A stretch of DNA of 64,000 nt from Actinomadura sp. DC4 (GTDB lineage: Bacteria > Actinomycetota > Actinomycetes > Streptosporangiales > Streptosporangiaceae): positions 1 to 64,000 of the forward strand of contig NZ_JAUEQY010000041.1 of NCBI RefSeq assembly GCF_030406325.1, given 5' to 3'. Shown here piece by piece: positions 1 to 64,000 of this stretch. A program made the translations under genes and the position numbers. Below the pieces are notes generated by a model, which made no database searches, was not told the DNA's origin, and was given only the letters and a program-made list of their open reading frames with translations. How positions within the stretch are numbered: position 1 is the first letter of the stretch; every line of letters begins with the position of its first letter.

Positions 1-219
1 GCGGGCGGCTCAGCTGTACCCGACCACGCCTCCGTCGACGGCGGGGACGGTTGGCTCGGGCCGAGGCCCTCCGCGCCCGACCGAGCCCGCATCGCGGGCG
101 GCTCAGCTGTACCCGACCACGCCTCCGTCGACGGCGGGGACGGTTGGCTCGGGCCGAGGCCCTCCGCGCCCGACCGAGCCCGCATCGCGGGCGGCTCAGC
201 TGTACCCGACCACGCCTCC
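1..219. repeat. perfect 93-bp tandem repeat (2.3 copies)
   Basis: Positions 1-93 and 94-186 are identical and 187-219 begins a third copy before diverging. The unit is 31 codons of the minus-strand gene, so copy-number change keeps the frame. Each unit encodes PPSTEAWSG followed by a Gly/Arg/Ser-rich spacer. More copies may lie left of the window. Confidence 0.95.
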
Positions 220-2012
220 GCGGACGGCGGGGGTCTCGGGGACTCGCGTTCGCCTGTGCTCGGCCATGGCTGGGAGCCGTCCCACGCCTGCGTCGACGGC
301 GGGTGAACCGGTGGGGGCGCCTGACCGCCCAGGTCCGGCCACGGCTGCGCCCCGTCCCACGCCTCGGTCGACGGCGGACGAGCCGGCGACGGCGACGGCG
401 ACGGCGGCACCGAAGCCGCACCACCCCCAGCCGGCCACGGCGCCGCCCCGTCCCACGCCTCAGTGGACGGCGGCTTGCCGCCGGCAGGCGCCCAGGCCGG
501 CGCCTGGCCGGGCGGGCCGGTCGGTGGTTCCTGAGCCTGAGGCACACCCGGCGTACGGCCCGGGTTCGACGGATACTGCTGCGCCAGCGGCGCTATCCCC
601 GGTGCCTGGGAGGCGGGCTCGGCGACGGCCGCGGACGTCGCGCGGCTCGGGCCGATGATCTCCGCCAGAACAGCGACCGACGACGGGAAGCCCCGTGGCC
701 GTGCCGGGATGCCGCCGCCCAGCCGGCACCAGGCCAGGTCGGCCTCGTACATCGTGGCCAGGAGCGTGTTGCGCACGGTCGGGCCGGCCGCGTCCATGCG
801 CTCGCGCAGGGCGCGGGGCATTCGGTCATTTTCCGGCCAGAACGGGCGCAGCGGATGGTCGCTCTGGATCAGCATCGCCCGCATCGCGCCGCTGACCTGC
901 GGGTCCAGCCAGCCGACGACCTGGCTCGACACGTCCTGCCGTACGACCGCGAGGTCGGCGGCCAGCAGCGCGGCGGCGATCAGCCGGGGTTCGACGTAGC
1001 CGCGTGAGGACGGGTCGCCGGCGATGGGCGTGACCGCCGCGGCCAGGTCGTAGTAGACGTTGCGGAAGTGTTCTCCGGCGGAGGCCTCGACGCGCAGCGC
1101 GGGCGCCAACGCCGGCGGGCAGCGGGTCAGCCACTGCTGCACGACCGCCTGGTCCCCGTACGCCAGCGCGCCGTAGTCGACCGTGGGGTTCTGCAGGGTC
1201 GCGCCGAGCATGGAGGTCAGCGCGTCGGCGCGCGGCTGGAAGCGTACGTCCTCGCGCAGGGCGCCGGCCATCGCCCACATCGTGCGGAGTACGACGACGG
1301 CGGAGTCGACGCGGCCCGCTCTCAGGCGCTCGGTGTAGAGGCCGATCAGCGACTCCAGCGGCGGCGGCGTCAGCCAGCGAGGGCCGTCGATGTCCGGGAG
1401 GGGCCGGGAGCGGTACGGGGACCAGAGGTCGAGCAACTGGGTGTCGAGCCGTGAGTCGAAGACCGGGGACATCGCGCACCACAGCATGACGCCCCAGGTC
1501 ACGGCTATGGTGCTCGGCGCGGTGGAGGAGAACAGACCCCACCAGTGGGGGTAGTCCGGCGTGGGCAGCGCGGCGGCGGACTCCACGGTCGCGCGTACGC
1601 GGGCGGTGACCTCCGGGCGGATGCCGGCGTCGACGAAGGCGAGCGCCGGCGGCGGCTCGTACGCGAGGTCGGGGCCGGTCGGCACCACGTGCGGCGGGAC
1701 CGGTGGCACGGGCATGCCCTGCTGGAGCGGGCGCGCGGACATGCGCGTGATGGCGAGGCGCGGCGGCGGGCAGAGGTGCCACTGGCCGTCCGCGGGGGTC
1801 CAGCGGTACCAGCGCCCCCACGCTCCGAACAGCCACCAGCTGCCGTCGGGCAGGGCGAGCATCCGGCCGGCGACGAGGTTCTGTCGCTGCTGTGGTGGCG
1901 TGCCCGGCCACCATCCGGCCGACACCATGGCACGCGTGTCACGCTCGGCCACCGAGAACGGATCGTGTACGGCGGACGAGGGAACATCCCCATATGCCTG
2001 CCCCCAGACCAC
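1..2012 (-). CDS. unknown actinobacterial protein with proline-rich repeat tail (3' end off window)
   Basis: Read on the minus strand, this is a continuous natural-looking frame that runs off the left edge, so its stop is not seen. The N-terminal half is aromatic-rich (WWPGTPPQQRQNL, SWWLFGAWGRWYRWTP). A helical middle part follows, with segments such as LIGLYTERLRAGRVDSAVVV and EADLAWCRLGGGIP. The last visible 180 residues form a Pro-rich tail with repeated PPSTEAW(D/S)G motifs. The start is uncertain: GTG at 2012 (reading VVWGQAYGDV), GTG at 1952 and ATG at 1928 all fit and none has a clear ribosome site; an in-frame stop lies just upstream of 2012. I do not recognise the family. The Trp/Pro-rich tail suggests a cytosolic or cell-envelope adaptor, but this is inference. 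Confidence 0.72.
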   Translation of the reverse strand, partial: MVWGQAYGDVPSSAVHDPFSVAERDTRAMVSAGWWPGTPPQQRQNLVAGRMLALPDGSWWLFGAWGRWYRWTPADGQWHLCPPPRLAITRMSARPLQQGMPVPPVPPHVVPTGPDLAYEPPPALAFVDAGIRPEVTARVRATVESAAALPTPDYPHWWGLFSSTAPSTIAVTWGVMLWCAMSPVFDSRLDTQLLDLWSPYRSRPLPDIDGPRWLTPPPLESLIGLYTERLRAGRVDSAVVVLRTMWAMAGALREDVRFQPRADALTSMLGATLQNPTVDYGALAYGDQAVVQQWLTRCPPALAPALRVEASAGEHFRNVYYDLAAAVTPIAGDPSSRGYVEPRLIAAALLAADLAVVRQDVSSQVVGWLDPQVSGAMRAMLIQSDHPLRPFWPENDRMPRALRERMDAAGPTVRNTLLATMYEADLAWCRLGGGIPARPRGFPSSVAVLAEIIGPSRATSAAVAEPASQAPGIAPLAQQYPSNPGRTPGVPQAQEPPTGPPGQAPAWAPAGGKPPSTEAWDGAAPWPAGGGAASVPPSPSPSPARPPSTEAWDGAQPWPDLGGQAPPPVHPPSTQAWDGSQPWPSTGERESPRPPPSAEAWSGTAEPPAMRARSGAEGLGPSQPSPPSTEAWSGTAEPPAMRARSGAEGLGPSQPSPPSTEAWSGTAEPP

Positions 2013-2061
2013 CAGGCAATGGTAAACGGATCACCAGCACTTAGGCGATTACGAGAAATCC

Positions 2062-2589
2062 TCAGGTCCAGCGGACCTCGCGGTGCTGACGGCTCTTCTC
2101 CACGTACGCCTCGGGTGTGTAGGCGAGGACGGCACGGTCGTCGTCGCCGAGTTCGCGTACGACCTTGCCCGGCACGCCCGCGACGAGGACGCCGGACGGG
2201 ATGGTCTTCCCCGGGGGTACGAGCGCGCCGGCGGCGACCAGCGACCCGGCCCCGATCCGCGCGCCGCCGAGCACGATCGCGCCGATGCCGATGAGCGACC
2301 CGGTCTCGATGTACGCGCCGTGGACCATCGCCTTGTGCCCGAGGCTCACCCGGTCCTCCAGCACCGCGGGCTCGCCGGGGTCGGAGTGCAGACACGACAG
2401 ATCCTGGATGTTGCACTCCTCGCCGACGACGATCTCCTCGTCCTCGCCGCGGAGCACGCAGCCGTACCAGACATTGGCGGCACGCCCGAGAGTCACCCGT
2501 CCGACGACGACGGCGCCGGGCGCCACCCACGCGTCCGGATGGATCTTCGGCTCGTGCTCGCCCAGTACACCTCGGAAGTAGTCAGTCAC
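2062..2589 (-). CDS. gamma-class carbonic anhydrase-like hexapeptide-repeat protein
   Basis: 175 residues, the usual size for the gamma-carbonic anhydrase/PaaY/YrdA group of left-handed beta-helix trimers. Hexapeptide repeats run through most of the chain (NVWYGCVLRG, IGIGAIVLGGARIGAGSLVA), and the Asp/His positions expected for metal binding are visible (CLHSDPG, SLGHKAMVHGA). I chose GTG at 2589 (VTDYFRG) because the family starts there; the longer upstream extension has no homology-like character. Likely a cytosolic zinc-dependent enzyme or acyltransferase-like protein; substrate unknown. It is divergent from the DivIVA-like gene. Confidence 0.88.
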   Translation of the reverse strand: MTDYFRGVLGEHEPKIHPDAWVAPGAVVVGRVTLGRAANVWYGCVLRGEDEEIVVGEECNIQDLSCLHSDPGEPAVLEDRVSLGHKAMVHGAYIETGSLIGIGAIVLGGARIGAGSLVAAGALVPPGKTIPSGVLVAGVPGKVVRELGDDDRAVLAYTPEAYVEKSRQHREVRWT

Positions 2590-2853
2590 GGTGCCTGAGT
2601 CTAGAAGGGACGGGACGTACGGTGACGAAGACGACCGCGCGTGGCAACCCGGGAGATCACGTTGGCAGAAACGTTCTCTGCCGATGGCTCCGTTCTTCCA
2701 CCTAGAACAGCCCTTAAGCGGTATATATCGTGTGCGGCCTCTCAGGTCGCGACTGCGGAGAGTCACTAATTCTTACTGGACGCTGCATTCCCCTTGCGCT
2801 TGAGGGGTACAGCGTCGAGAGTCATCCAGACCTACCTTCAACCCTTTGGGCCA
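2590..2853. other. divergent intergenic region
   Basis: 264 bp between divergently transcribed genes, so both promoters must lie here. An AT-rich patch (around 2715-2735, TTAAGCGGTATATATCG) is the best promoter candidate. No RNA gene or repeat was found. Confidence 0.5.
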
Positions 2854-3828
2854 ATGAGCAACGAAGCCGAGATCCTGCCAAACCTCCTTCGCGAGGAGAC
2901 GTTCGAGATCGTCATGCGCGGCTACAACCGCCGCCAGGTTGACGAATACATCGCCCGCACTCGCAACCAGATCCGTGAGCTCGAGGCTCGCCTGTCCCGT
3001 GCGCTCGACGAGGTCGAGCGGACCCGCCGGGAGATCTCCGAGGTCCGTGAGGCCCGTCGGCCGACCGGCGACGACCTCAGTGAACGCCTTCGTCAGATCA
3101 TCAACCTGGCCGAGGAAGAGGCTCAGTCCAAGCTGGGTGACGCCGATCAGAAGGTCGCGCAGATCCGCCAGGACGCCGAACGCGACGCCAAGCGGATCAT
3201 CGACGAGGCCCGCGGAAAGTCCGAGCGGACGGTCGCCCAGGCCCAGGAGAACGCGAGCCACATGCTCTCGGCGGCCAAGCAGGAGTCCGAGCGGATCCAG
3301 TCGACCGCCAAGCAGGAGGCCGACAAGCTGCTCCTCGACACCCGCAACGAGGCCGAGCGCACTCTCACGAGCGCCGAGCGCCGCGCGTCGGCCATCAACG
3401 AGGACGCCACCGAGCGGCTCACCCAGCTGACCAAGCAGCACACGCAGGCGCTGGGGCGGCTCGGTGAGATCAGCGAGACCCTCTCCGTGCTGATGCGCAA
3501 CGAGGACAACGCCGGCCCGCTCGAGCAGATGGTGACCGACCTCGCCGGCGCACCGCGGCCGGCGCGGAAGGCCGCGCAGCAAGGGCAGCAGGGGCAGCAG
3601 GCACAACAGGCGCAGCACGCCGACGACCCGCCGCCGGCTCAGCAGGCGCAGCAGGCGCAGCAGCCCCGGCACCAGGGGGCGCACGCCATGCCGCCCGCCG
3701 CGCCGCCGGTACCCCACCAGCAGCCGGCCCAGTCCCAGGTCCACCCGATGCCGCCCTCAGGACAGCACGACGGACCGCCCATCGCCCAGTTCCCGCCGTC
3801 ACCCCCCGCGGGCGAACCCGCGGAATGA
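2854..3828 (+). CDS. DivIVA-like coiled-coil protein
   Basis: 324 residues. The N-terminus (LREETFEIVMRGYNRRQVDE) is a DivIVA-type membrane-targeting segment with the typical GYxxxQVDE signature. It is followed by about 200 residues of charged heptad-like coiled coil (AEEEAQSKL, AEREAKRII-type repeats), then a Gln/Pro/His-rich disordered tail from about residue 245 with QQGQQGQQ and QQAQQAQQ runs. Such proteins scaffold polar growth or division in actinomycetes. ATG at 2854 is preferred because family members start just before this segment; the 20-residue extension upstream looks non-coding. A hairpin terminator follows. Confidence 0.85.
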   Translation: MSNEAEILPNLLREETFEIVMRGYNRRQVDEYIARTRNQIRELEARLSRALDEVERTRREISEVREARRPTGDDLSERLRQIINLAEEEAQSKLGDADQKVAQIRQDAERDAKRIIDEARGKSERTVAQAQENASHMLSAAKQESERIQSTAKQEADKLLLDTRNEAERTLTSAERRASAINEDATERLTQLTKQHTQALGRLGEISETLSVLMRNEDNAGPLEQMVTDLAGAPRPARKAAQQGQQGQQAQQAQHADDPPPAQQAQQAQQPRHQGAHAMPPAAPPVPHQQPAQSQVHPMPPSGQHDGPPIAQFPPSPPAGEPAE

Positions 3829-3838
3829 CTCACGCGAT

Positions 3839-3880
3839 CGCCCTGGTGGCCCTGACCGGCCACCAGGGCGTTCTGTTCTA
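3839..3880 (+). terminator. intrinsic terminator after DivIVA-like gene
   Basis: Perfect 13-bp inverted repeat (CGCCCTGGTGGCC at 3839-3851, its complement at 3858-3870) with a 6-nt loop, followed by a T-rich tract TTCTGTTCT. Confidence 0.85.
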
Positions 3881-3893
3881 GAGTCTTGGTCTT

Positions 3894-4436
3894 GTGGGAG
3901 CTGACAACCGCCGCAAGCAGGGCCCCGGCACGGTGCGCCCGATCCGCTACATGGGCGACCCGGTGCTGCGCACCGAGTGTGACCCCGTCAGGGCCTTCGA
4001 CGCCGACCTGAAGCGTCTCATCGACGACATGTTCGCCTCGATGTACGCCAACGACGGCGCCGGGCTCGCGGCGAACCAGATCGGCGTCTCACTCCAGGCC
4101 TTCGTCTACGACTGTGCCGACGACGAGGGAACCCCGCACGTCGGGCACGTCCTCAACCCGGTCCTCGTGGCCGCCGACGGCGAACTCCTCGACGACGACG
4201 AGGGCTGCCTGTCGCTGCCGGGCCTGAGGTTCCCCACCCCCCGCCACGCGCACGCGGTGGTGGAGGGGGTCGACATGACGGGCAAGCCGGTACGGGTCGA
4301 GGGCACCGGCTACTTCGCCCGCTGCCTCCAGCACGAGTGCGGCCACCTCAAGGGCCGGCTGTACGTCGACACGTTGAAGGGCGAGGCCCGCAAGGACGCC
4401 CTGCGCGCCGTACGCACCGCCACCTGGGCCCACTAG
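3894..4436 (+). CDS. def: peptide deformylase
   Basis: 180 residues. It removes the formyl group from N-terminal formyl-methionine of nascent proteins in the cytosol. All three metal-site motifs are present: GAGLAANQIG, EGCLSLPG (Cys ligand) and QHECGHLKG (HEXXH, two His ligands and catalytic Glu). GTG at 3894 sits about 10 nt after TAGAGT, a possible -10 element, with no ribosome site, so the transcript may be leaderless. It is preceded by the terminator of the DivIVA-like gene and is probably monocistronic. Confidence 0.96.
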   Translation: MGADNRRKQGPGTVRPIRYMGDPVLRTECDPVRAFDADLKRLIDDMFASMYANDGAGLAANQIGVSLQAFVYDCADDEGTPHVGHVLNPVLVAADGELLDDDEGCLSLPGLRFPTPRHAHAVVEGVDMTGKPVRVEGTGYFARCLQHECGHLKGRLYVDTLKGEARKDALRAVRTATWAH

Positions 4437-4439
4437 CCG

Positions 4440-4477
4440 GACCCACCAACCGGACCCACCAACCGACCCACCAACCG
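4440..4477. repeat. short tandem repeat downstream of def
   Basis: Three near-identical 12-13-bp units of ACCCACCAACCG immediately after the def stop codon. The 226-bp gap to 4662 contains nothing else I can support. Confidence 0.8.
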
Positions 4478-4662
4478 ACTTCGCCGGCTCACCGAGGCCA
4501 CGGACACGGCCCCTCGTCCTGATGCTGTGCCGAGGTGGCGACCACAACGACGCGGGCAGCCCGCCCATCCCCCAGGGACCGGCGAGAAGGACCGCTGATC
4601 GCACCCACCGTGAACGGCCACGGCGATCGCCGGTCTCCCCCTCGGCATCGACGGCGCCACGA

Positions 4663-5988
4663 TCATTCGCGGTCGGCAGGAGCGGTGACACGCCAGTGGC
4701 CGGTCGGGCCTATCCACAAGATCACGCCAGGCCAGAGGTGTTCGACCCGCCAGCCTTTTGTCTGTTTCAGCCGATGGTGCCGACGGCAGAGCAGCGTGAG
4801 GTTACACGGACAGGTCCGGCCGCCTCGGTGAAACGGTATGGAATGGTCGATATCGCACTGGCGTACGGGCCGCCGGCAGCCGGGGAAGCAGCATCGGCGA
4901 TCACGGCACTCGATCAGACGTCGCATCGCGGCCGGTACGCGGTATCCCCGGCCCGCACACTCGGAGCCCGCCGGACGCGAGTCCTCGTGATCGGGGAGGC
5001 ACCAGTGAACCCGTAGCGCGGCCAGCGCCTCTGTGACACGCGGACCGGCCTGGGCGATGAGCAGGCCGAGCCGACGATGCCGGTCGGGCACGTCCGAGGA
5101 CAGGGCCGCGAACTCCGAACGCACGGCCGCGGCGACGACGTCGGCGGCCGCGTCGTCGACGTCCGACCAGTCCACGTCATCACGCCGACCGACCCGCTCC
5201 GCCGCGAACGGGACGGTCGTGCCGGCGGGCGGCTCGGTGAGCGTCGATGTGCCGCGCAGCAAAGCGAGGAACACGTCGGCGCGCACCTGGCCGATGCTCC
5301 GGTCGTCGCCGTCGTGTCTGAGCCCGGCCGCTATCGCGCACACCCGGCCGTAAGCGGCGGAGGCCGCGTCAGCGGGCAGATCAGCGCCGATGAGCTGAGC
5401 AGTGCCGTCGTCGGTCTCGATCAGGGCCACCTCGCGCCGCCGCTCAGCCGCCTCGCGCCGCTGCCGGAGCCCCTCCGGATCAAGCCGCTTGACCAGCCGC
5501 CGCACCTTCGCCCGAATCTCGCCGGTGGTCTGCCACGACGCCCGGGGAAGCACCCGTGTCTCGATCTCGGTCGCGTTCTCGTCGCTCACCTGGCCGGTGC
5601 AGTGCCAGAGCGTTCGCGCCTTGAGATAGTCGATGTCACCGGCGGCCAGCGCGGAGAACGTGCCGGGCAGCCGCTCAACGAGGTCTGTCGCGAACCGGAC
5701 CAGCTCATCAGCCGACGCCGCCGTCAACGTCAGTGCCTGGGCGACCTCTTCCCTCAGGTAGTCACCAGGCGAGATCGCCTCGACCGCCGGCATGTCATCT
5801 TCGGCGCGCCTGCGCCGGGCCAACTCGGCCACCGCCGCCAACTCGATCGCCTGCGCGCGTGAGGCGATGGCACGAGCCGCCCCCATCGCCTCGATCAGCT
5901 GCTGGTCCGGCAGGTCGACGACGCCACCGTCGAGCAGCCCGTCCAGCGGCGTGGCCGGCATGCTCGTCATCACGTCCATCTCGGCCAC
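4663..5988 (-). CDS. DUF222 / HNH endonuclease-family protein
   Basis: 441 residues. The N-terminal about 300 residues match the alpha-helical DUF222 layout found in many actinobacterial repeat families (LIEAMGAARAIASRAQAIEL, DIDYLKARTLW). The C-terminus is an HNH nuclease module: CRDRRCCFPGC, CDIDHSIPFHRGG and NLTLLCRRHHRLKQ, with paired Cys for zinc. These genes are multicopy in mycobacteria and relatives, and their role (mobile element or DNA repair) is unsettled. Start is GTG at 5988, or the ATG three codons inside. It is convergent with def. Confidence 0.9.
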   Translation of the reverse strand: MAEMDVMTSMPATPLDGLLDGGVVDLPDQQLIEAMGAARAIASRAQAIELAAVAELARRRRAEDDMPAVEAISPGDYLREEVAQALTLTAASADELVRFATDLVERLPGTFSALAAGDIDYLKARTLWHCTGQVSDENATEIETRVLPRASWQTTGEIRAKVRRLVKRLDPEGLRQRREAAERRREVALIETDDGTAQLIGADLPADAASAAYGRVCAIAAGLRHDGDDRSIGQVRADVFLALLRGTSTLTEPPAGTTVPFAAERVGRRDDVDWSDVDDAAADVVAAAVRSEFAALSSDVPDRHRRLGLLIAQAGPRVTEALAALRVHWCLPDHEDSRPAGSECAGRGYRVPAAMRRLIECRDRRCCFPGCRRPVRQCDIDHSIPFHRGGRTCPCNLTLLCRRHHRLKQTKGWRVEHLWPGVILWIGPTGHWRVTAPADRE

Positions 5989-6197
5989 ACCCCCCGCTCA
6001 TCCTCAGCTCCTTCGAACACACTAGCGATTCCCGCCTAACAGATGCAGCGACATTTCGGACGATCAACAAAGGATCATCGAGATTTCGCCAAAGCGGAGC
6101 GCATAAAAGGGGCAACACAATCAGGAAGCCGCCATGTCCGATCATGACGAGCTATAGCCAGCATCAGAGTGCTATCGCCGACCCCTTTACGGAGGGT

Positions 6198-6536
6198 TCA
6201 TCCGCCTCGGTTCCGCAGGGTCACGTGTTCGCGGAGGAGACGGCGCGTGACGCCGTAGCTCATGCCTAACTCCGCCGCCACGCGGCGAATGGTCCACCCC
6301 TCCTTGTAGAGACGGACCGCGTCGGCCTGCGGCGCGGGCAGGTCGTCCGTATCCACCCTGGCGCGCCTCTCGCCGAGGAGCGCGCGGACGTGGTCCGGGT
6401 CGTAGCGCCGGTGCCCGCCGGGGGTCGCGGTGGCGCCGAGACGCCCCTCTCGTGCCCAGCGGGCCAGCGTGGACGTACGGACACCGAACAGGGCCGCCAC
6501 CTCCCGGGGGGTGAGCAGACGGTCGTACGGGACCAT
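6198..6536 (-). CDS. small MerR/BldC-like DNA-binding protein with second HTH
   Basis: 112 residues from the ATG at 6536. The first half is a winged-helix excisionase/MerR-type domain (LLTPREVAALFGVRTSTLAR, then GGHRRYDPDHVRALL) like BldC. The second half has a further helix-turn-helix resembling a homeodomain-like resolvase segment (TIRRVAAELGMSYGVTRRLL). The start overlaps the stop of the upstream gene by one base (TGATG), so the two are translationally coupled. Likely a cytosolic transcription factor; target unknown. Confidence 0.82.
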   Translation of the reverse strand: MVPYDRLLTPREVAALFGVRTSTLARWAREGRLGATATPGGHRRYDPDHVRALLGERRARVDTDDLPAPQADAVRLYKEGWTIRRVAAELGMSYGVTRRLLREHVTLRNRGG

Positions 6537-6811
6537 CAGACGTGTCGCGGCGTCACGACGTGGGCGATCATTTTCGCGGCCTTGTCGATCTCCTCGGCCG
6601 GGCAGATCGGCTCGCCCCACGACCACCACCAGTGAAGCACTTCAGCTTTGTCGGGCATGCACCGAATGACCTCTGAAAGCATTCCGGCGTTCGTGACGCC
6701 CGCGTGGACGCGCGTCGGGCTCAGTTGTTCCGATGTCAGGCCTTTCTCTCCGCACGCCTTCACGAGGCGCCGGCACAGAGAGTGGATCTCTTCCAGTTCG
6801 TTCTTCGGCAT
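6536..6811 (-). CDS. small hypothetical protein coupled to the BldC-like gene
   Basis: 91 residues, starting MPKNELEEIHSLCRRL. It has an Arg/Lys-rich helical first half and a Trp cluster (HWWWSWGEPICPAEE). No signal peptide or membrane segment is visible. It is the first gene of a two-gene unit with the BldC-like regulator. I do not recognise the family; the context suggests a partner or modulator of that regulator. Confidence 0.7.
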   Translation of the reverse strand: MPKNELEEIHSLCRRLVKACGEKGLTSEQLSPTRVHAGVTNAGMLSEVIRCMPDKAEVLHWWWSWGEPICPAEEIDKAAKMIAHVVTPRHV

Positions 6812-6956
6812 CGCCTTCTCCTTCTCGGTTTCGTGCCGGGTTCCCTAGATTCGCGGTTTCGGATTAACCTGTGTACGGGTACGGGACGCGATTCAAATCC
6901 CTGGACTCGTGCCCCGTTGAGCTGGACATTCACTGGAGTCGACTGGAGTCCGACAA

Positions 6957-7756
6957 ATGGGTCATATGGACGGCGAATACTTCACCCCCAGGCGATTTGG
7001 GGGCGAGAGTTGCACTTCTACCGAGAAAAGGCCGGGCTCACTCAGGCCGATTTAGCGGCGCGCCTCTACTGCTCCGATTCGCTCATTTCCTCGATCGAGA
7101 CCGGGCACGCTCCCGCGACCGAGGATTTCGCGAAAGCCGCCGATCGGGAGCTCGACAGCGACGGCGCACTGTTCCGCCTCCTCGACTGGAGAAAGGGCGC
7201 ATCCCCATACCCGTCGTGGTTCATCGACTGGCTCCCGGCCGAGCAGAAAGCGGGCCTCATCCGATGGTTCGAGGTCGCCCTGATCCCCGGCTTACTCCAG
7301 ACCGAGGAGTACGCCCGCGTGATGCTGGGCGACGAGACGGACGTGGCGGCACGTCTGTCGCGTCAGGCGATCCTCACGCGAGAGGACCCGTCCCCGGTCG
7401 AGTTCTACTGCGTGCTCGACGAGGCCGTACTCCGGCGCAACATCGGCGGTGCCGCCGTGATGTACGAACAATGCCAGCACCTCGCCAAAATGGGCGAGAC
7501 CGAAAACATCAGCGTCCGGGTCGTACCCTCACGCAGGCATCGAGGCGCGCGCGGCCCGTTCGCGATAGCTACTCTGGAAGGCGGTGCCCAAGTCGCCCAC
7601 ACCGAAACGGCTTTCGGCGGAGTCGTCAGTACCCGTACCGAGGACATCGCCACGGCGACGGCGTCCTGGGAGGCCATCAGTTCGGCGTCCCTACCCGAGG
7701 ACATGTCGCGAGACATGATCATGAGGATCGCGGAGGAACTGTGGAAGACACCGTGA
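6957..7756 (+). CDS. XRE-family regulator with DUF5753 domain, apparent frameshift near N-terminus
   Basis: The frame ending at 7756 encodes an XRE helix-turn-helix (YREKAGLTQADLAARL, then SSIETG) and the DUF5753 ligand/partner domain (PGLLQTEEYARVM, LDEAVLRRNIGG, SVRVVPS). It has no plausible start codon. ATG at 6957, eight bases after GGAG, opens MGHMDGEYFTP in another frame; adding one C to the C5 run at 6985-6989 would join it exactly to QAIWGREL, the usual N-terminus of this family. I therefore read the gene as 6957-7756 with a one-base loss, a sequencing slip, or phase variation. The stop overlaps the next start (GTGA). Confidence 0.75.
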
Positions 7757-7842
7757 ACGCCACTCTCGCGTGGCGCAAGTCGGCCCGGAGCAACGACACG
7801 GGTTCGTCTTGCGTCGAAGTCGCCGTCTACGAGTCCGCGTAA
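7753..7842 (+). CDS. truncated DUF397-like mini-protein, copy 1
   Basis: 29 residues. The start GTG overlaps the XRE stop by four bases. It contains the DUF397 core signature (WRKSARSNDTG, then SCVEVAV) but stops where normal 60-70-aa DUF397 proteins continue with the SKDPDGP-type half. XRE/DUF5753 plus DUF397 is a classic actinomycete pair (as in WhiJ/AbaA-like loci), so a partner role for the regulator is likely if the short form is functional. Confidence 0.72.
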   Translation: MNATLAWRKSARSNDTGSSCVEVAVYESA

Positions 7843-7850
7843 GGCGAGCC

Positions 7851-7940
7851 GTGGAGGACACCCTCGAATGGCGTAAGTCCGCCCGGAGCAACGACACCGG
7901 CTCGAATTGCGTCGAAGTCGCCGTAACGAACTCCGACTGA
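7851..7940 (+). CDS. truncated DUF397-like mini-protein, copy 2
   Basis: 29 residues, nearly identical to the preceding mini-gene (WRKSARSNDTG, then NCVEVAV) and likewise ending early. GTG at 7851 follows AAGGCGAG, a plausible ribosome site. The pair looks like a recent tandem duplication; the two copies differ mainly at the ends. Confidence 0.7.
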   Translation: MEDTLEWRKSARSNDTGSNCVEVAVTNSD

Positions 7941-7947
7941 TCGCAGA

Positions 7948-7985
7948 AGAGAGGCCCTTTCCGCGGTGCGGAGGGGGCCTCTTCA
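7948..7985. terminator. bidirectional hairpin between DUF397 mini-gene and arfB
   Basis: Inverted repeat AAGAGGCCC / GGGCCTCTT with an intervening Gly-codon-like GC segment, lying between convergent genes and overlapping the arfB stop. Confidence 0.7.
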
Positions 7986-8411
7986 GTCGTCGAAGCGGCC
8001 GGAGCGGCCGCGTTTGATCTGGCCGCGGCGGCGCTTGCCGTCGAGGCGCCGCGCCTGGACGCGGCGGCTGGGCTTGGTCGGGCGGCGGGACTTCGGCGGG
8101 GGCGCGGTCGCCTCGGACAGCAGCGCCGACAGGCGTACCTTGGCCGCCTCCCGGTTGCGCAGCTGCGACCGGTGCTCCTCCGCACGGATCGTCAGCACGC
8201 CGTTCACCAGGCGGCCGGCCAGCCGCTGCACGGCCCGCTCCTTGTACGCCTGCGGCAGCGCGACCGACCGCACGAGATCGAAGGACAGCTCCGCCGCGCT
8301 GTCACTCGTGTTGACATGCTGCCCGCCCGGACCGGACGAACGGGAGAAACGCCAGCTGAGCTCGGCGTCAGGGATGATCACCGAACCGCGCACGCGAACT
8401 GGACCGGACAT
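7983..8411 (-). CDS. arfB: ArfB/YaeJ-type peptidyl-tRNA hydrolase (ribosome rescue)
   Basis: 142 residues. The N-terminal release-factor-like domain has the catalytic GGQ at residues 29-31 (SSGPGGQHVN), which hydrolyses peptidyl-tRNA on stalled ribosomes. The Arg/Lys-rich tail after residue 110 (SRRPTKPSRR, GKRRRGQIKRG) is the segment that enters the empty mRNA channel in this family. Length and order match the family. It is monocistronic on the minus strand and divergent from the oxygenase gene. Confidence 0.93.
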   Translation of the reverse strand: MSGPVRVRGSVIIPDAELSWRFSRSSGPGGQHVNTSDSAAELSFDLVRSVALPQAYKERAVQRLAGRLVNGVLTIRAEEHRSQLRNREAAKVRLSALLSEATAPPPKSRRPTKPSRRVQARRLDGKRRRGQIKRGRSGRFDD

Positions 8412-8472
8412 AGACCCGATTATCCCCGGACCGCGACCCCGATGTCGTCCCGTTTTCCTCGCCGTCGCGGTA

Positions 8473-8508
8473 CTGGCCGCCGTGCAAGTGATTACTTACA
8501 ATGCCCCT
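8473..8508 (+). promoter_or_regulatory. candidate promoter for leaderless DUF2236 gene
   Basis: TACAAT at 8497-8502 is close to a consensus -10 and lies 6 nt before the ATG at 8509, with no ribosome site, suggesting transcription starts at the start codon. An imperfect dyad AAGTGATTACTTA overlaps it and could be an operator. Confidence 0.5.
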
Positions 8509-9330
8509 ATGACGCAAGCCCCCTCCCCCGAAGACGGGCTCTTCCACGACGACGACCTCCTGCGCCTGATCGGCCGCGAGGGATTCCTGATCGCGGCGGG
8601 CGGCGCGGCGTCGCTGCTGCAGACCGCCCACCCCAAGATCGCGCAAGGCGTCTACGACCACAGCTACACCGCCGAGGACCCGCTCGGCCGGCTGCGGGGC
8701 ACGATGCAGTGGGTGTACGTGGTCGGCTTCGGCTCGCGCGCCGAGGCCGAGCGGCTCAGCGGCGTCGTCCGCAAGATGCACGACCGCGTCACCGGGCCGG
8801 GTTACGCGGCCGGCGAGCCCGAGCTACAGGTCTGGGTCGCCGCGACGCTGTTCGCCACCGCGGTGCAGGTGTACGAGCTGATCTTCCGCACCCTGTCGGA
8901 GGAGGAGCTCGCGGCGTACTACGAGCAGTCGAAGATCTACGCCACCATCCTCGGCTGCCCGTACGCCATGATGCCCGCGACCTACGACGACTTCCGCGTC
9001 TACTACGCCGACATGATCGCGACGCTGAGGATCAGCGACGCCTCCCGTGCGATCGCCGACCAGGTGTTGCACCCGCGCCTGCCCGGCGGCCCGCTGAACG
9101 AACCCGGCCTCGCGGCGATCCGGCTCGTCACGGCGGGGCTGATGCCGGCGCCGATCCGCGAGCAGTACGGCTGGCGGTGGGACCGGGCGCGCCAGGCGCG
9201 GTTCCGGGTGCTGATGGCGGGCGTACGCCTCGTGTATCCGCGCCTCCCGCTGCGCGTACGAGCGTTCCCGCGCGACCACTACCTCCGCGACCTGCGCAAA
9301 CGACTGCCGAAGGTGCCCGCGAACGCGTGA
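8509..9330 (+). CDS. DUF2236 / MpaB-family oxygenase-like protein
   Basis: 273 residues. The family signature is visible: FLIAAGGAASLLQTAHPKIA near the N-terminus, YDHSYTAEDPLGRLRGTMQW, then HDRVTGPGYAAGEPELQVWV. The His residues of these segments match those proposed to bind heme in latex-clearing and MpaB-type oxygenases. Substrate cannot be told from sequence. ATG at 8509 was chosen over the long upstream extension because it starts the conserved region and follows a -10 element. A hairpin terminator follows. Confidence 0.85.
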   Translation: MTQAPSPEDGLFHDDDLLRLIGREGFLIAAGGAASLLQTAHPKIAQGVYDHSYTAEDPLGRLRGTMQWVYVVGFGSRAEAERLSGVVRKMHDRVTGPGYAAGEPELQVWVAATLFATAVQVYELIFRTLSEEELAAYYEQSKIYATILGCPYAMMPATYDDFRVYYADMIATLRISDASRAIADQVLHPRLPGGPLNEPGLAAIRLVTAGLMPAPIREQYGWRWDRARQARFRVLMAGVRLVYPRLPLRVRAFPRDHYLRDLRKRLPKVPANA

Positions 9331-9355
9331 GGGCGGCCCGTACGCCGGGCCGCCC
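9331..9355. terminator. bidirectional terminator between convergent genes
   Basis: Perfect 10-bp stem GGGCGGCCCG / CGGGCCGCCC with a 5-nt loop directly after the stop at 9330, shared with the convergent crotonase gene. Confidence 0.8.
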
Positions 9356-9370
9356 CCTCGAAGCGGCGTA

Positions 9371-10135
9371 CTACTCTCCGGACCACTCCGGAGGGCGCTT
9401 CTCGGCGAACGCCGCGGCGCCCTCCATCGCGTCCTTGGACCCGAAGACCGGGCTGATGATCTCGCCCTGCTTGGCGAACCGCTCCTCGCTCGACCAATCC
9501 GCCGACTCGACGATGACCCGCTTGGTCGCGGCGAGGGCCAGCGGCGCGTTCGCGGCGATCCTGGCGGCCAGCTCGCGCGCCGCCGCGAGGGCCTCGCCCG
9601 GCTCGGTGACCTGGTTGACGAGGCCGAGCTCGGCCAGCCGCGACGTCGGGTAGTGATCGCCGCTCAGCGCCAGCTCCATGGCCGCGTGGTACGGGATGCG
9701 CTCCGGCAGCCGCAGCAGGCCGCCCGCGCCGGCGACCAGACCGCGCTTGACCTCCGGCAGGCCGAACTTGGCCTCGGACGACGCCACGATGAGGTCGCAC
9801 GCGAGGGCGAGCTCGAAGCCGCCCGCCAGGGCGTACCCCTCGATGGCGGCGATGATCGGCTTGGCCGGCGGGCGCTCGGTGATGCCGCCGAAACCGCGGC
9901 CCTCCGCGACCGGGCTGTCGCCGGTCAGGAAGCCCTTGAGGTCCATGCCGGCGCTGAACGTACCGCCCGCGCCGGTCAGTACGAGTACGGACACGTCCTT
10001 GCGCGCGTCGAGCTCGTCGAGCGCGCCCGCGATGCCCTTCGCGACCGCGCCGTTGACCGCGTTCCTGGCCTCGGGACGGTTGATCGTGATGACGCCGACG
10101 CCGTCCTCGACCTCGGTCAGCACTGCATCCGACAT
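9371..10135 (-). CDS. crotonase-fold enoyl-CoA hydratase/isomerase
   Basis: 254 residues. Oxyanion-hole motifs are present (TFSAGMDLKGF and EGYALAGGFELALACDLIVA), followed by GLPEVKRGLVAGAGG, the usual active-site stretch with a Glu. It acts on acyl-CoA thioesters, probably hydrating 2-enoyl-CoA. It starts 9 bp after the SDR gene, which presumably supplies the next, 3-hydroxyacyl-CoA dehydrogenase, step, so the pair looks like a small beta-oxidation operon. The exact acyl substrate is not predictable. Confidence 0.92.
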   Translation of the reverse strand: MSDAVLTEVEDGVGVITINRPEARNAVNGAVAKGIAGALDELDARKDVSVLVLTGAGGTFSAGMDLKGFLTGDSPVAEGRGFGGITERPPAKPIIAAIEGYALAGGFELALACDLIVASSEAKFGLPEVKRGLVAGAGGLLRLPERIPYHAAMELALSGDHYPTSRLAELGLVNQVTEPGEALAAARELAARIAANAPLALAATKRVIVESADWSSEERFAKQGEIISPVFGSKDAMEGAAAFAEKRPPEWSGE

Positions 10136-10144
10136 GTCAGGACC

Positions 10145-10918
10145 TCACTTGGGCTGGAAGCGGATGCCGCCGTCGAAGCGGACGGTCTCGGCGTTGACAT
10201 AGTCGTTCTCGATCAGCGAACGCACGAGGTGGGCGAACTCCGCCGCCGTCCCCATGCGCTTGGGGAACACCACCGGTGCGGCCAGCTTCTTCTTGAACTC
10301 GTCGGCCTGCTCGCCCTCGCCGTAGATCGGCGTGTCGATGATGCCGGGGCAGATCGTGTTGACGCGTACGCCGATCGCGGCGAGGTCGCGCGCGGCGGGC
10401 ACGGTCATGCCGACGATGCCGCCCTTGGAGGCGGAGTAGGCGACCTGTCCGGTCTGTCCCTCCAGCGCGGCGACCGACGCGGTGTTGATGACCACGCCGC
10501 GGCTGCCGTACTCATCCACCGGTTCGGTCTTGGCGATCGCCGCCGCGCCGATGCGCATGCCGTTGAAGGTGCCGATCAGGTTGACCTCGATCACCTTCCT
10601 GTACGACGCGAGGTCGTGCGGAGAGCCGTCACGCCCGACGGTCCGCGACGCCCAGCCGATGCCCGCGCTGTTCACCACGACGCGCACGGGCGCGCCGGTG
10701 GCGACGGCCGCGTCGACGGCGGCCTGCACCTGGGTCTCATCGGAGACGTCCACTTTGACGAACACCCCGCCGAGTTCGTCGGCGATGGCCTTGCCCTTTT
10801 CCTCGTTCAGGTCGGCGATCACTACCTTGGCGCCCTGGGCGGCGAGGTCGCGCGCGGTGGCCTCACCGAGACCGCTCGCGCCGCCGGTGACGATGGCTGC
10901 AGCTCCGTTAACGTCCAT
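10145..10918 (-). CDS. SDR-family 3-hydroxyacyl-CoA dehydrogenase-like enzyme
   Basis: 257 residues. Classical short-chain dehydrogenase: cofactor loop TGGASGLGEA near residues 11-20, Asp in VVIADLN favouring NAD over NADP, NSAGIG, a catalytic Ser region and YSASK. The whole layout, including ending in FDGGIRFQPK, resembles type II 3-hydroxyacyl-CoA dehydrogenases (HSD10-like). It is the first gene of a two-gene operon with the crotonase. Confidence 0.9.
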   Translation of the reverse strand: MDVNGAAAIVTGGASGLGEATARDLAAQGAKVVIADLNEEKGKAIADELGGVFVKVDVSDETQVQAAVDAAVATGAPVRVVVNSAGIGWASRTVGRDGSPHDLASYRKVIEVNLIGTFNGMRIGAAAIAKTEPVDEYGSRGVVINTASVAALEGQTGQVAYSASKGGIVGMTVPAARDLAAIGVRVNTICPGIIDTPIYGEGEQADEFKKKLAAPVVFPKRMGTAAEFAHLVRSLIENDYVNAETVRFDGGIRFQPK

Positions 10919-10940
10919 GACCAGGAGGTTACCGGAGTCG

Positions 10941-10950
10941 ACCGAACGGT
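10941..10950. promoter_or_regulatory. candidate operator upstream of SDR-crotonase operon
   Basis: ACCGAACGGT is a near-perfect dyad 23 bp upstream of the SDR start, of the size TetR-family lipid regulators bind. No regulator gene lies alongside, so this is only a candidate. Confidence 0.35.
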
Positions 10951-10978
10951 ATTCGGGTGACGTTACTCACCTCATGGA

Positions 10979-11458
10979 TCACTCGGTGGACTGGACGGTG
11001 GGCGCGTGCCCGTTCCATGCCGCGATCACGCTGGACGTCCGATCCGCGTTGGCGAAGTCGACCCGCAGCCACTGATCGCCATGCCAGGTCTGTACGGCGT
11101 ACCCCGGGTTGGGGACGGCCGAAACCAGTTGTGCGGACGTGTCCGTGATGGCCAGTACGACCTTGCCGCCGCGTACCACGTAGGTGTGATCGAGCGTCGA
11201 CGGCGAGGCCTTGGCCGACGGGGACTTCGAGGGCGTCGAGGGCGTCGCGACCGTCGAGGAGTCCACGTTCGGCGGGGCGCTCGTCTCGGCCGGCGGGCTG
11301 ACCGAGGGCCGGCCTCCCACGACCGGCTGAGCAGGGGGATCACCGAAGACGGCGTTGTGGAGCACGGGCCGCGCGCCGAACCAGACGAGCAGCACCGCAA
11401 GCGTGGTCGCGCCCGACCACACCATCACATATGTCATCACGCGCCGCATCCATGCCAT
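10979..11458 (-). CDS. single-pass membrane-anchored protein, unknown
   Basis: 159 residues. MAWMRRVMTYVM is followed by one hydrophobic segment (about residues 10-28), then a Pro/Ser/Thr-rich linker (about 40-90), then a small outward-facing domain (TYVVRGGKVVLAITDTSAQL, NPGYAVQTWHGDQWLRV). The layout is that of a surface-exposed sensor or accessory protein. Its start lies only 22 bp from the divergent response regulator start, so their expression is probably linked. I do not recognise the extracellular domain. Confidence 0.75.
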   Translation of the reverse strand: MAWMRRVMTYVMVWSGATTLAVLLVWFGARPVLHNAVFGDPPAQPVVGGRPSVSPPAETSAPPNVDSSTVATPSTPSKSPSAKASPSTLDHTYVVRGGKVVLAITDTSAQLVSAVPNPGYAVQTWHGDQWLRVDFANADRTSSVIAAWNGHAPTVQSTE

Positions 11459-11468
11459 GGTGCCCCTT

Positions 11469-11480
11469 AGAGTACGGATC
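11469..11480 (+). promoter_or_regulatory. candidate -10 element for leaderless response regulator mRNA
   Basis: TAGAGT lies 6-7 nt before the ATG at 11481 within a 22-bp divergent gap lacking a ribosome site, consistent with leaderless transcription. Confidence 0.4.
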
Positions 11481-12161
11481 ATGGCGAATGTGCTCGTCGT
11501 AGAAGACGACCAATTCGTGCGCTCTGCCATGATTCGCGAACTCTCTTCGCGCTCGCACACCGTGCGCAGCGCGAGCACGGCACTCGACGCCCTGCGTGAG
11601 GTCTCCCAAGCCGCGCCGGACGTCGTCATTCTTGATCTGGGACTACCGGATCTCGACGGGTCCGAAGCGCTGAAGATGCTCCGGGCGGTCTCCGACGTGC
11701 CGGTGATCGTGGCGACCGCACGCGACGACGAGACCGAGGTCGTACGGCTGCTCAACGCGGGCGCCGACGACTATCTCGTCAAGCCCTTCTCTCCCGAGCA
11801 CCTGATGGCCAGGCTCACCGCGGTCCTGCGCCGGTCCCGCCAGGCCGCCGCACCCCCGCAGATCTGCCAGGTCGGCGGGTTGCGCGTGGACCTGGAGGGG
11901 CGCGAGGCGGAGCTGGACGGCGCGCCGCTCGACCTCACCCGCCGTGAGTTCGACCTGCTCGCGCACCTGGCGTTCCGCGCCGGGCACGTGGTCCCGCGGC
12001 GCGAGCTGCTCGCCGAGGTCTGGCGCCAGTCCTACGGCGACGACCAGACCATCGACGTGCATCTGTCCTGGCTGCGCCGCAAGCTCGGTGAGACCGCCTC
12101 CAAGCCGCGGTACCTGCACACGGTCCGCGGGGTCGGCGTGAAGCTCGTCGCGCCGGAATGA
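11481..12161 (+). CDS. OmpR/PhoB-family response regulator
   Basis: 226 residues. Receiver domain about 1-115: acidic pair EDD near residue 8, phospho-acceptor Asp52 in VVILDLGLPD, Thr in VATARDD, and Lys in YLVKPFS. The winged-helix DNA-binding domain occupies the C-terminal half (LTRREFDLLAHLA, DVHLSWLRRKLGE, TVRGVGVKL). It is 52 bp upstream of the histidine kinase gene, which has a good GGAGGAG ribosome site. The phased CTTAAGC repeats after the kinase are a plausible target. Confidence 0.95.
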   Translation: MANVLVVEDDQFVRSAMIRELSSRSHTVRSASTALDALREVSQAAPDVVILDLGLPDLDGSEALKMLRAVSDVPVIVATARDDETEVVRLLNAGADDYLVKPFSPEHLMARLTAVLRRSRQAAAPPQICQVGGLRVDLEGREAELDGAPLDLTRREFDLLAHLAFRAGHVVPRRELLAEVWRQSYGDDQTIDVHLSWLRRKLGETASKPRYLHTVRGVGVKLVAPE

Positions 12162-12213
12162 GTCCTGTCCCGAGCAAGGCGCGAAGCCCGTACGAGGGCC
12201 GGAGGAGCCCTGG

Positions 12214-13500
12214 ATGAGACGGTCCCTCGCCCTCGTGTCCGCGGCCGTCACGTCGATGGTCGCGCTCGCCTTCCTCGTACCCCTCGCGCTCATGGTCCGG
12301 GAGATCGCCCGGGACCGTGCGCTGGCCGACGCGGAGCGCCAGGCGGCCTCGCTGGCGCCCGCGCTGGCCATCTCCACGAACCGCGCCAAGATCCAGCGGG
12401 CGGTGGAGAGCACGCAGGCCGGGGAGGCGGGCCGCGTCGCCGTGCACCTGCCCGGCCGGCCGGCGATCGGGACCTCGCACGCGCACCTGGAAGATCTGCA
12501 GAGCGCCATGGTCCGCGGCCGCTCGTTCTCGGCGGACGCGCCCGGCGGCTACGTCCTGCTCCAGCCGGTCGCGATGGACCAGGGCCGTACGACGGTGGTC
12601 GAGGTCTACCTGCCCAAGGAGGACCTGACGCGCGGGGTCCAGTCGGCGTGGATCGTCCTGACCGGCGTGGCGGCGGCGCTCGTCCTCGGATCGGTCGTGG
12701 TCGCGGACCGGCTCGCCGCCCGCGTCGTCGGCTCCGCGCGTACGCTCGCCAAGGCCGCCACGGTCCTGGGCGCGGGCGACCTGCGCACCCGGATCTATCC
12801 GGAGGGCCCACCGGAGCTGCAGGAGGCGGGCCGCGCGTTCAACACCATGGCGGACCGGGTCGAGGCGCTGCTCGCCGCCGAACGCGAGCTGATCGCCGAC
12901 CTGTCCCACCGGCTGCGCACCCCGCTCACCGCGATGCGCCTGAACGCCGCCGCGCTCGGCGAAGAGCCCGCGGCCGAGCAGACCCGCCTCGCGGTCCGCC
13001 GCCTGGAGGACGAGGTCGACCAGATCATCGGGGCGGCGCGCAAGCCGAAGCAGCGGGCGTTCTGCGACGCGGCGGAGGTGCTGCGGGACCGGATGGAGTT
13101 CTGGTCCGCCCTGGCCGAGGACCAGGCCCGCGAGTGCACGCTCGTCGGCGCGGAGCAGCCGGTCGCCGTGCCGATCGTGCGCGGCGAGCTCAGCGCCGTA
13201 CTGGACTCCCTGCTGGGGAACGTGTTCCGGCACACGCCGGAGGGCACGGCGTTCATGGTGACGCTGTACGAGGGCGTCGGCCGCGTCGCGATCCTCGTCG
13301 CCGACGCCGGCCCGGGGATCACCGACTCCGACGAGGCCCTGCGCCGCGGCGCCAGCGGGGGCGGGTCGACCGGCCTCGGCCTGGACATCGCCCGCCGCAT
13401 GGCCAAGGCGGTGGGCGGCGACGTACGCATCGACCAGTCGACTCTCGGCGGCGCGCAGATCCAGATCTGGCTACCGGTTGCGGGCGCCCGGCGACTGTGA
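12214..13500 (+). CDS. membrane sensor histidine kinase
   Basis: 428 residues. Two membrane segments (about 5-28 and 144-166) flank a sensor domain of roughly 110 residues outside the cell. A HAMP linker follows, then the DHp domain with His232 in DLSHRLRTPLTA, and a Bergerat ATPase domain (Asn336 in LLGNVFRHT, DAGPGIT, STGLGLDIARRM). It pairs with the response regulator upstream. The short sensor domain has no recognisable ligand-binding fold; the neighbouring membrane-anchored protein could be an accessory sensor. Confidence 0.94.
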   Translation: MRRSLALVSAAVTSMVALAFLVPLALMVREIARDRALADAERQAASLAPALAISTNRAKIQRAVESTQAGEAGRVAVHLPGRPAIGTSHAHLEDLQSAMVRGRSFSADAPGGYVLLQPVAMDQGRTTVVEVYLPKEDLTRGVQSAWIVLTGVAAALVLGSVVVADRLAARVVGSARTLAKAATVLGAGDLRTRIYPEGPPELQEAGRAFNTMADRVEALLAAERELIADLSHRLRTPLTAMRLNAAALGEEPAAEQTRLAVRRLEDEVDQIIGAARKPKQRAFCDAAEVLRDRMEFWSALAEDQARECTLVGAEQPVAVPIVRGELSAVLDSLLGNVFRHTPEGTAFMVTLYEGVGRVAILVADAGPGITDSDEALRRGASGGGSTGLGLDIARRMAKAVGGDVRIDQSTLGGAQIQIWLPVAGARRL

Positions 13501-13520
13501 GGCGCGATCGGCTATGGGGT

Positions 13521-13550
13521 GCTTAGCAGCTCCTTAAGCGCACCTTAAGC
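13521..13550 (+). promoter_or_regulatory. 11-bp phased direct repeats, candidate response regulator site
   Basis: CCTTAAGC occurs at 13532-13539 and 13543-13550, exactly 11 bp apart, with a weaker CTTAGC one turn upstream. Tandem half-sites one helical turn apart are the usual layout for OmpR/PhoB-family binding. The repeats sit between the kinase stop and a 34-aa ORF. Confidence 0.55.
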
Positions 13551-13617
13551 AGGCTTTCGAAGGGCTCCGGCGGCCCTAACGTCAGGGGTGTTCACATCCA
13601 AGGGAGGTGCGTCGGCG

Positions 13618-13722
13618 ATGAAGTCCCCTCGTGGCGACGATGTCCCGCCAGGCGTTCGCCCGTCGTCGCCGGCGCACCTCGCAGTGGTATCCCTCCGAGC
13701 CGTACACACCGGCTCCCTCTAG
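13618..13722 (+). CDS. 34-residue small ORF downstream of the two-component system
   Basis: A short ORF with a strong ribosome site (GGGAGGTG, 8 nt spacing) before ATG 13618. The peptide begins MKSPRGDDVPPGVRP and ends SLRAVHTGSL. It is basic, Pro-rich and lacks a signal sequence. It lies between the phased CTTAAGC repeats and a strong terminator, so it forms a complete small transcription unit. It could equally be a leader peptide or an sRNA that happens to carry an ORF. Function unknown. Confidence 0.55.
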   Translation: MKSPRGDDVPPGVRPSSPAHLAVVSLRAVHTGSL

Positions 13723-13741
13723 CTGACTCGGATACCCGCCC

Positions 13742-13790
13742 GGGGCGGGTCATGCGCCGACCCACGCATGGCCCGCCCCATCTTTTGTTC
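13742..13790 (+). terminator. strong intrinsic terminator
   Basis: 15-bp stem (GGGGCGGGTCATGCG pairing with CGCATGGCCCGCCCC, one mismatch), 8-nt loop, then TCTTTTGTTC. It ends the small ORF transcript. Confidence 0.88.
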
Positions 13791-13792
13791 CC

Positions 13793-14056
13793 TGGAGAAA
13801 AGCGCGGGGAAAGGCGCTCGCCGACCGGCTCAGGAAGGCCGGACCGGACGACTACGGCCGGCTGATCGGGCAGCTCGCCGACCATGAGTACGGCCCAGAG
13901 TACGCCGCCGCCTTCTTCGCCGGGCTCTGGACGACCAGGACGCCGCCCGCCGCCGACTGCTCCGGAGGGTCGATGCCGCCCTACGACCAGATCGCCGCCG
14001 ACGCGCTCGCGGAAAGCTTCACCGTGGGATCACTCGTTCCCTTCTTCGCGCAGTGA
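13793..14056 (+). pseudogene. decayed fragment of a larger helical protein gene
   Basis: A frame without a start codon runs from the terminator to TGA at 14056. Its translation looks like real protein: KALADRLRKAGPDDYGRLIG, then LADHEYGPEYAAAFFAGL, ending VGSLVPFFAQ. This resembles a helical segment seen in large secreted or toxin-like actinobacterial proteins (DUF6571-like, tentative). A further stub reading LGDHLYVIRAGALVDAV lies just downstream. I read it as the remnant of a deleted gene. Confidence 0.5.
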
Positions 14057-14203
14057 CCCTTCTGGGAGACCATCTTTATGTCATCCGCGCCGGCGCCCTG
14101 GTAGACGCCGTACGCCCGCCAAGCACCTCTTCATGCGCTTTGCCCCGCTGCGGACCCGTACGTCCCGAAATCACACCCCGCCGCGTCCCCGCAGCTCAGC
14201 GAT

Positions 14204-14360
14204 CTGACGATAACAGTCAGTAGCGGGACGATAACCCAGTGGAACCATCCGGCTGACGTAGGGCGGTTGCGTCAGTCTGGGGAGGGTTTTCCCGACCCCG
14301 CACCCGACGATCGATGGTGTCAGCCCGCACGAGCCTCGGCTGGAGAACCAGGTGTTCTCC
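14204..14360. promoter_or_regulatory. three inverted repeats upstream of polysaccharide operon
   Basis: CTGAC-N7-GTCAG (14204-14220), CTGACG-N11-CGTCAG (14253-14275) and GGAGAAC-N5-GTTCTCC (14342-14360) all fall in the 190 bp before the first operon gene. The first two share the CTGAC half-site and may bind one dimeric regulator. The third, in the leader, could be a hairpin. Confidence 0.45.
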
Positions 14361-14391
14361 GAGCATCGATCTGCCAAACGGGGGCACCCAA

Positions 14392-15198
14392 ATGCACGAG
14401 CCGGACTCTGTCCAACTCACCGACGGCATGCAATCCGGCGCGGTTCTGCATCACCTTGACGCCGCACGCCACCGCGCTTCCTGGCCGACGGTCTCCGCCG
14501 TCATCCCAACGCTCAACGAGGCCGAGAATCTCCGATGGCTCCTGCCCCGGCTCTCCGGGGTGGACGAGATCATCATTGTCGACGGCGAGTCCCAGGATGG
14601 CAGCGCCGACCTGGTACGGAAGCTTCGCCCGGACGCCGTCATCATCGAACAACCCCCCATCGGCAAAGGCGCCGCGATGCGCGCCGGCTTCCATGCCGCC
14701 ACCAGCGACGTGATCGTCTCCATCGACGCCGACGGAAGCATGGACCCCAAGGAGATCGACGCGTTCGTCGCGTTGATCTGCTGCGGGTTCGACGTCGTCA
14801 AGGGCTCCCGCCACTGCGTCGGCGGCGGCTCGGACGACCTGACCCTCATCCGCCGGGCCGGCAACCTCTGGCTCACCCGGCTCGCCAATATGCTGTACGG
14901 CGTCCGCTGGACCGACCTCTGCTACGGCTACATCGCCCTGCGCCGCTCGGTGGTCGACCGGCTCGGGCTCGCGGCCGACGGCTTCGAGATCGAGACCGAG
15001 CTGTGCGTCAACGCGATCACCGCCGGTCTCCGCGTCGCCGAGGTGCCCAGCCACGAGCTCGACCGCCGGAGCGGTGAGTCGAAGCTGAACGCACGCCGCG
15101 ACGGCCTGCGCGTCCTGCGCACCATGATGCGCAACCGGCGTACGCCCACGCGTCAGGTCCTCCCCCGCTACGAGCCCGGATTCGAGGAGGCAGGATGA
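14392..15198 (+). CDS. GT2 glycosyltransferase, DPM1-like
   Basis: 268 residues. GT-A fold with family 2 motifs: SAVIPTLNEAENL, VDGESQDGSADL, and the DxD-type DADGSMDP. No membrane segment is visible, so it probably uses a lipid-phosphate acceptor at the inner face of the membrane, as dolichol-phosphate mannosyltransferase-like enzymes do. ATG at 14392 follows GGGGGC and precedes the conserved domain. It is the first gene of the six-gene operon; its stop overlaps the next start by 4 nt. Confidence 0.9.
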   Translation: MHEPDSVQLTDGMQSGAVLHHLDAARHRASWPTVSAVIPTLNEAENLRWLLPRLSGVDEIIIVDGESQDGSADLVRKLRPDAVIIEQPPIGKGAAMRAGFHAATSDVIVSIDADGSMDPKEIDAFVALICCGFDVVKGSRHCVGGGSDDLTLIRRAGNLWLTRLANMLYGVRWTDLCYGYIALRRSVVDRLGLAADGFEIETELCVNAITAGLRVAEVPSHELDRRSGESKLNARRDGLRVLRTMMRNRRTPTRQVLPRYEPGFEEAG

Positions 15199-16268
15199 AC
15201 ATCGACGTCATCCGTCCCCACGAGCTGGGCGACGCCGAGCTGCGCCGCTGGCGCGACCTCCAACGCGAGACACTCGCCAACCCCTTCATGTCCCCCGAAT
15301 TCACCCTCGCGGTCGGACGGTTCCGCCCGGGCGCGCGGGTCGCGGTGCTCAGCGACGAGCGCGAGATCACCGGGTTCTTCCCGTACGAACGCCACGCCAT
15401 GGGCATCGGCCGGCCCATCGGCGCCGGGCTGACCGACTGCCAGGGGCTGATCGCGCCGCCCGGTCTCGACCTCGACGTACGGGCGCTGCTGCGCGCCTGC
15501 AGCCTGTCGGTCTGGGAGTTCGACCACCTGCTCGCCGAGCAGGCCGCCTTCGCCCCCTACCACGCGGAGACGCGCGCGGAACCGGTCATGGACCTGGCCG
15601 AGGGCTTCGCCGCGTACGAGGAACACGCCCGCGAACGGTCGCCCAAGACGATCAAGACGGTCCGCTACAAGGAGCGCAAGCTCGGCCGTGAGGCCGGCGA
15701 ACTCACCTACACCTTCAGCGAGGACGACCCGGCCGAGCTGCGGCGGCTGATGGACTGGAAGTCGGCCCAGTACCGCCGCACCGGCCGTACCGACCGCTTC
15801 GCTGAGCCGTGGATCGTCGCGCTCGTCGAGCACCTGCACGCGACCGGCACCGGTGTGCTGAGCGTCCTGCGCGCCGGCGGGCGGCCCGTCTCGGCCCACC
15901 TTGGGCTCCGCTCCGGGCCGGTGATGGCCGGCTGGTTCCCCGCGTACGACATGGAGTTCGCCCGCTACTCCCCCGGCATGGTCGGCCACCTGCGGATGGC
16001 GGAGGCGGCGGCCGGGGCCGGCGTCACGCAGATCGCGATGGGACGCGGCGGCCGTGAGTACAAGGACTGGCTGAAGAACGCGGAGTTTCCCATCGCCGAG
16101 GGCCGGGTGGCACGCGCGTCGGCCGCCGCCGGGTTGCACTGGGTCAAGGAGGCCCCCGTACGCCGGGCGCGCAGCGCCGTGCTCGCTCACCCCGGCCTGT
16201 ACGCGCGGGCGGACCGGGTCCTGAAGACGTACGCGCGCCTTCGCCGGGGCACCGGGGACGCCGCGTGA
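15195..16268 (+). CDS. FemAB/CelD-type GNAT acyltransferase
   Basis: 357 residues. It matches the Acetyltransf_6 (BioF2/CelD/FemAB-like) group by RSPKTIKTVRYKERKLGREA, the helix LMDWKSAQYRRTGRTDRF and the strand-rich end GRPVSAHLGLRSG with YDMEFARYSPG. Members acylate polysaccharide or peptidoglycan precursors. Within this operon, decoration of the exopolysaccharide is the natural inference. Four-base overlaps on both sides indicate translational coupling. Confidence 0.86.
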   Translation: MNIDVIRPHELGDAELRRWRDLQRETLANPFMSPEFTLAVGRFRPGARVAVLSDEREITGFFPYERHAMGIGRPIGAGLTDCQGLIAPPGLDLDVRALLRACSLSVWEFDHLLAEQAAFAPYHAETRAEPVMDLAEGFAAYEEHARERSPKTIKTVRYKERKLGREAGELTYTFSEDDPAELRRLMDWKSAQYRRTGRTDRFAEPWIVALVEHLHATGTGVLSVLRAGGRPVSAHLGLRSGPVMAGWFPAYDMEFARYSPGMVGHLRMAEAAAGAGVTQIAMGRGGREYKDWLKNAEFPIAEGRVARASAAAGLHWVKEAPVRRARSAVLAHPGLYARADRVLKTYARLRRGTGDAA

Positions 16269-17227
16269 AGATCTCCGTCGTCATCTGCGCCTACACCGAG
16301 AACCGCTGGGACGACGTCCTGGCCGCGGTCGGCTCCGTACACGCCCAGAGCCTGCCCGCGCACGAGGTCGTCGTCGTGGTCGACCACAACCCGGCGCTGC
16401 TGGGCCGGCTGCGTCCGGCGCTGCCGGGCGTCAGGGTGATCCCCAACTCCGGGCCCCGCGGCCTGTCCGGCGGCAAGAACGCCGGGGTCGCGGCGGCCAC
16501 CGGCGACGTCATCGCCTTCCTCGACGACGACGCGATCGCCGAGGCGGAGTGGCTGGCCTCGATGGCCGCACGCTACGACCGCCCCGAGGTCGCCGGGGTC
16601 GGCGGCCTCACGCTGCCGATGTGGAACGCCTCCGCGCCGCGCTGGTTCCCCGGCGAGTTCGCGTGGGTGGTCGGCTGCACCTACCGCGGCATGGTCGCGG
16701 GGCCGGTGCGCAACCTCATGGGCGGCAACGCGTCCTTCCGGCGCGAGGTGTTCGACCTCGCCGGGGGGTTCCGCAACGGCATCGGCCGTACGGCGGGCGG
16801 GCGGCCGCTGGGGTGCGAGGAGACGGAGTTCTGCATCCGGCTGCGGCAGGCCGTGCCCGAGACCGTGCTGCTGTTCGAGGACCGCGCGGTGATCTGGCAC
16901 CGGGTGCCATCCGAGCGGGCCCGGTTCTCCTACTTCCGCAGCCGCTGTTACGCCGAGGGGCTGTCCAAGGCGATGGTCACCCAGAGCGTCGGGGTCGGCG
17001 ACGGCCTGGCCAGCGAACGCCGGCACGCGCTGGTGGCGCTCCCGCGCGGCGTCGCGTACGGGCTGCGCGCCGCCGTCACCGGCGATCCGTACGGCCTGGG
17101 CCGCGCCGCCTCGATCGTCGCGGGGCTGGCGTTCACCACGGCCGGCTACGCCGCCGGGTCGATCCGCAGAAGCGAGCGTCGCCCGCCGGCGGTGAGCAAA
17201 CGGCGCACCGAACAGGAGGCACGATGA
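16265..17227 (+). CDS. GT2 glycosyltransferase
   Basis: 320 residues. Motifs: KISVVICAYTENRWDDVLAA, GGKNAGVAAATGDVIAFLDD with DDD as the nucleotide-sugar metal site, and acceptor-region GCEETEFCIRLRQ. It is probably a processive or single-step sugar transferase acting on a lipid-linked glycan. It has a hydrophobic C-terminal stretch (about 265-295) that may associate with membrane. The GTG start overlaps the preceding stop. Confidence 0.92.
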   Translation: MKISVVICAYTENRWDDVLAAVGSVHAQSLPAHEVVVVVDHNPALLGRLRPALPGVRVIPNSGPRGLSGGKNAGVAAATGDVIAFLDDDAIAEAEWLASMAARYDRPEVAGVGGLTLPMWNASAPRWFPGEFAWVVGCTYRGMVAGPVRNLMGGNASFRREVFDLAGGFRNGIGRTAGGRPLGCEETEFCIRLRQAVPETVLLFEDRAVIWHRVPSERARFSYFRSRCYAEGLSKAMVTQSVGVGDGLASERRHALVALPRGVAYGLRAAVTGDPYGLGRAASIVAGLAFTTAGYAAGSIRRSERRPPAVSKRRTEQEAR

Positions 17228-18006
17228 GCGGTGAGAGAACGCCGCTGCCGTACGGGCAGCGCGCGGTGCCGGTTCTCATGTACCACTCGATCGGCGGCGC
17301 CGGCCGGCTGGCCGTCCGCCCCGAGGCGTTCGCCGAGCAGATGGCCTGGCTCAAGGACGGCGGTTTCACCCCGCTGCCCTTCGGCGCCCGTACGCGGCGC
17401 GCCCTGCGGCCCGTCGTGATCACCTTCGACGACGGGTACGCCGACTTCCACACGCACGCGCTGCCGGTGCTGGAGAGCCTCGGTTTCGCCGCGACGGTGT
17501 TCGTCACGACCGGCTGGCTCGACGACGCCGGACCGTACGCCGCGGGCTCGCCGCCCGGCCGGATGCTCACCTGGGCGCAGACCGAGGAGATCACCTCCAC
17601 CGGGGTGGAGGTCGGCGCGCACGGCCACAGCCACCGCCAGCTCGACCAGCTCGGCGGCCCGGCCCTGCGCGAGGAGCTGCACCGCAGCCGGGAGCTGCTC
17701 CAGGAGCGGCTCGGCCGTCCGGTGCGGTCGATGGCCTACCCGTACGGCTACTCCAGCGCGCGGGTGCGCCGCGAGGTCCGCGCCTGCGGTTACACCTCCG
17801 CCTGCGCGGTGGCCAACGCGGTGATGACCGAACGCCATGACCCGTACGCCGTGCCCCGCGTGACCGTACGGGCCGGGACCTCCCTGGAGGGGTTCGGCCG
17901 GGCACTGGAGGGCCGCGGGTTCCGTACCGACCACGCGCTGACCAAGGGCTACGCCGTCGTACGCCGGTCCCGGTACGCGGCACGGCGGCTGCGGGGAGTC
18001 GCGTGA
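17224..18006 (+). CDS. polysaccharide deacetylase (NodB/CE4)
   Basis: 260 residues. NodB homology domain: VPVLMYHSIGG, VITFDDGYADF (catalytic base and metal Asp), HGHSHRQL (metal His pair) and the MAYPYGYSS motif. No signal peptide is visible, so it acts in the cytosol or is exported by another route. It is probably involved in trimming N- or O-acetyl groups from the operon's polysaccharide or its intermediate. ATGA overlap with the upstream gene. Confidence 0.92.
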   Translation: MSGERTPLPYGQRAVPVLMYHSIGGAGRLAVRPEAFAEQMAWLKDGGFTPLPFGARTRRALRPVVITFDDGYADFHTHALPVLESLGFAATVFVTTGWLDDAGPYAAGSPPGRMLTWAQTEEITSTGVEVGAHGHSHRQLDQLGGPALREELHRSRELLQERLGRPVRSMAYPYGYSSARVRREVRACGYTSACAVANAVMTERHDPYAVPRVTVRAGTSLEGFGRALEGRGFRTDHALTKGYAVVRRSRYAARRLRGVA

Positions 18007-21000
18007 CGCGGCCACGAGTCCTTGCGCGATCGCGGGAAGACGCGAAACTGAGGCGCATGATGGCGCTCCGGGGCGAGCTGTCGAACCCGCTGTTCCGCAA
18101 CGCGTACGCGCTGATGATCAACGGCGGGCTGACCGGAGCCCTGGGGCTCGGCTACTGGCTGCTCGCCGCGCGCATCTACGACCCCGCCGAGGTCGGGCGG
18201 CAGTCCGCGCAGAACCAGGCGATGATGTTCCTCGGCGGCCTGACCGCGCTGAACTTCATCCTCTTGCGGTTCATCCCCGAGATGGGCCCGCGCACCCGCG
18301 CGCTCGCGCTGCGCACCTACCTCGCCGGCGCGCTCGCGGCGGGCACGCTCGCCACCGGGTTCCTGCTCACGCTGCGGTTCTGGGGGCCGTCGTTCTCCCA
18401 CCTCGCCACGCCGGGGCGCGGGCTCTTCTTCGTGCTGGCGGTCGTGTCGTGGAGCCTGTTCACCGCACAGGACGGGCTGCTCACCGGCCTGCGGCGCGCC
18501 ACCTGGGTCCTGGGCAAGAACACCCTGTTCGCCTGCCTGAAGGTCGTGCTCCTCGTCGCGCTCGCGACCTCGCTGCCGGCCGACGGCATCACGGCGTCGT
18601 GGGTGCTGGCCGCGGTCGCGCTGCTGCTGCCGGTCGAGGTGCTCCTGCAGCGGCGGCTCATCCCCCGGCACGTCGAGGAGACCGTGAGCGACCGGCCGAT
18701 CCCCTCCGGCGGCCAGATCGGCCGCTACCTCGCCGGCGACTACACCGGCACGCTCTTCTACTACGCGCTGTGCAACCTCGTGCCGGTCGTTGTCGCGACC
18801 ACGCTCTCGGCCAGCGACAACGCGTACTTCTACATGGCCTGGGTGCTCGGCGCCACGGTCGACGTGCTCGCCGTGAACATGGCGATGTCGCTGACGGTCG
18901 AGGGCGCCTTCGACGCCGACGGCCTGGCCGTCGCCTGCCGGTCCGCGATGCGCCGCATGGCGCTCATCCTCGTACCGGTCACGGCGGTGATCTTCTTCGG
19001 CGCCGAGCCGGGGCTGTCGTTCTTCGGCCCCGGGTACGCCGACCACGGCGCGCCGCTGCTGCGGCTGCTCGCCCTCGCCGCGCTGCCCAAGGCACTGATC
19101 GAGCTGTACATCGGGGTGCTGCGGGTGCAGCGCCGTACGCGCGTGATCGCGTTGCTGCAGGCCGCGCGCTTCGCGGGCGTGCTCGCGCTCGTGCTGGCGC
19201 TGAGCGACGGCTCCGACATCACCGGGCCCGGGTACGCCGTGCTGGCGGTCACGATCGCGATCGCCGTTGCCGTCCTACCCGGGCTGCTCCGGGCCACCTC
19301 GCCCGTGGCGGCCGCCCCGGTGGTGGACGAGCCGGAAGCGCCGCAGGTCACGCCGAGCCCGTCCGTGAGCAAGATGCGGGACGAGCCCGGCGAGCCGGAG
19401 CCCACCCGGCGGCCGTGGGGCGCGGCGCTCGCCTGGACGCTGTTCCTGACCGGGCTCGGGCTGTACTGGCTGCCGCTGCGCCACGTGAATCTCGACGCGA
19501 TGAACGGCTTCGGCCTCGTATCGGTGCTGCCGATCGCCACGTTCGTCGGCGGCGCGCTGCTCGTCGTGGCCTTCATGTTCACGCTGTGGCTGCGCCGCCC
19601 GTACCGCATGCTCCTGCTGCTCCAGCTCGTGGCGATCATCGTGTCGCTGCACGGCCTGGCGCCCGCCCTGGAGCCGTACGCCCGGCCGCCGACGGCCTGG
19701 CAGCACAACGGTTTCGTGGAGTACATCACCCGGACGGGCCACGCGGACTACGCGCTGGACGCGCGATTCAGCTGGCCGGGCTTCTTCGCGCTGATCGCGT
19801 TCGTCACGCGCGTGGCCGGCGTGCACGACCTGGAGCCGATCCTGCACTGGGCGCCGGTGGCGAGCCAGCTGCTCTACCTCGCGCCGATGTACCTCATCCT
19901 GCGGGTGATGCGGGCGAACTGGCGGGCCCAGTGGCTGGCCGCGTGGCTGTTCGCCGCGGCCGACTGGGTGGGCCAGGACTACTTCTCCCCCCAGGGCTTC
20001 GGCTACCTGCTCTACCTCGTCTTCATCGGCATCCTGCTCAACTGGTTCCGCCCCGCCGCGCGGCCGATCGCGCGGGTGGAGAAGACCGGGCGGCTGCGCT
20101 CGTTCGTCCGCGGCCCGTTCGCCTCCGGAGAACGACCACCGGTGTCAGTGTCGGCCGGCGACCGTACGGTCCTGCTGTTCGTGCTCGTCGTCGTCTTCGC
20201 GGTCACGACCGCGAGCCACCAGCTCACCCCGTTCCTGATCTTCTTCGTCTGCGGCGCGCTCGTGCTCCTGCGCCGCTGCACGGCGCGCGGCCTGCCCATC
20301 CTGCTCGGCGTCATGGTGGCGAGCTGGATCAGCTTCATGACCACGGCGTACTGGGTCGGGCACATCGGCGACCTGTTCTCCGGCCTGGGCGCGCTGCTGT
20401 CGAACCTCACCGGCGGCGTGGCCGGGCGCGTCAGCAAGGGCAGCGAGAGTCTCGCCACGGTCCAGACGGGCCGGATCCTGATCGCCGGCACCGTCATGAT
20501 GGTCGCGGCGCTGGGCCTGCTGCGGCGGAGGCTGCGGCGCATCGACGACCGGGTGGCGCTGGTGCTGCTCGTCGTGCCGTTCCTCGCGGCCGGGCTGCAG
20601 AGCTACGGCGGCGAGATCGCGCTGCGGGTCTATCTCTTCGTCATCCCGGGCGCCTGCATCCTCGCCGCGTACCTGTTCTTCCCGACGACGTTCACCGCGC
20701 CGCGCCGGACCCTGGCGGTGCTGACCGCGTCGGTGTGCGGGCTGCTGATCGCGGGCGGTTTCCTGTTCGTACGGTTCGGCAACGAGAACTTCGAGCAGGT
20801 ACGGCCGGGCGACGTGCACGCGTTCGACGCGATGCTCGACCAGTCGCCGGGCACCATGATCAACGTGGTCTGGATCGCGGACCCGCAGGACGACGCCGGA
20901 TACTTCCCGATGATGCCGTGGGGCTCGCGGGACATGGAGCACTTCGACTACAGCGCCGTACGCGCGCCGTACGACCCGTCGGACGTCACGCAGATCGTCC

Positions 21001-21431
21001 AGGCGCTGCTGGACCGGCCGGGCGGCTACTTCGTCACCACGCGCGGCAACGAGGCGTACAACCACTTCAACTACGGCCTGCCCGTGTCGTACGGCGACCG
21101 CCTGCGTGCCGCGCTGGCGGCGTCGCCCCAGCTCCGTACGGTGGTGGTGAACGACGACGCGGCCGTCTACACGCTGCGCAACCCGCCGGCGGGCGTCGCA
21201 CCGCCGCCGGCCCGCCCGCCGCACTTCGGCGTGCACCACACGACGTGGACCCCGATCGGCCTGTGCGCCATCCCGCTGCTGATCGTGATCCTGGTCGCCC
21301 GCGAGGTGCTGCGCGTACGGCTGCGCCCAGGCGAGACGTGGCGCCTGCAGCCGCTGACCGTGTGGTCGAGCTTCCTGGTGATCGTGCTCGCGGTCGTCAT
21401 CGTGGAACGCTTCCTGACCTTGGGAGGGTGA
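18003..21431 (+). CDS. fusion of MOP-type polysaccharide flippase and GT-C-like membrane domain
   Basis: 1142 residues. Residues about 20-430 are a Wzx-like lipid-linked oligosaccharide flippase (NPLFRNAYALMINGGLTGAL, then multiple hydrophobic helices). A Pro/Glu-rich linker (about 435-475) leads to a second polytopic half with about ten further helices. It has an extracytoplasmic acidic loop (YALDARFSWPGFFALIAF) and the DYFSPQGFGYLLYL segment seen in GT-C-like actinobacterial membrane proteins. A soluble outer domain (about 930-1060) precedes the last two helices. Flipping and extracytoplasmic transfer or polymerisation in one chain is the inferred role. Confidence 0.82.
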   Translation: MTRPRVLARSREDAKLRRMMALRGELSNPLFRNAYALMINGGLTGALGLGYWLLAARIYDPAEVGRQSAQNQAMMFLGGLTALNFILLRFIPEMGPRTRALALRTYLAGALAAGTLATGFLLTLRFWGPSFSHLATPGRGLFFVLAVVSWSLFTAQDGLLTGLRRATWVLGKNTLFACLKVVLLVALATSLPADGITASWVLAAVALLLPVEVLLQRRLIPRHVEETVSDRPIPSGGQIGRYLAGDYTGTLFYYALCNLVPVVVATTLSASDNAYFYMAWVLGATVDVLAVNMAMSLTVEGAFDADGLAVACRSAMRRMALILVPVTAVIFFGAEPGLSFFGPGYADHGAPLLRLLALAALPKALIELYIGVLRVQRRTRVIALLQAARFAGVLALVLALSDGSDITGPGYAVLAVTIAIAVAVLPGLLRATSPVAAAPVVDEPEAPQVTPSPSVSKMRDEPGEPEPTRRPWGAALAWTLFLTGLGLYWLPLRHVNLDAMNGFGLVSVLPIATFVGGALLVVAFMFTLWLRRPYRMLLLLQLVAIIVSLHGLAPALEPYARPPTAWQHNGFVEYITRTGHADYALDARFSWPGFFALIAFVTRVAGVHDLEPILHWAPVASQLLYLAPMYLILRVMRANWRAQWLAAWLFAAADWVGQDYFSPQGFGYLLYLVFIGILLNWFRPAARPIARVEKTGRLRSFVRGPFASGERPPVSVSAGDRTVLLFVLVVVFAVTTASHQLTPFLIFFVCGALVLLRRCTARGLPILLGVMVASWISFMTTAYWVGHIGDLFSGLGALLSNLTGGVAGRVSKGSESLATVQTGRILIAGTVMMVAALGLLRRRLRRIDDRVALVLLVVPFLAAGLQSYGGEIALRVYLFVIPGACILAAYLFFPTTFTAPRRTLAVLTASVCGLLIAGGFLFVRFGNENFEQVRPGDVHAFDAMLDQSPGTMINVVWIADPQDDAGYFPMMPWGSRDMEHFDYSAVRAPYDPSDVTQIVQALLDRPGGYFVTTRGNEAYNHFNYGLPVSYGDRLRAALAASPQLRTVVVNDDAAVYTLRNPPAGVAPPPARPPHFGVHHTTWTPIGLCAIPLLIVILVAREVLRVRLRPGETWRLQPLTVWSSFLVIVLAVVIVERFLTLGG

Positions 21432-21814
21432 TCGTGCGCGTTGTCCTGCTGTTCGCCACGCTGGTGGCCGCCGGGGTGACGGGAGCCGTCCTGACGCTGG
21501 CGCGGGTCGACTCTCCGGTGACGGGACCGCTGACGCTGGTGTTCGTACTGCTCACACCGGCGGCGTGCGTCGCGTTACTGCTGGCGGGGCTGGACGTCCT
21601 GGCGCGGGCCATCGTGGCGGGCACGGCGGCGGTGGTGCTCGCGGGTTCGGTCGCGGAGATCATGCTGGTGACGACAGGCTGGTCGCCGGACGGGGGGATC
21701 ATCGCGACCGCCATCGCCTGCGCGGCCCTTGCCGGCGGGGCGGGCGTCCTGCACCTCCGCCGCCGTCGCCGTACGCCTCGGCGACCGTCACCCGTGACTC
21801 CGGAAGCCCCGTAG
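21428..21814 (+). CDS. small polytopic membrane protein
   Basis: 128 residues, almost entirely hydrophobic: about four helices (VVLLFATLVAAGVTGAVL, LTLVFVLLTPAACVALLLAG, IVAGTAAVVLAGSVAEIML, ATAIACAALAGGAGVLHL) and a basic tail. GTG at 21428 overlaps the fusion gene stop; an alternative GTG lies two codons on. Last gene of the operon; probably an accessory or scaffold for the polysaccharide machinery. No family recognised. Confidence 0.78.
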   Translation: MIVRVVLLFATLVAAGVTGAVLTLARVDSPVTGPLTLVFVLLTPAACVALLLAGLDVLARAIVAGTAAVVLAGSVAEIMLVTTGWSPDGGIIATAIACAALAGGAGVLHLRRRRRTPRRPSPVTPEAP

Positions 21815-22808
21815 ACGTACGGGCCTCCGCCTGAAGGCGCGCCCACCTCCCCGAAGTGGCGGCCATCCCGGTAAACGGGCGGACCTCCGCGCGCACGCCA
21901 ACCCCCACCCCACAGCCCTGAGCCACCCCCACCAGGGCGCGGACCTCCGCGCGCACGCCTACCGCCACCCCGCCGGCACACGGAGCCTCCGCCCGAACGC
22001 CAACCACCACCCACGCCACGACCGTGAGACGCCCTGTCAGCGTGCGGACCGCCGCTCGGGTGTGTGCGCCTGCGGCCTGGTGACCATCAGACTCGCGCGC
22101 CTGCGGCCTCTCAACCCTCCAGCCGCTCGCCACCGGCCCAGCCGTTTCGCACTTGTCGCCATATCGCCGCGTACGGCCTCCCTTTTCCTCTGTAAGCGGG
22201 CGGCAACTGGCATTTACCGCAAGCCATACATCTGCCCGCGTAGGACCGCGATTCACATCCCGGCCTTCCTGGCTGGACGGAGCGGCCATTTACGGCAAAT
22301 CGCTTAGAGCTGCCCGCCGGGGCGGGCGGTGACCGGGCCCGTCGGCATTCACCCTGAACATCTCACGCCAGTCACCGCACGTCGTACGTTGTCCAACGAA
22401 GGACAGATGCGACGCACACCCCGTTTTTCACCGCAAGCCGTACATCGGCCGACAGATGGCCACCTCGACATATACCTGCCCCCGAGGCCACGTCCGCCTC
22501 CCGTACGGACGAAACCGGCGGCTCGGCGAAGATCACGCGGGCTCGCCGTCGAGGTGACCCGGACTCTCGGCGCCACGGTGGCGGGCGCCGCACCCCTGAC
22601 ACTCCGACCGCCCCGCGCCGCGTGACTCCCACCCGAGCAGGCCCGGACCGAGGCAGACCACCGGAGCCGATACGCCCGTTCTATCCGCATATCTCGTGAC
22701 TCGCATTTCGCGACACCGTCTGACCCTTCATCCCATGCTGGCCATATCGGTCATTACACGCTAGCGCCCGCAATAGGACCCGAGATCTCTCATTTCAGGA
22801 ATTCGCTG
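21815..22808. other. long gene-poor region
   Basis: About 1 kb with no convincing gene. It contains imperfect repeats of GCGGACCTCCGCGCGCACGCC (21883-21960), decaying copies further on, and three copies of a 28-bp motif described separately. Short open frames here have no ribosome site and no natural-looking composition. Confidence 0.55.
22210..22456. repeat. three dispersed copies of a 28-bp motif
   Basis: TTTACCGCAAGCCATACATC near 22212, TTTACGGCAAATCGCTTAGA near 22289 and TTTCACCGCAAGCCGTACAT near 22425 share a core ACCGCAAGCC(A/G)TACATC and each is followed by TGCCCGC- or GGCCGAC-like bases. Two copies are close, one is degenerate. They may be regulator sites for the peptide array downstream or remnants of a repeat. 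Confidence 0.5.
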
Positions 22809-22950
22809 CTCTTTGTTGTCATCTTACCTTGTGATTATCTTGCCGAGAAAGGGGCGGGGAATGCTAGAAAGCACGGCACCCTTCTTGGACATTCGGGGAG
22901 TGCCGGTTCGTGAGGGCCATCGTGCCATTCCGACAAAAAAGGAGACCGAC
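22809..22950 (+). promoter_or_regulatory. conserved leader block, peptide cassette 1
   Basis: 142 bp before the start codon of peptide 1. Conserved elements in order: CTCTTTG-GGTCATCTTAC-like box, TTATCTTGCCG, GGGGAATGCTAGAA, GAGGGCCATCGTGCCATTCC, then ribosome site GGAGACC. The same order and nearly the same length recur before peptides 3, 4, 5 and 6. Confidence 0.75.
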
Positions 22951-23271
22951 GTGCTGAAGAAGACGTGTGCCACTGGCGGGCTGGTTCTCGCCGCCGCCGC
23001 TGGCGCTCTGTTCACTGGCTCGCCCGTGTCTGCTCAGGTTCCGACGTGGGGCGGCGGCTGCTGCGGCTCCCACAGCTCCTTCCGGCACTACTCGCGGCAC
23101 CACAACCGCAACTGGAACGGAAACGAGAACTCGAACCTGAACCACATCAGGCTCCACCTCAACAACCGCAACAACAACATCGCGGTTGCCCGCACGGGCC
23201 GTGACCGTGGCGACGACGGCCTCGGCATCGGCGGCCTCGGTGGTGGCCTGGGCGGCGGAGACGACGACTAG
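22951..23271 (+). CDS. secreted Asn/Arg/His-rich peptide 1 (sub-family A)
   Basis: 106 residues. Sec signal peptide (MLKKTCATGGLVLAAAAGAL, cleavage after VSA near residue 28). The mature part has a GGGCC pair, His/Ser/Arg-rich stretch, the family core NRNWNGNEN, then HIRLHL-NNRNNN-IAVAR, and a Gly/Asp-rich tail (GLGGGLGGGDDD). The core reads as strand, Asn-rich turn, strand. GTG start with GGAG ribosome site. Not a lipobox, since the Cys pair is well inside the mature chain. Family not recognised. Confidence 0.82.
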   Translation: MLKKTCATGGLVLAAAAGALFTGSPVSAQVPTWGGGCCGSHSSFRHYSRHHNRNWNGNENSNLNHIRLHLNNRNNNIAVARTGRDRGDDGLGIGGLGGGLGGGDDD

Positions 23272-23383
23272 TCGCGTCGCGACACCTAGGACGGCGGACG
23301 CCGCTGCGATCCAGCCGCGTCCACGACTCTTCGTTTGGAACGGCCGACTGAGCCGCTGAGTCGCCAGACCGCCCGTACATCAC

Positions 23384-23411
23384 GGGCGCCGGGGTGACGA
23401 CTCCGGCGCCC
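23384..23411 (+). terminator. cassette hairpin 1 (between peptides 1 and 2)
   Basis: GGGCGCCGG and CCGGCGCCC, 9-bp perfect stem around a 10-nt loop, without a long T tract. An overlapping alternative stem (GCCCG at 23371 with CGGGC at 23383) would exclude it. Confidence 0.7.
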
Positions 23412-23469
23412 CTCGCTCGCTACCGCGAGACCACCCAAAAAGGCCGATTTCGGCAATTAGGAGGCAGAC

Positions 23470-23874
23470 GTGCTCAAAAAGACGAGCGCCTCTATTGGAC
23501 TTGTCATCGCCGCAGCAGCCGGCGCACCGCTTACGAGCTCGCCCGCATACGCCCACGCGAACATGGTGCGGGGCTGGCACGCCCATTACAGCCACCGCTC
23601 GCACCACCGGAACCAGAACTGGAACGGAAACCGGCACCGCGGTCGAATATTTATCCGTATTTATATCTACAACAAGAACAACAACCACGCTGTCGCCATC
23701 GCACAGCCGGAGCGCCGCGAGCGCCGGGAGCCCCGGCGCGAGTCGTTCGGCAACGGCGGCCCGCTCTTCGCGAATCAGCGGCAGGGCGAGGTGGCCGGCC
23801 AAGGCCTCGCGGACGGCGGCCAAGGCGTCTCCGGTACGGGCCAGGGGGCCGTAGGTACGGTCCCGGTGGGTTGA
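23470..23874 (+). CDS. secreted Asn/Arg-rich peptide 2 (sub-family B)
   Basis: 134 residues. Signal peptide MLKKTSASIGLVIAAAAGAP with AYA cleavage site, no Cys pair, then HRSHHRNQNWNGN and the B-type core IFIRIYIYNKNNNHAVAIA. The charged and Gly/Gln-rich tail is longer than in A members. It lacks the conserved leader block and follows peptide 1 with only a hairpin between, so it is probably made by read-through. Ribosome site TTAGGAGG. Confidence 0.8.
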   Translation: MLKKTSASIGLVIAAAAGAPLTSSPAYAHANMVRGWHAHYSHRSHHRNQNWNGNRHRGRIFIRIYIYNKNNNHAVAIAQPERRERREPRRESFGNGGPLFANQRQGEVAGQGLADGGQGVSGTGQGAVGTVPVG

Positions 23875-23981
23875 TCCCGGTAACGCCGCTGGGGCGGACC
23901 GGCCCACGACGGCCACCGGCGCATTGGCCCTCGGCCTCCATTCTGGTAAGGCCGCCATATCACCGGCTCGCCCCACTTATC

Positions 23982-24009
23982 GGGCGCCGGGGCGAACACT
24001 CCGGCGCCC
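23982..24009 (+). terminator. cassette hairpin 2 (after peptide 2)
   Basis: Same GGGCGCCGG / CCGGCGCCC 9-bp stem with a 10-nt loop, followed by TGATATTTAAC. Confidence 0.72.
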
Positions 24010-24030
24010 TGATATTTAACGACACGTAGG

Positions 24031-24172
24031 CTCTTTGAGGTCATCTTACCTAGCGATTGTCTTGCCGGGAAAGCACCAGGGAATGTTAGAAAGCGCGGCG
24101 CTCCGGAAAACGTACGAGAGCGCCGGGTTCGTGAGAGCCATCGCGCCATTCCAACAACGAAGGAGACCGACC
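24031..24172 (+). promoter_or_regulatory. conserved leader block, peptide cassette 3
   Basis: 142 bp, exactly the length of the peptide 1 block: CTCTTTGAGGTCATCTTACC, TTGTCTTGCCG, GGGAATGTTAGAA, GAGAGCCATCGCGCCATTCC, then AAGGAGACC. Confidence 0.75.
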
Positions 24173-24457
24173 GTGCTGAAGAAGACGGCCGTAACCGGCG
24201 GCCTGCTGATCACCGCAGCCGCCGGCGCCCTAGTGACCACCTGCTCGCCCGTTTTCGCCTCACCCACCCACCTGGCTTCGAACCACAACCGGAACTGGAA
24301 TGGGAGCGAGAACGAGGGCTACAACCACATCCGGCTGCGCATCCACAACCGCAACAACAACGTCGCAGTCGCCCGCACGCAGCGCCGCGAGCGCGACAGA
24401 GAGCCCGTCTGGATGGCACCCAAGCCGCCCATGGCGCCGCCGGTAGCGGTTGGCTGA
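24173..24457 (+). CDS. secreted Asn/Arg-rich peptide 3 (sub-family A, no Cys pair)
   Basis: 94 residues. Signal peptide MLKKTAVTGGLLITAAAGAL, cleavage near VFA. The mature part is shortened: the Cys-containing segment is missing, leaving NHNRNWNGSENEGYNHIRL and the turn HNRNNNVAVAR. The tail is basic then Pro/Met-rich (MAPKPPMAPPVAVG). One unpaired Cys lies at the end of the signal region. Shortest-headed A member, possibly a deletion derivative that still keeps the core. Confidence 0.8.
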   Translation: MLKKTAVTGGLLITAAAGALVTTCSPVFASPTHLASNHNRNWNGSENEGYNHIRLRIHNRNNNVAVARTQRRERDREPVWMAPKPPMAPPVAVG

Positions 24458-24549
24458 CGTTTCCGGGCGGTCGATGCGGACGCCTCTGCACTGACCATCG
24501 AACCGGCTGTGCCCGGTGACCGCGTGAACGCCCGGTCACCTTAGGAATC

Positions 24550-24588
24550 GGGCGTCGAGGCGCATGCTTCGACGCCCTTTTAATTTTT
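24550..24588 (+). terminator. cassette hairpin 3 with T tract
   Basis: GGGCGTCGA / TCGACGCCC with a 10-nt loop, followed by TTTTAATTTTT. The stem sequence varies from the other hairpins with compensating changes on both arms. Confidence 0.88.
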
Positions 24589-24598
24589 CCAGCACAGG

Positions 24599-24742
24599 CT
24601 CTTTGTGGCCACCTTACTCATTACGTATGTTGACCGGATAGCGCCGGGGAACATTACAGATCGAGGCGCTCTCAAAAAGCAAACGAAAGCGCCGCTTCGT
24701 GAGAGCCATCGCGCCAATTTCGAATAACGAAGGAGACCTATC
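24599..24742 (+). promoter_or_regulatory. conserved leader block, peptide cassette 4
   Basis: 144 bp: CTCTTTGTGGCCACCTTACT, a diverged second box, GGGGAACATTACAGA, GAGAGCCATCGCGCCAATTT, AAGGAGACC. It is less conserved in the centre than blocks 1, 3 and 6. Confidence 0.7.
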
Positions 24743-25000
24743 GTGCTCAAGCAGATGATCGCGGCCGGCGGTATCCTCGCCGCCGCTGTCGCAGGCGCTG
24801 CCGTCACCACCGGGACCGCCTCCGCGACTTCCATGGGAGGTGGCTGCTGCGCCAGCTCCCACAGCTCGTTCTACCAGAACCACCGCAACCGCAACTGGAG
24901 CGGCAACGAGAACGAGAACCTGAACCACATCCGGCTGCACCTCCGCAACCGCAACAACAACATCGCCGTCGCCCGGGTAGACCCGGAAGAGCGTCGATAG
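24743..25000 (+). CDS. secreted Asn/Arg-rich peptide 4 (sub-family A, minimal)
   Basis: 85 residues, the shortest member. Signal peptide MLKQMIAAGGILAAAVAGAA, cleavage near ASA. Mature part: MGGGCC, SSHSSFYQNH, NRNWSGNENENLNHIRL, HLRNRNNNIAVAR, then only nine more residues (VDPEERR end). It defines the minimal unit of sub-family A: Cys pair, His/Ser segment and strand-turn-strand core. Confidence 0.82.
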   Translation: MLKQMIAAGGILAAAVAGAAVTTGTASATSMGGGCCASSHSSFYQNHRNRNWSGNENENLNHIRLHLRNRNNNIAVARVDPEERR

Positions 25001-25106
25001 CAGGGCACGGTCCGGGCTGATCGACTGACCGGACCGTGTATGCCGCCGGAACTCGGTCGCGACTTCTTGCGGAAGAAGGCCACGACGACCACTGAGTAAA
25101 TGCGGC

Positions 25107-25138
25107 AAGGGCGCCGGAGCCACCGCTTCGGCGCCCTT
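25107..25138 (+). terminator. cassette hairpin 4
   Basis: AAGGGCGCCG / CGGCGCCCTT 10-bp stem, 12-nt loop, then CACGGTTTTT. Confidence 0.8.
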
Positions 25139-25142
25139 CACG

Positions 25143-25281
25143 GTTTTTGAGGTTAACTTACTCGTTCACTGCATTGCCTCGAATAGCACAGGGAATGTTT
25201 CAAATGCGACGCTCAATTAGTACACCGAAGCGTCGATCTGTAAAGGGCCATCGCGCCATTTCGATAGCAAGGAGACCCACT
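25143..25281 (+). promoter_or_regulatory. conserved leader block, peptide cassette 5
   Basis: 139 bp: TTTTTGAGGTTAACTTACTC, GGGAATGTTTCAAA, AAGGGCCATCGCGCCATTTC, AAGGAGACCC. Its first bases double as the T tract of hairpin 4. Confidence 0.7.
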
Positions 25282-25587
25282 GTGCTCAAGAAGACGTGCG
25301 TCGCCAGCGGCATGTTGATCGCCGCGACCGCCGGCGCCATCCTGACCAGCCTGCCCGCGTTCGCCGCGGCTCCCTCGTGGGGCGGTGGCTGCTGTAGCAG
25401 CTCTCACAGCCGGTTCGGTCACTTCTCGCACAACCGCAGCTGGAACGGTTCTGAGAACGAAGGTCTCAATCACATCCGGCTCCACCTGAACAACCGCAAC
25501 AACAACGTCGCCGTCGCGCGTACCAATCACCGCGACGACGACGGCCTCGGCCTGCCCGGGGGCGCCACGGGCGGCGCCGCCGGCTGA
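25282..25587 (+). CDS. secreted Asn/Arg-rich peptide 5 (sub-family A)
   Basis: 101 residues. Signal peptide MLKKTCVASGMLIAATAGAI with AFA cleavage site, then SWGGGCCSSSHSRFGHFSHN, SWNGSENEGLNHIRLHLNN, RNNNVAVAR and an Asp/Gly-rich tail (DDDGLGLPGGATGG). Its signal and Cys region are almost identical to peptide 6, so these two are the most recent duplicates in the array. Confidence 0.83.
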   Translation: MLKKTCVASGMLIAATAGAILTSLPAFAAAPSWGGGCCSSSHSRFGHFSHNRSWNGSENEGLNHIRLHLNNRNNNVAVARTNHRDDDGLGLPGGATGGAAG

Positions 25588-25680
25588 TCATCTCCTACGG
25601 GCCGAACGCCGAGTATGTCGCGGCAGTTCGAACAAGGCTCGGGAAACGCCTTTCGGAGCCTTCGAAGTCGCCTTGAAGTC

Positions 25681-25715
25681 AGGGCGTCAGGGTTATTACT
25701 CTGACGCCCTTTTTC
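25681..25715 (+). terminator. cassette hairpin 5 with T tract
   Basis: AGGGCGTCAG / CTGACGCCCT perfect 10-bp stem, 10-nt loop, TTTTT follows. Compensated sequence change relative to the GGGCGCCGG hairpins. Confidence 0.88.
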
Positions 25716-25731
25716 ATTGTCCCGCCATATC

Positions 25732-25872
25732 GTCTTTGTGGTCATCTTACTCAACGATTGTCTTGGCGCCGGATACGACCGGGAATGCTAGAAGACGCGA
25801 CACCTTCTTCGATATTCGAGGGTGTTGGCTCGAAAGAGCCACCGCGCCATTCCGATAAAGAGGAGACCGAAC
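25732..25872 (+). promoter_or_regulatory. conserved leader block, peptide cassette 6
   Basis: 141 bp: GTCTTTGTGGTCATCTTACT, TTGTCTTGGCG, GGGAATGCTAGAA, AGAGCCACCGCGCCATTCCG, AGGAGACCG. Very close to blocks 1 and 3. Confidence 0.75.
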
Positions 25873-26178
25873 GTGCTTAAGAAGACGTGCGTCGCCGGCG
25901 GCATGCTGATCGCCACGGCCGCCGGTGCAATGATCACCAGCCTGCCCGCGTTCGCCGCGGCTCCCTCGTGGGGCGGCTGCTGCAGCAGCTCGCACAGCCG
26001 TTTCTTCCACAACGCGCGGAACCGGAACTGGAATGGGAACGAGTCCGAGAACCTGAACCACATCCGGCTTCGCCTTCACAACCGCAACAACAACATCGCC
26101 GTCGCGCGTACCCAGCAGGAAGAAGAGGAGGGGCATCGCGCTCCGGTGATCGGCGCCGGGATCGGCGCGCCGATCTGA
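25873..26178 (+). CDS. secreted Asn/Arg-rich peptide 6 (sub-family A)
   Basis: 101 residues. Signal MLKKTCVAGGMLIATAAGAM with AFA site, SWGGCCSSSHSRFFHNARN, NWNGNESENLNHIRLRLHN, RNNNIAVAR, then an acidic patch (QQEEEEGH) and a short hydrophobic end. One Gly fewer before the Cys pair than its sister peptide 5. It is followed by a B-type gene, repeating the arrangement of peptides 1 and 2. Confidence 0.83.
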   Translation: MLKKTCVAGGMLIATAAGAMITSLPAFAAAPSWGGCCSSSHSRFFHNARNRNWNGNESENLNHIRLRLHNRNNNIAVARTQQEEEEGHRAPVIGAGIGAPI

Positions 26179-26241
26179 TCGACCTGACGGCAGGGTGGTT
26201 TCTCGCGGCCGGTTCGGCCGCCGTACCACCCACCTCGCACC

Positions 26242-26269
26242 GGGCGCCGGGGTGACGACTCCGGCGCCC
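26242..26269 (+). terminator. cassette hairpin 6 (between peptides 6 and 7)
   Basis: GGGCGCCGG / CCGGCGCCC with a 10-nt loop identical to the loop of hairpin 1 (GGTGACGACT), the other A-to-B junction. No T tract. Confidence 0.72.
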
Positions 26270-26432
26270 TTCGCTCGTCGGGACGACGCGCCGGCGAGAG
26301 ACCAGACGACGACCGGCCGCGTGGCCGGGACCCAAGCACAGCGACCCGATCCGTGGCGCACGACCTGTTCGACGCCTAGAACAAGCGCCCTTTCACGCCG
26401 CCCGCGGGTCGATCGAGAATGAGGAGACCGAC

Positions 26433-26909
26433 GTGCTGAAGAAGACAAGCGCCTATACCGGGCTGGTGATCGTCACAGCCGCCGGCGCCCTGCTCGCTGG
26501 CTCGCCCGCGTACGCCCTGGACAGCCTGGTGACCGGCTCACATGTGCGCATCCACCACCGTTCCCACCACCGGAACCACAACTGGAACGGGCACCAGCAT
26601 CACGCCCGGATCTTCATCCGGATCTACATCTACAACAAGAACAACAACCACGCCGTGGCCGTGGCGAAGCCGGAACACCGGCGGCGCGCCCGGTACATCG
26701 CCCCCATGGGCGGGGTGACCGGCGCGGCCGGAAGCGGAGGCGGCGTGCCGGCCCCGGCGAACGGAGGCGCGGCCGCGGCTCCCGCCGTGTCGAACGCGGC
26801 CCCGGCAACAACGACGGTGGCACCGGACACAAGTGGCGCCCCGAGCACCCTGGGCGCGTCGGGCACGGCGCCCATGGACGCCGGCGCGACCGGCAATGTA
26901 AGCCCGTGA
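26433..26909 (+). CDS. secreted Asn/Arg-rich peptide 7 (sub-family B, long tail)
   Basis: 158 residues. Signal MLKKTSAYTGLVIVTAAGAL with AYA site, HHRSHHRNHNWNGHQHH, B-type core IFIRIYIYNKNNNHAVAVA, a basic patch (RRRAR), then about 75 residues of Ala/Gly/Pro/Thr-rich low complexity resembling a wall-spanning spacer. No leader block; the ribosome site GAGGAGACC is retained. Closest relative in the window is peptide 2. Confidence 0.8.
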   Translation: MLKKTSAYTGLVIVTAAGALLAGSPAYALDSLVTGSHVRIHHRSHHRNHNWNGHQHHARIFIRIYIYNKNNNHAVAVAKPEHRRRARYIAPMGGVTGAAGSGGGVPAPANGGAAAAPAVSNAAPATTTVAPDTSGAPSTLGASGTAPMDAGATGNVSP

Positions 26910-26982
26910 TAGCCACAAATTAGTACATACCGGACGTGTCTTGCAGGCGCGGTAAAACCCGCGCTGGAACCGTCCGCGGACC

Positions 26983-27009
26983 GGGCGCCGGAGCACCGCT
27001 CCGGCGCCC
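26983..27009 (+). terminator. cassette hairpin 7
   Basis: GGGCGCCGGAGC / GCTCCGGCGCCC 12-bp stem with a 3-nt loop, followed by AAAATTGC rather than a T tract. Confidence 0.75.
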
Positions 27010-27147
27010 AAAATTGCGGATTTCTCCTTTTTTGGCCCCCCTCTTACCCCATCGTGGCACCGTCTCGAAACTGTGCGGGCATGTACGCCATGGCGCCCAA
27101 ATCGGGCATCAGTGGCCTTCGTACCATTTCCGCAAGAAGGAGACGAC

Positions 27148-27573
27148 GTGCATAAGAAGTCATACGCCCTTGCCGTTCTGGCCGTTGCCGCGGCGGGTGG
27201 TGTGTTGCTCACCGGCTCACCCGCCAACGCCGGCACGCTCGTACAGGGATATCGGCACCACCATTACTCGAGCCACCGCAATTACAACCGCAACGCGAAC
27301 TGGAATCGCAATCACAACCGCGTCGTCGTACGCGTGAACGTCCGCAACCACAACGTCAACACCGCGTGGGCGGGCCGCGACCGCGACCGCGACGACGACT
27401 TCGGGCTGTTCCGGCATCGCTGCGGCTTCGGTTGCGGCAATCGGTTCAACCGGTTCGACGACTTCGACGACGACGACGACCGCGGCTTCCGCCGCGGTGG
27501 CGGCGACGACGATGACGGCGGAGACAGAATCATCGTCGGCAACGACATCCGCACGGCCGGCGACCGCGACTAG
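27148..27573 (+). CDS. secreted peptide 8, divergent member with Asp/Arg-rich tail
   Basis: 141 residues. Signal MHKKSYALAVLAVAAAGGVL with ANA cleavage. The mature chain starts with a Tyr/His-rich stretch (GYRHHHYSSHRNYNRN), then NWNRNHNRVVVRVNVRNHN in place of the standard core, WAGRDRDRDD, a CGFGCG motif and a long Asp/Gly/Arg tail (DDFDDDDDRGF). It keeps family spacing but the strand-turn-strand element is VVVRVNV. The leader resembles the block but is about 20 bp shorter. Possibly a metal- or polyanion-like surface protein. Confidence 0.78.
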   Translation: MHKKSYALAVLAVAAAGGVLLTGSPANAGTLVQGYRHHHYSSHRNYNRNANWNRNHNRVVVRVNVRNHNVNTAWAGRDRDRDDDFGLFRHRCGFGCGNRFNRFDDFDDDDDRGFRRGGGDDDDGGDRIIVGNDIRTAGDRD

Positions 27574-27659
27574 GACGGCTGACGCGGCATACGCCCGCGG
27601 AGGCGACTCTGGTCAGAAACGGCCGCAAAGGCCGCCGAGTCGCTGAGCCGCCCGGAGTG

Positions 27660-27693
27660 GACCGGGTGCCGGGGTACGCCCCGGCACCCGGTC
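27660..27693 (+). terminator. cassette hairpin 8
   Basis: 15-bp perfect stem GACCGGGTGCCGGGG with its complement around a 4-nt loop; the longest hairpin of the array and its end. Confidence 0.82.
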
Positions 27694-27768
27694 ACGCTCG
27701 TCACCCCAGCGATCGCCCAACCTGCACGTAGACGGGCAGATCGGCCGCTCATGGAAACCGCACCGACG

Positions 27769-27825
27769 GCCGGTAGGCCGGGTCACCGCCGGTAGACCAC
27801 GTCACAGCCGTAGGGCCGGGTCACC
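27769..27825. repeat. three imperfect 19-bp tandem repeats
   Basis: Units GCCGGTAGGCCGGGTCACC, GCCGGTAGACCACGTCACA and GCCGTAGGGCCGGGTCACC lie head to tail in the gap between the peptide array and the P450 gene. The rest of this 250-bp gap shows nothing. Confidence 0.75.
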
Positions 27826-27945
27826 GCCGCGAGATCCAGCGCGTACGCCCTCCGCGGCGTGCGTTTCAGGGCGGATCCGCGTAACGACCACCACAACCGT
27901 GCAGAGATCGACGCCCTGTGCCCCCTGGGGGTCACATCCTCGGGG

Positions 27946-29187
27946 TCAGGTGCGGTAGGGGAGGTGTTTGATTCCGTTGTCGAAATTGGACAGGAGGAGT
28001 TCCGGGGGGCCGGCGGCGCGGAGGGTGGGGACTCGGGTGAAGAGTTCGCGGAACATCGCGCTCAGCTCTCGGCGGGCCAGGTGGGCGCCCAGGCACAGGT
28101 GGGGGCCCGGGCCGCCGAAGCCGACGTGGGGGTTGGGGGTGCGGGTGATGTCGAATCTGTCGGGTTCGGGGAAGACGTCCTCGTCTCGGTTGGCCGACAG
28201 GTAGTAGAGGACGACCTTCTCCCCCTTGCGGTAGGCCTGGCCGTTCATCTCGTGATCGCAGGTCAGCGTGCGCTGAAACTGGATGATCGGGGACACGTAG
28301 CGCACGATCTCCTCGATGGCGCCGCCGATGCGGCGGTCGAAGTCGGCCAGGAGGATGGCGCGCTGGTCGGGGTGGTCGGTGAACAGTCTCAGGCCGTGCG
28401 CCAGGGCGTTGCGGGTCGTCTCGTTTCCCGCGACCAGCAGCAGGTCGAAGAACGCGCCCAGCTCTCGTACGGAGAGGCGTTCGTCTTCGACGTCCGCGGT
28501 GACCAGGGCCGAGATCAGGTCGTCGGCCGGCGACTCGCGGCGTTCTCGGCCCAGGTGGGCGACCAGGCGGTGCAGGTCGACGATGGCCTTGAGGTTGCCG
28601 CCCAAGAGGCGGAGCGTACGGAGGCGGGTGACGTCGCCGCGTACGCCGGAGTATTCGGTCATCGCGTCCACGCAGGCGGCGACCTTCGCGTGATGGTGTT
28701 CCGGGATGCCCATCATGGTGCAGATGACCTTGATCGGGAGCCGGGCCGCGACGTCGGTCACGAAGTCGCCCGAGCCCGCCTGCAGGACGTCGTCGACGAT
28801 CTCGGTGGCGGTCTTGGCGATGTGCTCCTCGATCTGTTCGAGCCGCCGCGGGGTGAACGCGCGGGACACGATGCGCCGTAGTCGCGCGTGCCGTGGGTCG
28901 TCCATGTTGACCATGGGCCGGCCGAACAGCAGTGAGATCCACGGCGGCGGCTCGGGTGAGGTCGCGGCCGGCTCGCTGCTGAACACCTTGGCGTTGCGGC
29001 TCGCGTACACGACGTCGGCGTGCCGTACGAGGGCATGGAAACCCCGGCCCGCACGTACGAACGGGATGCGCTGCTCGGCGAAGAAGGCGGGGCGGTCGAG
29101 CGCCCGTAACCGCGCGAACGCCGCCAGCCGCTCCTCGGGAGGCCGCGCCCAGAAGTCGAGCGCGGTGAGATCGTCCACGTCCTTCAT
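27946..29187 (-). CDS. cytochrome P450
   Basis: 413 residues from ATG 29187, after a GGCGGGGGACG ribosome site. Heme-binding loop FGGPGPHLCLGAHLA with the proximal Cys, I-helix AGNETTRNALAHGL (acid-Thr pair) and EEIVRYV (ExxR). Of the soluble bacterial type, related by feel to CYP124/125-like enzymes that hydroxylate lipids or terpenoids, but the substrate cannot be assigned. No ferredoxin or reductase gene adjoins it. Confidence 0.94.
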   Translation of the reverse strand: MKDVDDLTALDFWARPPEERLAAFARLRALDRPAFFAEQRIPFVRAGRGFHALVRHADVVYASRNAKVFSSEPAATSPEPPPWISLLFGRPMVNMDDPRHARLRRIVSRAFTPRRLEQIEEHIAKTATEIVDDVLQAGSGDFVTDVAARLPIKVICTMMGIPEHHHAKVAACVDAMTEYSGVRGDVTRLRTLRLLGGNLKAIVDLHRLVAHLGRERRESPADDLISALVTADVEDERLSVRELGAFFDLLLVAGNETTRNALAHGLRLFTDHPDQRAILLADFDRRIGGAIEEIVRYVSPIIQFQRTLTCDHEMNGQAYRKGEKVVLYYLSANRDEDVFPEPDRFDITRTPNPHVGFGGPGPHLCLGAHLARRELSAMFRELFTRVPTLRAAGPPELLLSNFDNGIKHLPYRT

Positions 29188-29420
29188 CGCGTCCCCCGCC
29201 TTGCCCCGTCGCCCATGACGGCCGGGCACCTGCCGGCCCACTGCCATGAGGCGTGTCTGACAAATCTCCCGTACGGCCTGGCCGCTCCGCTCCGGACAGC
29301 GCCGCCCGGCCCCCGTACACGATCGCCTCTCACGGTCGTTCCCCCGGTTGTGATGTCGTCTGTTCGACGCCGGTCCGCGCTGCGGCGGTCACGTGCCGGA
29401 CCGGCCGGATCGAGCCAGGC

Positions 29421-29795
29421 TCAGGTCCAGAGCGCGATCTCCTCGTCGGTCAGCGGGACGACGCACCACACGGCCTCCTGGACCGTGTGGCACAGCGGCA
29501 CGATCTCGCCGACCCGCGCGAGCCGGCAGACCTGTTCGGCTCCGGGTCTCAGGCCGGCCACCGCGAGCGAAGAACCCAGGTCGCGGCACTGGCGCTCGGC
29601 GTCCATGACGACCTTCAACGCCGAGCAGTCGAAGAACGAGACCTCGGTCATGTCGATGATCAGCGGACGTGGCCCTATGGCGCCGGACAGCTGTTGCCGG
29701 AAGGTGGACTCGGTGTACGCGTCGATCTCGCCACGCGGCATCGCGAGGACGTAACGCGAGCATTCGACGACTGCCATCTCAAGGGCGATGTCCAT
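29421..29795 (-). CDS. STAS-domain anti-sigma factor antagonist
   Basis: 124 residues. Central motif IIDMTEVSFFDCSALKVVMD corresponds to the phosphorylatable Ser region of SpoIIAA/RsbV proteins; here the segment reads DCSA, so Ser next to Cys is the candidate site. Such proteins free a sigma factor by binding its anti-sigma kinase. No kinase or sigma gene is nearby, so its partner is elsewhere. GAGGT ribosome site before ATG 29795. The gaps at 29248-29420 and 29796-30017 show nothing. Confidence 0.88.
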   Translation of the reverse strand: MDIALEMAVVECSRYVLAMPRGEIDAYTESTFRQQLSGAIGPRPLIIDMTEVSFFDCSALKVVMDAERQCRDLGSSLAVAGLRPGAEQVCRLARVGEIVPLCHTVQEAVWCVVPLTDEEIALWT

Positions 29796-30017
29796 GGGGT
29801 GACCTCACAGCGGGCGGGGACCCTTCCGGCGTCCCCGCCGGTGACTCATCAGCATTGCTCAATCACGCCCCGTTGCCAAGCCCCGCTCGCCGGCCTGTGG
29901 AAAACCGCCTCCGCGGCGAGCCCTGTCGATCAGCTTCGGTGCCCGGCGCAGGTCGGCCCGCCGACCACCGAAACCTCACCGGGCGCGGGCGAAACCCGAG
30001 CCACACCGCCCGGCCGG

Positions 30018-31073
30018 TCACCGTACGACGACGCGTACGCGTGGCCAGGAGTTGTTGACATACCCTCCCGGGTTCCACAGCGACTCCGGGCGCTCCGGCT
30101 GGCAGGCCGCCGCGTTGTCCCAGGCCCGTGCCATGATCGTGGCCTCGCCGGCGGGCAGGTTCAGCACGGTGTGCCAGTGTCGCCACGCCCACGGGCCCGC
30201 GCCGGGGCCGAGGTCGGCCTGCCGCCACGTACGGCCGTGGTCGGGGGACACGTCGACGCGGGTGACGTCCCGCCCGTCGCCGCCGAAGGCGTACCCGCGG
30301 ACCGTCACGGGACCGGCGGGCAGCACGGATCCCTCCCCGGGCACGAGGACGTCGCAGTTGATCGCCGCCGGGCCCAGTTGCAGGCCGGGCGGCGTCAGCC
30401 GGTAGCCCACGGCCTGGAAGTAGCCGTCCGACGGGCGATCGCGTACGGTCACGCGGCTCACCCACTTCACGCTGCGGGCCCCGACATATCCGGGCACGAC
30501 CACGCGTACCGGACCGCCGTGCACGGGTGGCAGCAGCCGGTCGTTCATCGCCCAGGCCAGGAGTGCCTCGCCCGCGATGGCCTTGGCCAGCGGGATCGAC
30601 ACGACGTACGGCTGCGGCGGGCACGCCTCCTCGGACACGTCCGGCGCCGCGAACTCCACGTGGGCGGCGTCCGGTCGCGGCCGGGCCTCGGCGAGTACGT
30701 CGGCCAGGCTCACGCCGGTCCAGCGAGCGGTCGAGATCGCGCCGGAACCCCACGGGATCTCGCCCGGAATGTCATGGACTGCGAGCAGGCCCGCACGCCG
30801 GTTGCCCGCACACTGCACGGTGGCGACGACCTCCCGCGGCGCGAAACCGGCGCGAAGCCGTTCGAGCGACAGGCTCTGCGGCCGGTCGAGGAGGCCGGTC
30901 AGTTCGAGCCGCCACACGTCCGGATCCAGGTCGGGGACCGGGCCGTGGTTGCGGGCGTAGAACGCCTCGACCGGGGTGAGGGCGCATTCGGCGAGTGTCG
31001 TCATGGGCGCCTCGGCGTTGTACGGCTCGGCGGTGTGGACGATCATGTCGTCGCGCTTGGCCCACGACCCCAT
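30018..31073 (-). CDS. sulfite oxidase-like molybdopterin enzyme
   Basis: 351 residues. Molybdopterin domain with the molybdenum-ligand Cys in VVATVQCAGNRR and the cofactor region VHGGPVRVVVPGYVGARSVK. The C-terminal Mo-co dimerisation domain has RVDVSPDHGRTWRQA and ends WPRVRVVV. No Tat signal or heme domain is seen, so it is a soluble oxidoreductase of the SorA/YedY-like superfamily; natural substrate uncertain. ATG 31073 was chosen because the conserved domain starts there; the long upstream frame is antisense to other genes. Confidence 0.9.
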   Translation of the reverse strand: MGSWAKRDDMIVHTAEPYNAEAPMTTLAECALTPVEAFYARNHGPVPDLDPDVWRLELTGLLDRPQSLSLERLRAGFAPREVVATVQCAGNRRAGLLAVHDIPGEIPWGSGAISTARWTGVSLADVLAEARPRPDAAHVEFAAPDVSEEACPPQPYVVSIPLAKAIAGEALLAWAMNDRLLPPVHGGPVRVVVPGYVGARSVKWVSRVTVRDRPSDGYFQAVGYRLTPPGLQLGPAAINCDVLVPGEGSVLPAGPVTVRGYAFGGDGRDVTRVDVSPDHGRTWRQADLGPGAGPWAWRHWHTVLNLPAGEATIMARAWDNAAACQPERPESLWNPGGYVNNSWPRVRVVVR

Positions 31074-31319
31074 CGCCCGGCCTCCCCCAGCAGTCGCCCG
31101 CCAGAAGATACCCAGGTCAGAGGCCCGCCTACCCACAGACGCGGCGCTCCCGGCGAGGGCGGACATGATCGATACCAGACCGGTCACGCCTCGTGCCCGG
31201 CGCCCACCGCGCGCGGGGCTTTTTCGGCCGTCTCCGACCCTGTCCCCGCAAGGGCTCCCGCATGATCGCCGCAGGTCAGAGGGTCGCACGGCCGAATCTG
31301 GAGGTGTAATGTCCGGATT
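31074..31319. other. divergent promoter region of sulfite oxidase-like and Rrf2 genes
   Basis: 246 bp between divergent starts. TAATGTCCGGATTA just before the Rrf2 start is a loose dyad that could be an autoregulatory site. No other element is seen. Confidence 0.35.
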
Positions 31320-31796
31320 ATGCGACTGGGCGAAGGGGTGGAGTGGACACTGCACTGCTGCCTCACGCTCGGCTGGCTGGACACCGACGAACCGGTCTCG
31401 ACCGCCAAGCTCGCCGCGATCTTCGAGCTCCCCCCCGCCTACCTGAACAAGCGCCTGCAGGCGCTCGTACGCGCCGGGGTGCTGACGTCGACCGCAGGGG
31501 CCCGCGGCGGGTTTCGGCTGGCTCGGGACCCGAAGGACATCACGCTGATGGAGGTCGTCGCCGCGGTCGAGGGCTCGGAGTACGCCTTCCGCTGTACCGA
31601 GATCCGCCGGCGGGGTGCGGGGGCCGATCGGCCGGCGCATGAGTTTCAGCGGCAATGTGTGATCACTACTGCGATGCGGAAGGCGGAGCTCGCGTGGCGG
31701 CGTGAGCTGGCCTCTCAGACGCTCGCCGACATTCTGGTCGCGGCGCCGGCCGCGGCGGGCGAGCGGACGCGGGACTGGTTCGACCGTGTCGGTTGA
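31320..31796 (+). CDS. Rrf2-family transcription regulator
   Basis: 158 residues. Starts MRLGEGVEWTLHCC as Rrf2 proteins do; winged helix with recognition region LPPAYLNKRLQALVRAG and wing STAGARGGFRLAR. The sensor loop holds only two Cys (near residues 91 and 113), fewer than iron-sulfur NsrR/IscR types, so it may sense something other than a [2Fe-2S] cluster. It directly precedes the MFS-kinase fusion, and Rrf2 plus MFS exporter is a common actinomycete pair. Confidence 0.9.
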   Translation: MRLGEGVEWTLHCCLTLGWLDTDEPVSTAKLAAIFELPPAYLNKRLQALVRAGVLTSTAGARGGFRLARDPKDITLMEVVAAVEGSEYAFRCTEIRRRGAGADRPAHEFQRQCVITTAMRKAELAWRRELASQTLADILVAAPAAAGERTRDWFDRVG

Positions 31797-31824
31797 GCCG
31801 GTACAGGGGGCGAGGAGAAACTGG

Positions 31825-33294
31825 ATGTCTGGTATCTCGGTTTCGATCGGCCGTACGAGGGCGGGTGACCTGTCCTCGACGCTGATCCTGGCGCTGGGCA
31901 CCTTCGTGGTCGGGGCGGACGCCTTTGTGATCGCCGGGTTCCTGCCGTCCGTGGCGGACGCGCTACACGTGTCCACGGCCGACGGCCGGCAGTCGATCAC
32001 CCTGTTCGTCGTGGCGTACGCGGTCCTGGCTCCGGTACTCGCCATGACGACCGCGCACGTGCCGCGGCGGGTACTGATGATCAGTGCGCTGCTCGTGCTC
32101 GGCGTGGCCAACCTGGTCTCGGCGCTGGCGCCGACGCTCCCCGTGCTGATCGCCGGGCGGATGCTCGCCGCGGCGGGCGCCGCCGCGTACACGCCGATCG
32201 CCGCCGCCGTGTTCACCTCGCTCGTACGTCCCCGGTGCCGGGTCCCGGCGCTGTTCGGCCTCCTCGGCGGCATGGCCGCCGCGACGACGATGGGGCTGGC
32301 GCTCGGCGAGTTCGCCGGCCGCTGGCTGGGGTGGCGCGCCGCGCTGGGGGCGGTCGCACTGGTCTGCCTGGTGGCCGGGGTCGGAGTACTCCTGACCCTG
32401 CCCTGGCTGCCCGGACGGCCGCGCCCCGGCACACCGACGCACCGGCTCGGCACGTACGCCCTGCTCTCGATCACCGTGCTCGGCATCGTCGTCGGCTACG
32501 GCGCGTACGCCTATGTCATCCCGGCGCTCGCCGCGATCGGCATCCCGGACGCGACCGCCGTGCTGGTCCTGTTCGTGTACGGGCTGGGCGCGATGTTCGT
32601 CAACGCGGTGACCGGCCTCCGGCCGGCCGTCGAGGAACGGCGCCGCATCGCGCGTGAACTGCACGACTCGCTCACTCACGACATCTCGCTCATCAAGGTG
32701 CAGGCCGGGATCGCCGTCCACCTCGCCCGCCAGCGCGGCGAGCCGGTGCCGGCCAGCCTGCTGGCCATCCAGGAGGCGAGCACCGACGCGATGCGCGAGC
32801 TGCGCGCGACCCTCGGCACGCTCCGCGACCAGGACGACGAACCGTCCCCGAGCGGCCTCGACCGGCTCGGTGACCTCGTCGACCGGGCCCGTTCGGCGGG
32901 TCTGCCCGCCGCCCTGACGATCAGCGGCGAACGCCCGGCGCTGCCCGCCGAGGTCGAGCGCACGGCGTACCGGATCATCCAGGAGGCCCTGACCAACACC
33001 GCCCGGCACGCCGGGAACGCCTCCGCGCTGGTGCAGATCTCCTACCGCCCCGACACGCTGAGCGTACGGATCGACGACGACGGCCGGGCGACGCCCGACG
33101 CGCCGCCGGAGCCGGGCATCGGGCTGACCGGCATGCGCGAACGGGTCACCGCCCTGGGCGGACGGCTGCACGCCGGCCCGCGCTGCGAGGGCGGTTTCAC
33201 CGTGCAGGCCGAACTCCCGCTGCGCACGCGCCACTCCGGCGTCCCGCACCGGTCCCGGCCCGCGCTCGTCCAGCTGTCCGGCCGGCTCGGCTGA
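31825..33294 (+). CDS. MFS transporter (8 helices) fused to a NarL-type histidine kinase
   Basis: 489 residues, ATG 31825 after GAGGAG. Residues 15-265 form eight membrane helices of an MFS drug-exporter type (FVVGADAFVIAGFLPSVADA; AGRMLAAAGAAAYTPIAAAV). The chain then passes at about residue 268 into a HisKA_3 domain with His280 (RRRIARELHDSLTHDISL), Asn391 in EALTNTARHAG and GIGLTGMRERV near 431. The last four MFS helices and the kinase's own sensor are missing. No response regulator adjoins it. Looks like an in-frame deletion fusion; whether it still transports or signals is unknown. Confidence 0.88.
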   Translation: MSGISVSIGRTRAGDLSSTLILALGTFVVGADAFVIAGFLPSVADALHVSTADGRQSITLFVVAYAVLAPVLAMTTAHVPRRVLMISALLVLGVANLVSALAPTLPVLIAGRMLAAAGAAAYTPIAAAVFTSLVRPRCRVPALFGLLGGMAAATTMGLALGEFAGRWLGWRAALGAVALVCLVAGVGVLLTLPWLPGRPRPGTPTHRLGTYALLSITVLGIVVGYGAYAYVIPALAAIGIPDATAVLVLFVYGLGAMFVNAVTGLRPAVEERRRIARELHDSLTHDISLIKVQAGIAVHLARQRGEPVPASLLAIQEASTDAMRELRATLGTLRDQDDEPSPSGLDRLGDLVDRARSAGLPAALTISGERPALPAEVERTAYRIIQEALTNTARHAGNASALVQISYRPDTLSVRIDDDGRATPDAPPEPGIGLTGMRERVTALGGRLHAGPRCEGGFTVQAELPLRTRHSGVPHRSRPALVQLSGRLG

Positions 33295-33325
33295 ACGGTC
33301 AGGCGACACCGTTAACCTGGATCAG

Positions 33326-34048
33326 GTGATGGTCGAGGCGTTCGGCGAGCCGACCGGTCAGGGCTGGCCCCAGGCCGGTGAGCTGCTGATCGCCCTCGCG
33401 CTGTCCGCCGTGATCGGGCTCGAACGCGAGTTCCGGCAGAAGAGTGCGGGGCTGCGCACGCACACGATCGTCGGCTTCGCCGCCGCGTTGATCATGCTGG
33501 TGTCCAAATACGGTTTCACGGACGTGCTCGGGGACCATGTGGTCATCGACCCGTCCCGGGTCGCGGCGCAGATCGTCTCCGGCATCGGCTTCATCGGCGG
33601 TGGCCTGATCTTCGTACGCCGCGACGCCGTCCGCGGGCTGACGACGGCCGCGGCGGTCTGGCTGACCGCGGCCGTGGGCATGGCCGCCGGCGCCGGGCTC
33701 TGGCGGCTCGCGCTGCTGGTGACCGCCGGTTACTTCCTCGTGGTGTTCGGGCTGACACCGCTCGCCGCCCGGCTGCCCCGCTCGAAGTACACCCCGTCGC
33801 GGCTGCGGCTGACCTACCTCGACGGCCAGGGCGTGCTGCGCCAGATCCTGGTCCGCTGCACCGACCGCAGGTTCAACGTCGCCGAGCTGTCGGTCGACCA
33901 GCACGACGCCGACGCCGACCGGCACGCGGTCTCGGTATGGCTCACCGTGCAGGGCAGAAACTCGATCAGCGAGCTGACCGCGGCGCTCGCCGAGATAAAG
34001 GGCGTCCTGACCGTCGCCGGCGACGACTCCAACGTCCCACAGCCCTAG
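33326..34048 (+). CDS. MgtC/SapB-family membrane protein
   Basis: 240 residues. The N-terminal 150 residues carry about five helices with the MgtC signature: LLIALALSAVIGLEREFRQK, GLRTHTIVGFAAALIM and SGIGFIGGGLIF. The C-terminal about 80 residues form an ACT-like domain (RFNVAELSVDQHD, AALAEIKGVLTV). Known members affect ATP synthase, Mg or acid adaptation. Start is GTG 33326 or the ATG immediately after. It follows the fusion gene by 31 bp and may share its transcript. Confidence 0.9.
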   Translation: MMVEAFGEPTGQGWPQAGELLIALALSAVIGLEREFRQKSAGLRTHTIVGFAAALIMLVSKYGFTDVLGDHVVIDPSRVAAQIVSGIGFIGGGLIFVRRDAVRGLTTAAAVWLTAAVGMAAGAGLWRLALLVTAGYFLVVFGLTPLAARLPRSKYTPSRLRLTYLDGQGVLRQILVRCTDRRFNVAELSVDQHDADADRHAVSVWLTVQGRNSISELTAALAEIKGVLTVAGDDSNVPQP

Positions 34049-34116
34049 GTGTACTCACCTGGAGGTCCACTTCTTCGGCCACGTCGGTGTCTGCGGCACA
34101 GCCCTGGCGAGCTGAC

Positions 34117-36432
34117 TCAGCCGCCCGCCGTCTGGGTCGCCTGGCCCGGTACGCCGATGGGGCCCAGGCAGTGCGCCGGCCACTCCGACGAGGCGGCGCC
34201 CGGGCTCGCGCCCTCCAGCGCCTCCTCCAGGCGGGTCAGCGCGAGCCGGCCGCCGGGCGCGGCGTCACCGGGGCTCCCCTCCGGGAAGGCCGTCGCCGCG
34301 AGCTCACGGAGCAGCACCAGATCCGGGGTGTCCGCGTCGCCCGGCCGTACGTCGAGCACCGCGAACCGCGTGCCCGGGCCGAACACCACGTCGCCGCGCC
34401 TCGCCACCGGCTCCGCCTTGTCGTCGGCCTCGGGATCGAACAGCGCGGCGACACGGCGCGCGGTGTCGGACCAGATGACGTACACGGTCGCGGTCGGCGG
34501 CCAGTCTCCGGCGAGCGGCAGGCCGCCGACCGGGCCCGGCTCGGTCAGGACGGAGCCGACCAGGTCGGAGCGTACGGGCGCGTCGACGCCGTGCAGCACC
34601 GCGCCGCGGTACGTCGGCAGCCGCCCCAGTCCCGAGGCGAGGCAGGAGAGGTACGCCTCGAGCGCCGCGCCGCCCGCGCGGATCGCCGCCGGGCCGAACT
34701 GACCGTCCGTCCGTGAGGTGAGGTACAGCCGGACCGCGACCAGGTCCACCGCCGCGGCGGCGCGCTCGGTCGCCGCGATCGCGGGCAGCCGGGAGAACGT
34801 ACGCCGGACCGGTGCCGCGTGGGAGTCCCAGCCGAGGCCGACCATCGCGCGGAAGGCGTCGCGTTCCTCGTCGGTGCTGCGCCGGCCGGGCGTCACCGTC
34901 ACGGCGGCCACCGCCGGGATCGCCGCGGCCGCCCGTGCGTCCGGAGCGGGCGCGGGCGCGGCGGAGGCCGCAGGCGCCGGCGACGCGGCCACCGTACGTA
35001 CCGGGGCGGCGGTCCCCTCGGCGGACCGCGACGGCGACGGCGACTGGACCGGTTCGACACCCGCCCCGTAGCGGGCCGCCAGCTTGCGAACCGCCTCCTC
35101 GCCCTCCGCCGTCATCGTCCCGTGCACCGCGAGGTGCGGGCGCGCGCGAGAACCCGGCAGCACGGCGCCCAGCAGGTCATCGAGCAGCGGCCACACCTGG
35201 TCGTTCAGCGTGTGGTCGGGGGCCCCGACGTCGACACGTATGACGCCGGCCGCCACCGGCCATGCGGCGGTGAGCCGGTCGGGGAAGTGTTCGGGGTCGG
35301 CGTCGGCCGGATAGGCCCACAGCCCGGCCCGGGTCACCGCGATCCGCCAGGCGTCGCCGAGCCGCAGCACCCCGCGCTCCGCGTCGACGATCCGCATCCC
35401 GTCCGCCGGCGGGCTCCAGTCCAGGGGGCGGAGGGGCGGCGTGACGCCGTCGCGGTCCGCCGGCCGGCAGAGCACGGAGGCCGCGAACGGGGACCAGGTC
35501 GGGCGGCCCGCCTCGTCCATCAACATCACCTGCTGTCCGGCCGGGCCGTGCGAGGGCCCGGACAGGTCCACCGGCGGCCCGGTCAGCACCTCCACGTCGA
35601 TCCCGAGGTCGCGCGCCACCGCCTGGCCGAGCGGCAGCAGGTCGCCGTCACCGGCCGGCACGAGCCGCAGCGGGTGCCGCTGCCAGTCGGGCTTGGACAC
35701 CGGGCCGGACAGTACGCTGATCAGGTCGAACGCGGTGACCTTGCCGTCGACGAGAACGGACGGCCGGTCACCCGCGGCGGGGATCGCGTACGCCAGGTCG
35801 CCCGGGGTCGGGGCCGGCGTGCCTTGCCGCTGGATGAGCATCCCGGCCGGCACCGCGGTGAGGACCGGTCCGTTCGGGGAGATCGCCACGTCCGCGAGCG
35901 CACCGCGCCAAACCGGCGCCGGCCACCGGAGTCCGAGCGGCGTTGGCTCGGTGTCCGGGGCGAAGGACCACCACTGCGACTCTCCCTCGCCCTTGGCCGC
36001 GTGGGTGAACATGGTGCCGCCGGGCACCAGGACCACGTCGCCCGCCGGAGCCACGACGGTCAGCTCCCAGGAGTCGGCGATCCGGCGGGCCAGGGCGGCC
36101 CGGTCCGGACGGTCGCGCCCGGCGTCGGACATCGCCAGCACGACCGGCCGCGACCTGCCGCGTACCTGAGTCAGGACCTCGCCGAGCCGCGGCCACATCG
36201 CGTTCGCCCGGTCGTCGGGCACGGCGACCACGACGACGGCGACGTCATCGTCGGGCGCGAACGCACCGATCAGCTCGATCTGTTCGTCGGGGCGCTCGTC
36301 CGCCGGTCTGAGCAGGAAGCATCCGCCGATCTCCTCGACCGTCACCCCGGCGGACTCGGAGGCCTGAGCGCCGGACCCCGATGTCGCGGATGCGGACTCG
36401 GCGCCGGCCGACCGACGCGCGGACCTGCTCAT
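34117..36432 (-). CDS. 771-aa protein of the giant-toxin locus, ART-like C-terminal region
   Basis: ATG 36432 follows GAGGGGAG. Residues about 30-470 are built of repeated alpha/beta segments (VAVVVVAVPDDRANAMWPRL, DVVLVPGGTMFTH) similar in style to the VALWLPG and VLVIGTAENG segment of the giant gene. A Pro/Ala linker (about 480-540) follows, then a C-terminal domain (560-771) whose TYRGAVLHGV, VYVIWSD and VVFGPGTRFAVLDVRPG segments recall an ADP-ribosyltransferase fold without a clear ExE. No signal or membrane segment. Possibly a catalytically dead companion or regulator of the giant protein; function not established. Confidence 0.72.
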   Translation of the reverse strand: MSRSARRSAGAESASATSGSGAQASESAGVTVEEIGGCFLLRPADERPDEQIELIGAFAPDDDVAVVVVAVPDDRANAMWPRLGEVLTQVRGRSRPVVLAMSDAGRDRPDRAALARRIADSWELTVVAPAGDVVLVPGGTMFTHAAKGEGESQWWSFAPDTEPTPLGLRWPAPVWRGALADVAISPNGPVLTAVPAGMLIQRQGTPAPTPGDLAYAIPAAGDRPSVLVDGKVTAFDLISVLSGPVSKPDWQRHPLRLVPAGDGDLLPLGQAVARDLGIDVEVLTGPPVDLSGPSHGPAGQQVMLMDEAGRPTWSPFAASVLCRPADRDGVTPPLRPLDWSPPADGMRIVDAERGVLRLGDAWRIAVTRAGLWAYPADADPEHFPDRLTAAWPVAAGVIRVDVGAPDHTLNDQVWPLLDDLLGAVLPGSRARPHLAVHGTMTAEGEEAVRKLAARYGAGVEPVQSPSPSRSAEGTAAPVRTVAASPAPAASAAPAPAPDARAAAAIPAVAAVTVTPGRRSTDEERDAFRAMVGLGWDSHAAPVRRTFSRLPAIAATERAAAAVDLVAVRLYLTSRTDGQFGPAAIRAGGAALEAYLSCLASGLGRLPTYRGAVLHGVDAPVRSDLVGSVLTEPGPVGGLPLAGDWPPTATVYVIWSDTARRVAALFDPEADDKAEPVARRGDVVFGPGTRFAVLDVRPGDADTPDLVLLRELAATAFPEGSPGDAAPGGRLALTRLEEALEGASPGAASSEWPAHCLGPIGVPGQATQTAGG

Positions 36433-36573
36433 CGTCGAACTCCCCTCACGACACCGCGCGCTCCACCGGGCCAGGCCGGCCCGGGCCGCTCGATGCTCGT
36501 CACGTTGGTGCCTAGCGTAGAACCGGCCACTGGCCGTTTGTAACTGGTACGGCACGGCTTGTCGCGTGGTTCA

Positions 36574-37356
36574 TCAGCCGGTGCCGGTACTCCACAGCGA
36601 GGTGCTCCCGTAGGCGATCCGCATCGCGCCGTCGGCGCCGAGGACGAGGGTCGCGCCGTCGTGACCCTCCGTACGGCTGCTCCACAGCGTCTGGTCGCCC
36701 TGGTACACCACGAAGTTGCCGTCGGCCTGGAAGACCGCGCGTGCGCCCGGCGCGTGCGTGCCGGACGACCAGGTCGTACGGCCGTGCTCGTCGCGGAGCA
36801 CGAGGTCGCCGTCGGTCCGCAGGCTCAGGCTGAGCCGGTTCGAGCGCACGCTGCCGCCGGGATTCAGCACGTACGTGGCGTGCACCACGAGGCTCCGCCA
36901 GTGGTGCGCCGCGGCGCTCCGGCCGGTGGCCGTGGCGTGCGGCCGGGCCGAATGTGCCGGGGTCAGCGTCACGCGGGCGCTCGCCGCGACCTCTGACGGC
37001 CGTACGTCCGTCGACGGCGCGGGCGGCGCCGCCCGGTGTTGCGCGGCCGGGCTCCCCGGGTCGCCCGCCGTGGGCGTGCCCGACATGCGGGCGGTGCCGA
37101 CCTTGGCGATCGCGACCGCCGAGGCCACCGCCACCAGCGCGATGGCGCACACGCCGCCGAGGAGCGCGAGACGCCCCCGGAGGACGGCCACGCCGGAACG
37201 CCGGTGCCGGGGCCCGTCCGGAGCGGGCGCGTCGTCCGGCACCGGAAGGGCGGCCACGGTCGGCGAGAGCTGGTCGGCGCCGGGGGCGACGCCGACCCGC
37301 GGCAGCAGCACACCGTGCCTGATCCGCGGCTCCATGCCGTCGGACGAGCTCACCAT
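36574..37356 (-). CDS. single-pass membrane protein with bulb-type mannose-binding lectin domain
   Basis: 260 residues, ATG 37356 after GGAAGGGAGG. Cytosolic head about 1-62, one membrane helix (LALLGGVCAIALVAVASAVA, about 63-84), Pro/Ala/Ser linker, then a B-lectin beta-prism domain (about 165-260) with repeated DGDLVLRD, ADGNFVVYQG and ADGAMRIAYG signatures (QxDxNxVxY-type sites). The domain lies outside the cell and probably binds mannose-like sugars. It sits in the same strand cluster as the ricin-lectin and giant genes. Confidence 0.88.
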   Translation of the reverse strand: MVSSSDGMEPRIRHGVLLPRVGVAPGADQLSPTVAALPVPDDAPAPDGPRHRRSGVAVLRGRLALLGGVCAIALVAVASAVAIAKVGTARMSGTPTAGDPGSPAAQHRAAPPAPSTDVRPSEVAASARVTLTPAHSARPHATATGRSAAAHHWRSLVVHATYVLNPGGSVRSNRLSLSLRTDGDLVLRDEHGRTTWSSGTHAPGARAVFQADGNFVVYQGDQTLWSSRTEGHDGATLVLGADGAMRIAYGSTSLWSTGTG

Positions 37357-37398
37357 CGGCCTCCCTTCCGTCACATCCGCGGCGCCGACGCCGGGGCG

Positions 37399-38382
37399 TC
37401 AGACGGCGCTCCACTTCTGGTTCGAGGTGCCCCCGCACTGCCAGAGCTGCAGGGGCGTGCCGTTGCCCGTCCTCTTGTCCTTGACGTCCACGCACTTGTC
37501 CGCGCCGGTGTTGACCAGGTCACCGGCGCCGTTGAGGTCGAAGTGCTGGGCCGGGCCGCCGTGGCAGCGGGCGAGCTGGATCGTCGTGCCGTCGTCGGAG
37601 GACCCCCAGGCGACGTCCATGCACATGCCCATCGAGCGCACCGTGCCATCGGACTTGAAGGACCACTTCTGCCAGGACGCGCCGCCGCAGTCGTAGATCT
37701 GCAGCGGAGAGCCGTCCTTGGCCTTGTGGGCGCTCACACTGATGCACCGGCCCGAGGCGCGGCTGGAGATGGAGCGCGTCGAGGCGACGGACGCGCTCCC
37801 CGCCGAGCCGCCCGAACCCCCCGAAGAGCCGCCGGACGAACCTCCCGACGAACCCTGGCCGGAGGACGAACCCCCGTGCGACTGCTTGGCCGACCCCTTG
37901 GACTTCGTCGCGTGGGAGCCGTCCTTGCCGGGCTTGCCGCTGCCTGAGGGCGAGGGTGAGGGACTCCCTGTCATCGGCGGCGAGAGCGAGGGCGCGGCAC
38001 CGGGCCAGTTCGGCGGGGGCGCGCCGGGATTGCGCCCGCCCTGTGTGGAGTTGGCCGCGGACCTGGAGGGATGGCCGGACCGCCCCGGCGCGGACACCAG
38101 CAGGAGGGGTACGGCGATGAGCGCGGCCGCCGCCGTCACGCCGACGAGGACGACCCTCGTCCGGGGACCGGAACGGCGCGTACGGACCGGTGCCGCCGTC
38201 GAGGCGGCCGGCGGCAGGGGCGCTGCGGACACGAGCGGCGCGAGCGTACTCGAGGACGAAACCGCACTCGAGGACGGGACCTCATCGGGCGAGAACAGCT
38301 CCACGGCGGGAACCGCGGTCACCCGGGGCAGCACCACGCTGGACCGGATCACCGGCCCGGTGGCACGCGCGGTCTTTGTCAT
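37399..38382 (-). CDS. single-pass membrane protein with ricin-type beta-trefoil lectin domain
   Basis: 327 residues, ATG 38382 after GGGAGGAG. Cytosolic head about 1-75, membrane helix (VVLVGVTAAAALIAVPLLLV), a long Pro/Ser/Gly linker (GSSGGSSGGSSGGSGGSAG), then a C-terminal R-type lectin (about 205-327) with three QxW-type lobes (SWQKWSF, PAQHFDL, SNQKWSAV) and paired Cys. Topology matches the bulb-lectin protein 42 bp downstream, suggesting one operon of surface glycan-binding proteins. Confidence 0.88.
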   Translation of the reverse strand: MTKTARATGPVIRSSVVLPRVTAVPAVELFSPDEVPSSSAVSSSSTLAPLVSAAPLPPAASTAAPVRTRRSGPRTRVVLVGVTAAAALIAVPLLLVSAPGRSGHPSRSAANSTQGGRNPGAPPPNWPGAAPSLSPPMTGSPSPSPSGSGKPGKDGSHATKSKGSAKQSHGGSSSGQGSSGGSSGGSSGGSGGSAGSASVASTRSISSRASGRCISVSAHKAKDGSPLQIYDCGGASWQKWSFKSDGTVRSMGMCMDVAWGSSDDGTTIQLARCHGGPAQHFDLNGAGDLVNTGADKCVDVKDKRTGNGTPLQLWQCGGTSNQKWSAV

Positions 38383-38499
38383 CGGTGTTCTCCTCCCGCC
38401 ACTGGCGGACGGCCACGGACGTCCGCGGACCGACCGCCCGGTCCTCCGCCGTCCCTCATCATCAGGCCGCAAGCGCGCTGGCAGCCAATTTCACCCCTA

Positions 38500-38528
38500 T
38501 AGCGCGCTATTTCTATGCATTCTGTCAA
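38500..38528 (-). promoter_or_regulatory. candidate promoter for the lectin gene pair
   Basis: On the minus strand TTGACA (38528-38523) lies 15 bp beyond the giant gene stop, with TATAGG-like bases about 20 bp downstream; spacing is longer than ideal. It would let the lectin genes be expressed apart from the giant gene. Confidence 0.35.
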
Positions 38529-38542
38529 ATGAGCACCTGATT

Positions 38543-41500
38543 CTAGGCCCCGTTCGTGGGTGGATCCGCGTCGCCGAGGCTGTCATCCGCGGCGGATCCG
38601 AAGTCAGGGTCGAAGTCAGGGTTGAGAATGTACTCACCGGTGGGCGAGCCGTTCTCCAGCGCCTGCACTCCGCGGATGAACCGTACGTCGATGCCTCCGG
38701 GGAAGACGACCTCGTCCTGGTCGGGGAAGGGCGAGGCGATGTCGAGGGTCGCGTTGACGTCGATCCCGCCGGGCAGCACGACGTCGTAGCGATACCGGTA
38801 CCTGCGATGCAGTACGTGCGCCGTGCCCGGATCGTTCAACGCCGAGTCCCGTACGTAGTGCACGTTCCTCGACGTGCTCACATAGCCGGTGTCGGCGGGG
38901 TTGCCGTAGACGTGCTCGATGAGGTGGCCCAGCCGGTCGCCCTTGGGCCGCAGCCCGTCGCGGAAGACCTCCGCCGGCGCCTTCTCGCTGAACTTGTGCA
39001 GCGGTGCGCCGCCCCCGTCCGCGCGCCACTTCATCGCGTGCGGCAGGCCGGAGCCGAGGATCACCGGCGACGCCGCCGTCACGGACGGGTCGACCGCCGG
39101 GCCGTCGGTGACCGGATGCGGACTCGGCACGCTGACCGGGGCGCCGGACTCGTCCCCCCGTACGTCCGTCTTCGGGCGCGACGAGGCCACCACGCCGGTG
39201 CGTCCCGGCAGGTACCAGTTCCAGGCGGGGCCCTCGCTGTACAGCCGGCCCTCGGGGTCGCTGACCCGCCCGGCCCTGGGCGGCCCGGCGTCGTACTGCC
39301 CGCGCAGCCCGCCCAGCGCCGGGCTCTCCGCGACGAAGACGCGAACCTCCGGGTCCTCGGCACCCTGCCCCCAGACCGTCCACGACGCGTTCGAGGTCAC
39401 CGCCGGGAACTCCGCGAGTGTGGCGGCGTACTCGGCGTCGAAGGCGTCCTCCGAGGAGTATGTGACCGGAGCCTGAGCCGGCGTGCCGGACAGCGCCTGG
39501 TAGATGCTCCGCGCGAGGCTGCCCGACGCGGCGACGACGAGCGGCAGCCCGACCACCGGGCCCTCCCCGTCGGGCACCAGGTAGACGTTCGTCCCGTCGG
39601 CCACCATCGTGTGCTGGACGAGCGTGCCCTCGTCCAGGGTCTCGCGCAGCGTCTCCCAGCCGTCGGCCTTCTCGAGCCGGCCGTCGTGGCCGCGCAGGTA
39701 CGTGCCGGTGGGCATGTGCACGAAGTCGGCACCGTGCCGTGCCCAACCGTCCGGCGACAGCACCTCCTCGTCGGAGATCTTGATCCAGCCGGTTTCGCTG
39801 ACCTCGTAACGCTGCGTCCCGTTCTGGCCCTCGGCGGCGCGTACGAGCGTGTGCCAGTTCTCGGTGCCCTTCCCCTTGCCGGCCGTCGGCCTGGGCGGCT
39901 GCATCGGGCGGATGCCGCCGGGGCCGGGCTCCATGGAGTCCGTACGGCCGGTCAGCGCCGGGTTCTGCGCGCCGCCGCGTCGTACCGTCACCCGTCCGGT
40001 GAGGATCACCTCGGCGATACGCGGCGCCACGACCGGGATCGCGTCGTTCTTCAGCCAGCCCGGCAGGGAGCCGTACGCCGCGAGCACCTCCTGGTGGTCC
40101 ACGACCCTGACGTTCGGCCGCGTCATCATGGCGAGCGCCGCGTTGACGTGGATCGTCAGGGCGTTCGTCCACGGCACGGACAGCGGCACCGCCTGCGCCA
40201 TGGTCGACGTGCTCGGCAGGGGCCGGACGCCCGGCGTCTCGAGCACACGCACGCGGTCGGTGCTGGAGCCGACCCACACCTGCACCCGGCGCTTCTGCTC
40301 GCCCGAGTCTCCCGGGGTCGGCCGGAACGGATAGCGGGACCGGCTGCTCTTCCCGCGTGAGGTCACGGAGTACTTGACGGCGCTCTCCGGGACCCCGCGG
40401 CGGCGCAGCTCCTCCTTCACCAGCGGGCTCAGCTCGTCCAGGACCGCCTCGGCCCGGTCGAGGCCCGTCTCGCGGGCGTTGGACCGGACCCCGCCGTTGC
40501 CGCCGCCGTTGAGGTGGACGAGGAGGATCCCGGCCCCCGCCGCGAACCGCCGGGCGGCCGCCCGGCCGACGAAGGTCGCGAAGTCCTCGAGCGCGGCCGA
40601 CTGGCCGGACTCGCGCGCCTCGTGCTCGCCCTGCGGGAACCGCACCTCGACGCCCTTGCCCGTCTTCAGCTCACGGAGGATGCCCGACTCCCGGTCCGCG
40701 TCGCGTGCGGCCCCTTCGAGCCGATCGTAGTCCTCGGCCACCGCGTCGAGGCCCCGGTGCTTCGACGGGCCGAAGAAACGGACCTCCAGGACGGCCAGCG
40801 GGTCCGCCCGCCGCCGGCCGAAGTTGTCGTCCATCTTCTCCAGCTCGGTGCCGACGCCGAGCGACTCCCACTGGCCGATCTTCGGGCGGCCGGGGCCGAG
40901 CGGGAGCAGGGCGTTGTCGAGGTACTGGCCGATCGTGTGCTGCGGCCCGTCGGCGTTGGCGGCGCGGTCCCAGTAGCTCCAGTGGGCGGCGAGCAGGTCA
41001 TCGGAGTGTGACACTCCCGCGTGCCGCAGGCTGGACCGGTTGTCGGTGCGGTAGCGGTCCTGGAAGCTCGCGCCGATCCACTCCGCCTCGTTCTCCAGGA
41101 ACCGGCGCACCGGCCGCGGCAGCGACTCGCGCATCGCCGCCAGGCCGACGCGCGAGGCGAACAGCGTGTTGTTCTTCGCCAGCCCCGACCCGTCGGTGAT
41201 CCATTCGAGCTGCGACGCGACCTGGGTGTACACGAGCGTGGCGTAGTTGCGGATGCTCGCGACGTCGGCGTCGTTGGCGTCGAGCCGGTCCAGCCGGTCG
41301 CGCAGGCCCCGGCCGGTCTCCACGTGGGCGAACCGCGCGGCGATCGCGTCCCCGAAGTCCAGTGCGCTCTCTCCGTGCCGGATCGCCGACCAGTCCGGGT
41401 CGGAGCGGCTGCCCCGGCTCACCGCCCGCAGGAGCTCCCGGATCCCGCTCATCGGCACGCCGACCGTGAACTGGGTGTAGGTCCGGTTCGGGTCGAAGTC

Positions 41501-44500
41501 GCTGAGGAGCGTGGCGCGCTGCGCGTACGGGTGCGGGACCGCACCCGGGACGTCGCGGAAGATCCGGGCGATGGTCGTGCCGCGCCGGGCGTTCCGCAGC
41601 CGGTCCAGCACCGAGGAGAGCGTGCGGAAGGCGTCCGCGCGGTTCTGCCAGCCGGTCTCCCCCTTCAGCGCGTTGATCGGATTGAGCACGATCTCGATGA
41701 TCGGCACGGTGCGACCGGCGTTGGGCCCGCTCCTCGCCTTGGCGTGGTCGATGACCAGGGAGTACTCCGGCGTCGTGATCAGCAGCGCGTTGGTCGGATC
41801 GTTCGGGTCCAGGCCGCCGAGCTCGAAGCCGGTCTCCAGCTCCATGCCGATCGCGCCGCCCCGTCCCCGGAGCACCTCGTTGAAGGCGATCTGGTAGGCG
41901 AGGTCGTTCGCGAGCCCCCTGATGTCCGACGGCCTGCCCTGCGGCAGTTCCCCCAGCGCCTGTTCGACCTCGGCCTGGTCGACGGGTCCTCCGGTCCACG
42001 CCGGGCCGAGGGATCGCAGCACCCCGTTGACCTCGCGCAGCAGATGGTCCGTGACCTGGACCCGCGTCCGCTGAGCGGCCTGCGGCGCGGCGGGCTGCGG
42101 GTTCGGCAGGCCCAGGTTCGTACGGATCTCGTCGTTGAGCTGCTCGACGTCGCGCACGGCGCGGAACATCTGATCGATCCGCCGCTGCGCGCGAAGGTGG
42201 TCGGGCACGGTCGGGAAGGCGTTCTGCGCGCGGCCCTGACGGAACGCGGTGACGAAGCCGTCGAGCCGGGTGCGGCGGTCCGGGACGGCGTTCGTGGTGT
42301 TGTTCTGCTGGAGGCCGTTGAAGTCGGTGATGGCGGCCATGAGACGTCGTTCCGTCAGCTGGATCCGGGCCCGGAACAGGCGATCGGCGTCGGCGACCGA
42401 GATCGGCCGCACCGGACGAAGCGACTCCCACGCGACCCGCGGGGCGTCGGCGCCGACCGGCCGGGCGCCGCGGAAGTGGCCGGGCGTACGGATGAAGTTG
42501 ATCCGTGCCGGGCCGTCCGGGCCCAGCGTGGTCACGTACCGGTCCTGGATCAGGGTCAGCGGCAGGCCGAGCTCGTACGCGGCCAGGTGCGCGACCAGGT
42601 CGCCCGCCTCGTTGTTCCAGGTGTCCATGGTCCTGATCTGGTCCACCAGGGCTTGCTGCTGGACCGCGACCGGCCGGCCGTCTTGCACGTGGAAGAAGTC
42701 GGCGTACCGCGACGGGAGGCCGTGGTTCGCCACCGTGAGGTCGGCCTGCAGCCGATTCGCCAGCCAGGTCCGCAGGACCTGTACGGCCGCGCGGTCGCCG
42801 AGCCCGGGCTTCAGGGCGCTGATCTGCCGGATGAGGTACGGACCGGCGATCGCGATGAGGCTGTGGTAGAAGCAGTTGTTGTCCAGCGGGACCTCGATGG
42901 GCTCCAGCCCCCTGCGCTGGAGCGCTGCGGCGAGCCGTGCCGGGTCGTAGCGCCGGGCCTCCTCCTCCATGGCCCGCCGGGCGTCCGCCTCGACCGTGCT
43001 CGACTGCGTGCCGGTCGGTTTGGTCTGCTGCTTCGGCCGGGCGATGACGAAGGTGTGTCGCCCGTCGTCGACGGTCCGCAGACCGGTCTGGTCCGGTGAG
43101 ATGAGGGGCGCGTCGCCGACCGTGCGCCGGTAACGCCCGTCGGGCAGCACCATCGCGGCGCCCGTGTGCGTGGGACCGGTGTGGTAGATCATCGTGCCCG
43201 GCGGCAGCGACGCGGGCAGCGAGGTCGTGAGCTCCACGTTGCGGCCGGTGACGCCGGCCAGGAGCGACCGCACCGTCTCCGCCGTGTCGCCCATCACGGT
43301 CACCTCGGTCAGGAACCGCTCGGCCCGCTCCAGATCGCTCTTGAGGACGTCCGCGGCCGTCACCTGGCCGGCCCGGCCACCACCGAGGAGCCAGGAGACC
43401 GGGGCGTACCGCGACAGCGCCCCCAGTTCCACCAGCCCGTCACGCCTCAGCCCGGGGCCGGAGACCCGGTGGTTGCCCTCTCCGTCGACGTACAGGTGCG
43501 GGTCGGCCGGCGCCGGAGTGTCCACCGTGGTCCGCCCGCCCGGCGACCAAACGCTCCCCTGCCGTCCGCCGTGCCCGCTCCCGGACGGGCCGCCGCCATG
43601 AGTGTCGCCGTCGCCGTGGGAGTCGCCGTCGCCGCGTCCGGACCCGGAGCCGAACGTGCCGGAGGTCCCCCGGCCGCCGTGGCCCCCCTTCTTCGGCCGG
43701 CCGATCACGAAGGTCTGAGCGCGGTCCTCGTTGAGGACCACGAGCGCATCCCGCTCGGACTCGACGTGGATGTTCTCGTCGCCGGGGACGAGAACGTGGT
43801 AGCCGCCAGGCGTCACCACGGCGGTGCCGGTACCGATGGGGCCGGAGAACCAGACCCAGGTGCCGACGGGCAGGCCGGCCGGGAGGTCGTCCGCGGTCGT
43901 CACGTCACGGTCGCCCCGCGCGCCGAAGACACGCGCCACGCGACGCGCCGTGTTCGGCTCCGTACCTCCCAGGAAACGGACCGCGCCGCTCAGGTCGTTT
44001 CGCGCGATGTCCGCGACGGTGGGGATCTGCTGCGGCGCCCCCTGCCTGAGCCAGGAGACCGCGGTGTAGTCCGACAGCGGGCCGCGCTGCGTCCAGCCCG
44101 GCAGCGTGAGCCCGGCCGGGCCCACGCGGTGCTGCCCGTGCTGCTCCTCGTACAGGTGCGGGCCTGGGGGCAGCGGGCCGCGCTGTGCCGTGGCCAGGCT
44201 GACGAGCCGTGGGGCCCGCTGGGTGGCGTCGTCCCTCTGGACGTCGTCCGCGGCCACCGCGTGTTCGAACGCGAGCGTGGACCGGGTCAGGGCGGGTCGT
44301 GCGCGCCGGAACGCCGCGGACGGGTCCTGTCGCGGCGTGTCCTCGCCGAGCTGGTCCCCGACCTGGTCGATCGCCTCGTCGCGCAGTTGCCCGAATGTCC
44401 GCTCCGAGTGCGGGGAGTTCCGCAGCGCCGCCGGCGGGTTCAGCAGCATCCCGTCCGGCCCCAGGTCCAGCGTGTGGAGCTGCTCGGCGTCATACGGCGC

Positions 44501-47500
44501 GGCCACCGGCAGGCCGGACGGGGACTCGAACCACCGGGCCCGGCCGTTGTCGTTGACCACGATGAACCGGCCGCCCTCACCTTCGGCCTCGGCCGTGACG
44601 GCGAGGGAGACCGAGCCCGGTCCGGCGGTGAGGAGCGTCTGCTCGACCTCGGTGATGGCGTCGCTCACCGTGGCCTCCCGCCGCAGGCGGTACGCCCGCT
44701 CAACGCGCCGGCCCTCCGTGAGCGTCTCCAGGTCCGTGACGCGGTCCTCGGCCGCGCGTGCCGCCGCGTCGGTCCATCGTGCCCGGGCGGTGTCGCGCGC
44801 CTCCAGCGCGGCCCGCCGCAGGTCCTCAAGCAGGGTCCTGGCGTCGGCCACCTGCTGGTTGGCGTTGTTCAGCCGCCGGTCGAGCTCGGCGTTCCGGCGG
44901 GTGCGGACGTCGACCGCGACCGTGGTGTCCGCGGCGAGCGCGGTCTGCTCGTCCCCGATCCGCGTCACCTCCGCGGCCCAGTCGTCCCTGCCCTGCTGCG
45001 TCCGGGTGAACAGGTCCGGCAGCGCGGGGTGCACGGCCGCCAGGCGTCCGCGCCGCCGGGCGATCTCCGCGCTCACCGCCTGGTCGAAGGTCTGCTGCCG
45101 GGCCCAGGACCCGCGGTAGAACGAGCCCAGCTCGACCGGGGTCAGGGCGTGGTCGCTCGCGTCGCGCCGCAGCGCGTCCGACCAGAGCCCGGCGCCCGTC
45201 GCGTCGTCCATCGTCAGGACGGCGTCGTTGTAGGTCGCGGGGTCGAAGACGTAGATCCGGCCGCCCGGGTCGACCCAGCGCTGGACCAGCGACCCGTCCC
45301 GCCGCCGGATGTCCAGCCGTACGTGCGCGCCCAGTTCGTGCGCGACGTCGCGGGCGAGGTAGGTCGGGTCCAGGGACAGGAGCGCCACCTCCGGCGGCAG
45401 CGCCAGGGGGCCTTGGCGCGGGTTGCCCGTGCGAAGTCCGTGGAGCGCGTTGACCTCTCTGATCATCTCAGTGATCTCGTCGCCGAGGCTCTGGCTCAGC
45501 GTGCCGGGGACGTCCTCGGAGCCGTCCTGCAGGTAGGACCGGTAGCGAGCGAGGGAGCGCGGGGCCTCGACCGTCGGGTCGAACTGACGCATGGCGGTCA
45601 GGTCGGCGCGCATCGTCCGGGTGGCCCACCGCAGGACCGCCTGGTACTGCCGGGCCTCGGCGGCCCGCTCGTCGAAGTCGAGCCGCAGCGGCCGGTTACC
45701 GCCCGCCTGCTCCCTGATGTGGGTGACCAGCGTCTGCTGGACGTGGAAGGCGTCCACCTTCGCCCTCGCGGCGCCGGCCAGCAGGGGGGCGAGATCGAAG
45801 TCCGGCGCGGTGTTCAGCCGCCGCCACTCGGAACGGCGGACCCGGTCCCGCAGCGCGGCCTGGGCCTGGAACTCCTCCGTGGCCATCTGGGCGCGCAGCT
45901 CGTTGTACTGGGCCTCGAACATCTCCACGTACACGTCGCCGGTGAACGGGTCGCTGCGGACGGGCGCGCCCTTCTTCGAGGACTTCCACAGGATGTGGTG
46001 GCGGGTCTTCTGCGCCTCGATCCAGAACCGGCCGCGCATGCGGATCAGGAGCGTCGGGCCCAGCTCCTTGGCGTGCTGCTCACGGCGGTAGTTCTCGGTG
46101 CCGGAGCTGTTCTGGCCGGCGGCGGTCGTCCGGCTGCCCGAGTTGCCGAGCTCCCAGTTGTGGTCCGGACGGTTCGGCGGAGCGCCCTCCGGCGGCGTGG
46201 GCAGCGGGTTGATCTTGTCGTTGCCGGAAACCCCGTAGTCGGCGACGACCCGGGCCAGGTCGCTGCTGTTGTTCACGCTCGTGCCGCTCTGGTGCTTGAT
46301 GTAGCGGCCGGTGCCGGTCTGGCCCTCCTTCATCTCCCCGATGACCTGGGCGTCGAAGAAGTCGCCCTGCAGCCACATCGTCGCGCGCTCGCTGGAGTCG
46401 CCGGGGATGAACAGGTTGTCGGCCAGCTTGTACCGGTCGCCGCCGGTCGCCTCACGCACGTGGTTCGTCATGTGCGACCGCGACATCAGCACGGGCAACG
46501 ACAGGCTGGAGCGGGTGTTCTTGTCACCGGTACGGGCCCCGAGCGCCTTCTCGTACCAGCGCGGGCTGAAGAGCTTGTCCAGCAGCTTCTTGGCGACCGG
46601 CAGCGCGTCGTCGAGGATGGCGCCGCTGACGTAGGCGTTGCCCGGCAGCTTCGGCAGGGGAAGCAGGTCGCGCAGCGGGGCCGGGCCGCGCTGCTGCCCG
46701 GCCTCGGCGAGGTTGCGCGGCACCTGGAGGGTGATCGATCCCGGCACCGTGATCTCGGCCGTACGGCCGTGGCCGGTCCAGCGGCTGAACCCGGTCAGCA
46801 GCAGGTTGTTCAGCGCACGGCCGGGCATCTTGAGGCGCCGGACCTTGACCGTCAGCTCGCGGTCGAACCGCACCCGGTAGTGGCCGCTCCAGTCGTACGC
46901 CGTCTGCTCGGTGACCGCGTTCTCCCCGCGGTTCGTGCCCCGATGGTGCCCCTCGGAGACCTTCAGGTCGGCGCTGCCGCCGGCGTTGTCGCCGCCGGGC
47001 GCGAGCTTGGCGAACGTCGCGGCCTGCGAACCGTCGCGCGACTTGCTCTTGGACGTGCCGATGTACCCGTGCAGGTAGTTCTCCAGCCCGGTGTCCGGCT
47101 TGAAGTCGTGCACCTCCGGCGCGGACGTCAGCACGTCGGCGAGGTTGATCTCCACGACGTCGGACAGCAGCCACCCGACCGGGTTGACCAGGTAGATGGA
47201 GTAGCCGCCCTTGGCGAGCACCTCGTCCCACATCGCCTCTTCGCGGCCCCGGCCCAGGATCGCCTGCAGGGCGTCGACGCCGCCCTGCATCCGGCCGATC
47301 ACGTTGCCGTTGCCGTCCCAGATCTCCGCGCCGGCGGCCAGCATGCCCGGCGCCACCTGGTCGACCCTCTCCTTGACGATCTGGTACGTCGACCGGTAAC
47401 CGCGGTGCCTCAGCTCGTGGATGCCGGTGTGCCCGAGGATCCGGCCGTTCGGGTCGTTCCGGGTCAGGTACTCCGGCATCTCCATGTGCTCGTACCGGAC

Positions 47501-50500
47501 GCGCGGCTGCCCGAGTTTCTGCTTGAACGCGGTGTTGAACTGCGCGCGTACGTCCAGCGAGGCGATCGGCACGCCGCCCACCGTGTGCAGTTCGGCGAGG
47601 GTCGTGACGATCCCCGCGCGATCGAACGTGTTGCCGTCCGGCAGGTCGGGCACCTCGGTGTGCCAGCGCATCAGCGTCCGGGCCACCACGTCGCCGGTGA
47701 GGCGCCGGGTGCCCTCCCGCCACTCGGTGAGGATCTCCTCCAGCCGCTCGTCGGTGAGATCCGCCCGGTCCTCGGCGTAGTCGAGGATCTCCAGGGACAT
47801 CTCCGGGGGGAGATACAGCTCCTCCGGGTCGCGCAGCGTCTGCGTGAAGCCGGTGTTGAAGCCCTCGCGGGTCTCGCGGTTCAGCACCCGCGACGCGCCG
47901 GTCACGTGCATGCGCGCCAGCGTCCGCACGAGCCTGTCGCGGTCGGCCGTGACGTCGGCCGGCAGCGCGGGGACATCGTTGTGCCAGCGGGTGAGGATCT
48001 TGGCGGCGAGGTCGCCGCTCAACTTGAGCTCGCCCGTGCGCCACCGTTCCATGGCGTCCGCGAGCTGGGCGTCGGAGACGGGGAGGGTGCCGTCGCCGTA
48101 CCTCGTCAGGGCCTCCGGCTCGGGGAGCAGGTACACCATGGTCCGCGGATCCAGGTGCGCCACGTGGTCCCTGGGCGCGCCGCTCGGGACGAGTTTGGAG
48201 TGCTTCTCCTGATGGCCGTGGATGTTGTAGTAGACATCGGTCCGGTAGGAGTACACGCGGTTGAAGTCGAGCTGGATGAGTTCCTTTCCGCCGGTGCGCC
48301 CGCTGCCCTTGCTCCGGTTGTGCTGCCAATGGCGGTTGACGTCGACCTCGCCGGTGAGGTTGGCGTGGCCGACGACACCGCCGACGGCGATGTCCGCCTG
48401 GTCCCAGGTCCAGCCCAGGGAGCTGGTATCGGTGAGCCGGTTCTCCGCCAGCCACAACTTGATGATGCCCAGCACGAACTTGTCGCCGGTCGCCCCGGTG
48501 AACGTCGACCGCCCGAGCCTGCCGGAGATGTCGAGCGCGCCGAACGTGTCGCGGAGCAGCCCGGCGTCGAACAGCCGGTCGGTGGTGTAGCCCTCCATCG
48601 CCTCTTTCAGGTGCGCCCGCATCTCGATCGTGCTCGTGTGGGTGCTCACGTCCTGGTCGGCCGTGCCGGCGGGGCCGACCATGTCCTGGAGTGCCTGGGT
48701 GGCGGCGTCGCGGGCGCCCGTGGTGTCGAGGTAGTAGATGACGGCCTGGTCGAGTACGTCGGAGGGCGTGGGTTTCCTGGACGTCGGGCCGTCCTGGGTG
48801 CCGTTGCCGAGAGGCAGCAGGTACGCGAGGGCCTTCTGGTTCGTGACGTAGACCGTCTCCGGGTCACGCGTCCCCGGCCTGATCTTGCCCTGCCTGCCGG
48901 AGTGCTGGTACTCGATGTGGATCTCATAGTCGCTGGTCAGTTCGAACTCGTCCACGATGCCGGGATACTCCAGCAGCTCGGGACGGTTGTTGAGGAAGCT
49001 GACCGAGTCGCCGGCACCGACGGTCCGCTGGAACTCCAGGCCCGTCACGGCCGCCTTCAGGACCTGGTAGAGGACCTTGAACTTGACGCCCCACGCCAGC
49101 TTCCGCGCGTGGCTGACGGACATGCCCGCCGTGTCCATGCCCATCGCCAGGTTGACCGTGTGGTACTCATTCGTGCTCCGCAAGAACCTCGGCGGACGCC
49201 ACGTGTTCCTCTTCGCCTTGATCGTGATCTTCGCGGAGTCGACGTCGACGTCCGCCCCCAAACCACCCCGCCGTTTGCGGAGGGTGAAGGTCATGCCGTC
49301 CTGGTGGACCTGGTCGAAGTGGGAGTCCAGGCCCCGGCTCGAGACCATCTTCTCCACGAGCTCGAGGTTGTCCAGCTGGCTGTCGGTCTTGTTCCCGTGG
49401 CTGGACCAGGTCACCTCGCCGAACGGGTTCTCGTCGTCGGCCGGCAGGAACCCGCTCTCGCGCAGGTGGGCCTTGAGCTCCCGCTCGATCCGGGTCACGG
49501 TGCCGTCCGCCACCATGACCAGCCCCATGCCGACGCCCTTGCCCTCGGCGACGTACGCCGGGACCGGCTTGGTGGCCGGGTCGCCCGGCCGGCGCCCGGT
49601 GTCGCGGATCGCGCCCTCGGCGTACGGCTGCGGGCCGCCCTGCTCCGGCGGGTTCTTCAGCGCGCCCAGGTCGACCGGGAAGCCGTGCTCGTACGCGGTG
49701 GCCTCCGGCATGCGGACCAGCGCCTCGCCCGGGACCACCTTGGTCTGGCGCGGCGCGTTCCTCCGGCGGCTGCGGCGGACGCTCACCACGGCGTGGTGCT
49801 CGAAGCCGACGAGGTCTGCGGTGGTGTGGCTCGTGTTGCGCGGCACCAGGACGTTGAGGCCGACGCGGCCCGCCGAGATCCCGTCGACGTTCGAGGACGT
49901 GAAGCTGAGCGAGGTGCTGACGCCGAGGCCGAGGTCCTTCAGCCCAAGCGGGTTGGGCACGAGGTCGAACTCCAGGCTGAGCGGGGTCACCGCGCTGGAG
50001 TTGGTCACGTTGTGACCGCCGCTGCTGCCGTCGATCGCGGTGCGCACGTTCTCGATGTGCGCCGTGTCGCTGGTGGCGCCGACGCGGCGCGCCGTCAGCC
50101 GCCTGGAGTGCACCGCCACCGTCGCGACCGGCCGCCCGTACCTGTTGTGCAGTGTGATCCGGTAGCCGCGCGTGGTGTTGACCGCGTCGTCGAGATGGGC
50201 GCCGAGGTTCCACAGCTTCTGCAGGAGCTCCTCGCGGATCGAGCTGCCCATCGGCAGGGTGAGGCCCTGCCCCCGCAACGTCGTGACGACCTCGTCGAAC
50301 AGCTTGGGGATGTTCGTGAGGCCTGAGGCGAAGTGGAACGCCGGCAGCCTCGTGGTCTTCACCTGAAGGCCGGTCGCGGTGACCTGGTCCGGCGCCGGGT
50401 CGTCGAGGTAGTGGTCGGGGATCCACAGCAGCAGCTTCTCCGGGCTGTCGCCGTCGAGCCGGTGGACCGGTGTGTCGGCCCAGCTCTGGTTCGGATCCCT

Positions 50501-53500
50501 ACGGACCTTGAACGACCAGTTCGGGGTGTAGGAGACCAGGCTCGCGTCGGTCCGGTTGTCCTCGACGTGGCCGCCCTCGGCGTCGGCGATGTGCGAGGAG
50601 GACCGGTTGGACTGGTTGGCGGTGCCCGAGATCGACGCCCCGACCTTCACGACCTGCAGGATGTTCGGCGTCACGCCGATGCCGAAGGTCAGCGCCAGCG
50701 CGCCGCGCGTCGCCCCCGTCTGCCCGGACTGCGTCTGGACGTGCGCGCCGGTCGCGTAGGTCGCGTTGATGGTGTCCTTGGCGCCTTGCTCGCCCTCGAC
50801 CCTGGGCAGCTCCGAGGGCACGAGAGAGGAGCCGGCCGGGTTGTTCAGGATGTGCGGGTCGGTGGGGTCGAGCGTGATGAGCAGCTCGCCGTTGCCCAGC
50901 GGCACCTGGAACCCGTCCGTGCCGCCGTCGTCGCCGGTGCCCAGGAGGTACGGGTAGTTGGCGAGCAGCCGGTGGACGAGCAGGTTGATCTCGTCGTCGG
51001 AGTAGCGCACGCCGGACGCGTCCAGCTCGTGCCGGATCGCCCGGATGAGCTCCGGCTGCTGCGGCAGGCCGGCGCGCGGCACGCCGATGGAACGGATGGC
51101 CGGCTCGGGGGCGATCGGCATCGCCACCGGCTGCGTCTCCGACCCCGGGTCCGGGGGCCGGGGCACGTTCGGCGGACGGTTGTGCGGCCGCCGTCCGTTC
51201 TTATCGCCGGAGGACGAGCCGCTCGGCTTGGGGTTCGGCTCATCATCCTTGCCGCGCCCCTTCCTCCGCGACTTGCCGAGCAGCTCCATGAGGATCGGCT
51301 CGCCGCGCTTGTTCCCCGGTGAGAACACGCGGAACCAGTCACCCGAGTCGGACTCGGACTCGGACTCGGCCTTGCCGGCACGGCGGGACCGGATGTCGCC
51401 GGTCTCCGGGTCGAAGACCGCGTCGTACGGGGTGGCGAGCACCGGCTCGTCCAGCGCCCGCGACAGCGGCTCGGCCACGCTCGCGCCACCGGAGATCAGC
51501 AGGAGCGGCTGCTTGCCGGGCGCCCGCGCGGCGATGGTCGCCGCGAGCACGTCCACCGACATCTCCTGGCCGCCGGCCATGACCTTGCCGTTCTCGGCGG
51601 TGCCGATGACGAGGACGATCCCCTCGGGCACGGTCTCGGCCAGCTGCTCGATCGTCTCCGCGTCGAACGCCGGTCCCTCCTCCGGCGCGCCGGGCAGCCA
51701 GAGCGCCACCGTACGGCCCTCGAACATGCCCGTACGGGTCTTGGTCAGCAGCTCCTCGACCGCCATGCCGACCGGCGGGGACGGCGGCCGCTTGGCCGGC
51801 TCGTCGTCGAGGAGCAGGTCCTCCTCGTCCGTCTCCTCGTCGTCGTGCTCGTCGTGCACGTCATCGAACTCGTCGAACTCGTCGTCGGACCGGTACGGCG
51901 GCGGGCTCTCTTCCTCCTCCTCGTCCGCGACCTCGGACTCGTCGTCGGTCTTCTTCTCATCGGCGAACCGGACCCGCTTGACGGGCTTGTCCGCCGGCCG
52001 GGATCGCCGGGCCTCGATCTCGGCCTCGGTCTCGGCGAGCTCCCGTACGAGGTCCTCGCCCGCCACGCGGCCCGAGCGGGCGATCTCGGCGGCGACCAGC
52101 ATCCGCTTCTTCACCAGCGCGGCGGCGGTGGCCGGAGTGCTCGCCTTCCGGATGGCCGAGTCGGCCGCGGAGAAGAGTTCCTGGGTGCGCTCGGCGGACA
52201 TCAGGCCGAGCGTCACGCGGGCGCGGTTCGGGTCGTGGCGCGCCGCGTTCGCGAAACCGCCGATGAACCGGGACGAAGCGCCTGAGTCCTTCGACCGGGG
52301 CACGCCGAGGATGTCCGCCGCCAGGTCCTCGGCGGCCTGGTGGCCGGACCAGGCGACCTCCGCCGCCGTGACCAGCCACACCAGGGCGAGCTGACGTGCC
52401 TGCCCCTTCGTCGCGAGGAGGGAGGGGACGTTGCCGGTCAGATGCGTGACGATCGTCCGGGCCTCGTTGAGGACCTGCGCGTACTGCGCCTCGGAGTACT
52501 TCTTGAGGAGCAGGAGCGTCGAGGCGGTGACCTCGACGCGGTCCTTGTCGACGATGACGCGCGGGACCGGCCTGGCCGGCGGCTCGTCGAGGTCGTACAT
52601 CAGCTCGCGGGCGAGGTTCTCGCCGGCCTTCGCGCCGGAGCGGGCGATCTCGGCCGCCACCAGCACCCGGGCCCGATCCACACGGGAGACCTGACCGCCA
52701 CCGTCCCGCTCGGCCGCCACCCGGCCGGTCAGGTCACCGACGATCATCCTGGCCCGGCTCATGGCCTCTTCACGCTGCGGCCGGCGCAGCCCGGCCAGCG
52801 TCGTACGAGCGTCGAACAACGCGGGATCCGACGCCCGCTCGGCGTTGACGGCCGCGGGCGCGGCGGCGTCCCGGCGCGTCCGCGCGCTCTCGTCCAGATC
52901 CCGCACCAGCTCGCGCGCGAGCCTCTCGCCCGCCTCCCGCCCGGAGCCGGCGATCTCCGCGGCCACCAGCACCCGGGCCCGATCCACACGGGAGACCTGA
53001 CCGCCACCGTCCCGCTCGGCCGCCACCCGGCCGCTCAGGTCACCGACGATCGACTGGGCCTCGCCCATGACCTGCTGCCGCTCCGGCTCGCTGAGTTCGC
53101 CGAGAGTCGCACGGGCCCGGGCCAGGCTCTCGTCCACCTTCGGCTCGGCCGCGCGCGCGGGGCGCTTCTTCGACGCGGGTGCCTTCTCCGGCACCCGCTC
53201 CGTGTCCTCGCGAGCGCCCTTCCCCTTGCCCTCCCCGGAGACCGATTCGGGCGTCTTCAGCAGCGTGACAGTGCCGTCGGTGTTCCGCACCTGGAGGAGT
53301 CCATCGGCGACCGGCGTCCCGGTGGTGCCCTCGCTGGACGCGTCGTCCAGGTCGGCGAGGGTGACCGGCCGCTTGGGCGTCGTGTCCACGGGGCGGGCCT
53401 TGACCCGCCGAACCCGCTCGCCGCCGAGCTTGGCCCGCGCCGCCCAGGCCTTCTCGCGCAGCTCGTTGCTCACGACCGGGATCCGCGTGCCCTTGCCGTC

Positions 53501-56500
53501 GCGCCCCCCGAGGACCGTGCCCTCTCCCGCGAAGGGCTCGGGGCCGATCTCCGGCTTCGAGCCGGTCTGCGGGTCGGCGATGGTCATCGGGTCACCGCCG
53601 AAGCCCTTGCCCGCCCGCTGCGTCTCGGTCGGCGGGGCGCCTTCGGCCATCTTCCGCTCGCGCCGGAACTCCGCGCGCCGGTGGTCCTTGATGGACAGGC
53701 CGTCAGTGCCGGTGCCCTTGCGGTTCCCCCTGCCGAGCGTACGGCCGGTGCCCGAGAACGGCTCGGCCTCCTCGGCCGGGGCCTCATCCTCGGACGTCAG
53801 GTCCGCGACGGTCATCGGGGCACCGTCGTAACCCTTGCCGGTCCGCCCGGTCCGCTCCCGCACGGGCGGGGCGGGGATCCTGGGCGTCTCGGCCGCCTTC
53901 GCGGCCCGTTCGGCCGCGGACCGCTCGCGGATCTCGTTGCTCAGGCCGGGGATTCCGGTGCCCTGGCCACCGTTCTCACCCAGCTTCCGGCCCGAGCCGG
54001 AGAACGGCTCGGTCTCCGCGTCGCCCTGTTCCGCGGCGAGTCCGCTCTCCCGGTCGGCCTCCGCCGGCGTGCGGACGCCGTTGTCCAGGCCCGCGATCCC
54101 GCCGCCCTGGCCGTCGCTCTCGCCGACGCGGTGGCCCGGCCCCGGGAAGGCCTGCGGCGGTTCCGTGTCGAGCGACAGGTCGTTGACGGTCATGGGGTCG
54201 TTCCCGTACCCCTTGCCCTCACGCCGCGGTCGCGGCACGGCGGGTTTCGCGGGCGGTTGTCTCTCCTCGCCCGCCTGCTCCTCCAGCTTGGCGGCCTTCT
54301 CGACGGCCCACTGCTCACGGGCCGCCTTGCCGGCGCCGGAGATACCGCCCGTGCCGTCGCCCTCGCCCAGTTCGTGGCCGGGGCCGAGGAACGGGTACGG
54401 GCCCTCCTCGTCGTCCCGGCTCGGCCGGTCCCAGGGCAGTGTGTCGGCGAAGTCGAACGCGGCGTCGTCATTCGTGGTCTCGCCGGCGATGAAGCGCCCG
54501 TGCCGCCACGGCGTCGGGTTGACCGCGACGGTGTGGCGCGGGAAGTTCTCGCTGGTGGGCAGGAACTGCAGGCTGCGGAAGGTCGCGGGCAGGTTCGCCT
54601 GGACGCCCTTCTGGCCGTCCAGGAAGACGATCCCCTCGCCGTCATGGACCACGTTGTAGATGTGGTCGACGTCGGTTCCCCGCTTCCCCACGAGGACCAT
54701 CCCGCGCGCGCCCGGCCCGGCGGCGCGCATCGCGTCCACGATCGCCTGGTAGCCGGGGACGTCCACCGGGTCGCCCTTGCCCATGTTGGCCAGGAACTCA
54801 TACGGCGAACGGCCGTCCGGGGAGACCTGGTAGAACGGCAGCAGGTCGGGATCCTCATCCGGGTCCAGGCGCGCCTCTTCCAGCGTGAGGTCGACGCCGA
54901 CCGCGGCCAGCAGGCAGTTGGTCAGGAAGTCGCCGCCCTTGGCGTACAGCGGATTGATCTTGGGCAGCCACGTGTAGCCGCGCTTGAACGCGCCTTCCTC
55001 TCGCATGGACCGCGACCAGAAGCGTGCGGCGGGCCGCTCCGGCGGGGCGCTCAGGCCGGACGCGTCGTTCTCGGCGGTGTCCCGGGCGAACTCCCGGATG
55101 TCGGCCGTCCGCGCGCCGGCCGAGGGTCTGCGGGCCGGCCGGCCGGCGTCGCGCTCGATCGTCGCGCGGGAGGCGTCGGGGTGGAACTCCGCGCCAGGGA
55201 CGTCCGCGAAGATCTGCGCGATCGTACGGCCCCGCCGCGACTCGTCCAGCCGCTTCAGGATGTCGGCGGCCGTACGGGACGCGGGCACGCCGGTCTCGGT
55301 CATGATGTCGACGGGGTTGAGCACGACCGAGATGGTCGCCGCCGTCCCGCCCTTGCTGGACCCGTCCGGCGTGTGTTCGGCGATCACGCTGTAGTCGGGC
55401 GTCGTGACGAGTTCCACGACCGGCCCCCGCAGGTCCAGGCCGCCGAGCTCGAAGGCGGTCTCCAGGAGCACGTCCGGCGCGCCGCCGCGGCCCTGTGGGA
55501 GCCGGTCGAAGGCGATCCGGTTGGCGAGGTGGGTGGCCAGGCCCCGGATGTCGCTCGGGTGGCCCGTGGGGAGGTCACGCAGCGCCTGCGCGACCTGCCC
55601 GCGGTCGACCGCCCCGCCGACCCAGTTCCCGCCGAAACCGTTGAGCCGGGAGTTGACCTCGCTCAGCAGATAGTCCGACACCTGAGTCCGTCCGCCCTGC
55701 GTCGAGGGCCCGGGCGTCCGGGTGGTGGTCGCGGGTCGCTCGGCCGGGCGGAACTCCTCGTTCAGTTCTTCGAGATCCGCCGCCGCCCGGCGCATGATCC
55801 CGAGCCGCTCGTACGCGCGGATGTGCGCCGGCACGTCGTCGTGCCCGGTCGTCGCCCGGCCCTGTTCGAAGCGCGTGACGAGCGCCCGCATCTGTTCGTC
55901 GCCCAGCCGGGCGACGGCCGGGTCCAGCCGCCCCCGGATGGCCCGGAACTCCTCGACCGCGTGCCGCATGCGGCGTACCAGCGCCTCGGTCAGGATCCGG
56001 AGCTGGTCACGGGCCGCGTCGACGGCCATCGGCTGCTCCGGCCGCGCCCTGTTCCAGGGGAACGGCGCCGCGCGGCGATCCGTGCTCTCGGCGGCCCGGA
56101 AGTGGCCGGGCGTGCGGATGATGCTGAGCCGATCGGCACCCTCCGGCCCGAGCGGGGTGACGTACCGGTCCTGGACCAGGGTGAGCGGCAGGCCGAGCTC
56201 GTACGCCGCGAGCTGCGCGACGAGGTCGCCCGCCTCGTTGTACCAGGTGTCCATCTGCCGGATCTGGTCGGCGAGCCTGCGCTGCTGGGTGGCGATCGGG
56301 TCGCCGCCGTCGACGACGCGGAAGAAGTTCGCGTACCGCGACGGCAGGCCCTGGTTCGCCACCGCGAGGTCGGCCTCGAGCCGGTCCGCGAGCCAGCCGC
56401 GCAGCGTCCGCACCGCCGTCCGGTCGCTGGCGCGCGGTCGCAGGCCGGGGATCTGCGCGGCCAGGTACGGGCCGGCGATGGCGATCAGGCCGTGGTAGAA

Positions 56501-59500
56501 GCAGTTGTTGTCCATCGGCACCTCGACGGGCCGCAGCCGGCGGCTGCGGAGCGTCTCGTCGAGCAGCCGCTGGTCGAAGGCCACGCTCTCCGCCCGCATG
56601 GCGCGGTCGTCCGCCTCCGTGGCCTCCTTCGACGATGTGCCGGCCCCCTTCGAGGAGGTACCGGCCCCCTTCGCCGGTTTCTTCGCCGGTGTGGCCCCGA
56701 GCGGCCGGGCGACGACGAACGTGTGCGCGCCGTCGTCGAAGTTGGCCAGGCCGGTCCGGTCCGCTGAGGTGAGGGCCCGCTGGACGCCACTGGTCATCAG
56801 CCGGTAGCGGCCGTCGCGCAGCACCATGGCGGCGCCCGTGCCCCGCTGGCCGGTGTAGTAGATCATCGTGCCGCGCGGCAGCGTCGCGGGAAGCCGCCGG
56901 GTCACCTCGACGGACCGGTTGGTGCTGAACGCCAGGACCGAGCGGACCGTCTCCACGAGCTCGCCCGTGGCCTTCGCCACGGAGAGGAACAGGGTCGCCT
57001 GGTCCAGCGCGTCGGCGAGGACCTGCGTCTCGGTGATCTCCTGCGGCCCGTCGCGGAGCAGCCAGGACACCGGGGTGTACGCGGCCACCGCGCCCAGGTC
57101 CTGCCAGCCCGGACGGTTCAGGCCCGCGGTGATCCGATGGTGCCCGGCCTCGTTGACGTACAGGTGCGCGCCGGCCGGCAGCGGGCTGTCCACGTCCGTA
57201 CGCCGTGGAGTTTCCGCGGGCGGGTCGGCGCGGCGTTTGCCCTTGTCCCGCCCGCTCCCCGACTGGGTCCCGGCCCCGCGCCGCGACGCGCTCCCCTGGT
57301 GTGAGCCGGTGAAGCGCCGGCTTCCGAACGGGGTGCCGCCGCCCGTCCGGGTCGGGTCGGGGTCCGGGGTGAACACCTTGGCCGGCTCCTCGCGGCTTCC
57401 GGCCCGCACCCGGCTGATCACGATGGTGTGCGGCGACTCGTTGAGCGCGTCCTGCACGCCCCGCTCCGTCACCCTCTGCGTGCCGTTCTCCCCGCCGAGG
57501 AACAGGAGGTAGTGATCGGACATTCGCACCGCGGCCCCGGTGAACCGCCGGCCGGTGAACCAGATCCAGGTTCCGGCGGGCAGGTCGTCCGGGAGAGTGT
57601 CCGTACGCTCGGTCGTCCGGGTCGGCCGCTCACCGAACGCCCGCTCGACCCGCTCCACGGCCGGCCGCGGATCTCCCTCGAAGAACCGCACCGTGTCGCC
57701 CAGGCCGGTACGCGCCAGATCCTGCACGGTGACGCCCTCCCGGGGCGCGCCCTGGGCCAGCCAGTACACCGGCGCGAAGTCCGCCAGCGGGCCGAGCGGC
57801 GTCCAGTCGACGCTGACCTGCCCGGCCGGCCCGACCCCGTGGTGGCCCTGCTCGTTCCGGTACAGGTGCGGGTTCTCCGGCAGCCGGCTCCGCGTCGCCG
57901 TGGCCAGGCTGACGATCCGGGTCTCCGGCGGGCCCTGCTCCGCGGCCCTGGCCTCGTCCTCGGCTGCCAGGGCGTTCTCGAACGCGCTCGCCGACCGGGA
58001 CAGCGCACGCCGCGCGCGCTCGGCCGTCGCCCGCGGGTCCTGCCGGCGCGCCCCGCGGTCGAGCCGGTGCGCGATGGTGGCGATCGCGATGTCGCGCAGT
58101 GGGCCGAACGACCTCTCGATCGGCGCCGACCCGGCCAGTTCGCCCGGCGGGTCGAGCAGCATGCCCTGCTGGTCCATGTCGAGTGTGTGGAGCCGCGTCG
58201 CGTCTTCCGGCGGCAGGACCGAAACGCCGGACTCCGCCTCGAACCACAGGATGTCGTCGTCGTGGTTGACGACGATGAACCGCCCGCCGGTCCCGGCCGA
58301 GTCGGTGGTGACGGCGAGAGAGACCGCGCCCGGCCCCGCCGTGCGCAGCGTACGCTCCAAACCGCGGATCGCATCGGCCATCGTCGGCGCGGACCGGTTC
58401 CGGTACGCGCGGTCGACCCGGCGCTGCTCCGCGAGCCACTCCAGTTCCGTGACGTCCTCGTCGGCTCGCCGCACGGTCCCGTCGTCCCAGTGCGCCCGCC
58501 CGGTGGCCTCGGTCTCGCGCTCGGTCCTGCGCAGGTCGTCGAGCACCACCTCCGCGTCGGCCGCCTGCGCGCGTGCGTGCTCGAGGCGGCGGGCGACCTC
58601 GCGGCGGTCCCGGTTCACCTCGGCGAGCCGGGCCCGCCGCCGTTCCTGGGCGGTGTTCCCGTCCTTGATCCGCTGCTCGAGCTTCGTCACCTCGGCCGGA
58701 TCCTGCGTGTTCTCCATCCTGAGCCGGACCAGCTCCGCGTGACCGTCCGACACCTCGCCGTGCCCGCGATGGAAATCGTCCTCGGCACGGGTGATGTCCT
58801 GGGCCAGGGCCGTGTGCTCGCCCTCGAGGAGGGTGACCTCCGCGTGCCACTCCTGGGCGGCCGCCAGGGCCCGGTCGAACAGGCCCGGGAGCGCCGCGTG
58901 CACGGCCTCCAGGTGTGCACGGCGCACGGCGATCTCAGCCGACACCGCCTGTTCGAAGGTCTGCTGGCGGGCCCAGGAGGTGCGGTAGAAGTGACTCAGC
59001 TCGGCCGCGCCGATGCCGTGGGCCACCGCGAGACGGCGGGTCTCGGCGGACCAGAGCCCGCCCCGCGTCGCCTGGTCGGCGCTCAGCCGCGTGTCGTTGA
59101 AGGTCGTCGGATCGAAGGCGTAGATCCGCCCGCCGGGGTCGACCCAGCTTCGCCGTACGCTCCCGTTCGGCTGCTCGACGTCCACCCGGATGTGCGCGTT
59201 CAGCTCGTGCGCCACGTCGCGGGCCAGATACACCGGGTCGGCGGAGAACAGCGACGCCTCCGGCGGCAGCGCGACGGGACCGCTGGACGGGTCGACCAGG
59301 TGGCCGTGGACCCGGTTCACCTCCCGGATCAGTGCGGTGATCTCGGCGTCGACCGGGTTGGTCAGAGCGGCGATCATGGCGTCGTCCGACAGGGAGGCCA
59401 GGGTCTGGAAGCGCTCGAGAGAGGCCGGGTTCCGGACCTCGTCCCCCAGCTCTCGCGCGGTCCGCAGGTCGTCGCGAATGGACCGGATGGCCCACTGCAG

Positions 59501-62500
59501 CATCGCCCGGTACTCCCGTGACCGCGCGCTCTGGCCGTAGGTGAGCACCAGCGGGCCGTTCGCGCCGCCCCGCTCGCGGATGTGGGTCACGATGCCGTGG
59601 TGGGCGCGCGACGCGTCCCGGTTGCTCCGCGCCGCGTCGCTCAGCAGCGAGGGCAGGTCGAACCGGCGCGCGTTGTCCAGGCCGAGCCAGGCCGCCGGGT
59701 TCACCCGGTCGCGCAGCGCGGTCTCCATCCGCTGCCGGTCCGCCCTCATCTGGGCGCGCATCTCCTCGTACTGCGCCTCGAACATCTCGACGTACACGTC
59801 GCCGGTGATCGGGTCGCTGCGCACGATCCCGCCCACGTTGTGCGACTTGCGGAAGAGGTGGTGGCGGGTCTTCTGCGCCTCGATCCAGAACTGGCCCCGC
59901 ATCCGTACCAGCAGCGTCGAGCCGAGCTCCTTGGCGTGCTGCTCCCGCCGGTAGTTCTCCGTTCCGGAGCTGTTCTGGTTCGCGGACGTGACCCGGCTGC
60001 CCGAGTTGTTGAACTCATAGAAGTGGTCCGGGCGCTGCGGCGGGGAGCCCTCCGGCAGGGTGGGAAGGGGGTTGATCTTGTCGGTGCCCGTGAGGCCGTA
60101 CTCACCGACCGTCCGGACCAGATCCGAGCTGTTGTTGAGCGTCGTGCCGCTCTGGTGCTTGATGTAGCGGCCGGTGCCCGTACCGCCGTCGCCCATCCGG
60201 CCGATGACCTGGGCGTCGTACAGGTCGCCCTGGAGCCACATCGTGGCGCGTTCGCTGGAGTCGCCGGGGATGAACAGGTCGTCGGCCAGCTTGTACCGGT
60301 CGCCGCCCGTGGCCTCGCGCAGGTGGTTCGTCATGTGCGACCGCGACATCAGCACCGGCAGCGACAGGCTGGAGCGGGTCTTCGGGTCGTTGGCCTTGGC
60401 GCCCAGCGCCTTCTCGTACCAGCGCGGCCCGAACATCCCGCCCAGCATCTTGCGGGCGACCGGCAGCGCGTCGTCCAGGAGGGTACCGGTGACGTAGGCG
60501 TTGCCCGGCAGCTTCGGCAGCGAGACGAGGTTGCGGACCTGGCTCGGGCCGCGGATCGCGCCGGCCTCGGCGAGGGCGCGCGGCACCTGGAGGTTCAGCG
60601 TGCCCCTCACCGTGGTGTGCGAGGTCGCGCCGTGGCGGGTCCACCGCTTGAAGCCGCTCATCAGCAGGTTGTTGAGCGGGCGGCCGGGCATCTTCAGCCG
60701 CCGTACGGTCACCGTCAGCTCGTGCCGGAACCGCACGCGGTAGTGGCCGCTCCAGTCGTAGACGGTCTGCTCGGTGACCGCGTTCTCCCCGCGGTTCGTG
60801 CCGCGGTGGTGCCCCTCGGACGCCTTGAGGTCGACCGGGCCGCTGGCCTTGTCGCCACCGGAGTTGAACTTGGCGAACACCCACGCCTGGGAGCCGTCGC
60901 GGGACTTTGCCTTGGACGTGCCGATGTAGCCGTGGGAGTAGTTCTCCAGACCGGTGTCCGGCTTGAAGTCGTGCACCTCGGGCTCGGAGATCAGGACGTC
61001 GGCGAGGTTGATCTCCACGACGTCGGACAGCAGCCATCCGGTGGGGTTGACCAGGTAGATGGAGTAGCCGCCCTTGGCGAGCACCTCGTCCCACATCGCC
61101 TGGTCGCGTCCCCGGGCGAAGATCGCCTGCAGCGCGTCGACGCTGCCCTGCATCCGGCCGATCCGCCGGCCGTCGCCGTTCCAGATCTCCGCGCCGGCCG
61201 CGAGCAGGCCGGGCGCCACCCGCTCGATCTGCTCCCGGACGATCTGGTAGGTGGACCTGTTGTCGGCGTACTCCAGGTCGTGCACGCCGGTGTGTCCGAG
61301 GATCCGGCCGTTCGGGTCGTTCCGGGTCAGGTACTCCGGCATCTCCATGTGCTTGTACGGGACCGGCGCGTGCTCGAGGGTCTGCCCGAAGGTGGTGTTG
61401 AAGCGCTCCCGTACGTGCGCGGTACCGACCGGCGTGCCTCCGGTCTTGTGCCGCTCGGCGAGCTTGCCGGCCAGTGAGTGGCGGTTGAGGTTCATGCCGG
61501 GCGGCAGGGCCGGCACCTCGGTCTGCCAGCGCGTCAGGGCCGCGGCCACCACGTCGCCGCTCAGCCGTACTCCGCCGCTCTTCCAGTCGGTGAGGACCTG
61601 CCGCAGCCGGGCGTCGCCGAGCGCCGGCCCGCCCTCGGCGTACGCGACGACGTCGGCGGGCATCTGCGGATAGAGGTACAGCTCCTCCGGGTCGCGCAGC
61701 GTCTGTGCGAACTCCCGGTTGAAGTCCTCCCGGACGTCGCGGTCCAGGATCCGGGACGCGCCGGACTCGTGCATGAGCGCCAGCGAGCGGACCAGTTTGC
61801 GGCGCCGGATCCGGGCGTCCGCCGGCAGGACCCGCGTCTCCTTCTGCCAGCGCATGAGGATCTTCGCGGCGAGGTCGCCGCTCAGCTTGAGCTGGCCGTT
61901 CTTCCAGCGGAGCATGGCGTCTTTGAGCTGGCTGTCGGAGACCGGAAGCTCGTATTCCGCGTAGCGGGTGAGCGCCTCCGGCTCGGGCAGGAGGTAGACC
62001 ACCGTCTTGCCGGGCAGCGGCACCTGGCGATGTTCGGGACTGCCGCTGGGCCACAGCTTGGAGTGCTTCTCCCTGCGGCTGCTGACCTGGAGGTTGGCCG
62101 TGGTCTGGTAGGCGTACACCCGGTTGAAGTCGAGCTGGATGAGCTCCTTGCCGCCCGTGCGGCCGCTGCTCGTGGACCGGTTGTGCTGCCAGTGCCGGTT
62201 GGCGTCCGTCTCGCCGGTGAGGTTGGCGTGTCCGGCGGTGCCCCCGAACGCGAGGTCGAGCTGGTCCCAGGTCCAGCCGGTGGAGCTGGTGTCGGTCAGC
62301 CGGTTCTCCGCCAGCCAGAGCTTGATGACGCCCAGGACGAACTTGTCGCTCGTCGCCCCGGTGAACCGGGACGGGCCGAGGTCGCCGCGGACGTCCATGG
62401 CGCCGAACGTGTCACGGAACAGGCCCGTGTCGAACGGCCGGTCGGTGGTGTACTCCCCGTTCAGGATCTCCTTCAGGTGCGCCCGCATCTCGATGGTCCC

Positions 62501-64000
62501 GGCGAAGGTGTCCCGGTCCGAGGAGGCCGGGCCGGCCGGGTCGGTCATGTCGCCGAGCGCCTCGATCGCCTCCCGCGCCCCCGTGGTGTCGAAGAAGTAG
62601 ACGACGCCCTGGTCGAGGACCTCCTTCGGCGTCGGGCCGGCGGAGATCGGGCCGTTCTGGGTGCCGGCGCCGAGCGGCAGCAGGAACGCCTGCGCGGTCT
62701 GGCCGTTGACCGCGATCACATTCGGGTCGCGCCGGCCCTTACGGACCTTGCCCGTCTTGCCCGAGTGCTGGTACTCGATGTGGATCTCATAGTCGCTGGT
62801 CAGCGTGAACTCGTCCACGATCCCCGGGTATTCCAAGAGCTCGGGACGGTTGTTGAGGAAGCCGAGCGAGTCGCTGGCACCGACGGTCCGCTGGAACTCG
62901 ATGCCCATCGCGGCCGCCTTCAGGTACTTGAAGAGGCCCTTCATCTTGATGCCCCACGCGACCTTGCGCGCGTGGCTGAGGGAGATGCCGGCGGTGTCCA
63001 TGCCCATCGCCAGGTTGACCGTGTGGTACTCGTTAGTGCTGCGGATGAACCGGGGCGGGTTCGCGACGTTCCGCCTCGCCCTGATGGTGACCTTGGCCGA
63101 GTCGACGTCCCAGTCCACTCCGACGCCGCCGCGGCGCTTGCGGAGCGTGAAGGTCATGCCGTCCTGGTGGACCTGGTCGTAGTGGGAGTCCAGGCCGCGG
63201 CTGGAGACCATCTTGTCGACGAGCTCCATGTTGTCGATCAGGCTGTCGGTCTTGTTCCCGTGCCCGTACCAGGCGTAGTCGCCGAACGGATCGTTCTCGT
63301 CGGCGGGCAGGAAGCCCTGTTCTCGCAGCGCGCGCTTGAGCCGCCGCTGGATCCGCTTGACGGTGTTCGGGTCGACCATGACCAGGCCCATGCCGACGCC
63401 CCTGCCGTCGGCGACGTACTGCGGCACGGGCTTGGTGGCCGGGTCGCCCGGGCGCGTGCCGGTGTTGCGGATCGCGCCTTGCCTGTACGGCTGGGTGCCG
63501 CCGTGCGCCGGCGGGTTCTTCAGCGCCTTCCGGTCGACCGAGAAGCCGTGCTCGTACGCCGCCGCCTCCGGCATCCGGACCAGCGCCTCGCCGGGGACCC
63601 GCCGGGTGGTGCGCGGCGCCCCCCTCCTGCGGCTGCCGCGGACGCTGACCGTCGCCCGGTGCTGGAACGAGACCCGGTTCGCGGTGGTGTGCGACGTGTT
63701 GCGCGGCACCAGGACGTTGAGGCCGACCCGGCCCGACGAGATGCCGTCGGTGTTGGTCGACGTGTAGGAGAACGAGGTGCTGACGCCGAGCCCGAGCTCC
63801 TTGATCCCGGTCGGGTTCGGCATCAGGTCGAGCTCCGCGCTGAGCGGGGTCACGGTGCTGCTGTTGGTGATGGTGTGGCCGCCGCTGGAGCCGTCGATGG
63901 CGGTCCGTACGTTCTCGATGTGCGCCTTGTCGCTGGTCGCGCCGACGCGTACCGCGCCCCCCTGCCGCGTGGATTTGATCGCCACCGTCGCCACCGGGCG
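38543..64000 (-). CDS. giant multidomain toxin-like protein (N-terminus off window)
   Basis: At least 8485 codons; residues are counted here from the GTG at 63994, which is internal (RPVATVA), not the true start. A unit of about 4.6 thousand residues is repeated twice. Unit 1 contains beta-rich repeats, a coiled coil (about 1680-1840), an OTU-like protease (Cys2498 in MDNNCFYHG, His2631), an amidoligase-like segment (about 2845), a Tox-PL papain-fold domain (Cys3027, His3111, Asp3126), Gly/helical repeats and an acidic run (4012-4070). Unit 2 repeats the first part (OTU Cys7041, His7173; amidoligase-like about 7385), adds an OmpA-like module (about 7825-7920), and ends in an ADP-ribosyltransferase (Arg8324, Ser8373-Thr-Ser, Gln8426-Asp-Glu8428). 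It resembles the giant lonely-Cys-type proteins of streptomycetes, probably exported by a non-Sec route. Confidence 0.9.
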   Translation of the reverse strand, partial: RPVATVAIKSTRQGGAVRVGATSDKAHIENVRTAIDGSSGGHTITNSSTVTPLSAELDLMPNPTGIKELGLGVSTSFSYTSTNTDGISSGRVGLNVLVPRNTSHTTANRVSFQHRATVSVRGSRRRGAPRTTRRVPGEALVRMPEAAAYEHGFSVDRKALKNPPAHGGTQPYRQGAIRNTGTRPGDPATKPVPQYVADGRGVGMGLVMVDPNTVKRIQRRLKRALREQGFLPADENDPFGDYAWYGHGNKTDSLIDNMELVDKMVSSRGLDSHYDQVHQDGMTFTLRKRRGGVGVDWDVDSAKVTIRARRNVANPPRFIRSTNEYHTVNLAMGMDTAGISLSHARKVAWGIKMKGLFKYLKAAAMGIEFQRTVGASDSLGFLNNRPELLEYPGIVDEFTLTSDYEIHIEYQHSGKTGKVRKGRRDPNVIAVNGQTAQAFLLPLGAGTQNGPISAGPTPKEVLDQGVVYFFDTTGAREAIEALGDMTDPAGPASSDRDTFAGTIEMRAHLKEILNGEYTTDRPFDTGLFRDTFGAMDVRGDLGPSRFTGATSDKFVLGVIKLWLAENRLTDTSSTGWTWDQLDLAFGGTAGHANLTGETDANRHWQHNRSTSSGRTGGKELIQLDFNRVYAYQTTANLQVSSRREKHSKLWPSGSPEHRQVPLPGKTVVYLLPEPEALTRYAEYELPVSDSQLKDAMLRWKNGQLKLSGDLAAKILMRWQKETRVLPADARIRRRKLVRSLALMHESGASRILDRDVREDFNREFAQTLRDPEELYLYPQMPADVVAYAEGGPALGDARLRQVLTDWKSGGVRLSGDVVAAALTRWQTEVPALPPGMNLNRHSLAGKLAERHKTGGTPVGTAHVRERFNTTFGQTLEHAPVPYKHMEMPEYLTRNDPNGRILGHTGVHDLEYADNRSTYQIVREQIERVAPGLLAAGAEIWNGDGRRIGRMQGSVDALQAIFARGRDQAMWDEVLAKGGYSIYLVNPTGWLLSDVVEINLADVLISEPEVHDFKPDTGLENYSHGYIGTSKAKSRDGSQAWVFAKFNSGGDKASGPVDLKASEGHHRGTNRGENAVTEQTVYDWSGHYRVRFRHELTVTVRRLKMPGRPLNNLLMSGFKRWTRHGATSHTTVRGTLNLQVPRALAEAGAIRGPSQVRNLVSLPKLPGNAYVTGTLLDDALPVARKMLGGMFGPRWYEKALGAKANDPKTRSSLSLPVLMSRSHMTNHLREATGGDRYKLADDLFIPGDSSERATMWLQGDLYDAQVIGRMGDGGTGTGRYIKHQSGTTLNNSSDLVRTVGEYGLTGTDKINPLPTLPEGSPPQRPDHFYEFNNSGSRVTSANQNSSGTENYRREQHAKELGSTLLVRMRGQFWIEAQKTRHHLFRKSHNVGGIVRSDPITGDVYVEMFEAQYEEMRAQMRADRQRMETALRDRVNPAAWLGLDNARRFDLPSLLSDAARSNRDASRAHHGIVTHIRERGGANGPLVLTYGQSARSREYRAMLQWAIRSIRDDLRTARELGDEVRNPASLERFQTLASLSDDAMIAALTNPVDAEITALIREVNRVHGHLVDPSSGPVALPPEASLFSADPVYLARDVAHELNAHIRVDVEQPNGSVRRSWVDPGGRIYAFDPTTFNDTRLSADQATRGGLWSAETRRLAVAHGIGAAELSHFYRTSWARQQTFEQAVSAEIAVRRAHLEAVHAALPGLFDRALAAAQEWHAEVTLLEGEHTALAQDITRAEDDFHRGHGEVSDGHAELVRLRMENTQDPAEVTKLEQRIKDGNTAQERRRARLAEVNRDRREVARRLEHARAQAADAEVVLDDLRRTERETEATGRAHWDDGTVRRADEDVTELEWLAEQRRVDRAYRNRSAPTMADAIRGLERTLRTAGPGAVSLAVTTDSAGTGGRFIVVNHDDDILWFEAESGVSVLPPEDATRLHTLDMDQQGMLLDPPGELAGSAPIERSFGPLRDIAIATIAHRLDRGARRQDPRATAERARRALSRSASAFENALAAEDEARAAEQGPPETRIVSLATATRSRLPENPHLYRNEQGHHGVGPAGQVSVDWTPLGPLADFAPVYWLAQGAPREGVTVQDLARTGLGDTVRFFEGDPRPAVERVERAFGERPTRTTERTDTLPDDLPAGTWIWFTGRRFTGAAVRMSDHYLLFLGGENGTQRVTERGVQDALNESPHTIVISRVRAGSREEPAKVFTPDPDPTRTGGGTPFGSRRFTGSHQGSASRRGAGTQSGSGRDKGKRRADPPAETPRRTDVDSPLPAGAHLYVNEAGHHRITAGLNRPGWQDLGAVAAYTPVSWLLRDGPQEITETQVLADALDQATLFLSVAKATGELVETVRSVLAFSTNRSVEVTRRLPATLPRGTMIYYTGQRGTGAAMVLRDGRYRLMTSGVQRALTSADRTGLANFDDGAHTFVVARPLGATPAKKPAKGAGTSSKGAGTSSKEATEADDRAMRAESVAFDQRLLDETLRSRRLRPVEVPMDNNCFYHGLIAIAGPYLAAQIPGLRPRASDRTAVRTLRGWLADRLEADLAVANQGLPSRYANFFRVVDGGDPIATQQRRLADQIRQMDTWYNEAGDLVAQLAAYELGLPLTLVQDRYVTPLGPEGADRLSIIRTPGHFRAAESTDRRAAPFPWNRARPEQPMAVDAARDQLRILTEALVRRMRHAVEEFRAIRGRLDPAVARLGDEQMRALVTRFEQGRATTGHDDVPAHIRAYERLGIMRRAAADLEELNEEFRPAERPATTTRTPGPSTQGGRTQVSDYLLSEVNSRLNGFGGNWVGGAVDRGQVAQALRDLPTGHPSDIRGLATHLANRIAFDRLPQGRGGAPDVLLETAFELGGLDLRGPVVELVTTPDYSVIAEHTPDGSSKGGTAATISVVLNPVDIMTETGVPASRTAADILKRLDESRRGRTIAQIFADVPGAEFHPDASRATIERDAGRPARRPSAGARTADIREFARDTAENDASGLSAPPERPAARFWSRSMREEGAFKRGYTWLPKINPLYAKGGDFLTNCLLAAVGVDLTLEEARLDPDEDPDLLPFYQVSPDGRSPYEFLANMGKGDPVDVPGYQAIVDAMRAAGPGARGMVLVGKRGTDVDHIYNVVHDGEGIVFLDGQKGVQANLPATFRSLQFLPTSENFPRHTVAVNPTPWRHGRFIAGETTNDDAAFDFADTLPWDRPSRDDEEGPYPFLGPGHELGEGDGTGGISGAGKAAREQWAVEKAAKLEEQAGEERQPPAKPAVPRPRREGKGYGNDPMTVNDLSLDTEPPQAFPGPGHRVGESDGQGGGIAGLDNGVRTPAEADRESGLAAEQGDAETEPFSGSGRKLGENGGQGTGIPGLSNEIRERSAAERAAKAAETPRIPAPPVRERTGRTGKGYDGAPMTVADLTSEDEAPAEEAEPFSGTGRTLGRGNRKGTGTDGLSIKDHRRAEFRRERKMAEGAPPTETQRAGKGFGGDPMTIADPQTGSKPEIGPEPFAGEGTVLGGRDGKGTRIPVVSNELREKAWAARAKLGGERVRRVKARPVDTTPKRPVTLADLDDASSEGTTGTPVADGLLQVRNTDGTVTLLKTPESVSGEGKGKGAREDTERVPEKAPASKKRPARAAEPKVDESLARARATLGELSEPERQQVMGEAQSIVGDLSGRVAAERDGGGQVSRVDRARVLVAAEIAGSGREAGERLARELVRDLDESARTRRDAAAPAAVNAERASDPALFDARTTLAGLRRPQREEAMSRARMIVGDLTGRVAAERDGGGQVSRVDRARVLVAAEIARSGAKAGENLARELMYDLDEPPARPVPRVIVDKDRVEVTASTLLLLKKYSEAQYAQVLNEARTIVTHLTGNVPSLLATKGQARQLALVWLVTAAEVAWSGHQAAEDLAADILGVPRSKDSGASSRFIGGFANAARHDPNRARVTLGLMSAERTQELFSAADSAIRKASTPATAAALVKKRMLVAAEIARSGRVAGEDLVRELAETEAEIEARRSRPADKPVKRVRFADEKKTDDESEVADEEEEESPPPYRSDDEFDEFDDVHDEHDDEETDEEDLLLDDEPAKRPPSPPVGMAVEELLTKTRTGMFEGRTVALWLPGAPEEGPAFDAETIEQLAETVPEGIVLVIGTAENGKVMAGGQEMSVDVLAATIAARAPGKQPLLLISGGASVAEPLSRALDEPVLATPYDAVFDPETGDIRSRRAGKAESESESDSGDWFRVFSPGNKRGEPILMELLGKSRRKGRGKDDEPNPKPSGSSSGDKNGRRPHNRPPNVPRPPDPGSETQPVAMPIAPEPAIRSIGVPRAGLPQQPELIRAIRHELDASGVRYSDDEINLLVHRLLANYPYLLGTGDDGGTDGFQVPLGNGELLITLDPTDPHILNNPAGSSLVPSELPRVEGEQGAKDTINATYATGAHVQTQSGQTGATRGALALTFGIGVTPNILQVVKVGASISGTANQSNRSSSHIADAEGGHVEDNRTDASLVSYTPNWSFKVRRDPNQSWADTPVHRLDGDSPEKLLLWIPDHYLDDPAPDQVTATGLQVKTTRLPAFHFASGLTNIPKLFDEVVTTLRGQGLTLPMGSSIREELLQKLWNLGAHLDDAVNTTRGYRITLHNRYGRPVATVAVHSRRLTARRVGATSDTAHIENVRTAIDGSSGGHNVTNSSAVTPLSLEFDLVPNPLGLKDLGLGVSTSLSFTSSNVDGISAGRVGLNVLVPRNTSHTTADLVGFEHHAVVSVRRSRRRNAPRQTKVVPGEALVRMPEATAYEHGFPVDLGALKNPPEQGGPQPYAEGAIRDTGRRPGDPATKPVPAYVAEGKGVGMGLVMVADGTVTRIERELKAHLRESGFLPADDENPFGEVTWSSHGNKTDSQLDNLELVEKMVSSRGLDSHFDQVHQDGMTFTLRKRRGGLGADVDVDSAKITIKAKRNTWRPPRFLRSTNEYHTVNLAMGMDTAGMSVSHARKLAWGVKFKVLYQVLKAAVTGLEFQRTVGAGDSVSFLNNRPELLEYPGIVDEFELTSDYEIHIEYQHSGRQGKIRPGTRDPETVYVTNQKALAYLLPLGNGTQDGPTSRKPTPSDVLDQAVIYYLDTTGARDAATQALQDMVGPAGTADQDVSTHTSTIEMRAHLKEAMEGYTTDRLFDAGLLRDTFGALDISGRLGRSTFTGATGDKFVLGIIKLWLAENRLTDTSSLGWTWDQADIAVGGVVGHANLTGEVDVNRHWQHNRSKGSGRTGGKELIQLDFNRVYSYRTDVYYNIHGHQEKHSKLVPSGAPRDHVAHLDPRTMVYLLPEPEALTRYGDGTLPVSDAQLADAMERWRTGELKLSGDLAAKILTRWHNDVPALPADVTADRDRLVRTLARMHVTGASRVLNRETREGFNTGFTQTLRDPEELYLPPEMSLEILDYAEDRADLTDERLEEILTEWREGTRRLTGDVVARTLMRWHTEVPDLPDGNTFDRAGIVTTLAELHTVGGVPIASLDVRAQFNTAFKQKLGQPRVRYEHMEMPEYLTRNDPNGRILGHTGIHELRHRGYRSTYQIVKERVDQVAPGMLAAGAEIWDGNGNVIGRMQGGVDALQAILGRGREEAMWDEVLAKGGYSIYLVNPVGWLLSDVVEINLADVLTSAPEVHDFKPDTGLENYLHGYIGTSKSKSRDGSQAATFAKLAPGGDNAGGSADLKVSEGHHRGTNRGENAVTEQTAYDWSGHYRVRFDRELTVKVRRLKMPGRALNNLLLTGFSRWTGHGRTAEITVPGSITLQVPRNLAEAGQQRGPAPLRDLLPLPKLPGNAYVSGAILDDALPVAKKLLDKLFSPRWYEKALGARTGDKNTRSSLSLPVLMSRSHMTNHVREATGGDRYKLADNLFIPGDSSERATMWLQGDFFDAQVIGEMKEGQTGTGRYIKHQSGTSVNNSSDLARVVADYGVSGNDKINPLPTPPEGAPPNRPDHNWELGNSGSRTTAAGQNSSGTENYRREQHAKELGPTLLIRMRGRFWIEAQKTRHHILWKSSKKGAPVRSDPFTGDVYVEMFEAQYNELRAQMATEEFQAQAALRDRVRRSEWRRLNTAPDFDLAPLLAGAARAKVDAFHVQQTLVTHIREQAGGNRPLRLDFDERAAEARQYQAVLRWATRTMRADLTAMRQFDPTVEAPRSLARYRSYLQDGSEDVPGTLSQSLGDEITEMIREVNALHGLRTGNPRQGPLALPPEVALLSLDPTYLARDVAHELGAHVRLDIRRRDGSLVQRWVDPGGRIYVFDPATYNDAVLTMDDATGAGLWSDALRRDASDHALTPVELGSFYRGSWARQQTFDQAVSAEIARRRGRLAAVHPALPDLFTRTQQGRDDWAAEVTRIGDEQTALAADTTVAVDVRTRRNAELDRRLNNANQQVADARTLLEDLRRAALEARDTARARWTDAAARAAEDRVTDLETLTEGRRVERAYRLRREATVSDAITEVEQTLLTAGPGSVSLAVTAEAEGEGGRFIVVNDNGRARWFESPSGLPVAAPYDAEQLHTLDLGPDGMLLNPPAALRNSPHSERTFGQLRDEAIDQVGDQLGEDTPRQDPSAAFRRARPALTRSTLAFEHAVAADDVQRDDATQRAPRLVSLATAQRGPLPPGPHLYEEQHGQHRVGPAGLTLPGWTQRGPLSDYTAVSWLRQGAPQQIPTVADIARNDLSGAVRFLGGTEPNTARRVARVFGARGDRDVTTADDLPAGLPVGTWVWFSGPIGTGTAVVTPGGYHVLVPGDENIHVESERDALVVLNEDRAQTFVIGRPKKGGHGGRGTSGTFGSGSGRGDGDSHGDGDTHGGGPSGSGHGGRQGSVWSPGGRTTVDTPAPADPHLYVDGEGNHRVSGPGLRRDGLVELGALSRYAPVSWLLGGGRAGQVTAADVLKSDLERAERFLTEVTVMGDTAETVRSLLAGVTGRNVELTTSLPASLPPGTMIYHTGPTHTGAAMVLPDGRYRRTVGDAPLISPDQTGLRTVDDGRHTFVIARPKQQTKPTGTQSSTVEADARRAMEEEARRYDPARLAAALQRRGLEPIEVPLDNNCFYHSLIAIAGPYLIRQISALKPGLGDRAAVQVLRTWLANRLQADLTVANHGLPSRYADFFHVQDGRPVAVQQQALVDQIRTMDTWNNEAGDLVAHLAAYELGLPLTLIQDRYVTTLGPDGPARINFIRTPGHFRGARPVGADAPRVAWESLRPVRPISVADADRLFRARIQLTERRLMAAITDFNGLQQNNTTNAVPDRRTRLDGFVTAFRQGRAQNAFPTVPDHLRAQRRIDQMFRAVRDVEQLNDEIRTNLGLPNPQPAAPQAAQRTRVQVTDHLLREVNGVLRSLGPAWTGGPVDQAEVEQALGELPQGRPSDIRGLANDLAYQIAFNEVLRGRGGAIGMELETGFELGGLDPNDPTNALLITTPEYSLVIDHAKARSGPNAGRTVPIIEIVLNPINALKGETGWQNRADAFRTLSSVLDRLRNARRGTTIARIFRDVPGAVPHPYAQRATLLSDFDPNRTYTQFTVGVPMSGIRELLRAVSRGSRSDPDWSAIRHGESALDFGDAIAARFAHVETGRGLRDRLDRLDANDADVASIRNYATLVYTQVASQLEWITDGSGLAKNNTLFASRVGLAAMRESLPRPVRRFLENEAEWIGASFQDRYRTDNRSSLRHAGVSHSDDLLAAHWSYWDRAANADGPQHTIGQYLDNALLPLGPGRPKIGQWESLGVGTELEKMDDNFGRRRADPLAVLEVRFFGPSKHRGLDAVAEDYDRLEGAARDADRESGILRELKTGKGVEVRFPQGEHEARESGQSAALEDFATFVGRAAARRFAAGAGILLVHLNGGGNGGVRSNARETGLDRAEAVLDELSPLVKEELRRRGVPESAVKYSVTSRGKSSRSRYPFRPTPGDSGEQKRRVQVWVGSSTDRVRVLETPGVRPLPSTSTMAQAVPLSVPWTNALTIHVNAALAMMTRPNVRVVDHQEVLAAYGSLPGWLKNDAIPVVAPRIAEVILTGRVTVRRGGAQNPALTGRTDSMEPGPGGIRPMQPPRPTAGKGKGTENWHTLVRAAEGQNGTQRYEVSETGWIKISDEEVLSPDGWARHGADFVHMPTGTYLRGHDGRLEKADGWETLRETLDEGTLVQHTMVADGTNVYLVPDGEGPVVGLPLVVAASGSLARSIYQALSGTPAQAPVTYSSEDAFDAEYAATLAEFPAVTSNASWTVWGQGAEDPEVRVFVAESPALGGLRGQYDAGPPRAGRVSDPEGRLYSEGPAWNWYLPGRTGVVASSRPKTDVRGDESGAPVSVPSPHPVTDGPAVDPSVTAASPVILGSGLPHAMKWRADGGGAPLHKFSEKAPAEVFRDGLRPKGDRLGHLIEHVYGNPADTGYVSTSRNVHYVRDSALNDPGTAHVLHRRYRYRYDVVLPGGIDVNATLDIASPFPDQDEVVFPGGIDVRFIRGVQALENGSPTGEYILNPDFDPDFGSAADDSLGDADPPTNGA
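52020..53140 (-). repeat. four helical repeat units, two nearly identical in DNA
   Basis: Each unit is about 75-100 residues (LGELSEPERQQVMGEAQSI, then RVLVAAEIAGSGREAGERLA). Within it, a stretch of about 70 bp around 52655-52730 is repeated essentially exactly 306 bp away around 52960-53036, implying recent duplication or gene conversion. The other two units are more diverged. Confidence 0.8.
53440..54420 (-). repeat. five Gly-rich repeat units in the giant protein
   Basis: The translation repeats a motif of the form F-x-G-x-G-x-x-LG-x-x-x-G-x-GTG-I five times (FLGPGHELGEG, FPGPGHRVGES, FSGSGRKLGEN, FSGTGRTLGRG, FAGEGTVLGGR). Three units also share GKG(Y/F)xxxPMT(V/I)xD. It is unique to unit 1, immediately after the Tox-PL domain. 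Confidence 0.8.

Follow-up and report, generated by a model that had tools for sequence, protein, structure and literature searches.

Here we report, from a soil-dwelling Actinoallomurus, an array of eight paralogous genes whose products, in our best reading, would be new self-assembling proteins of a matrix or aerial surface that may work like chaplins and rodlins. The array lies head to tail on the plus strand, at 22951-27573 of the window, that is, of the whole stretch of 64,000 nucleotides that was analysed. The interval initially noted runs from 22809, where the first leader starts, to 27693, where the last hairpin ends. All eight genes start with GTG, with AGGAG located 5-7 nt upstream.

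22951..23271, plus strand: gene 1, 106 aa, type A, NHIRLHLNNRNNNIAVAR core, CC motif
23470..23874, plus strand: gene 2, 134 aa, type B, RIFIRIYIYNKNNNHAVAIA core, without leader
24173..24457, plus strand: gene 3, 94 aa, type A
24743..25000, plus strand: gene 4, 85 aa, type A
25282..25587, plus strand: gene 5, 101 aa, type A
25873..26178, plus strand: gene 6, 101 aa, type A
26433..26909, plus strand: gene 7, 158 aa, type B, without leader
27148..27573, plus strand: gene 8, 141 aa, type D, VVRVNVRNHNVNTAWAG core, own Asp/Arg/Cys C-terminus

A profile built from the eight members recovers them at E values of 1.7e-44 to 4.8e-32, and the family is also present in all seven other genomes of the genus that were examined, which bears out the initial annotation in treating the array as one real gene family. 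The next-best place in the own genome (L009/L061 on C30, E 3e-6) was rejected, as the match covers the N-terminus of a long frame and is probably due to low complexity.

Protein core and subtypes

All eight proteins show the architecture initially described, namely a signal peptide (recognised by eye), an Asn/His/Arg-rich segment and a strand-turn-strand core of the form [h-x-h-x-h]-N[RK]NNN-[IV]A[VI]A. In 29 aligned members, two Asn columns (N72 and N74) and two Ala columns (A78 and A80) are invariant. Column statistics cover the 68 members, out of 71, in which the turn motif could be recognised; since the rows were chosen by this motif, the Asn counts of the motif itself are circular, and about six rows were framed on an earlier motif. 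Hydrophobic residues occupy positions -7, -5 and -3 from the turn in 85, 91 and 93% of the 68 members, and positions -6, -4 and -2 in 1, 25 and 32%, while Ala is found at +5 and at +7 in 56 members each. Permutation tests of this alternation, run separately for each of the eight proteins, give weak results (P 0.027 to 0.14). It is from the sequence alternation only that beta-hairpin or amyloid behaviour would be predicted.

Three subtypes could be distinguished: type A, the main one, with several copies; type B, leaderless and directly behind a leader-bearing gene; and type D, the last gene. All 12 genes with the type-B motif are without the leader block and each lies behind a leader-bearing gene; for one of the type-B genes, in G002, part of the leader is matched weakly (E 0.19). 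Codon usage gave no clear mark of high expression on the array genes. Two members of A. iriomotensis continue behind the core into collagen-like repeats (E 1e-13 and 2.5e-23); among the extracted members, such repeats were seen in these two only.

Distribution and evolution

A profile search across actinomycete genomes, which had been suggested as a check on the initial annotation, found the array in all eight Actinoallomurus genomes examined (the own and seven others) and relatives in three other genera of the taxonomic family. The wider scan of the genome collection used five type-A rows as query. The members in L113 and L114 (genus g51) come from the protein search, the ORF filter having listed none there. 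Two further sets of matches were set aside: in G062 the similarity comes from the signal peptide, and by eye the proteins resemble chaplins; the matches in G072 have no core match at E 1e-3.

In a tree with few alignment columns, from which a degenerate A. iriomotensis copy of gene 2 was left out, the members group by array position across species. The same eight types occur in the same order in G000, G006 and G004, and the array is split in G003. For two genome pairs, dN/dS is 0.15-0.16 in the core and 0.45-0.50 in the tails, and the core is under purifying selection. A dosage role of the gene copies is possible.

The repeated leader and the hairpins

The full leader precedes genes 1, 3, 4, 5 and 6, and a shorter variant precedes gene 8, in agreement with the initial statement that most genes are opened by the same leader.

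22809..22950, plus strand: leader 1, 151.4 bits; z -0.11, single fold without advantage over shuffles
24031..24172, plus strand: leader 3, 144.5 bits; single-strand fold a three-way junction, z -2.45
24599..24742, plus strand: leader 4, 110.8 bits
25143..25281, plus strand: leader 5, 98 bits; z +1.22, single fold poorer than shuffles
25732..25872, plus strand: leader 6, 122.6 bits; z -2.33, fold different from that of leader 3
27028..27147, plus strand: leader 8, shorter variant; z -1.51, weak model match

The variant at gene 8 was found weakly by the leader model (23.2 bits, E 0.0044 in one search; E 0.17 in another). Genes 2 and 7 have no leader and are predicted to be the downstream members of two bicistronic units, 1-2 and 6-7. 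Therefore, not all eight genes are self-contained cassettes as was first proposed.

The leader consists of a promoter-like block, CTTT-N9-TTACC-N12-TTGCC, followed by a possible structured 5' UTR that ends at the ribosome-binding site (RBS). The part CTTT-N9-TTACC is among its most conserved, and in the own genome its matches with no more than two mismatches are confined to the array (4, against 1 for the reversed control). A scan for sigma-70 promoters found no known one. A coding extension through the leader was a weak lead: the reading frames of genes 1, 3 and 5 stay open across it, but AGGAG precedes each GTG. By eye, the full block was not seen upstream of the chaplin genes L117 and L118 of the own genome; the stretch GCCATGTTAC is common to the region upstream of the L118 chaplin and some of the array leaders, also by eye.

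Upstream DNA was taken from 61 members, with L044 and L046 omitted as duplicates of L063 and L064. By regular expression, 44 of the 61 have the leader block and 17 are without it, although in one of the latter (in G003, before L062:9194) the leader's 3' part is retained (E 6.4e-6). The leader alignment comprises 34 sequences, that is, the 44 minus nine short type-8-like ones and one aberrant one (before L062:10091). The model of the Actinoallomurus leaders finds four full leaders in G055 (68.6-89.2 bits) and one in G516 (94 bits), where it precedes a gene with an Asn-rich core that the protein search had missed. The leader is thus known from a second genus besides Actinoallomurus, and these matches show conserved sequence, not structure. 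Some His-rich and Arg-rich proteins that carry export signals are also preceded by leader-like elements, which match more weakly (E 3e-4 to 0.33).

The evidence that the leader is a structured RNA is moderate and mixed. In the 34-leader alignment, 84.6% of the pairing cells are paired, against 32-47% when the structure is slid, and both the covariation score and the number of two-sided cells exceed those of all 500 shuffles. Stem P2 shows compensated G-C/A-U exchanges. The loops of stem P3 look GNRA-like by eye. Pairs with two-sided changes and further pair types show no excess, being reached by 312 and 419 of the 500 shuffles, respectively, and the outer stem is nearly invariant, so that covariation cannot prove it. 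Among the six leaders of the window, whose fold z-scores range from -2.45 to +1.22, the full junction is the best single fold only for that of gene 3, and neither of the two second-genus leaders that were folded does better than its shuffles (z +0.96 and +0.12). RNAalifold returned P2 and two short alternatives and not the junction. Rfam 15 gave three miRNA-model matches, all below cut-off, for 22600-27800 of the window (E<=5), and no match for the loci of five relatives.

The initial annotation also had each gene closed by a GC hairpin. By eye, such a hairpin lies 3' of all eight genes, and a U-rich tail with a terminator score is confined to those after genes 2, 3, 4 and 5.

23384..23411, plus strand: GC hairpin between genes 1 and 2, no U-run, unlisted in the terminator scan
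23982..24009, plus strand: terminator-like hairpin after gene 2 (terminator scan)
24550..24577, plus strand: terminator-like hairpin after gene 3 (terminator scan)
25107..25138, plus strand: terminator-like hairpin after gene 4 (terminator scan)
25681..25710, plus strand: terminator-like hairpin after gene 5 (terminator scan)
26242..26269, plus strand: GC hairpin between genes 6 and 7, no U-run, repeat family D9 (97%)
26983..27009, plus strand: GC hairpin after gene 7, no U-run, by eye
27661..27692, plus strand: GC hairpin after gene 8, no U-run, by eye

The hairpins between genes 1 and 2 and between genes 6 and 7 are near-identical, and the former is a possible processing or attenuation element.

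Genomic neighbourhood

Domain scans identified a polysaccharide operon upstream of the array, and a cytochrome P450 gene bounds the locus on the far side.

14314..21428, plus strand: polysaccharide operon
start 14314, plus strand: GT2, in the operon
start 15195, plus strand: GNAT Acetyltransf_6, in the operon
start 16265, plus strand: GT2, in the operon
start 17224, plus strand: polysaccharide deacetylase, in the operon
start 18003, plus strand: 1142-aa protein, membrane-like by eye, no Pfam or NCBIfam match
27946..29247, minus strand: cytochrome P450

The adjacency to polysaccharide synthesis that had been pointed out for the window extends to all eight Actinoallomurus genomes, with another gene between operon and array in G006. 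In other genera, the flanks examined around the array relatives showed no polysaccharide genes. The P450 gene is at the locus in seven of the eight genomes, the contig ending in the eighth, and in G003 it adjoins the split-off part of the array. A GH39 gene lies between array and P450 in four of the eight.

Comparison with known families

The initial view that this is no named family was confirmed in Pfam, NCBIfam, PHROGs and the PDB sequences, none of which gave a match beyond chance. No enzymatic domain was recognised in the eight proteins with Pfam and NCBIfam, and a search of an open-access library of papers found no description of the family.

The array resembles the chaplins of Streptomyces (ChpA-H, PF03777) in consisting of small secreted proteins in several paralogues (eight copies here, signal peptides by eye) in an aerial-mycelium-forming actinomycete, and the beta-rich cores of chaplins are proposed for the array proteins too. 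However, the latter have an Asn-turn core instead of the chaplin domain, and neither the eight nor the 29 aligned members (28 full-length ones beside gene 1) match ChpA-C (PF03777) at E<=1. Separate chaplins are encoded elsewhere in all eight Actinoallomurus genomes.

According to PMC5314377, RdlA and RdlB of Streptomyces are two related secreted subunits with non-equivalent roles, the fibril region of RdlB is proposed by the authors to be a beta-hairpin, and RdlB peptides contain Asn and Gly. This subunit pair is comparable to types A and B, although the array differs in its higher copy number, A-B pairing and polysaccharide linkage. In the sole sequence comparison made, a 42-residue RdlB fragment given in that text did not align with gene 1.

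The array proteins also recall other systems as these are generally described. The curlins CsgA and CsgB have an alternating strand, an Asn-containing turn and another alternating strand, with a logic of major and minor subunits, and both features may resemble those of the array, whereas curlins have tandem repeats and each array protein has one core. Curlin_rpt (PF07012) gave two matches in the eight genomes (G002 and G004), both outside the arrays, and the E. coli control was detected. The two collagen-like members of A. iriomotensis may be set beside BclA, a collagen-like exosporium filament protein.

Interpretation

The matrix or surface role initially suggested fits the export signals, the absence of a recognised enzymatic domain, the conserved polysaccharide operon and the two collagen-like members; the function itself is what we infer from them. 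With middling confidence, we propose that the array encodes small exported structural proteins that would assemble through the strand-NRNNN-strand core into a fibrillar or sheet-like matrix, or into a coat component of aerial hyphae or spores, together with the polysaccharide of the adjacent operon and under control of the shared leader. Type A would be the bulk subunit and type B a lower-dose partner acting as nucleator or anchor, the amount of which may be set by the hairpin within the A-B transcript; type D may be a capping or specialised member. The repeated leader likely sets the expression of the array genes in common. Its 5' UTR may fold as a three-way junction with the closing stem GGAAUG/CAUUCC ending just before the RBS, but the UUCC of this stem could instead pair with AGGAG in the RBS, and the leader may thus be a translational on/off switch. 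A bolder version, put forward tentatively and somewhat improbable as a whole, would be an undescribed class of functional fibre in actinomycetes. In it, beta-arch proteins with a single Asn-turn repeat, present as a fixed A/B/D set, would assemble jointly with a deacetylated polysaccharide. Their stoichiometry would be governed by the repeated leader as an RNA switch (P1 junction versus RBS pairing), and the same switch would control further exported low-complexity proteins.

The proteins might instead be non-polymerising and cationic, rich in His and Asn, binding the neighbouring polysaccharide or the wall through Arg, His and Asn and thereby tuning surface charge or metal binding. In line with this, the calculated pI exceeds 8 for seven of the eight mature proteins, the operon contains a deacetylase, and leader-like elements precede proteins rich in His or Arg that carry export signals; but the strongest constraint is on the strand-turn-strand core, not on charge, the calculated value of which varies from +0.4 to +9.5, and we regard such a binder as unlikely. 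That the array is a warhead repertoire of exported antimicrobial or signalling peptides, bacteriocin-like or precursors of P450-modified RiPPs, seems very unlikely. The peptides are small and exported, a CC motif is present in four of the five type-A genes of the window and a P450 gene bounds most loci, one of its NCBIfam matches being RiPP-related. However, all these matches are below cut-off, the P450 gene is on the opposite strand, with the GH39 gene intervening in half of the genomes, the members are conserved and orthologous by position, with no core diversification seen, and none of the scanned flanking genes was recognisable as encoding an immunity protein, a maturase or a transporter. 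Hardly any weight can be given to the phase or repertoire variation initially considered, in which repeats would recombine and change which surface component is made. Head-to-tail paralogues with repeated leaders would suit it, but the position-wise tree, the low dN/dS of the core and the shared gene order in three genomes speak against it, and most genes own a leader, so that a silent-cassette arrangement is not seen.

As for the leader, it may act as DNA, being a developmental regulator site plus promoter whose inverted elements are no RNA switch, although we lean against this; such a role would be compatible with the structural-protein reading. The high conservation and array-only occurrence of CTTT-N9-TTACC favour it, as do the moderate covariation and the failure of RNAalifold and most single folds to give the junction, whereas the compensated changes in P2, the P3 loops, a paired share far above the slid controls and the position immediately 5' of the RBS point to RNA.

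Significance

Surface assembly in aerial actinomycetes is known mainly from Streptomyces, with its chaplins, rodlins and SapB; spore proteins of Actinoplanes have reportedly been the subject of recent work. The locus described here points to a second set of exported beta-prone proteins, genus-wide and linked to a polysaccharide operon, which one genus would maintain in addition to its chaplins and in which a repeated leader opens most transcription units. If our reading of the structural proteins and their leader is true, the array would provide a compact, testable model of how subunit ratios are set in an extracellular fibre, as well as a candidate regulatory RNA.

Array and encoded proteins

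The genome carrying the array comprises 10.67 Mb in 101 contigs, and the place of the array in the window is as follows.

22951-27573, plus strand: eight array genes, arranged head to tail

By eye, each of the eight proteins has a Sec-type signal peptide (cleavage site not clear-cut in gene 3); all eight also contain a segment rich in Asn, His, Arg and Gly, and a core that is conserved. Type A (genes 1, 3, 4, 5 and 6) carries the motif NHIRLHL-NRNNN-IAVAR, type B (genes 2 and 7) carries RIFIRIYIY-NKNNN-HAVAIA and has long tails, and type D (gene 8) carries VVRVNVR-NHNVN-TAWAG together with an Asp/Arg/Cys C-terminus peculiar to this type. The initial annotation could assign no named family, which is borne out here: the eight proteins have no Pfam or NCBIfam match above chance, and the cores have none among PHROGs or PDB sequences.

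The strand-turn-strand core proposed in that annotation agrees with a sharp alternation before the turn. A turn is recognisable in 68 of 71 members; among these, hydrophobic residues occupy 85, 91 and 93% of positions -7, -5 and -3, versus 1, 25 and 32% of positions -6, -4 and -2. Four columns do not vary among the 29 aligned members: by gene-1 numbering, Asn at 72 and 74 and Ala at 78 and 80. The turn, N-[RK]-N-N-N, is followed by [IV]-A-[VI]-A, with Ala in 56 of the 68 rows at each of the two places; because these rows (about six of them out of frame) were selected by the turn motif, the motif's own counts are circular. A permutation test of the alternation on single proteins is weak (P 0.027-0.14), because the strand is short. 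We infer that the core would fold as strand-turn-strand.

Conservation and distribution

The family tree (65 rows; the tree program warns of few columns) clusters members by array position across the own genome (G000), the relative G006 and isolate RYN_221, and largely also across A. iriomotensis and isolate RYN_226, whose first array gene is unplaced. Supports are, for example, 98/97 for position 1, 100/95 for position 3, 98/91 for position 5 and 99/97 for position 8. Types D (support 99/92) and B (89/78, not starred) take in members of a second species group (G007, A. soli and A. spadix), whose type-A radiation is separate. In the two genome pairs analysed, dN/dS is lower in the core (0.15-0.16) than in the tails (0.45-0.50). 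The repertoire variation suggested initially does not agree with this position-wise grouping across species and the low core ratio; judged from the sequences, the array is an old and stable gene set.

Departures occur in A. iriomotensis, whose array is in two parts: a member resembling gene 4 lies, together with gene 8, about 14 kb farther on, separated by unrelated genes (L062/L045, contig C3, about 481-501 kb). Away from the main array of this species, two members are prolonged by collagen-like repeats together with a C-terminal region (L043:8001-8999 and L043:11488-12624). By eye, its position-2 gene (L062:7385-8416) no longer has the core motif and is now a long Thr/Pro-rich frame.

A scan of named genomes gave seven loci in six records from five genomes, all belonging to Actinoallomurus, a Thermomonosporaceae genus. 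All eight Actinoallomurus genomes searched contain family matches, 6-11 per genome with pieces counted, some of them outside the main locus. With a core-only profile (signal peptide excluded, E<=1e-3), 14 of 341 family genomes match, namely eight Actinoallomurus and, from other genera of the family, three of g51, one of g49 and two of g4. The identical 14 were recovered at order level among 345 genomes, mostly those of the family search, and in a phylum-wide sample of 396 genomes (E<=1e-4) the own genome was the sole match. These counts are lower bounds, because the profile overlooked a member in G516, a g49 genome. In g51, loci L058 and L112 hold arrays of small signal-peptide proteins with a related core, QR[VI]IVINRNNN, and no leader. 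Another genome, G072, has a tandem of small His/Asn-rich proteins (L057:7750-9732; HINNHNTNVNRPVVV), which was picked up via the signal peptide and has no core-profile match at E 1e-3.

Neighbourhood

Upstream of the array lies a polysaccharide operon encoding a GT2, a GNAT (Acetyltransf_6), a second GT2, a polysaccharide deacetylase (PF01522, E 4.6e-28) and a 1142-aa protein, which is membrane-like by eye and has no match in Pfam or NCBIfam. The gene of the 1142-aa protein is upstream of the array in all eight Actinoallomurus genomes; in G006, an opposite-strand 515-aa frame intervenes. The other side is bounded by an opposite-strand P450 in seven of the eight, and in the eighth the contig ends; in A. 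iriomotensis the P450 adjoins the distant array part with gene 8. A GH39 gene lies between array and P450 in four of the eight. Polysaccharide, P450 and GH39 genes were not found in the other genera within the flanks fetched.

In addition, 38543-63994 on the minus strand is a single open frame, roughly 8,483 codons long, which perhaps extends beyond the window. Elsewhere in the genome (L061:6331-7632, contig C30), an Asn/Arg-rich N-terminus is followed by what resembles, by eye, a serine beta-lactamase-type domain.

Transcription units and leader

A GC hairpin is present 3' of all eight genes, with a U-rich tail only after genes 2, 3, 4 and 5. The hairpins behind genes 1 and 6 are near-identical, and in both cases a type-B gene comes next. 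In the loci examined, the leader block is missing in front of all 12 genes bearing the type-B motif, each of which comes immediately after a leader-bearing gene; one of the 12, in RYN_226, has a weak partial leader-model match (E 0.19). Between G000 and G006, 88% of aligned bases are conserved in gap 1-2 and 84% in gap 6-7, versus 68-81% in the five other gaps; three of the six leaders are conserved at 80-83% and the other three at 90-96%. We infer that genes 1-2 and 6-7 form two A-B bicistrons, in which the internal hairpin would lower expression of B.

The leader block reads CTTT-N9-TTACC-N12-TTGCC. With up to two mismatches, this pattern matches at four places in the own genome, all of them within the array, and the reversed control has one match. 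The block is followed by GGGAAUG, a variable stem P2, a stem P3 (often, by eye, with a GNRA-type loop), CAUUCC and an AAGGAG ribosome site. Rfam has no family matching the leader. Folded singly, the gene 3 leader forms a full three-way junction (z -2.45) and the gene 6 leader a different stable fold (z -2.33), while the other four window leaders have z of -1.51, -1.32, -0.11 and +1.22.

With 34 leaders aligned by MAFFT, the paired share of cells is 84.6%, versus 32-47% in slid controls, and none of 500 shuffles reaches the covariation score or the count of two-sided cells. The numbers of covarying pairs and of pair types are not above shuffles, 312 and 419 of the 500 reaching them, respectively. 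In P2, G-C to A-U exchanges occur at two pairs, in 5 and 8 sequences. Adding four second-genus leaders leaves the picture unchanged (83.7% paired; 3 of 500 shuffles attain the covariation score). RNAalifold returns P2 with a UCC/ribosome-site pairing in place of the closing stem P1, and two short type-D leaders permit either fold. The leader may accordingly have two alternative states.

A leader model (R1) built from Actinoallomurus only was run on 150 family genomes with strict filters. At E<=0.01, seven genomes match, five Actinoallomurus and two g49. In G055, of the second genus with the leader, four full leaders lie upstream of family genes or, at a contig end, of one gene's start; in G516, a leader precedes a gene with a signal peptide and a core-like stretch, NHNKNHNRNHITIRIHNSNEN, unreported by the protein search. 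Therefore, leader and family travel together. This co-occurrence does not demonstrate the RNA fold, and two G055 leaders fold no better than shuffles (z +0.96 and +0.12). Among the loci searched in g51, g4 and G072, none matched the model.

Weaker leader-like elements (R1, E 3e-4 to 0.33) precede other low-complexity signal-peptide proteins.

L150:3688-3960 (minus strand), L153, L154: before His-rich proteins, in G000, G006 and RYN_226
L151, L152, L155: before Arg-rich proteins, in A. spadix, A. soli and G007

These elements hint, not securely, at a wider regulon; four were folded, with z from -1.41 to +0.92, and none clearly outperforms the shuffles.

Possible role

The array proteins may work like chaplins, rodlins and curlins, with putative polymerisation and surface location; they match neither the chaplin nor the curlin domain. 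For rodlins, one small comparison, a 42-residue RdlB fragment against gene 1, gave no alignment. Chaplins are encoded at other sites in all eight Actinoallomurus genomes, so the array would supplement chaplins and not replace them. A 588-aa frame with several ChpA-C (chaplin) domains in tandem occurs in the own genome (L119, contig C48, about 40192-41364, minus strand), and multi-chaplin frames of 525-620 aa occur in six further Actinoallomurus genomes. Curlin_rpt matches barely above the cut-off were seen outside the arrays (L161/L162), in RYN_226 within an 855-aa frame and in RYN_221 within one of 850 aa.

For one Actinoallomurus strain, aerial mycelium and looped spores in chains are described (PMC4539421). 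The leader is a putative RNA switch. The array proteins probably have a structural role, in the matrix or at the aerial surface; this reading draws on their export, the conserved, beta-prone Asn-turn core and its free tails, the fixed order of the subunit types, the link with the polysaccharide operon throughout the genus, and the collagen-like relatives.
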